From: a virus | Length of the DNA stretch: 25,110 nucleotides | Direction: 5' to 3' (one strand) | Virus record (IMG/VR): IMGVR_UViG_3300010391_000857 | Location: 1 to 25,110 of that record | Shown: positions 1 to 25,110 of the stretch, piece after piece | Layout of the letters: every line of letters begins with the position of its first letter | Position numbering within the stretch: position 1 is the first letter of the stretch | Made by a program: the position numbers and the translations under genes | The notes under the pieces: generated by a model | Seen by the model: only the letters and a program-made list of their open reading frames with translations | Database searches by the model: none | What the model was told of the DNA's origin: nothing

Positions 1-455
1 CCCTGCGGGCCGGTCGGGCCGGTAGGCCCCGCGACACCGCTTGCACCTGACAAACCCTGGAAACCTTGCGGCCCAGTCGGGCCTTGTACACCAGGAATAC
101 CCTGTAAACCTTGTAGGCCGGGAAATCCCTGCGGGCCTTGTGGCCCGACTGTCAAGGTCGGCAACAGAGTCACGCTCAGGTCGTTATTGCCCGGCACGAT
201 GGTCACGGTGCGAGTATCGGTGCTCCATCCCACAGCGGGCGGCATCACCGTGATGACGTGCGTTCCGACCGGAATGCTTACGCTCATAGGCGTAACTTTG
301 CCCGTGTCCACGCCGTCGACGAGTACCGAGGCGCGGTCGGGAAATGAAGTGACTTTCAATGCACCGTCGCCCGACTGTGTTTCGACGAGCTTGGGAACCG
401 AAATGGCAAGCCCGATGAATAATGCAAGTGCAAGAATCACTGCCTTGATTTTCAT
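1..455 (-). CDS. Secreted PEGA-domain protein with collagen-like repeats (C-terminus cut off)
   Basis: I translated this frame by hand from ATG 455-453. It stays open to the left edge (about 151 codons). It begins [19 protein letters not shown], a positively charged start followed by a hydrophobic stretch, which looks like a signal peptide. Residues of about 30-100 resemble a PEGA domain: short beta strands with [13 protein letters not shown] and then [12 protein letters not shown]. From about residue 104 the chain turns into Gly-X-Y collagen repeats such as [19 protein letters not shown], which continue past the edge. A strong Shine-Dalgarno (AAGGAGAAAAC) precedes the ATG. PEGA domains are usually found in bacterial surface proteins, and collagen repeats form trimeric stalks in many phage fibres and bacterial exosporium proteins. 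The gene follows two glycosyltransferase genes. Its role is unknown: it could be a phage-encoded surface or fibre protein, or a host-altering cargo gene. Confidence is high that it is coding and moderate on the PEGA name. Confidence 0.85.
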
Positions 456-558
456 GTTTTCTCCTTAGAGTTTATGCGCCCCATATTGTCATTTCCCCTT
501 CAAACGGGTCATGCCAATCGGGTATTGCACTTTCAAAATCAACTGTCCGGCTTTACTT
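456..558 (-). other. Intergenic leader before the PEGA-collagen gene
   Basis: This 103-base gap lies between the glycosyltransferase stop and the PEGA-collagen start. It is one of the larger gaps in a very tightly packed operon. It ends in the AAGGAG ribosome binding site of the next gene. I see two tiny overlapping ATG-to-stop frames on the minus strand (MTRLKGK and MTIWGA, joined as ATGA), but nothing shows that they are translated. I found no convincing -35/-10 pair and no terminator hairpin. Confidence 0.4.
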
Positions 559-2193
559 TCACCAGTCACTGGGGTCGCCTTCTCTTCCATTAAGATGCAC
601 CCACTGCTGCGCCCCGCCTTCGGGGTAGTAAATCATAATCTTGTACGCATCCCACGAGGATTCAGAAACCGGAGAGTACATCACGGTCTCAATCATGTTC
701 TTGCGCCCGCGCGGGAAATGCTCGTTGAGCATCCGTCGGTAGAATTCCACGGTGCCTACGTTCGGCCACTGTGAATACTGGCGGGTCTTGACAAAGCGCG
801 CGCCGTAGTGCCAGCACTGGCCGTTCATCAGGTAGTTGTGTTCCGGGTGAATCTCAGCGTAGTAATACAGCCGCACCATGTTGGCTGCCCCGGATAACAG
901 GGTCGCGGCGATGGCGTCCCACTGTATCGGGGCGGGAAGGAAGACGGCGTCGTGCTCGATAAACAGCACGAGCGGGGTATGCACCTTTTCAATCGTGTGC
1001 CGGAGCATCTCCGCCTGCTGCGTGTGCTGGTCAAAAACGATGGGCAGGACGTTGTGCCAGTCGTGGTTGCACTTCCATAAAAGGCGCCGCTTGTATTCCT
1101 CGTACTGGCCGCGTCGATGCTCCATCGCCGGCCGGACGCCGTCGAACATCAGGATGATTTCGGCGCGGGGAAAGTGATGGCGCACGCTGGTAATCGTTTT
1201 CTCAATCATAGCGGTATCGGGGTGGGAGGGAATCGGGGAGGTGGGAATCAGAACAGTAATCATATCTTCGACTTCGCCGACGTGCGGCGGGACGCCGGAG
1301 ACGGTGCGGATGTCATCTTCGAGGTTGTAAACAAGCTCGCGCTTGTATTGTTGCCACCAGGAACTGCAGCGGGTCGCGTTCTCCGGCCAGCCGCGTACTA
1401 GGCCCGGCATCAGGCTGGGCAGCGTGCTCCAGTCCCCAATCACGGGGAACGGCAGCCCCGGCCCGAACACGTACTCCCAATAGCCTGCCGGATAGTCCGC
1501 AACCGGCGCTGTGGCGTCCACCACGGGCACACATCCGGCTTCTAGGGCCTCGGCGAAGCGGAAGCTATCTGGGCCGCAGGCACCGGAGGGGCAGGGCACA
1601 ACTTTGGCCGACACCATCCGTGCGTAGTACTCCGCGCACTCCAAGCCCTGCGTGAAGCCCGCCGTGCGATTCAAAAAGCCGTTGGGGAGCTGGGCCAGGG
1701 CATTCACACATTGCTCCCGGCGCGGATGAGAAATCTGCCCGCTGAAAAACCAGTCGAGGGGCCGTGGGGCGCTCCACGGATGCTGCGAAAGGAAGCCACG
1801 GGCTGAGGCATAGCCGTTCGGTAGGCGTCGATTGGCGAAATCGTGGCGGCCTGGTCGCGGCATCATGACGTACAGCCGCATGTTCGGGTGCCGGATTTGC
1901 TCGGCGGGAAAGACCCCGGCTTCATCTCCAACCAGAAGCAACACTACCCAGCGAAGGCGGGCGATGTCGGCGTTCAGCCGGTCGACGCAAGCGGCCTGCT
2001 TCATGCCGGGCAGCACTACTACAGCGCCCTCGGCGGCTGCCGGTAGCGCGGCGAAGCCTTCGCAGGAAATGAACTCGTGCGCCAGCACCGGCGACCAGAC
2101 CTTGCGGCTGAAAACATCTTCAATCAGCGCCGTGTCACCAATACCCACGGCTGGGGGTTTCAGGCAGATAACTCTGCCATACCACGTGAACAC
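559..2193 (-). CDS. Two-domain glycosyltransferase (exostosin-like GT-B half fused to a GT-A-like half)
   Basis: This is a 544-residue protein that probably transfers sugars from activated donors in the cytoplasm; acceptor unknown. The first half (about 1-300) ends with an exostosin/GT-B-like segment: EYYARMVSAKVVPCPSGACG, then FRFAEALEAGCVPVV at about 212-225, a typical nucleotide-sugar site. The second half starts at about residue 311 with MITVLIPTSPIPSH and looks like a family-2/GT-A fold: ITSVRHHFPRAEIILMFDG, then LFIEHDAVFLP near 410-420, where EHD may replace the metal-binding DxD. The start is GTG 2193-2191, chosen because AAGGAGG lies 10 bases upstream and because the frame reads sensibly from there. 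It overlaps the end of the GIY-YIG gene by 34 bases, so its ribosome binding site lies inside that gene. Next to another glycosyltransferase and fibre genes, it may decorate virion proteins or host surface sugars. Family assignment is by eye. Confidence 0.8.
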   Translation of the reverse strand: MFTWYGRVICLKPPAVGIGDTALIEDVFSRKVWSPVLAHEFISCEGFAALPAAAEGAVVVLPGMKQAACVDRLNADIARLRWVVLLLVGDEAGVFPAEQIRHPNMRLYVMMPRPGRHDFANRRLPNGYASARGFLSQHPWSAPRPLDWFFSGQISHPRREQCVNALAQLPNGFLNRTAGFTQGLECAEYYARMVSAKVVPCPSGACGPDSFRFAEALEAGCVPVVDATAPVADYPAGYWEYVFGPGLPFPVIGDWSTLPSLMPGLVRGWPENATRCSSWWQQYKRELVYNLEDDIRTVSGVPPHVGEVEDMITVLIPTSPIPSHPDTAMIEKTITSVRHHFPRAEIILMFDGVRPAMEHRRGQYEEYKRRLLWKCNHDWHNVLPIVFDQHTQQAEMLRHTIEKVHTPLVLFIEHDAVFLPAPIQWDAIAATLLSGAANMVRLYYYAEIHPEHNYLMNGQCWHYGARFVKTRQYSQWPNVGTVEFYRRMLNEHFPRGRKNMIETVMYSPVSESSWDAYKIMIYYPEGGAQQWVHLNGREGDPSDW

Positions 2194-2870
2194 GCACCGA
2201 GGGCCTCCTTTCGTTTAGCCAGCGCTTGTCTGATTAACGGGGCCATTTTCTGCCGCGTTTCTATGGAATGAGGCTTTCCTGGCTTTCCTCTTCTCCCTAG
2301 CGCCAACGCCGCCCTATGTGCGCTGGCCTTTTCGCTCGTCTTGTGCGACATACTGAGACGCGCCTTAGATTCCTCTGACATAGGCCCGCGTTTTCGGCCT
2401 TTCAATACAGAGGGCAGACCCTTGCGCAATCTCAGCCGAGCAGCAAAATCCGGACGCTTCTTACCTGTGTTGCTAATACTTATTCTTCGTCGCGTTTCAT
2501 CAGAATGTTGCCTGGCTCTATTCTGTGCAGCAACGGCCAAACGCACATGTTGCCCCACTATATGTCCAGGCGAACCATCTCCACCATCAGAAAGGTTATA
2601 CCCGCCCGCCCTTGTTTTGAACGCACGAATCAATCCGACCTCATAATAAGCAGCATCGGCGCGCGCGCCAACGATTACAAGCGGTTTGACACTGAACGCC
2701 TTCGCTCCGTATTTCCTAATGGCATTATTAAGTCGTGGCCTATCACGAGAACCATCAAGGGCACTGTAAACAAGACCGCGCCAGTATTTGGCCAGCTTTT
2801 GTGATGTTTGTCCTATATACAAAGCTCCGGTCACGGTGTTCGAGACTACATAAACGGTGTATACCCTCAT
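2160..2870 (-). CDS. GIY-YIG endonuclease with NUMOD3-type DNA-binding repeats
   Basis: This 236-residue protein resembles free-standing homing endonucleases. The N-terminal GIY-YIG core shows VYTVYVVSNTVTGALYIGQT, and YEVGLIRAF carries the likely metal-binding Glu. The C-terminal half holds basic NUMOD3-like repeats (HSDETRRRISISNTGKKRP, MSEESKARLSMSHKTSEKA and HSIETRQKM), which contact DNA in this family. Where the family normally has an Arg before Trp in the first helix, this copy reads LAKYWRG, so the catalytic Arg seems to be replaced by Tyr and the enzyme may be weak or inactive. The ATG overlaps the previous glycosyltransferase stop as ATGA. The 3' end runs into the next glycosyltransferase gene and supplies its ribosome binding site. 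This placement between two cooperating genes without breaking either fits a mobile endonuclease gene. Confidence 0.88.
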   Translation of the reverse strand: MRVYTVYVVSNTVTGALYIGQTSQKLAKYWRGLVYSALDGSRDRPRLNNAIRKYGAKAFSVKPLVIVGARADAAYYEVGLIRAFKTRAGGYNLSDGGDGSPGHIVGQHVRLAVAAQNRARQHSDETRRRISISNTGKKRPDFAARLRLRKGLPSVLKGRKRGPMSEESKARLSMSHKTSEKASAHRAALALGRRGKPGKPHSIETRQKMAPLIRQALAKRKEALGACSRGMAELSA

Positions 2871-3844
2871 TTTAGCTCCACCGTTTCCAAGATTGTTCTC
2901 ACCCGCTGAGTATAGGCGTGGTAGGTACGCACATGCGCCGTCGCGGTGCGCTGCATCGCAATCCGTTCGGCATCGTGCGCCAGGTAGTAGTCGATTGTTT
3001 CTTTCAGGTCATTTAAGTCCTGGGGATTATACTCAGCAAGGCCGGGGATTTCCAGACCCTCAACGCGGGGGTGAATCAAGAAGCCGCCGCGCCCGATTGT
3101 TTCTGGGACTCTATCCGACCAGTAGCGCGGTGCCCCGGCGAAGCACGAGTCACCGACAACCACTTTGGCCGAGGCGTAGACGTCGTTCAGCTCCTTCTCC
3201 CGGACGGTCGCGCCCCCGTTGATTTTTCGCGGCCCGCCGCAGTCTCCCCCGCCGAAGTGTCCGTACCGCGCACCGTAGGTATTCGCCAGCCAGTCCACTA
3301 GCGTAGCACGGAATGGATACTCCGGGTGATACCCTCGCGCGCCGACGAAGATGACATCAAAGGCGTATTCGGGACGGGGCGTGCCGTCGTAGCAGCCGCG
3401 CTCGACCACGGCCGGCGGAAGCCAAATGTGATTGACGCCGCGCGCCCGGAAGCCTTCTTCATTTCCGCCGTCGGCGGTGAACACGTAATCTGTCCGCCAA
3501 AGGGCGTGCTGGCCGATGCGGGACTCCCGCTTGTCCAAGACCTCCAGGCCCCAGAAACGGTCGAGGTGGAAGCTGGCAAGCACCGTCCCCTGCTCCCGCA
3601 GGGCGGCGAACACGGCGTCCGTGCCCGGCTGAACACTGTTGTGGGTATGGATATAAAGCAGAAGGCTTGGGCGTTCCGCCCGACAGACGCCGATGATGTG
3701 CGCGGGGTCGGTACTCCCCTCCTGGAACTTCAGAACACGGCAGCCGATGTGCTCGAACGACCACGCGAGCTCCGACTCCGTAGAGAAGGTCGGGACAAGA
3801 TTTCCCCAAATCGCGACCGTGCGCGGTACAAAGTCCGGCGTCAT
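2867..3844 (-). CDS. Glycosyltransferase, CgeB-like / GT-B fold
   Basis: This 325-residue protein is probably a cytoplasmic sugar transferase. The N-terminal Rossmann-like half contains VAIWGNLVPTFSTESELAWSF and LLLYIHTHNSVQPG. The middle has DYVFTADGGNEEGFRARGVN followed by IWLPPAV, and the C-terminal half has the typical donor-binding layout NDVYASAKVVVGDSC, then RVPETIGRGGFLIHPRVEGL. This matches glycosyltransferases of the CgeB/glyco_trans_1_2 type; donor and acceptor cannot be read from sequence. The ATG at 3844 has AGGAG nine bases upstream. The stop overlaps the start of the GIY-YIG gene (ATGA), so the two are likely translationally coupled. It is the first non-structural gene after the fibre block and together with the two-domain transferase forms a small glycosylation cassette. 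Confidence 0.82.
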   Translation of the reverse strand: MTPDFVPRTVAIWGNLVPTFSTESELAWSFEHIGCRVLKFQEGSTDPAHIIGVCRAERPSLLLYIHTHNSVQPGTDAVFAALREQGTVLASFHLDRFWGLEVLDKRESRIGQHALWRTDYVFTADGGNEEGFRARGVNHIWLPPAVVERGCYDGTPRPEYAFDVIFVGARGYHPEYPFRATLVDWLANTYGARYGHFGGGDCGGPRKINGGATVREKELNDVYASAKVVVGDSCFAGAPRYWSDRVPETIGRGGFLIHPRVEGLEIPGLAEYNPQDLNDLKETIDYYLAHDAERIAMQRTATAHVRTYHAYTQRVRTILETVELK

Positions 3845-3855
3845 ATTTCTCCTAC

Positions 3856-3874
3856 TTTACCACAGGATGGCATC
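3856..3874 (-). repeat. Copy B of a 19-base repeat after a structural gene
   Basis: On the minus strand this reads GATGCCATCCTGTGGTAAA. It matches 17 of 19 bases of the copy at 6038-6056. Both copies lie just downstream of a structural gene stop and just upstream of an accessory gene start. The surrounding 65-base gap (3845-3909) also holds an imperfect CCCGGCC/GGCGGG hairpin without a T-run and the AGGAG site of the glycosyltransferase gene. Confidence 0.55.
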
Positions 3875-3909
3875 GGCGTCCCGCCAACATGGCCGGGCGG
3901 TTCCGCGCC

Positions 3910-5316
3910 TTACGACAGTTTTTCCAAAACAAGGCGGATGGCGTACTGCATCGTCGCCGCAGGGTCGCTCGCGTAGCCTGTTGTCGCGTACTGAACGGCC
4001 ACGCCTGTCTTTGCGCTGATAATGGCTGTAGCTTGGCGAAGCGTGGTCAATATGTTCCCGGCGTCCGTCGGCGTCAGCGTCAGCGACTGCGCCGTGTTGT
4101 TATCAGGGTCAGTCCAAGTGATGACAATGCTTGGCAGCGTAGAGGACGTACCAGCAACCGTGGTCACGACGATATAGCCAGCCACACGGAAGCTCCCGGA
4201 AGCGCCGGGGGTAACAAGCGTTGTTGCCCCAATGTTCGCTGTTTGTGCGGTCGCGTTAGCCACGACATACCCGGAGAGGTCGGTCACCGCAGGCTGGGCA
4301 GCTAGCGGTGTGCCGTCGGTGCCTAGCTCCGTCAGAAACTGGGTCGCTACCGCTGCCTTAGATTTCATTCCGCCTAGCGTAGTCGTGCTCGGATTCGGCA
4401 GCACGCCAAAGACCTGATAGTTTGCGCCATCTGAAACGATAAGCACGTGCCCGTTCTTCTGCAACACCAGCGTTGCCGCGCCGTTGATGGTGCTGGTCGT
4501 CGGCGTGATTGTAACCACACCAGCGTTCTTGTTCTGAACAAACACGAACCAGCCTGCGAGGAACGCGCTTGCGGCCCCGGCCTGCGGCAGCGTAACCGCC
4601 ACTGGGCTAGCGTTATCGATGGTAAGCAGCTTGCCACGGTCGCCATTGAGTACCGTATAGGAGGTGCCGGTTTGAGCATTGACTGGATGCTGCAACGCTC
4701 CCGCCGATACTGGACTGCCCACTTCATAGACCGTGTTCACGCCGTCGCAGTAGAGGAAATGCGGCACGCCGGTGTCCGTGACCGTCACCGTGGTCGCACC
4801 CGTCCCGGCTTTGAAAATCAGATTGAATCCGCCCGTAGTGTTATTGACCACGAGATAGATGCGCTTGTTCGCGGGCAGCGTAATGGTGTTTGCCCCGCCG
4901 AGAGCTCCGGTGAAGAGGAAGAAGATGTTGGCCAGGGCGTCCGCCTGCACCAGCGTGTGCGTGGTGCCGGTAAGGGCGACGGAAATACTGTCATTCATCG
5001 CCTCATCGAGCTTGTCGAAGGCGGAATTGGCTGTAACTTCTTTAGAATTTTGTGAAGCTGCGATGTGACTAATGCAGTTATGTTACGCGCCTTTCGGCGG
5101 GGCAGGTCGTCTCCGCCGGCCTCTTGCGGTTCAATTCCCGCAAGCTCGGACTATCGCATCACCCCGAAGGGCGTTCGCTCGCTTAGTCTCTCACGGTGCC
5201 TTCCGGCTTCCGCCTTGTTCCCGTCGCAGGGTTCAAGTCAATCAGAGCGAATTTGCAACACATATCTTTCGATACGGTGTCCCCGTTTAGTTGAGGAGAT
5301 TTGGTGTTGAACTCAT
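3910..5316 (-). CDS. Tail fibre protein, gene split by a group I intron (join of 5316-5294 and 5074-3910)
   Basis: Exon 1 is 23 bases from ATG 5316-5314 to T5294. Exon 2 runs from C5074 to the TAA at 3912-3910. Joined, they give 395 residues starting MSSTPNLLISHIAASQNSKE, then VTANSAFDKLDEAMNDS. This N-terminus resembles a conserved fibre start seen in many tail proteins (NL-x-I-x-HI-x-x-SQ-x-x-KEVTAN). Exon 2 alone is open upstream to about 5083 but has no ATG or GTG before 4998, so a start at 4998 would cut this motif off. The body has beta modules (SYTVLNGDRGKLLTIDNA, ITPTTSTINGAATL, VSDGANYQVFG) shared with the fibre at 9377-10828. A linker TLGGMKSKAAVATQF follows, and the last 130 or so residues form a beta-rich tip ending RLVLEKLS. 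A likely ribosome binding site (AAAGGAAAAC) lies before the ATG, which overlaps the stop of the upstream GIY-YIG gene (ATGA). Probable role: adsorption fibre or tail-tip accessory. Confidence 0.85.
5075..5293 (-). ncRNA. Group I self-splicing intron (ORF-less, about 219 nt)
   Basis: The minus strand folds by hand into a group I core. P1: exon UCCU (5297-5294) with GGGA (5283-5280), giving the U-G pair at the 5' splice site. P2: 5280-5258 closed by a GAAA loop. P3: TTCGCTC 5251-5245 with GAGCGAA 5180-5174. P4: CTTG 5237-5234 with CAAG 5217-5214. P5: CCC/GGG (5231-5229, 5222-5220) with AA joiners on both sides. P6/P6a: CGG/CCG and GCC-GGAA-GGC (5212-5194). P7: GACTA 5188-5184 with TAGTC 5153-5149. 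P8: CGCCC-TTCG-GGGTG 5173-5160. P9: CTTGCGG/CCGCAAG 5144-5123. A further GGCGG/CCGCC hairpin lies at 5117-5096. The intron ends in G5075. The ends restore the fibre reading frame exactly, while the unspliced RNA stops after nine codons. The subgroup is not assigned; the small size and simple P9 suggest an IC-like intron. Confidence 0.9.
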
Positions 5317-6029
5317 TTGTTTTCCTTTCGGCGCAGCCAGGCTGCTCTCACCGCTGCGCTCAGTTTTGCCCTTTGTTCGGGGGTCAAACTCTTGTGCTTC
5401 TTTCCAAACTTTCTACGACGTTCTTCCGGTGTCAAGGCAACGGCCTGTGCCTGCTTCGTTTCAGATATACGTCTGCGTGTTTCTTCCGAGTGACGCTTGC
5501 CGTAAAAGGGGTTCTTCTCGCCTACAAGCAGACTATGCGCCGCGCTTTGTTTAGCGCGCGCGGAAACTGTATGTTTACGCCCAAGCATAGGATGAATCTT
5601 CCACCAGCGGCACGCTTTTCGACCCTCGCTATACGCCCGTCGCATTGCCTCACTTTGCTTCGCACATGTTTCTGAAGAAGCCTTTACTCCTCTTCTCTTT
5701 GCCGCCATCCGCGCTAGGCTCTCTGGCGGTAATGCCCCACCATCCCCGCCTGGTGTCATATTGTAACCAGCGGTCTGTTCTATCAAGCGGTAAAGCGCAA
5801 TGGCGAAAACTTCAGCCGCAAACATTTCTTGTTCTGTAACAAAGCCATCTGCAACAGTCTCAAGTGTGAATGCCGCCGCGCCATACTTTCGAATAGCGTG
5901 GGCTATTCCAACTTGGACACCACGTACTGCGGCGTCTCGATGTCCCTTCCAGCGCTTCGCAAGCGTACCGCTTGTAGCCCCGACGTACCACTTCCCGTTG
6001 ACCGTGTTCCGAATTAGATAGACTTGCAC
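5313..6029 (-). CDS. GIY-YIG homing-type endonuclease with NUMOD3 repeats
   Basis: This 238-residue protein shows a well-formed GIY-YIG core: VYLIRNTVNGKWYVGATSG, with Arg26 in LAKRWKGH and an acidic residue in TEQEMFAAEVF. The C-terminal half is basic with NUMOD3-like repeats (HPMLGRKHTVSARAKQS, NPFYGKRHSEETRRRISETK), which bind DNA in homing endonucleases. The start is GTG 6029-6027; no better ATG lies in frame and the ribosome binding site is weak. The stop overlaps the ATG of the intron-split fibre gene (AAATGA). The gene is therefore outside the intron but directly upstream of it. Free-standing endonucleases beside an ORF-less intron are known to promote spread of the intron, so this is the obvious candidate partner. 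It shares architecture, but not close sequence, with the GIY-YIG protein at 2160-2870. Confidence 0.9.
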   Translation of the reverse strand: MQVYLIRNTVNGKWYVGATSGTLAKRWKGHRDAAVRGVQVGIAHAIRKYGAAAFTLETVADGFVTEQEMFAAEVFAIALYRLIEQTAGYNMTPGGDGGALPPESLARMAAKRRGVKASSETCAKQSEAMRRAYSEGRKACRWWKIHPMLGRKHTVSARAKQSAAHSLLVGEKNPFYGKRHSEETRRRISETKQAQAVALTPEERRRKFGKKHKSLTPEQRAKLSAAVRAAWLRRKENK

Positions 6030-6037
6030 GGCAACAT

Positions 6038-6056
6038 TCTACCACAAGATGGCATC
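6038..6056 (-). repeat. Copy A of a 19-base repeat after a structural gene
   Basis: On the minus strand this reads GATGCCATCTTGTGGTAGA. It differs from the copy at 3856-3874 at two bases. In the frame GAT-GCC-ATC-YTG-TGG-TAR both differences are silent (TTG/CTG Leu and TAG/TAA stop), so both read DAILW-stop. It overlaps the stop codon of the 97-residue gene and ends 9 bases before the GIY-YIG start. Confidence 0.55.
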
Positions 6057-6348
6057 AATACGGATACACTTGTCCAGGCCCGCCGCTGTTGCCGCCGGTC
6101 GGAAAAAGCTGTCCTGCAAACGGTGTCGAGAGTGACAAATCCCAATAATCTCGAATCATGACAAAGACGTTCTTCAACCACGGAATGCCACGATAGCCGT
6201 TGATGGCAACCAGCGTTCCGCCGAGAGTAACACTATATCCGGCCCCGACCACTGTCCCTACAATAGCAATAGAAATGCCCGCAGGAACCACGCCCATTAC
6301 TGCTGCGCCGCCGTCGCCGTCACCGTAACCTTTTGCTGTAGTTGGCAT
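6055..6348 (-). CDS. Small Gly-rich structural protein of the fibre block
   Basis: This is a 97-residue protein I do not recognise as a named family. It begins MPTTAKGYGDGDGGAAVMG and contains beta-prone stretches (ISIAIVGTVVGAGYSVTLGG), then a more aromatic part (IPWLKNVFVMIRDYWDLSL), and it ends GGPGQVYPY. The composition is like other small phage tail-tip or fibre-associated proteins. The ATG lies three bases after the preceding gene's TAA (TAACAATG), with only a weak AGG upstream, so it is probably translated by coupling. Its position as the last gene after the three paralogues, and before the endonuclease and second fibre, suggests a tail-tip accessory. Another frame past its end reads DAILW-stop; I kept the annotated frame because its C-terminus looks natural. 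Confidence 0.65.
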   Translation of the reverse strand: MPTTAKGYGDGDGGAAVMGVVPAGISIAIVGTVVGAGYSVTLGGTLVAINGYRGIPWLKNVFVMIRDYWDLSLSTPFAGQLFPTGGNSGGPGQVYPY

Positions 6349-6350
6349 TG

Positions 6351-7424
6351 TTATTCAAACCTGATTCCCAGACCGGCCGCCGTTGCGCCGCCTGCTATTC
6401 CATTCTTCGTCATCAAGAAGGGGTGCGAACCGCCGTAGAGCATAACGTTGACCAGCATGCCTTCGGCAAAATCTCCCGATTTCATCAACACGACTGCGGA
6501 TGTCGGATTGGCCACATAGCCCGGCAGCGGGTGAACCAGAAATACTGGAACCTGACCGCCGTAAGCGTATGTCGCAGTGGTAGGCATCATAGCCCATAGA
6601 GGGCCGGTATCGGGCGTAGGAGGTTGCAACGCACCAGCCTTCGACTTGAACATAAGCTGTTGCTTGAGCGTGCCGTTAGAGTAATTCATCCACACGTACA
6701 CATAGGTATCCAAGTCAGAACCCACGGTATCCTTCGCGCGGTCAATTACCAGCATCACCGGCCCGGCCGCAGACGGAGAATTTCGCCACAGCAGCATACG
6801 GAGATTATCCGCGTCACCGGAAAAGCTAGATTCGTAAAAGGCCGTTGTCCCGCGAGCAACGGTATCGCTGCCAAGCGCATTAACTTCCGCAGGGCTACCT
6901 CCGGTGTTGAACAACAGACCGCTCACCGACCCGCTGCCGTTCGAGCCCGTGCCGATGGCGATGTTCAATCGCGGCGTGCTGGTCGTCGAATTCCAGTACA
7001 CAAATTTCACATAGATTGGGGTTGCCGCGTGCGACGCCCCGTTCGTGCGCCAGATTTCGAAGTTGTAACTGCGCCAATTCGTGGGTTGAAGTTTTGGCTG
7101 CACAGCCGGTGTGGCGGTAGTAATGTTCGCAATACAAATCCAACTGTTCCCTTCGGAATCTTGTACAAAATCATTCGAGCCGTTGTTCGTCGTTACGCCG
7201 ACATAGGCAGTACCATCAGCAATCGTTCCCCTATTTGTCAGCGTCGCCGGGGAAGGAATCACGGCCGCCGTGGGTATCACGATATTAGCCCAAACCACGG
7301 TGCCAGTATCAGAAGTCTTCACCCAGCCGAGGGCCGCGAGAGCCGTGCCGATAGCCTGCGCCCACAGCTTGTAGGCTGCCAGCGTGGTATTGTCATAAGG
7401 AACATAAGCCTGATTAGTCGCCAT
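6351..7424 (-). CDS. Tail-tip/fibre paralogue 3
   Basis: This is a 357-residue protein, third of three tandem relatives. I chose ATG 7424-7422 (MATNQAYVPYDNTTLAAYKL) rather than an upstream start at 7448. It overlaps the previous stop as TAATG, has GAGGTGGGA just upstream, and aligns with the N-termini of its paralogues. Shared landmarks are the N-terminal LGWVKTSDTG block, YNFEIWRTNGASHAATPIYV in the middle, IAIGTGSNGSGSVSG, and a C-terminus of the type (I/L)R(F/W)(E/D), here GLGIRFE. It is the most diverged copy, with an extra region (STTSTPRLN and the TNNGSNDFVQDSEGNSW area) and no cysteine-rich or membrane part. It is probably a minor tail or receptor-facing protein; no specific family is recognised. 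Confidence 0.75.
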   Translation of the reverse strand: MATNQAYVPYDNTTLAAYKLWAQAIGTALAALGWVKTSDTGTVVWANIVIPTAAVIPSPATLTNRGTIADGTAYVGVTTNNGSNDFVQDSEGNSWICIANITTATPAVQPKLQPTNWRSYNFEIWRTNGASHAATPIYVKFVYWNSTTSTPRLNIAIGTGSNGSGSVSGLLFNTGGSPAEVNALGSDTVARGTTAFYESSFSGDADNLRMLLWRNSPSAAGPVMLVIDRAKDTVGSDLDTYVYVWMNYSNGTLKQQLMFKSKAGALQPPTPDTGPLWAMMPTTATYAYGGQVPVFLVHPLPGYVANPTSAVVLMKSGDFAEGMLVNVMLYGGSHPFLMTKNGIAGGATAAGLGIRFE

Positions 7425-8410
7425 TAGTCCCACCTCAAAGCGAAACAAGGATTGCGCTGATTCGGACCCGCATTTTGTTTACTACCGAAGAAACCGAGCC
7501 ACGAATTCGCAAGAACCTTAATCGCCATGTACGTGCGAAGCGTGCCATATTGCGTTACGTTAAACAAAGCTCCATAGGGAACAAGCGTGGTGACAGCGTC
7601 GCCGATGTCATTTCCGTAGTAAGCAACACACATCAGAAGCGGATTGCCCGCGTAACCTATATTCGGGAAAACCGGCAGCGTCGGTGTCTTATTGTTCCAT
7701 ATCAACGGAATCACAGTCGAGAGTGTTGCAGTTTGCACCGTATAAGCACAGCCCATCTTCGGCCCGACCGAGGCCCCCGCCGCACCATTGGCAAAAATCG
7801 ACTGTTGCCACCACGTCGCGCCACTACCTTCTCCCGCCGATGCCCAGCCGATGACCGTGGTATTGTACTTCGCTGTGTACGCGCCTGTCGCGTCAAGGCT
7901 GCGCTCGAACCCGAAGAATTGCGGCAACAAACCGGTGATATTCTGCACCCACATCAGGATACCGAGATAGTTTGACCCGTCACCGGAGAAGAAGCAAGGA
8001 TACGTCGTGTCCTGTCCACTACCCTTGTTTGTCGAGCCAGTCCATGTCATGTCCACGGCGGTAATAAGATTGCCGGTCAGCGCGCCCGCGCCGTCCGACC
8101 CGGAACCGATTTGAATCTTGATGCGCGGCGTCGACGCCACATTATTCTGTGCACCAAAGTCAATGCGAAAGAAGATGGGGCAGTTCGTCTGGTTCGTACT
8201 GTTTGCACAGCGCCAAATCTCGTATCCCGCGAACGTATTTTGTGGCGGCTTGACGACCGTCGTCCAGTTGATTTGGCCGGTATCCGCCGTCTGAACGAAG
8301 CCCATCTGTGCCAGGTAATAACTAATTCCCGCAACGCTCCCGCCCCACGAGCGGAAGTTCGCGTCGGTCGTGTTGTCGTGCAGTAGATAAGCAAGAAAAC
8401 GCGTAGCCAT
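7424..8410 (-). CDS. Tail-tip/fibre paralogue 2
   Basis: This 328-residue protein is the middle member of the tandem family. It starts MATRFLAYLLHDNTTDANFR and carries the family blocks MGFVQTADTGQINWTTV, NTFAGYEIWRCANSTNQTNC, IDFGAQNNVASTPRIKIQIG and GSGSDGAGALTGN. It ends NPCFALRWD. It is clearly closest to the neighbour at 8412-9377. The junction with the upstream gene is TAAGATG with GAGGTGGGA ahead, and its own stop overlaps the next start (TAATG). I do not recognise a named Pfam family. Position between the tail-tip protein and fibre genes, predicted beta-rich composition and repeated copies suggest a virion surface protein, perhaps one of several alternative or stacked receptor-binding units. 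Confidence 0.78.
   Translation of the reverse strand: MATRFLAYLLHDNTTDANFRSWGGSVAGISYYLAQMGFVQTADTGQINWTTVVKPPQNTFAGYEIWRCANSTNQTNCPIFFRIDFGAQNNVASTPRIKIQIGSGSDGAGALTGNLITAVDMTWTGSTNKGSGQDTTYPCFFSGDGSNYLGILMWVQNITGLLPQFFGFERSLDATGAYTAKYNTTVIGWASAGEGSGATWWQQSIFANGAAGASVGPKMGCAYTVQTATLSTVIPLIWNNKTPTLPVFPNIGYAGNPLLMCVAYYGNDIGDAVTTLVPYGALFNVTQYGTLRTYMAIKVLANSWLGFFGSKQNAGPNQRNPCFALRWD
8256..8290. repeat. 35-base exact repeat, copy in paralogue 2
   Basis: These 35 bases are identical to 9226-9260 in paralogue 1. They encode the conserved TADTGQINWTTV block in both genes, and the identity stops at once on both sides. DNA identity of this length inside proteins that differ elsewhere suggests recent duplication or local gene conversion. 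Confidence 0.85.
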
Positions 8411-8411
8411 C

Positions 8412-9377
8412 TTATTCCCACCTCATGGCCAGCGCCGGGTTCCGAATCGTCGGCGATGTGACATTCTGGGATACAAAGTTGTTCGTTGCCCACGATAATT
8501 TCGTCATGATATACGTATGAGCCGCGCCGTAGAAGTTAACGACATAGCTACCGACGGAGACTGTCTGGTCAACCTCCGTCGCGTCACCAGCAAGAACCGT
8601 CTGCAGCGTCAACATCGGGTTGCCTAGCTTGCCCACGAGCGGAAAGACCGGCTGAGAGGGCGTCACGCTATTCGTGATGTACGTCGTCAGCGTGTCGTCG
8701 CTGGTCAGACTAATAACGATGGTATTCAGCGGCCCTATATTGCCCTGTGCGTTGGCAGCCAGGATAGATTGCTGTCGCCACGTGCCGACCCCGCTCGACC
8801 CCGTGGCCGCCCCGGCGACACCCGTGACCCACGTGTAGTAAGTAGCCACGTAGGTTCCGGCGTTGTTGAGCTCGCGCTCGAAGGCGACGAACATATTGGG
8901 ATTACCGTTCACCGCCATGTTCCGCCAAAGCAGCATTCCAAAGTAACTCAGCCCATCGCCACAGAAATAACAGTTGAAGGTCGTGTCTGCCTGGTCTGTT
9001 CCGGCACTGGCGTTGGCCAGGTCTACTGCCGCGCTCTGATTTCCGGTAATGACTCCAGCCCCGTCCGACCCCGACCCGAAGGTGAGACGGATGCGTGGAT
9101 TTTTCACTACGTTATTTTGTGCCCCGTATTCAATCTTGAAGAAGAGGGGGCACGCTGTTTGATTCGCGCTGTTCGCGGCCCTCCAAATCTCATAGCCCGC
9201 AAAGGTATTCTGCGCCGGGGCCGTTACCGTCGTCCAGTTGATTTGGCCGGTATCCGCCGTTTGCGTGAATCCCAGGGCGGCAAGCTGCGCGGAGATACCC
9301 GTCACATTATCCGCCCAGTTCTTGAACCGGGCGTCCGATGAGTTCGAGTGCTTTAGCTGTGCCGTAATCGTAGCCAT
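8412..9377 (-). CDS. Tail-tip/fibre paralogue 1
   Basis: This 321-residue protein is the first of three tandem relatives. It starts MATITAQLKHSNSSDARFKN and carries LGFTQTADTGQINWTTV, NTFAGYEIWRAANSANQTAC, IEYGAQNNVVKNPRIRLTFG and GSGSDGAGVITGN. It ends NPALAMRWE. The start overlaps the stop of the upstream repeat-rich fibre gene (TAATG). It shares many identical residues with paralogue 2 across its whole length, with the strongest match in the first 130 residues and weaker similarity in the C-terminal half, the pattern expected if the C-terminal half faces selection from receptors or antibodies. The role is inferred from context as a minor tail or fibre protein. Confidence 0.78.
   Translation of the reverse strand: MATITAQLKHSNSSDARFKNWADNVTGISAQLAALGFTQTADTGQINWTTVTAPAQNTFAGYEIWRAANSANQTACPLFFKIEYGAQNNVVKNPRIRLTFGSGSDGAGVITGNQSAAVDLANASAGTDQADTTFNCYFCGDGLSYFGMLLWRNMAVNGNPNMFVAFERELNNAGTYVATYYTWVTGVAGAATGSSGVGTWRQQSILAANAQGNIGPLNTIVISLTSDDTLTTYITNSVTPSQPVFPLVGKLGNPMLTLQTVLAGDATEVDQTVSVGSYVVNFYGAAHTYIMTKLSWATNNFVSQNVTSPTIRNPALAMRWE
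9226..9260. repeat. 35-base exact repeat, copy in paralogue 1
   Basis: Identical to 8256-8290 in the neighbouring paralogue and in the same reading frame. The two copies are 970 bases apart, about one gene length, and could pair for homologous recombination that would delete or duplicate a paralogue. Confidence 0.85.
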
Positions 9378-10828
9378 TAGGCTTGCAACTCCACATACTC
9401 AAACGTGATTTGTACTGTGCTTGTCGCGCCGCTCAGGTTCGTAATGGCGTAAGAAACGCTTGTTACCTGTACCGCTTCTCGGTTGAAAATCGGCGATGCC
9501 GGAGATAGAACCCAAGTCAGCTTGTCAGCCGTGTCTAGATACAAGTCAACACAAACGCCGTGCTGCGTACCGGGCGTAGGAGGCAGATTGCTCGGCCTGT
9601 TGGGCGACGTATCGGCATCGCGGGCCGCCATCGTAGAATACAGGCGCACACGCGCCTTCCGGTCGGCAATCACGCGGTACAGAAGGAATACTTTGGAGAA
9701 CGCCGTGATAACGCCGGTCTCGGTCACGCCGTCGGCAATCGACGCCGTGGTCTTTACCTTCGTCTGCATCGTGGCCGTGGCCCCGCCGCCGGCCGCCGCG
9801 TTGATAACGACCGACCCATCGCCCGCCGAGGCATCCAGCGTAACGTTAGAGCCAGCAATCAGATTCAGGAGGTGCTGCAGCGCGTTATCCGTGCCGCCGG
9901 TCTGCAGCTTGACCGTCAAGATTACTTTGTAATTTGCGCCGTCGGAATAGAGCCGCACGCTTTGATTCTTACGGAGTGCGTAGGTAGCCACACCGTTAAT
10001 CGTAGAAGTGGTAGGCGTGATTGTTACTAGCCCGTCGTGGATACTGACAAAGGTTCCGACCCAGCCCTTTTCGACGCCGCTCCCGCCCCCGGCCTGCGGC
10101 AACGTGACAGCGACCGCCGTCGCGCGGTTGAATAACAGGGTCTTGCCCCGGTCTCCGTCGTCGACCGTGTACGTCGCTCCCGTAAGCGTATCCAGCGTCT
10201 CGTTACTGAAAATGCCCATGTACCAGTCTGTGGCATCGGTCACGATGCTCGCAGCCTGGTACTTAATCATTGATTTGCTTGCTGCCACGCCGTTGATTTT
10301 CGCGCCGCCCGCTGGTGCGATTAGTAGCGAGCCGTCGCCGATATTCACAACACCTATTTTCCATGTCAAAGACGGCGGGGGAGTGGGCAATGTCAACGTC
10401 ACCTGCGTGGCGCTGTTGAAGATAATCCACTTTCCATTGTCGCCGGTAAGCGCCGTGTAACTAGTGGTTTTGACCACAGCCCCGGCATCGCCTCCTGTCG
10501 CAGCCGTCGGCAATCCGGCGAAATAATCTGTGCCATCCGTAGCAATCACCGTGCCCTCGCGGGTCGCCAGGGTGCGGGTCGCGGTACTGCCGTCCAGGTT
10601 CAAACCGTTCGGGTTGATAGTCAGCGTGCCAACCCCGATGTTCACCACGCCTATGACCCAACGCACGTCGGGCATAGACGCCGGGAGGGTCAGGGTAATC
10701 GCCGTGGCCTTATTGAAGATGAGCCACAGGCCGATGTCGGTCACCAGCGCCGTATAATCAAGCACCTTGACCACGGCCCCGCCCCAGCGAGGGTGCGCCG
10801 GAAATTGCGAGCTGGAAGGATTAGCCAT
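9377..10828 (-). CDS. Tail fibre protein with three tandem beta modules and a shared C-terminal domain
   Basis: This 483-residue protein has clear internal repeats. Module 1 (about 18-106) has YTALVTDIGLWLIFNKATAI and VIGVVNIGVGTLTINP. Module 2 (about 118-206) has YTALTGDNGKWIIFNSATQV and KIGVVNIGDGSLLIAP. Module 3 (about 208-302) has YTVDDGDRGKTLLFNRATAV and ITPTTSTINGVATYALRKN. A linker (LQTGGTDNALQHLLNLIAG) leads to a C-terminal domain from about 357, beginning KTTASIADGVTETG and containing ARVRLYSTMAARDADTS. That domain matches the end of the large tip protein encoded just upstream. Module 3 matches modules in the second fibre (3910-5316). Start and stop both overlap neighbours as TAATG. 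It is probably a side or tip fibre; receptor binding is inferred, not seen. Confidence 0.82.
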   Translation of the reverse strand: MANPSSSQFPAHPRWGGAVVKVLDYTALVTDIGLWLIFNKATAITLTLPASMPDVRWVIGVVNIGVGTLTINPNGLNLDGSTATRTLATREGTVIATDGTDYFAGLPTAATGGDAGAVVKTTSYTALTGDNGKWIIFNSATQVTLTLPTPPPSLTWKIGVVNIGDGSLLIAPAGGAKINGVAASKSMIKYQAASIVTDATDWYMGIFSNETLDTLTGATYTVDDGDRGKTLLFNRATAVAVTLPQAGGGSGVEKGWVGTFVSIHDGLVTITPTTSTINGVATYALRKNQSVRLYSDGANYKVILTVKLQTGGTDNALQHLLNLIAGSNVTLDASAGDGSVVINAAAGGGATATMQTKVKTTASIADGVTETGVITAFSKVFLLYRVIADRKARVRLYSTMAARDADTSPNRPSNLPPTPGTQHGVCVDLYLDTADKLTWVLSPASPIFNREAVQVTSVSYAITNLSGATSTVQITFEYVELQA

Positions 10829-13800
10829 TAGTGCCTCGGCACCTCAAGCGGGAGGATTGTGATGGTCACGGGCACCGTTCCGACCGTTCCCAGGTTCGTA
10901 ATGCGGTAATAGATAACGTCGGCGGGTACGGCGTCCATGTTTGCGCCGGTCAGTGGCGGACTCGCCTTCCAGTCCATGTCGCTGGTCAGCACCAGGTCGC
11001 ACACGACGCCCGTTTCCGCGCCCGTAGGCGGTAGGAAGTTGATGGCCCGCGTATCGGCATCGCGGTCGGCAGCCGTCGCGTATAACTGGAGCCTGCACTC
11101 CCGTGTGGTCACGGCGCGCAGTAAGATGAAGCTCTTGCAGCCTACGGCGATGCTCCCGGTCTCGGCTGCTCCGTTCGCCAGGCTCGCCGTGGTCTTGACC
11201 ACGTCCCTGCGCGTCAGCGTCGTCTGTTCCGGCGACCACTTGTTGCCGGTCGAGAGGTAGGTAAGGACGTCGCCGTCCACAGGTGTGCCCGCAATCGGCA
11301 CGCCGTTGATTGAAGTCGCGTCTGCTCCGCCGCTCACGGCCCCTGTACCTCCGATGGCGTCGTTCTGTGTCGGGAACCCCCGGCCAATGACCGCCGAATT
11401 CTGGAAGACACGCGCGCGAATGGTCAGCGGCAGCCCGCCCTGGTCAGTCTGTACGTTTGCAAAAGCATAGAAGTAGCTGGGCGTCACAAGCCCCGTAAGC
11501 GTTCGCACAACTGTTCCGGCGGCGTTCATGATTTCGAGGTCGTAGGATTCCGTGGCCTCGGACAACGGCACAGTGCCGATGCCGTCCAGCCACGCCCCGC
11601 CGACCCGCGTCCGCCGCACCCAAGAGATTGAGAAGTCCCCGCTCCCACTCCGCGTCCCCATGAATTGTGCCGGAGCGTAGGGCTTCAGGTCGAGTCCTGC
11701 GGAGGTCAGTATCTGCGCCCCCGCGCTATTCATCGGGTTGCCGATGGTTACCGCCTTGTAATACCGTCGTGCATTGATGCTGTCGGTACTGTTGTTGTCG
11801 CGCTTGATAGTGCCTGCGGTCAGTAGGATGAAGGTCTCCCCTATCCCGTGCGTCTTTGCCGCCCACTCGGTGCCGCGCCGCCCACGCAGCAGCGTGCTCA
11901 GCGTGTACGTCCCGTCGGCATTTAGAGTCGCGTTCGCAAACTGAATAACCTCTCCGCCGAGATAGCAGGCGTTCGCGCCGTTCAAGACGTTCAGTAACGA
12001 AGTGCTCGACAGCGTTGCCCCTGCCACTAGCTTCACCGTGATGGTGGTGACCATATCCCAAGAGAACGGGGAATTCAGTGGCGCAGGAGTAGCGGTCAGC
12101 ACATAACCGTAGGACGCCGCGTCGTTGTCAAAGGCAACCTGCGTGTAGTTTTCGTCATCCGCCGATTCGAATAGTACACCGCCCGGCCAGCTTGAGCCCG
12201 TGCTGCCCATCGCATAGTAGTAGCCCGTGATGCCGGGGGCCGGAGAATCCGGGTCTTGCAACAGCGTGGTGTCCAGCAGGAACAGCGTGGTCGGGCCGAG
12301 CGCAAGAATCTTCGTGGAGGTAAAGCCCACGGTATCCGCGCCGGGAAGCACCGAAATGTAGTTGCGCGGGTCTTCGCTCAGGCTCTGAACCTCAAGAACA
12401 TGGTTCTGCCCCATCGAGGTCTTAACCAGCCGTGCCTGGAACGGCAGCCCGTTGTATGTGAACTGGATAACGTCCGAGGGGTCGAGTTGTAGGTATTTTG
12501 CGCTCCAGAGTTTGAAGCCATACTGATTCCGCTCCGCCCAAAGCGTGGAGAGCGCCTTCTCCGCAATATTACGTGCCTCGTTGCTGCTCAGACTCATCGG
12601 GAGCTCGATGAGAATCTGCTGCTTAGTGGTCACCACCTTGCTCGCCCGGCGCTTGAGTTGCTTACCCGGCTGATAATCCAGTGCCGGGTCATTGTACGTG
12701 ACCGTTATTTCTCTCGGCAGGTCATGCTGCTGCCCGATAGTTTCTTGGAGTTTCGAACCCTCCGAAGCAATCCCCAGGTCATCTTCAGGAATAATCTTCA
12801 CCGGCGAGCCGCCACGCAGTACCGCCTTCAGTTTGAAGTCCGACTCCACTAGGTCGAAAAAATGCGCCTGAGCCAGCGGCTGCAGCGCCGCTTTAGAATC
12901 CGACGTCCTACTGATGTTGTAGCCCTTGACCGTCAGAGCCGCCAACGCGGAAACGTTGATTTCACTGGCGGACAAACCTGTGCGCGTAATCAGGTCGGAG
13001 ACCACGGTACTGAGTGCCTGGCCCGTGGTACTTTTACGGTCGAGCCATATACGCTGGAACAGGCCCCCATATTCCGTGGCAACGACTGTTAGGAATGAAT
13101 TCGATGTTTCATCATACGAGAAGTCTGTAATTCCTGCCCCGACAGTTACCCCCGGCAACCAATTGGTCTGTGCTGTGCTCTTTGCCAATGCCAACGTCTG
13201 CCCGTCGTAGACTCTTATTTGGCGCGTGCCTCCCGATACCACTGGAAGTCGAAGTTGACCGTCTACCGGCAATACTCCTTTGTATGCCTTCGGAGTCTGC
13301 GACCACAAAGGCTGGTCGGTAATCAACCCCGTTAGTGCGAGGCTCGCCTGAATCGTTCCGTCCACCGGATTTATCTTCAAAAGCCAGGCCGTATTACCCG
13401 CGAGAACCTTCGTCCCAACAATCAGCGTGCCGTCCGCCCCGTCGAAGATGCACCATAATCCCTGCTCGTAGGTTCCCATGTTCTTCGGAATCGTCAATAC
13501 CCGCGAGTCGTTCCCGCCATATCCCCGCCGGTCCAGAATAGAGATATACCAGTTTGTGTCGCCGGGTATCCCGTCATAGCAGACGCGGTAGATGATACCC
13601 GTTGCCGGGTCGAGGCCAGGATGCTCATACAGCGTCGGCTGATTGAAATCATTGCGTGGCTTCCACGAGGCAGGGGCAATTAGAACGTTGCTTATGTCGT
13701 AAACAGGGCCGTTGAGAAGTGCCAGCGTATCCGTATCGTAGACCAACATGTTGCCGCCGCCGGTCTCGTTGCTCTGTTGGAACGCGTACATCAGGTTGCG

Positions 13801-15150
13801 CCCATTTACTTTCGCAAACGCGAGAACAGTCGGAGTCAGGAAACTAGCTGTCCCGCGCGGGGGAGTGATAACCGCCGTGGGCCGAAATGAGGAGGGGTCA
13901 TAACGATAAAGATTAGGTCTCCCCGCACCCGCCGCATCAGGAAATCCCACCTGCCAAAGCCGTCCCGCCGTGTCAATTCCTGTGCCGCCAGACCGCACAT
14001 CACCACTAAACGGAATACGAAGCTGATTCGGCTCGACCCCGTCCGTCAATAGATTACCGCTCGCCACCATGACCGGCACGTTAGGGCCGGGGCCACTGTT
14101 TCGCCAGGTGACGTTATTGTCTACGGTCGCTGCGGCTTCTGCTGTTCCCCAGACCGGGGCGCTCCCGCCCGAAGTCTTGCTGCCGGTGCTATTGGTAACA
14201 GTCTGAATGTTTCCATTCGAATCATTGATTTGCGTGCCCACGTTATAAACGGTGTTCGCCAGCCACGCGGGGGCCGCTGCCGTCGCCGTGTCTCCCAAGT
14301 TGACGACGGACACCACGTCCGCCTCTGTTCCGAAAATCATGGCATTGCGACTGTAGGGGTCAACGTATAGTCGTGTAGGTGCAAAGATGGTTGTACCAGC
14401 ACCAGAATACGAAGCTGTCGGCCAGCCGGGGAATAGGGTGCGCGGGTATGAGTCACCCGCGATGGTAATCTCTGCTCGCAGGTTCGGAATGCGGTTGCCG
14501 AAATCGGCCAGCGGGAAATCGTTGACGACCGCGTAACATAGCCCGCGAAATGCCGGTGTTCTAGTAATACCCTCGATGGCCTGGATGGTCGGGTCGGGCA
14601 ACTGGTCTTCCGTGCCACGATAGAACACGGGGGCGAAGATGGTCGTCCCGGCCGTGGTCTGCGGATTCTTACCGCCTGTCGTACTCGTCAACCCGGTGCC
14701 GATGGACTGAGGCCCGGTGCCCGTCCTATCGTAGAGCAACTTTGAGTCGCCCCAAATCTTAGTCACATCCGCCGGCCCCTCGACCCAGCCAACGGCCATC
14801 GTTGACGAATAGGTATAGGTAACAGTGGTCTGTTGCGGGCCGCCCTTCGCTGACCTCTTCTCCGTGTTCTTAGTCTCCTTAATCTTCTCCGCCCAAATCA
14901 CCTCACCACCGACACGAAATGTTCCGTACCCCCACGGTATCGGGCTACCATTGGCCGAAGACATAACCTGCCGGTCTTGCAAGCGCGGGCCGTACTGCGT
15001 AGGAATCCTGCCAGGAAACAATATTCCACCAGCCAAACCACCGAGGCTCATGCCGAGAGACAGCCCGGCCCAAACACTCATCCCGCCTGTAGGCAGGGCT
15101 AGAAGTGCCCCGATAATTGCCCCGACCGCCATTAGTGCGATGCGTGCCAC
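10828..15150 (-). CDS. Large tail-tip (gpJ-like central tip / host-specificity) protein
   Basis: This 1440-residue protein should cap the tail and contact the host. Residues 1-50 are hydrophobic and Gly-rich (GAIIGALLALPTGG), then PTQYGPRLQDRQVMSSANG and IPWGYGTFRVGGEVIWAEK give the conserved tip-protein start. NRIPNLRAEI at about 219-228 normally leads straight to the next core part, but here about 470 residues intervene: a NYTVY-type carbohydrate-binding-like piece (TVYNVGTQINDSNGN) and propeller-like repeats (MLVYDTDTLALLNG, IRVYDGQTLALAKS). The core resumes at about 715 (VVSDLITRTGLSASEINVSA) and continues to about 920. Fibronectin/beta regions follow, with LLRGRRGTEWAAKTHGIGE near 1090, then a SINGVPIAGTPVDGDVLTYL linker, and residues 1317-1437 form a domain repeated in the next gene. 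The start is GTG 15150, with AGAGGA eight bases upstream; the in-frame ATG at 15132 lacks a ribosome binding site. Confidence 0.88.
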   Translation of the reverse strand: MARIALMAVGAIIGALLALPTGGMSVWAGLSLGMSLGGLAGGILFPGRIPTQYGPRLQDRQVMSSANGSPIPWGYGTFRVGGEVIWAEKIKETKNTEKRSAKGGPQQTTVTYTYSSTMAVGWVEGPADVTKIWGDSKLLYDRTGTGPQSIGTGLTSTTGGKNPQTTAGTTIFAPVFYRGTEDQLPDPTIQAIEGITRTPAFRGLCYAVVNDFPLADFGNRIPNLRAEITIAGDSYPRTLFPGWPTASYSGAGTTIFAPTRLYVDPYSRNAMIFGTEADVVSVVNLGDTATAAAPAWLANTVYNVGTQINDSNGNIQTVTNSTGSKTSGGSAPVWGTAEAAATVDNNVTWRNSGPGPNVPVMVASGNLLTDGVEPNQLRIPFSGDVRSGGTGIDTAGRLWQVGFPDAAGAGRPNLYRYDPSSFRPTAVITPPRGTASFLTPTVLAFAKVNGRNLMYAFQQSNETGGGNMLVYDTDTLALLNGPVYDISNVLIAPASWKPRNDFNQPTLYEHPGLDPATGIIYRVCYDGIPGDTNWYISILDRRGYGGNDSRVLTIPKNMGTYEQGLWCIFDGADGTLIVGTKVLAGNTAWLLKINPVDGTIQASLALTGLITDQPLWSQTPKAYKGVLPVDGQLRLPVVSGGTRQIRVYDGQTLALAKSTAQTNWLPGVTVGAGITDFSYDETSNSFLTVVATEYGGLFQRIWLDRKSTTGQALSTVVSDLITRTGLSASEINVSALAALTVKGYNISRTSDSKAALQPLAQAHFFDLVESDFKLKAVLRGGSPVKIIPEDDLGIASEGSKLQETIGQQHDLPREITVTYNDPALDYQPGKQLKRRASKVVTTKQQILIELPMSLSSNEARNIAEKALSTLWAERNQYGFKLWSAKYLQLDPSDVIQFTYNGLPFQARLVKTSMGQNHVLEVQSLSEDPRNYISVLPGADTVGFTSTKILALGPTTLFLLDTTLLQDPDSPAPGITGYYYAMGSTGSSWPGGVLFESADDENYTQVAFDNDAASYGYVLTATPAPLNSPFSWDMVTTITVKLVAGATLSSTSLLNVLNGANACYLGGEVIQFANATLNADGTYTLSTLLRGRRGTEWAAKTHGIGETFILLTAGTIKRDNNSTDSINARRYYKAVTIGNPMNSAGAQILTSAGLDLKPYAPAQFMGTRSGSGDFSISWVRRTRVGGAWLDGIGTVPLSEATESYDLEIMNAAGTVVRTLTGLVTPSYFYAFANVQTDQGGLPLTIRARVFQNSAVIGRGFPTQNDAIGGTGAVSGGADATSINGVPIAGTPVDGDVLTYLSTGNKWSPEQTTLTRRDVVKTTASLANGAAETGSIAVGCKSFILLRAVTTRECRLQLYATAADRDADTRAINFLPPTGAETGVVCDLVLTSDMDWKASPPLTGANMDAVPADVIYYRITNLGTVGTVPVTITILPLEVPRH

Positions 15151-15151
15151 G

Positions 15152-15610
15152 TTAGTCCTCTACGCCGGGAAGTTCAAACGCGCCGACGATGCGCCGGCGC
15201 CAATTCTCGTCCAGACGGTGCTCAATAGTAGTAGCCGACCCACCCTGATAACAGTGAATCATCGACAACCCTTGCCCAGGTATCTCGCCGACGAACGCCG
15301 CGTGGCAGGGGTCGGTAGGAATTCGCAGAGTCAGCACGTCGCCGGGCCGGATGTCCAGAATAGATTTCTGCTTCAGTCGGGCAACGCAAGTGTCGTGTAC
15401 GAAGCGCCCTTTCGGTTCCGTGGAGTAGGCACGGTAGTCGGTACGCAGCAACGGTACACCCCGCGTGTCCATAAGACCGAGGTCTTCCGCGACACAGAGA
15501 ATCAATCCAACGCAGTCCAGCGCGCGACCCTTCATGCGGCCCTGGTGTACGAACTTTGTACCTAAATAACTTCTGGCGCAGGCAACAACTTCTGTTCTTG
15601 TGGTGGGCAT
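15152..15610 (-). CDS. NlpC/P60-family tail peptidase
   Basis: This is a 152-residue cysteine peptidase of the kind carried at siphovirus and gene transfer agent tail tips, where it cuts cell-wall peptide cross-links during DNA entry. The sequence shows ACARSYLGTKFVHQG, then the active-site Cys33 in LDCVGLI, His103 in DPCHAAFVGEI and a third polar residue His119 in SMIHCYQGG. RPGDVL before the His is also typical. I chose ATG 15610-15608, because GGAGAAGGT sits directly upstream and the family fold begins there; the longer frame up to 15733 adds a non-family, Arg-rich lead. The start lies inside the end of the preceding 84-residue gene (49-base overlap), and the stop is one base before the GTG of the tip protein. 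Confidence 0.88.
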   Translation of the reverse strand: MPTTRTEVVACARSYLGTKFVHQGRMKGRALDCVGLILCVAEDLGLMDTRGVPLLRTDYRAYSTEPKGRFVHDTCVARLKQKSILDIRPGDVLTLRIPTDPCHAAFVGEIPGQGLSMIHCYQGGSATTIEHRLDENWRRRIVGAFELPGVED

Positions 15611-15816
15611 ACCTTCTCCGATAAGCACTCTTCTGTGGGCAACACGCGCCCGTCTAAATAGTAGGTGAGGGACACCGGCAGGTGGTCGAAGCAGCCGCGT
15701 TTTTCTGGGCCGAACTCCTCGAACGCCCGCCACTCATCGGGCGATAGAATCTCCCGGTTGTCAAAGGTGCCGCGTGCCGCGAGAGCGTCGCAGCCAGGAT
15801 AGCTACACGTCGCCAT
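15562..15816 (-). CDS. Small Cys-rich protein, possible zinc-binding
   Basis: This 84-residue protein has no family that I recognise. Its start ATG overlaps the stop of the DUF2163 gene (TAATG), so it is very likely translated. The spacing Cys4-x4-Cys9 and Cys42-x2-His45 (CSYPGC, GCFDH) could form a small zinc knuckle; two more Cys lie near the end (EECLSEKVC). The last 16 or so residues overlap the start of the NlpC/P60 gene in another frame. Position between DUF2163 and NlpC/P60 suggests a tail-tip assembly or structural role, but that is inference only. Confidence 0.65.
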   Translation of the reverse strand: MATCSYPGCDALAARGTFDNREILSPDEWRAFEEFGPEKRGCFDHLPVSLTYYLDGRVLPTEECLSEKVCPPQEQKLLPAPEVI

Positions 15817-17417
15817 TAGCTTATGCTCCCATCGGCATTCGGGTAGTTGAGAATAGCATCCATACCGGGAATGAACGGTTCGCCACGGAAGTTAACGATA
15901 TTCACGAACTTGTCTTGACAATCACCTATCGCCAGGTTACAGCCGGGCGTGATAGTGAACGTATCGCCCGCCTGAATGTCGAAGGGCATGCCCTCGAAGA
16001 GTCGAAGCGTGGTGCCATCCCATGACGTCACCTCCATACTCTTGCCGTTGTTCGCTCCGCTGGTGAACGTAATCACGCCGTCACTGAAATAGCCGGTCTT
16101 GTTCAACGACCAGTAAATGATGCTGCTAAAGCTATCAATCGCGCCGCCGCCGCCGGTAGGCAGAATCTCAAAACCGAAGTCGGGGTCATTAACAGTCGTC
16201 GGTGACAACGTCACCTGCCACGTGTCGCCCGGCCCGCCGTACTCCTTGTCCGTATTCGACGCGGGCCATATTAATAGAACGTCCGCTTTGTTCTGTCCAT
16301 CCGTATTGCCGTTCTTAATCAGGCGAACCGAGAAATCCTTCGTCGCGCCGTTCGTGCTCTTGCGCCGGATGATTAATTTTACTCCCGTGATGACCGCGTT
16401 CAACGGAACTGGGAAACCGAAAGTCGCGGCCCGCAAGGCTGTCTGCGGCGGTTTCTGCGTAGCAAACACGTTGTTATTTGTTAGAGCGTCGGCCTCGCCC
16501 GCCCAGCCGTCCTCGCCGCCCGCGCCCGGCTGCGTGCTCGGTTCCCATACACCTCCGGTAAACAGCGGCCCCGAACTTCGGGCGTCTACGCTCTCCCCGC
16601 TTCCGACGATACCGGATACCGCCAATGTTCGCCGGTCAACCACGCCGGTCACGGCCCCCGATTGCTGCAGACCAACAGTGCCGCCGCCACTCGCCGGTAG
16701 ACCCGCCGTGCCATTCGTTACCGTCAGCGACGTCGTGGTCGGCACTGTAACGACCGTGAACGTTCCATTATAGCCCGCGTCCCCGGCTCCCGCTATCCTA
16801 GCAAGCTGCCCGATGCTCAGTTTGTGAGCTACCGTGGTCACGACTGTGACAGTATTTCCTACCTCGGTCAGGCCCGTGGGTGAGGCCGCGATTGCCGTCG
16901 GCGTCAGTTTCACACCGCATTTCGCGTCGCCCAATTCCGCACGACAGACAGGCCCGTAGGTCTGTCCGACAGCGGTGCCAAAGCGGAAACCCAGACCGCG
17001 AATTTCAAACGAGCCGACGCCGTTCTTCATCACCACATTGCCAACGGTGCCCTTGCGGATTTTCAATTCCCCCTGCGTCAGGTCGGCATAGTTCACAATC
17101 CGAATCTCAACGACACAGAAGTTGTAGAGCCCGGCACGCAGGTCGAGGTCGGTGATGGCCGAAACGTCGAGGAACGCGGTGACCTCAAGGTTATCTGTTC
17201 CCATCTGCGACTGCGTGTCCGTGGCACTCGGCGTGAATCCCGTCGCCGCATAATAGGTGACCGACCCGTCACCGTCCCCAGCATTATACACAATGTCCTG
17301 GTCGTGGTCGGTAAAGCCCAGGATGACCCCGTCCTCCCGCTTGACTTTCCAGAGAGTCGCGAGCGTCGTGACCGCTTCGCCGAGGTGCGTCGCAAGTTGT
17401 GATGTTATAACTTTCAT
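15816..17417 (-). CDS. Tail-tip protein, DUF2163 / BR0599 family, with two inserted domains
   Basis: This 533-residue protein belongs to the tip hub. The N-terminal DUF2163 part (about 1-170) reads LATLWKVKREDGVILGFTDH, LEVTAFLDVSAITDLDLRAG and FGTAVGQTYGPVCRAELGD. The C-terminal BR0599-like part (about 443-520) reads YFSDGVITFTSGANNGKSME, FDIQAGDTFTITPGCN and KFVNIVNFRGEPFIPG. Family members usually join these almost directly. Here two extra domains sit between them: residues about 171-252 (VAHKLSIGQLARIAG, YNGTFTVV) and about 273-440, a jelly-roll-like domain (ITGVKLIIRRKSTNG, WQVTLSPTTVNDPDFGFEI). I chose ATG 17417-17415 rather than the TTG at 17441; the ATG follows the previous stop by one base (TAACATG) and matches the family start. 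Confidence 0.88.
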   Translation of the reverse strand: MKVITSQLATHLGEAVTTLATLWKVKREDGVILGFTDHDQDIVYNAGDGDGSVTYYAATGFTPSATDTQSQMGTDNLEVTAFLDVSAITDLDLRAGLYNFCVVEIRIVNYADLTQGELKIRKGTVGNVVMKNGVGSFEIRGLGFRFGTAVGQTYGPVCRAELGDAKCGVKLTPTAIAASPTGLTEVGNTVTVVTTVAHKLSIGQLARIAGAGDAGYNGTFTVVTVPTTTSLTVTNGTAGLPASGGGTVGLQQSGAVTGVVDRRTLAVSGIVGSGESVDARSSGPLFTGGVWEPSTQPGAGGEDGWAGEADALTNNNVFATQKPPQTALRAATFGFPVPLNAVITGVKLIIRRKSTNGATKDFSVRLIKNGNTDGQNKADVLLIWPASNTDKEYGGPGDTWQVTLSPTTVNDPDFGFEILPTGGGGAIDSFSSIIYWSLNKTGYFSDGVITFTSGANNGKSMEVTSWDGTTLRLFEGMPFDIQAGDTFTITPGCNLAIGDCQDKFVNIVNFRGEPFIPGMDAILNYPNADGSIS

Positions 17418-17418
17418 G

Positions 17419-18357
17419 TTAGCCCTGGCTCTGCCCGGCAAGAATGCGAACCTCTTTCAGCGTCAAACTGGCAACGCTGATGATGGGTTTCCCGCCGAAC
17501 GTATCCGACTCCTCGGCCTGCATTGGCAACCGGTCGGTATCGAATCGCACGGGGTAATGGAATTTGAAGTCCGCCGTCAAGAGCGCACCGTTCGCCGGAA
17601 TCCACGAGGTCGGCCCGGTGCCGTTCTGAGACCCCGCCGTTACGCCACTGGCGTTCACCACGGTAAAAGTTCCCGCGCCAAGCGACGTGATATAGAACGT
17701 GCCATTGTTCCCCGCGTTGGCCATCCCTGTGATGACAATACGCATCCCTACAGCCAGCGCCTCGCCCATCGTCAATGTGTAGGTGTAGGTCGTATTCGGA
17801 GTGCTGAACGTCGCCGCTGTGATGTTCACCACGCTGAGACTCTGCGCGAAGTTAATCACGCCCGTATAGGCGTCGATAGTCCAGCGGGCCGACGGTTCAA
17901 GTGCTCCGTTGCGGTAAATCTTGACCGAGGCGTCCAGCGCCGTGCCCCGCCAGTCCTTAACCGAATTCCAAATGGGCTTCGAAATTGTACGCGAGTACGT
18001 CCGCCCGCCGATGGTGTATGCCTTCTTCAACTGAAACGCGGCGGTCGCCGCATCGCCGGTGCCCAGCGTCTCGCCCGTGCCCGTGTTGTCGGTGTGGTCG
18101 TAGAGCCTGAAGGCGTCGCCCTGACCGCCGATGACCAGGAAGAAGGCGCGTAACAGGTCAATAAAGGTCTGCCGCATATCCGCAAACCCCGCAGGAGTAA
18201 TCAAAGAAATGTTCCACTCGCCGCGTGCCGTCGCCCAGTTCTTATTCCGCTGCTCGAAACCGCTCAACCCCTCGTTGATTGTGGTCAGGAACGCCGGGCC
18301 GCCGCTGGCACGATACGAGATAGTCCGAGGAAATTCTACCTCAAAGAAGTTTGCCAT
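17419..18357 (-). CDS. Tail-tip protein, DUF2460 family (distal tail-like), with an inserted domain
   Basis: This 312-residue protein has the DUF2460 signature: FFEVEFPRTISYRASGGPAF, then FEQRNKNWATARGEWNISL, LRAFFLVIGGQGDAFRLYDH, and near the end HYPVRFDTDRLPMQAEESDT. The family usually runs directly from the TGVINFA strand to the PANGA-LLTADF strand. Here residues about 172-252 hold an extra beta domain (LAVGMRIVITGMANAGNNGT, FYITSLGAGTFTVV) that resembles the first insertion in the neighbouring DUF2163 protein. In gene transfer agents and siphoviruses this protein forms a ring between the tail tube and the tip. Start and stop junctions are TAATG and TAACATG, so it is tightly coupled to the tape measure and DUF2163 genes. 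Confidence 0.88.
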   Translation of the reverse strand: MANFFEVEFPRTISYRASGGPAFLTTINEGLSGFEQRNKNWATARGEWNISLITPAGFADMRQTFIDLLRAFFLVIGGQGDAFRLYDHTDNTGTGETLGTGDAATAAFQLKKAYTIGGRTYSRTISKPIWNSVKDWRGTALDASVKIYRNGALEPSARWTIDAYTGVINFAQSLSVVNITAATFSTPNTTYTYTLTMGEALAVGMRIVITGMANAGNNGTFYITSLGAGTFTVVNASGVTAGSQNGTGPTSWIPANGALLTADFKFHYPVRFDTDRLPMQAEESDTFGGKPIISVASLTLKEVRILAGQSQG

Positions 18358-21300
18358 TAGCGTGCCCTCGCATAAGCCAGCGATGCCGCCGCATAAAAAT
18401 CGGCTGCAATCTGCGCCTTGTTCTTCTTGAAACTATCGGCATCCTGAACACCGTAAAACTGAAAGGTCATATTGACCGGCTTGCCGCCGCCAAGCTTCGA
18501 CATGGGTGTCACCGTACCCTGCCGTCGCGGGGATAGAACCTCCGGGCCGTCCTCGCCCACGATGTATCTCCGGCCCGGCGTCACATCTCCGCCGGCTGCC
18601 AGTTGATAGCCGCTACTGATGTTACCTGTAGCCGCACCGGCACCCTGCCCCGTAGTAATACCGCCGAGACCGAAGCCACCGAAAAGACTCCCGATAACGT
18701 TGAATATTCCACCGAGGATTCCCCCGCCGCCGCCGCCTCCCTCAGAAAATCCAGGCAGCATGCTGCCGAGAGCATCGTCGATGAGAACGTGCATCGGATT
18801 GCCCTTTGTACCATCGGGCTTCCCGCCTACCGCGCCGCCCAACAGGCCGCCCAACCCAAGTTTCTCATCAAGGAAGCCCGCGATACTGCCCAGGCCCTTC
18901 TGGAACGTAGACTTGAGGATATTCTCGCCCAGACTGGCGAACAGGGATTTGAAGTTAGCCTTGCCGGTCACCACGAATTTCGCAAGCTCCGTGGATAGGC
19001 CCTCAATCATCGTGCGAATCGCTGCGAAGACTTTGACGCGCAGGTTCTCGCCATCAAGAGCAATCTGAGCGAACAAGCCGTGGAGAGCCTCGCGCGTTGT
19101 GCCCGATTGAATCGCCTGATTGCTTAACTCTTCGGTCAACGCCCGCGTCGCCTCCTTCGCAGCAGACATCGCTGCAAGCTGCGTCTCACGTGAGACCTTC
19201 TCCATCGCAATTACATCTTTAAGTTTTGCAATCTTATCCTCATAGGCAAGGCGCGCGTTTAAATTCCTTGCCAATTCTGCAACAGCCAGTTTCTGCTGGG
19301 CATCAGAGCGTGCCCGAAGCATTGCCGTTTCCCGTGCAATCTCTGCCGCTCCTGCTGATGGCTGTGCCACTATAAAAGCACGGATTTGTGCTTGAATAGC
19401 GGCCTCCCGCTGTGCTTCCGCGTTCTGAAACAATGCACGCGTTTGCATTTCAATAGCCAGCACATCGAGCTTAGTTGCGGCCTCCTGCTTTGAAAGTTGC
19501 TCATTAAGCGTCTCTAGCTTAACGTTCTTCATCCCCTCCCCGACGGCAAATACACCCGCACGAAGGCGGTCAAAAGCGGCGGCCAACGAGATAACATCGG
19601 GGTGAACCGCGCCGAATTTTGCTGTCATTCTCGCAAGAAGTTCACCCGCCTTTTCTAGCTGTTGATTTGTCCCCTCCATACTCTTCTGGATATTGGCCGC
19701 TTCAATCTCGGTTCCTGTTTTCCCCGCTGCCGCCGCGAGCACTTTTAGCGCAGCAGCCTCCGCCTTCAGCTTCTCAGTTTCACTTATCAAACTGTTCTCA
19801 AATACACGCGACAACCCGGAGGCCGCCTTCAATTGCTCAAGAGCAATAACGTGTTCCTCGTTCTTAGCGAGTTCAACAGTTTGCTTACGCAGCGCATCCA
19901 GGATGTCGTCCATCTCTTTGATACGTTGCGCGTTTCCCGCCTTAACCGCGTTAGCGCGCTCCGTTTCCTTCGTGGCTATCTGTGCATTTAAATCCGCCAT
20001 CAACTTGGCAACAGACTCATGTCCCTTTTCGGCGGCAGTCAGCATAACAATTTCGGCGGAGGTCTTTCCCACAGCAGCCGCGAGTCTCATTTGAGACGCG
20101 GTTTCAGCCTCCAGTCCGTTAATAAACTTGAGCACAGAATCGAGCGACACCTTGCCGACACGCGTAGCCGCTTCCTCTGCCTTCACCCGCTCCTTTAGAC
20201 TCTGAATCTTCTTGGATGTCGCCAGCGCCTCCTTACCAGCACCCTCCTCTATCTCCTTTTGATATTGCTTCTCGGCTTCCTGCAGGGCTCTTTTCGTCTT
20301 CCCGCCCGCCATCGCTACCTGTGCCTCTTCCAGCATCAACTTCTCATCGTCTTCAAACTTCTTACGCCGCGCTTCCTTCTCCCCCGCAAACTGCTTTAAC
20401 TTAGCCGCCTCCTCCGGGGAAATGCCCGTAATCTGCTTTTGTGCTCGCAGTATCTCAGGCGTTGGCTTCTCCTTCTCTCTCATATAGAATTCTGCAACAT
20501 CGTGCTCAAGAAATAACGTCTCAGGCGCTTCGAGTGCTTGTGCAATAGAAAGCTTAATCCGCATCCATACACCGGATGCCTTTCGCCCTAATGCATCAAA
20601 CGCCGCGTCCAACTCCGCGAGGCGCTGCATTTGCATAGGACTTATCATGACGTCACTCTTAGCAATACCCTCCATGACGCTCTCAAGACCCTCACCAGAC
20701 AGCCGCGCCTGCTCGAATGTTTGGATAAGAGGACGCCCTCGCATAGTCACTGCCGCCATGCCAAAGGCGGCACGCTTCGTCGGGTCTTCTATCGCGGCCC
20801 ACGCCTTGTAAAAATCTGCTAGAATAGCAGTCATCGGGCGAAGGTTGCCCTGTGCGGTCTTAACTTCAACGCCAACAGACTGCAATGCCCGAACAAACTG
20901 CCCCGCCTTACCACTAATCTGAAACTGTCCTAGTTGTGCGTTCAAGCGTCCCAAAACCATCGTCAGGCCCTGAGAACTAACACCGGATTCTTCCGCAAGC
21001 TGATTAAATATCTGAACCTCTGTGCTGCTAAGTCCAGTGACAGCCGCCGTGTTTGCTATCTGCTCGGCAAGATTCGCTAGGCCAGCCGTAGAAGAAACGG
21101 CTGCTGCACCGATAGCAAGTAGTGCCCCGACTCCAAGTGCAATAGGCCCTAACACGGCCCCGAAAGCGCCCGCCATGCCTAGCGCAACCGACGTCACGCT
21201 CCCGATGGCCCCGCCCACCTGCGACATACTGGCACCGATTACGCCGCCCATCGCAGACATCTGGCCCATGAACCCTTGAACACTCTTCCCCATACCAGCA

Positions 21301-21422
21301 AACGAACCCGTAACCTGTCGGCCAAAAGCTTGCGCCTGCGCCTGGGCTTTGCTCAGACCGGCAGTCCAGGCAGCAGAGTTGATGCCTAGCTCGACCAGCA
21401 AAGAGCCGATTATGTTTGCCAT
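18357..21422 (-). CDS. Tail tape measure protein
   Basis: This is a 1021-residue protein that sets tail length and is expelled during DNA delivery. The start MANIIGSLLVELGINSAAWT and LSKAQAQAQAFGRQVTGSF is typical. A long hydrophobic stretch follows at about 75-130 (LGMAGAFGAVLGPIALGVGA), which can act in the membrane. The middle (about 320-850) is charged, Ala/Glu/Lys-rich and coiled-coil-like. Near the C-terminus are a Gly-rich hydrophobic part (GGGILGGIFNVIGSLFGGFG) and a lambda gpH-like end (RYIVGEDGPEVLSPRRQG). At the usual ratio of about 0.15 nm per residue it would suit a tail of roughly 150 nm, an estimate only. ATG 21422 has GAAGGAAAG upstream, inside the end of the second chaperone frame. 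Confidence 0.93.
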   Translation of the reverse strand: MANIIGSLLVELGINSAAWTAGLSKAQAQAQAFGRQVTGSFAGMGKSVQGFMGQMSAMGGVIGASMSQVGGAIGSVTSVALGMAGAFGAVLGPIALGVGALLAIGAAAVSSTAGLANLAEQIANTAAVTGLSSTEVQIFNQLAEESGVSSQGLTMVLGRLNAQLGQFQISGKAGQFVRALQSVGVEVKTAQGNLRPMTAILADFYKAWAAIEDPTKRAAFGMAAVTMRGRPLIQTFEQARLSGEGLESVMEGIAKSDVMISPMQMQRLAELDAAFDALGRKASGVWMRIKLSIAQALEAPETLFLEHDVAEFYMREKEKPTPEILRAQKQITGISPEEAAKLKQFAGEKEARRKKFEDDEKLMLEEAQVAMAGGKTKRALQEAEKQYQKEIEEGAGKEALATSKKIQSLKERVKAEEAATRVGKVSLDSVLKFINGLEAETASQMRLAAAVGKTSAEIVMLTAAEKGHESVAKLMADLNAQIATKETERANAVKAGNAQRIKEMDDILDALRKQTVELAKNEEHVIALEQLKAASGLSRVFENSLISETEKLKAEAAALKVLAAAAGKTGTEIEAANIQKSMEGTNQQLEKAGELLARMTAKFGAVHPDVISLAAAFDRLRAGVFAVGEGMKNVKLETLNEQLSKQEAATKLDVLAIEMQTRALFQNAEAQREAAIQAQIRAFIVAQPSAGAAEIARETAMLRARSDAQQKLAVAELARNLNARLAYEDKIAKLKDVIAMEKVSRETQLAAMSAAKEATRALTEELSNQAIQSGTTREALHGLFAQIALDGENLRVKVFAAIRTMIEGLSTELAKFVVTGKANFKSLFASLGENILKSTFQKGLGSIAGFLDEKLGLGGLLGGAVGGKPDGTKGNPMHVLIDDALGSMLPGFSEGGGGGGGILGGIFNVIGSLFGGFGLGGITTGQGAGAATGNISSGYQLAAGGDVTPGRRYIVGEDGPEVLSPRRQGTVTPMSKLGGGKPVNMTFQFYGVQDADSFKKNKAQIAADFYAAASLAYARAR

Positions 21423-21428
21423 CTGAGT

Positions 21429-21794
21429 CTACTTTCCTTCTCGAATCACGCGCTTGCCGAAAACAGCGAACAGATAATCTCTCTGTTCCTCCGGCGTCAT
21501 CTCAGTCATATCGACCGGCGTCGGGGCAAGACGTTCTTTCAACTCCGGTACAAATTCCAATGGTGAAACTGCTTTGCGGTCTTCATCTCCGAACGGAGCA
21601 GCGTTGTATATCGCCGCCGCAATGAGCCCCGCGTTCAACCGCAGGCGGTTATCATTCTCCCGTTTGCGGTTAATCAGCGCGTCATATTCAAGACAGGTTA
21701 GTGAGCCGATGTCCCTGTCAGAGAGGCCGAGGTCGATGCGGCCCACGGCCCATAGCTCCAGCAGACTTATGCGGAAGTTTGTGGAGCTTGCGCT
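21429..21794 (-). CDS. Second tail assembly chaperone frame (gpT-like part of a gpG-T fusion)
   Basis: This frame is open from just after a TGA at 21809-21807 down to the TAG at 21431-21429 and overlaps the end of the first chaperone gene. Its coding signal starts before any good start codon: ASSTNFRISLLELWAVGRID, then GLSDRDIGSLTCLEYDALIN, so it is best read as an extension of the upstream protein by a -1 frameshift, giving a fusion of about 263 residues (142 from the first frame, 121 from here). The only internal start is a GTG at 21746 with no clear ribosome binding site; it would remove the conserved ISLLELWA part. Tail chaperones of this type bind the tape measure protein and recruit tube subunits, and the gene sits directly before the tape measure gene, as expected. 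Confidence 0.82.
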   Translation of the reverse strand, partial: SASSTNFRISLLELWAVGRIDLGLSDRDIGSLTCLEYDALINRKRENDNRLRLNAGLIAAAIYNAAPFGDEDRKAVSPLEFVPELKERLAPTPVDMTEMTPEEQRDYLFAVFGKRVIREGK

Positions 21795-21800
21795 AAAGGG
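21754..21800 (-). promoter_or_regulatory. Programmed -1 ribosomal frameshift signal (CCCTTTA plus stem-loop)
   Basis: On the minus strand C-CCT-TTA at 21800-21794 fits the X-XXY-YYZ slippery pattern in the frame of the first chaperone gene. Five bases downstream is a stem-loop: AGCTCCA (21788-21782) with TGGAGCT (21760-21754), and inside it ACTT/AAGT closing a CCGCAT loop. A shift here moves ribosomes from the first to the second chaperone frame. Position, spacing and direction all match the gpG/gpT system of lambda-like phages. Confidence 0.85.
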
Positions 21801-22219
21801 GCCTCTTCAACGCCTTCCTCGGCGTTCTTGGCCGCTTCTTCGGCGGCCTTGCGGATTGCCGCTGCCTGTGCCTCCGGTAGGGACGCGAGGAACGCTTCAT
21901 TGATGGCGTTCTGTGCCACCTTCACGTTTTCCAGAGACAGATAACTACGAATGGCCTTCAGACCTTCGATGCCTTCGTATTCGGAATGGTTTTCTTGAAT
22001 CCCCGCCCACAGCATCACGCTGAGAGTCGTCGCCGAGGGCTTCTTGAACACGGAACCGTCAAACATGCTGAGGCCGGTATGCTCCTCGACCAGGGCCATC
22101 GCATTGAAGTTGAAGGTCAGCCGGAAGGCGAGCTCGAAGGAAGAGCCGTCGTGGTTCTTGACGGTCATTTGCAGGGGGTACGACGGGGTAATTCTTTGGC
22201 GCAGTGGAATCTTGGACAT
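21767..22219 (-). CDS. Tail assembly chaperone (gpG-like)
   Basis: This 150-residue protein lies between the tail tube and tape measure genes, the standard place for tail assembly chaperones. It reads MSKIPLRQRITPSYPLQMTV, then a beta-rich part (FELAFRLTFNFNAMALVEEH), a helical middle (TTLSVMLWAGIQENHSEYEG) and an acidic, Ala-rich C-terminus (AEEAAKNAEEGVEEAPL) that is typical of this family. The last codons overlap a second open frame, and a slippery CCCTTTA lies eight codons before its stop, so a minority of ribosomes should make a longer G-T fusion. ATG 22219 has AAGGAG five bases upstream. It is not part of the finished virion in known systems. Confidence 0.82.
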   Translation of the reverse strand: MSKIPLRQRITPSYPLQMTVKNHDGSSFELAFRLTFNFNAMALVEEHTGLSMFDGSVFKKPSATTLSVMLWAGIQENHSEYEGIEGLKAIRSYLSLENVKVAQNAINEAFLASLPEAQAAAIRKAAEEAAKNAEEGVEEAPLAQAPQTSA

Positions 22220-22372
22220 GGTACTCCTTGACAGCTAGTAGTTTACAACGGTACAGATACGGCGGGTACAGAATGGACAAGATACGCAGCAGGAAAAGCC
22301 GCGCACCTTGTCTGGGGAATAGTCCAGGGCCGACCGGCAGCGCACGTGGCACTGCCGGGGCGTCACTCACGA
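22220..22372 (-). other. Gap after the tail tube gene, with a strong stem-loop at 22334-22358
   Basis: This is the largest non-coding gap between the structural genes (153 bases). About 14 bases after the tube stop, the minus strand forms a near-perfect hairpin: CCGGCAGTGC, loop CACGT, GCGCTGCCGG (one T-G pair). No T-run follows, so it is not a classic intrinsic terminator; it may protect the 3' end of an abundant tube message or lower read-through into the chaperone genes. The rest holds TCTGTACC twice and the AAGGAG site of the chaperone gene. No convincing promoter is seen. Confidence 0.65.
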
Positions 22373-22789
22373 TTAGGCGAAGGAAATCGCGCCGGTAATC
22401 TTGAGCTTGCCGGAAATCGTGCCTTCCTTGTCGACCGTCAAGTCACGGTCAATCCCGGAAACGTAGGCGTTGAACGAGAACGTACCCAGGGCGCTGGGGA
22501 GCACCACTTTCCACGCCGTCAACGCTGCCGTGTTAAACAGGTTGATGAGCGAGGTCTGCGACGCGTCGCCGGGGATAAGGTTCCCGTTGAAGCTGATTTC
22601 ACCGGAGTCGGCCAGGGTCGGGAGCCATTCACGGAAATTGCCCCCATCCATGTTCGAGACGTCAGCCAGGTCGTACTTCAACCCGGAGAACTGGATGGTC
22701 TTCAACTCCGCGATGGTCGTGTACGTGGAGCCGGACAGAAACTGAAGCTTGCTGCCTCTTCCTGCAAATGCGGCGGACGGAACGGCCAT
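22373..22789 (-). CDS. Major tail tube protein
   Basis: This 138-residue protein should polymerise into the tail tube. The pattern is that of small siphovirus tube proteins: MAVPSAAFAGRGSKLQFLSG, AELKTIQFSGLKYDLADVSN, then REWLPTLADSGEISFNGNLI, and a beta-rich end with FSFNAYVSGIDRDLTVDKEG and GKLKITGAISF. The GEISFNGN strand and the closing KLKITG strand are typical of the tube fold. ATG 22789 has a strong ribosome binding site (AGAGGTG, eight bases upstream), fitting an abundant product. It follows the tail terminator gene after a 51-base gap and precedes the chaperone genes. Confidence 0.87.
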   Translation of the reverse strand: MAVPSAAFAGRGSKLQFLSGSTYTTIAELKTIQFSGLKYDLADVSNMDGGNFREWLPTLADSGEISFNGNLIPGDASQTSLINLFNTAALTAWKVVLPSALGTFSFNAYVSGIDRDLTVDKEGTISGKLKITGAISFA

Positions 22790-22840
22790 GATAGTTCACC
22801 TCTTTTCGGATTTCACTTCTACTACGGAACTTCTACTGCT

Positions 22841-23290
22841 TTACTCTAATCCAGGTGTGGCCGATGCCGCATCTTGGAAAAGAATGTCATACGAGAGGAC
22901 AACTCCGTAGAGCGTCGCGTGGGGAACTTCCTCGATGGAGTCAATTTCCGCTCCCAACCAGCAACCCTCAACGCGCGTGCCCTCGCTCAGTGTCACAAAC
23001 AACCCGGCCAGCGCCCGCTTGACCTTCTGCGCCAATGTCTTCACGGTCTTATAGCTCATCGCGTAACAGAAGAACTGGAAACCCGCATTCTGTAAACCGG
23101 GGCTGCCGTCGAGCGTGCGAATCTGACTGCCAGAAACCTGCTGGTAGACGATGTACGGCAGGTTAACTTCCTTCGGAGCGATGCCAGAGAAGAGACCGTT
23201 CGTCTTGTCATTCCGCAGGCCGCCGGTCGTGAGCAGAGCCTTGATGGCTGCGTCGTTAGCAAGCAAATTCGTGAGCCCCTCGCTGAGCAT
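22841..23290 (-). CDS. Tail terminator / tail completion protein, DUF3168 family
   Basis: This is a 149-residue protein matching the DUF3168 pattern: GLTNLLANDAAIKALLTTGG at the start, then NGLFSGIAPKEVNLPYIVYQ, FQFFCYAMSYKTVKTLAQKV and late VPHATLYGVVLSYDILFQ. In known phages this family (gpU-like fold) forms the ring that ends tail polymerisation and joins the tail to the head neck. The ATG is one base after the stop of the gp10-like gene (TAAGATG). Gene order (adaptor, gp10-like, DUF3168, tube) is the standard siphovirus one, which supports the call. Confidence 0.88.
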   Translation of the reverse strand: MLSEGLTNLLANDAAIKALLTTGGLRNDKTNGLFSGIAPKEVNLPYIVYQQVSGSQIRTLDGSPGLQNAGFQFFCYAMSYKTVKTLAQKVKRALAGLFVTLSEGTRVEGCWLGAEIDSIEEVPHATLYGVVLSYDILFQDAASATPGLE

Positions 23291-23291
23291 C

Positions 23292-23771
23292 TTATTTCCT
23301 CAATTCCGCGATGGCTGAGCGGATAGATTCTGTTATCAACCCCAGAGCCTTCTGCACGGATGCGGCAAACGACGGGCGCATGAACGGACGCGCCGCCATC
23401 TTGCTAGTGCCGAATTCCAGGAAGCGTGCCACGCTAACGACCGGCACCGCGCCGCCGCTCTTCGCGCGCTTACCTGTCGAAACACCAATCGCTAGGCTCC
23501 CCCGTGAAACCGGATAATACTGCCGCCCGGCCGGGCCGATGTACGCCTTGCCTTCTTGGTTGTTCTTCTTGAGCTTCACCTTCATGTTGATGCGGTCTTT
23601 AAGCCAGCCCGATGCGCGCGGAGCAAAATCTATCATCGCCTGTTGAACAAGTTTGCCCGCTTGCACCAAAGACCTGCGGATAATCTTGTGAGCCGTCTTC
23701 TGCGGCATTTCCGCCAGCACGCGGTCGAGCTCCGCCATCCCCGTTAACTTGAAAGTAACAACTTCTGCCAT
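23292..23771 (-). CDS. HK97 gp10-like neck/tail completion protein
   Basis: This 159-residue basic protein fits the HK97 gp10 family: VTFKLTGMAELDRVLAEMPQ, then KTAHKIIRRSLVQAGKLVQQ and DFAPRASGWLKDRI, followed by a beta part (KAYIGPAGRQYYPVS, VPVVSVARFLEFGTSKMAAR) and PFMRPSF near the end. The YxxxLEFGT and PFMRPA-like pieces are family landmarks. Members sit at the head-tail joint or tail completion stage. It starts one base after the adaptor stop and ends one base before DUF3168, so it is coupled to both. Confidence 0.9.
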   Translation of the reverse strand: MAEVVTFKLTGMAELDRVLAEMPQKTAHKIIRRSLVQAGKLVQQAMIDFAPRASGWLKDRINMKVKLKKNNQEGKAYIGPAGRQYYPVSRGSLAIGVSTGKRAKSGGAVPVVSVARFLEFGTSKMAARPFMRPSFAASVQKALGLITESIRSAIAELRK

Positions 23772-23772
23772 A

Positions 23773-24141
23773 TTACACCGTCTGCGTCAGCGAAGATTCC
23801 GCGTGCTCCGTACACTTCAGAATCAGCATCTTGTTTCGCTCATCGGGGTTCAAAGCGCTCTCGATAAAGAAGAGCCTGCTCCCGAACAGAACGCGCATCC
23901 TCGCTGTGATTCGAATCCCAGGAGCATAGCGGATGGTTATCTGGTGCGTCACCGACGTCATCAGCGCTTGCGCCACTAGACTTTCCCGTCCCGATAATGC
24001 CTCAATGCTTGCCCAGCATTCCCAGACAACGGTATTCTCTCGGACGTCCGTACCGCCCGTGGAGTCCTGCGTCAACGTCGGCTGCACAATCTTGATGCGG
24101 TGCCGGAGCTTGCCAGCCTGAATTAATGTGGGTATCGGCAT
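23773..24141 (-). CDS. Head-tail adaptor / head closure protein (phage head-tail joining family)
   Basis: This 122-residue protein matches the SPP1 gp16-like head-tail joining family: IQAGKLRHRIKIVQPTLTQD near the start, then VWECWASIEALSGRESLVAQ, THQITIRYAPGIRITARMRV, LFGSRLFFIESALNPDERNK and a closing LILKCTE strand. These proteins close the connector channel after packaging and dock the tail. A GGGACGGA ribosome binding site precedes ATG 24141. It lies directly before the gp10-like gene (TAATATG). The expected partner, the connector, is encoded further upstream at the right edge of the window. Confidence 0.9.
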   Translation of the reverse strand: MPIPTLIQAGKLRHRIKIVQPTLTQDSTGGTDVRENTVVWECWASIEALSGRESLVAQALMTSVTHQITIRYAPGIRITARMRVLFGSRLFFIESALNPDERNKMLILKCTEHAESSLTQTV

Positions 24142-24153
24142 CGTTCCGTCCCT

Positions 24154-24528
24154 TTATACGGCGACGCGAATCGCAGCAATCTTGACCGCAGCATTGCTGG
24201 CCTGCACGAGCAGCGTACCGTTCGTCTGTCGCCATCCCGCCGTGCCCATAGGGCCGAGGAAGGAGATAACAGCGGTGACCCCCGCAGGAATCGAGTACGA
24301 CGTGATGTCCGCCACGCGGCCCAGGGAATCCGCGACGCTGGTCAGCGTCACCGTGCGGGCGACCGTATCCGTGTTGTGAAGCAGTAGAATCTCGCGCCCG
24401 GTTAGCGCAATCGAGTTCCCGTTTGCAACATCCGCAGCGGTCTCCACCAAGTTCAGCGCCGTGGCGTTCGGGAGAATCGCGGCCACGCCGTCTATTGGCA
24501 CAACGGAGGCAATCAGTGTCGGCGGCAT
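24154..24528 (-). CDS. Small conserved phage structural protein (unknown function)
   Basis: This 124-residue, nearly all-beta protein begins MPPTLIASVVPIDGVAAILP, then LVETAADVANGNSIALTGRE and ILLLHNTDTVARTVTLTSVA, and ends NAAVKIAAIRVAV. Proteins with this layout (ANGNSI, LLLHNTD, TVTLTSV and a closing IAAIRV) are frequent in phage neck regions as unnamed virion proteins; I recall the pattern but give no family name. The ATG is one base after a TAA (TAAGATG), the same junction form as other genes here, even though the upstream neighbour is now an endonuclease gene on the other strand. It probably sits in the head or neck. Confidence 0.72.
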   Translation of the reverse strand: MPPTLIASVVPIDGVAAILPNATALNLVETAADVANGNSIALTGREILLLHNTDTVARTVTLTSVADSLGRVADITSYSIPAGVTAVISFLGPMGTAGWRQTNGTLLVQASNAAVKIAAIRVAV

Positions 24529-24542
24529 CTTAGTCCATCCTG

Positions 24543-24551
24543 TGCTATACT
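24543..24551 (+). promoter_or_regulatory. Candidate extended -10 promoter for the plus-strand endonuclease gene
   Basis: The plus strand reads TGCTATACT, an extended -10 motif (TG-n-TATACT, five of six to consensus), 8 bases before the ATG at 24560. No good -35 is present. Transcription would start at about 24557-24559, leaving almost no leader. GAGGGG at 24552-24557 is a possible ribosome binding site if transcription starts further upstream. Confidence 0.35.
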
Positions 24552-24559
24552 GAGGGGTG

Positions 24560-24964
24560 ATGAATAAGCACGCTCGATATTCCGAAGACCCGGTCGCGGC
24601 TCGTGCGTATAACCGCGCCTGGTACGCCGCTCATACCATGAAGATTCGGCAATACTGGCTCAAGAAGAAGTACAAACTCACACCGGAATCTTACGCCGCG
24701 CTACTCGAACACCAACACGGCTGTTGTCCCTGCGGAGTACACTTCGTCGAGGATTCCTTCAATGACCAAACAAGACGTCGCAGAGAATCTCATGTTCCTA
24801 CCGTCGACCATGACCACGCCTGCTGTCCTAGCAAGAACTCCTGCGGCAAATGTGTGCGCGGTCTTCTCTGCTTCCGCTGTAATCGGTTGCTCGGCATCGC
24901 GCAGGATAATCCGCATTATCTGCCGCAATTCCTCATCGACTACTTAGCCTCGCGTAGGCTGTAA
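24560..24964 (+). CDS. Endonuclease VII-like HNH nuclease (homing-type)
   Basis: This 134-residue protein is the only plus-strand gene. It has the recombination endonuclease VII pattern: YKLTPESYAALLEHQHGC, first Cys pair Cys55/Cys58, then TVDHDHAC with the His/Asp active site at 82-86, a CPSKNSCGKC stretch, VRGLLCFRCNRLLG with Cys104/Cys107 and Asn108, and a closing YLPQFLIDYLASRR. Phage enzymes of this type resolve DNA junctions or act as homing nucleases. I prefer ATG 24560 over the GTG at 24557. Its 3' end overlaps the end of the connector gene on the other strand by 21 bases, and its start is 31 bases from the start of the 124-residue gene, so it is wedged between two neck genes. That placement suggests a mobile nuclease rather than a core gene. 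Confidence 0.87.
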   Translation: MNKHARYSEDPVAARAYNRAWYAAHTMKIRQYWLKKKYKLTPESYAALLEHQHGCCPCGVHFVEDSFNDQTRRRRESHVPTVDHDHACCPSKNSCGKCVRGLLCFRCNRLLGIAQDNPHYLPQFLIDYLASRRL

Positions 24965-25110
24965 ATCATATACTTTGTGATTCCAAAGCAAGTTCTGAAC
25001 GTGCGTCGGAATCTCTTGCAAACCCAGCGGCGAGACGGCCTCGCGGTGCTCGTGCCAGGCGGCGACAAGCTGCATAATCGCGGTAATCATGCCCTGTCGC
25101 CCGGAGGTCA
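24944..25110 (-). CDS. Head-tail connector protein, gp6-like (C-terminal part only)
   Basis: Translating the right edge on the minus strand gives 54 residues and a TAA at 24946-24944: MITAIMQLVAAWHEHREAVS, then GLQEIPTHVQNLLWNHKVYD and a short tail LQPTRG. This is the usual end of gp6-like connector proteins (a helix with LVAxWxExREAV, then IPxxVxxLLWxxR). It would be the first gene of the neck set, ahead of the adaptor and gp10-like genes. The rest lies outside the window. The last residues are read from DNA that is also the antisense of the endonuclease gene, so the end of this protein may have been altered by that insertion. Confidence 0.85.
   Translation of the reverse strand, partial: TSGRQGMITAIMQLVAAWHEHREAVSPLGLQEIPTHVQNLLWNHKVYDLQPTRG

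Follow-up and report, generated by a model that had tools for sequence, protein, structure and literature searches.

Does the truncated gene at the left edge of this viral record encode a part of the phage tail, a surface protein that the phage carries as cargo for its bacterial host, or a protein of the host chromosome into which the phage had integrated? The window, i.e., the whole stretch of DNA that was analyzed, comprises the entire IMG/VR record of 25,110 bases and is probably a fragment.

The truncated gene and its surroundings

The late genes of the window occupy the minus strand; they begin with head-completion genes close to the right end and continue to the left edge. The genes for the tail terminator, the major tail protein and the tape measure are followed by gp12, gp13, NlpC and gp15 genes of the gene-transfer-agent type, by fiber genes, by two glycosyltransferase genes and, in last position, by the PEGA-collagen gene, which shares its direction with the tail genes and starts about 3.5 kb past the last of them. 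The features at this end of the window are as follows:

3..455, minus strand: PEGA-collagen gene, 5' part, cut inside the collagen repeat (open reading frame, Pfam, Shine-Dalgarno site, family alignment)
399..455, minus strand: signal-peptide-like start of 19 residues (hydropathy, -3/-1 rule, modeled helix)
189..365, minus strand: PEGA domain, residues 31-89 (PF08308 above cut-off; modeled beta domain)
3..146, minus strand: collagen stalk, residues 104-151, reaching the contig end (PF01391 above cut-off; triplet count)
456..558, no strand: gap of 103 bp with the Shine-Dalgarno site
559..2193, minus strand: glycosyltransferase in which a GT47-like N-terminal half is joined to a second half
2160..2870, minus strand: GIY-YIG/NUMOD3 homing endonuclease, flanked by the glycosyltransferase genes, with atypical codon usage
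2867..3844, minus strand: phage glycosyltransferase (PHROG 28745, Glyco_trans_1_2)
3910..15150, minus strand: tail-tip and fiber genes, with a gp15-like host-specificity protein and a fiber set with three paralogues

The open reading frame at 3-455 starts with ATG, five bases downstream of a Shine-Dalgarno sequence (AAGGAG), and runs off the contig end after 151 amino acids. The N-terminus of its product is the most hydrophobic among the 24 window genes checked (3.13 on the Kyte-Doolittle scale over 13 residues, with a net charge of +2). The second most hydrophobic start (2.58) was found in gp15, which is a virion protein, so that hydrophobicity alone is no proof of export. A possible cleavage site between AIS and VP is acceptable under the -3/-1 rule; several cellular members of the family described below have stronger sites, of the AxA type. 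The start is followed by a PEGA domain (PF08308, E 3.9e-8, 33.5 bits versus a cut-off of 20.8), originally reported from cell-surface proteins of archaea and bacteria (PMC2447325), and by a collagen match at residues 104-150 (PF01391, E 2.5e-8, 34 bits versus a cut-off of 27.2), in which 16 perfect, uninterrupted Gly-X-Y triplets with zero charged residues continue up to the contig edge. Hydropathy and Pfam matches above cut-offs therefore bear out the initial annotation, which had placed a signal-like start, a PEGA-like domain and collagen repeats in one protein. An AlphaFold2 model based on a four-row alignment predicted a helix at residues 3-17 and a seven-stranded beta domain at residues 30-96, corresponding to the PEGA segment (pLDDT about 90-95), and left the collagen part disordered-looking; a sequence search returned no PDB match. 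Nearly all PHROG matches of the protein were confined to the low-complexity collagen part, and residues 1-50, searched for a virion-attachment domain, gave no phage-fiber match in PHROG or Pfam.

The codon usage of the PEGA-collagen gene is mildly atypical (z -2.2, compared with -6.1 for the tape measure gene) and is not decisive between a phage and a host origin. The window contains two GIY-YIG/NUMOD3 homing endonucleases, at 2160-2870 and 5313-6029, which are probably recent arrivals, since their codon usage (z -8.9 and -5.4, respectively) is unlike that of the other genes; the former overlaps each flanking glycosyltransferase gene by a few bases. Within the tail region, three tandem fiber paralogues at 6351-9377 (49% and 33% identity to 8412-9377) belong to a family that occurs in at least 54 viral loci, and the adjacent tail proteins at 9377-10828 and 10828-15150 are 42% identical over a common C-terminal module (about 130 residues), a pattern suggestive of a duplicated tip domain.

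Chromosomal relatives of the PEGA half

Searches for the PEGA half among phages were uniformly negative. No tblastn match to the PEGA protein was obtained among 50,697 phage records, and two peptide-pattern scans, the second with a four-member family alignment, covered 2.9 million viral contigs without a match; such scans detect only relatives with common short motifs. A pattern search of IMG/VR with gp15 alone likewise gave no close relatives. PEGA and collagen models returned zero matches in all 50 related tail-lineage viral records, as expected of a dispensable gene of the lysogenic-conversion (moron) kind. A scan of bacterial genomes retrieved four close relatives, from one deltaproteobacterial MAG, one Acidobacteria gp2 MAG and two gp22 MAGs, together with one weak match to a distant PEGA protein. 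With the four-member model, 396 Acidobacteriota genomes (including three seed genomes, which are not counted among the new matches) yielded three more full-length matches, one of which is interrupted by an in-frame stop, plus a single partial match, and 297 genomes of the phylum of the deltaproteobacterial MAG yielded no new family member. About 1% of the sampled Acidobacteriota genomes carry a member, usually in a single copy. In the member with the in-frame stop (L101, genome G289), a TGA lies between the PEGA halves, perhaps because the copy is decaying or because of an error in sequencing.

The cellular proteins follow a common plan of N-terminal signal sequence, PEGA domain, linker, collagen and variable tip (L087 being cut at its start). 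From its signal-like start to the collagen stalk, the window protein has the same order and motifs as the chromosomal proteins of the Acidobacteriota MAGs (L088, L090, L100 and L102) and of the deltaproteobacterial MAG (L087). It shares with them TGKVTPMSV, with its core TGKVTPM, and an 11-residue linker motif, and its collagen directly follows PEGA. The window copy is 65-71% identical to its cellular kin over about 80 residues of the PEGA module; pairwise identities across the family range from 65 to 76% over about 80 residues, the window copy being no more distant than the chromosomal copies are from one another. Unlike those five proteins, which are chromosomal and have complete C-terminal tips, the window copy adjoins phage genes and is cut off before its tip. 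The neighborhoods of the kin, judged by eye from translations, are ordinary chromosome with genes for RND efflux, ABC permeases, Mla-type transport and the Der GTPase, and no prophage was in view at these loci.

The tips of the cellular proteins comprise Peptidase_S74 (L087), Gly_rich_2 (L088 and L102), a T4 gp19-like domain (L100) and unassigned sequence (L090). The gp19-like tip is that of the chromosomal protein encoded at L100:1417-2742 (Acidobacteriota genome G385) and matches a tail-tube domain (PF06841, E 2.4e-11). With S74 and gp19-like domains at their ends, these cell-surface fibers seem to have tips in common with phage particles. Bacterial collagen-like adhesins such as Lcl, SclA and SclB (NCBIfam) are likewise exported surface proteins with a collagen stalk, but they lack PEGA, and the window protein matched them weakly and in the collagen part only (19-33 bits versus cut-offs of 325-500).

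Since the kin are exported and chromosomal and none was found in the phages searched, export to the cell surface is favored over a role in the virion. The opposite assignment, in which the protein is a collagen-stalk tail fiber or tip, placed as expected after the fiber genes and with a hydrophobic start that is not a signal peptide, appears unlikely to us. It would agree with the hydrophobic start of gp15, with the phage-particle domains at the ends of some cellular members and with the frequency of collagen repeats in phage tail fibers, as seen in the PHROG matches, in several related fiber loci and in published work (PMC3368898). The PEGA half, however, matches exported cellular proteins only and no phage protein, the PHROG matches fall almost entirely in the low-complexity collagen part, and the 50 related tail-lineage records lack PEGA and collagen matches altogether. 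The side-tail-fiber proteins EPclA and EPclB of Escherichia coli O157:H7 prophages resemble the window protein in that a collagen triple-helix stalk is encoded beside tail genes; however, they carry the phage fiber domains PfN, PfC and Pf2, with no signal peptide mentioned in that paper or listed among their domains (PMC3368898), whereas the window protein combines a signal-like start with PEGA and has no phage fiber domain. The PEGA-collagen product is therefore probably not a tail part, in agreement with the initial annotation, as no phage virion protein that we found resembles its N-terminal half.

Glycosyltransferases, related prophages and the extent of the phage sequence

As initially described, two glycosyltransferase genes precede the PEGA-collagen gene, but a homing endonuclease gene lies between them and the 103-bp gap separates them from it. 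Viral contigs supplied 33 relatives of the enzyme encoded at 2867-3844, and nine Streptomyces phages supplied further ones; in Streptomyces phage Yara, the homologue directly follows a large tail-region gene. Homologues of both enzymes occur together in six viral contigs (L114, L116, L117, L118, L124 and L125), none of which contains a PEGA-collagen gene. In the three contigs whose genes were inspected (L114, L116 and L118), the pair lies close to structural genes, inside larger sugar cassettes that also encode an epimerase, methyltransferases and further transferases. These cassettes, among phage structural genes, span L116:6418-13215, L118:7011-15943 and L114:3110-8903; shortly past the cassette of L116, a lipoprotein-like gene (15543-16262) shows a weak match to a purple acid phosphatase N-terminal domain. 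In L116 and L118, the two halves of the enzyme encoded at 559-2193 correspond to two neighboring genes; in the window they are fused, the second half being 32% identical to L116:10000-10776. Pattern searches of IMG/VR found no close relatives of the fused enzyme, and a search of 247 Acidobacteriota genomes, run without a positive control, found no homologue.

By homology, both glycosyltransferases of the window are phage genes, and since the nearer one was not found in those 247 genomes, phage sequence appears to extend at least to position 559. The window resembles the phage sugar cassettes in its glycosyltransferase homologues (both in L114 and L116-L118, the second in Yara); it differs from them in the PEGA-collagen gene beside the pair. 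Because the enzyme pair travels in other phages without that gene, we dropped the earlier suggestion that the neighboring enzymes glycosylate the PEGA-collagen protein. In the simplest reading, the sugar cassette decorates virion parts or host glycans independently of the PEGA-collagen gene.

Synteny links the tail module of the window to a prophage in an Acidobacteriota genome and to a viral contig (L006) whose far end carries an integrase-like gene. Identities to the prophage amount to 49% for gp13, 45% for gp12, 44% for NlpC, 39% for gp15 and 36% for the major tail protein, and the fiber set was matched as well. The synteny indicates that the phage and the PEGA-collagen family have a host group in common. 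The related prophage is inserted in tRNA-Leu(cag), with the complete tRNA beside the integrase and the attR, a 21-bp copy of the 3' end of tRNA-Leu, on the tail side, about 2.5 kb beyond the last fiber gene. This prophage, which lies in genome G127, also carries two exported-looking genes on the opposite strand (L202:5773-6870), placed between those for the major tail protein and the tail terminator; one of them has a lipobox, and the first matches PHROG 2320 (function unknown). Exported cargo therefore has a precedent in the lineage.

As host DNA follows the tail end in this lineage, a serious rival is that the window represents the tail-side end of a provirus, with the junction between 455 and 559, and that 3-455 is the first host chromosomal gene, encoding a normal surface protein. 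Every other family member is chromosomal, and in the related prophage the attR ends the tail side about 2.5 kb past the last fiber gene, against about 3.5 kb from the last tail gene to the start of the window gene. Furthermore, the divergence of the window copy, similar to that among chromosomal copies, and its z value of -2.2 fit a host gene equally well. On the other hand, a gene flanking the phage by chance would rarely be a member of so sparse a family, the gene points in the direction of the tail genes, and the gap, searched for terminator-like and promoter-like sites and for a tRNA remnant or att site, contains none of them. The missing tRNA remnant is at odds with the use of tRNA-Leu by the related prophage, although other integrases use other sites. 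Taking these points together, we regard a host flank as possible yet rather doubtful.

A third alternative, an assembly chimera in which the phage contig was joined to an unrelated bacterial fragment in or beside the gap, seems highly improbable. The gene does lie at the contig edge, the break falls inside a repetitive collagen stretch, and an exact search with the gap sequence for a continuing contig, in a collection that may lack near-identical records, found no second contig with the junction. However, the GC content of the gap and of the gene is unremarkable, the Shine-Dalgarno site is intact, and no common repeat was seen at the presumed junction.

A candidate collagen fiber on the lysogen surface

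The PEGA-collagen gene is either bacterial cargo on a phage or the first host gene beside an integrated phage. We are evenly divided on the first of these readings, in which it encodes a bacterial-type exported surface fiber carried as temperate-phage cargo. This reading gains from the co-directionality of the gene with the tail genes and from the terminator-free gap. It is weakened because the gene sits at the record edge with no phage gene beyond it, because no other viral contig found carries the family, and because temperate relatives meet host DNA on the tail side. Of the exported surface cargo initially proposed for this gene, export and display are favored by the exported chromosomal homologues, but ownership by the phage is put in doubt by the record edge and by the tail-side att site of the relative.

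If carried as cargo, the gene may have been acquired from an Acidobacteriota-like host by a temperate phage of that lineage, and would lie in the late region beside tail-fiber and sugar genes. Its product, made in the host cell, would be exported by the Sec pathway, as the homologous architecture suggests. The PEGA beta domain would remain near the envelope, and the collagen part would form a rigid triple-helix stalk as a trimer, in line with the homologous proteins and with known collagen biology. Binding would be performed by an exchangeable distal tip, which is missing from the record. On the surface of a lysogen, such a tip could alter adhesion or phage adsorption; any role in excluding phages or in adhesion is speculative. 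That a temperate Acidobacteriota phage displays a host-derived collagen fiber with an exchangeable, partly phage-like tip on its lysogen, as lysogenic-conversion cargo, is a proposal that we advance only tentatively.

The cellular family of exported PEGA-collagen stalks with phage-like tips appears to be undescribed in the literature searched, and its S74 and gp19-like tips suggest an exchange of parts between cell-surface and phage fibers. If the gene belongs to a host flank, it cautions against taking the edge genes of viral contigs for phage cargo. If it is phage-borne, phages of little-studied soil bacteria acquire exported collagen fibers and can alter the surface of their hosts.
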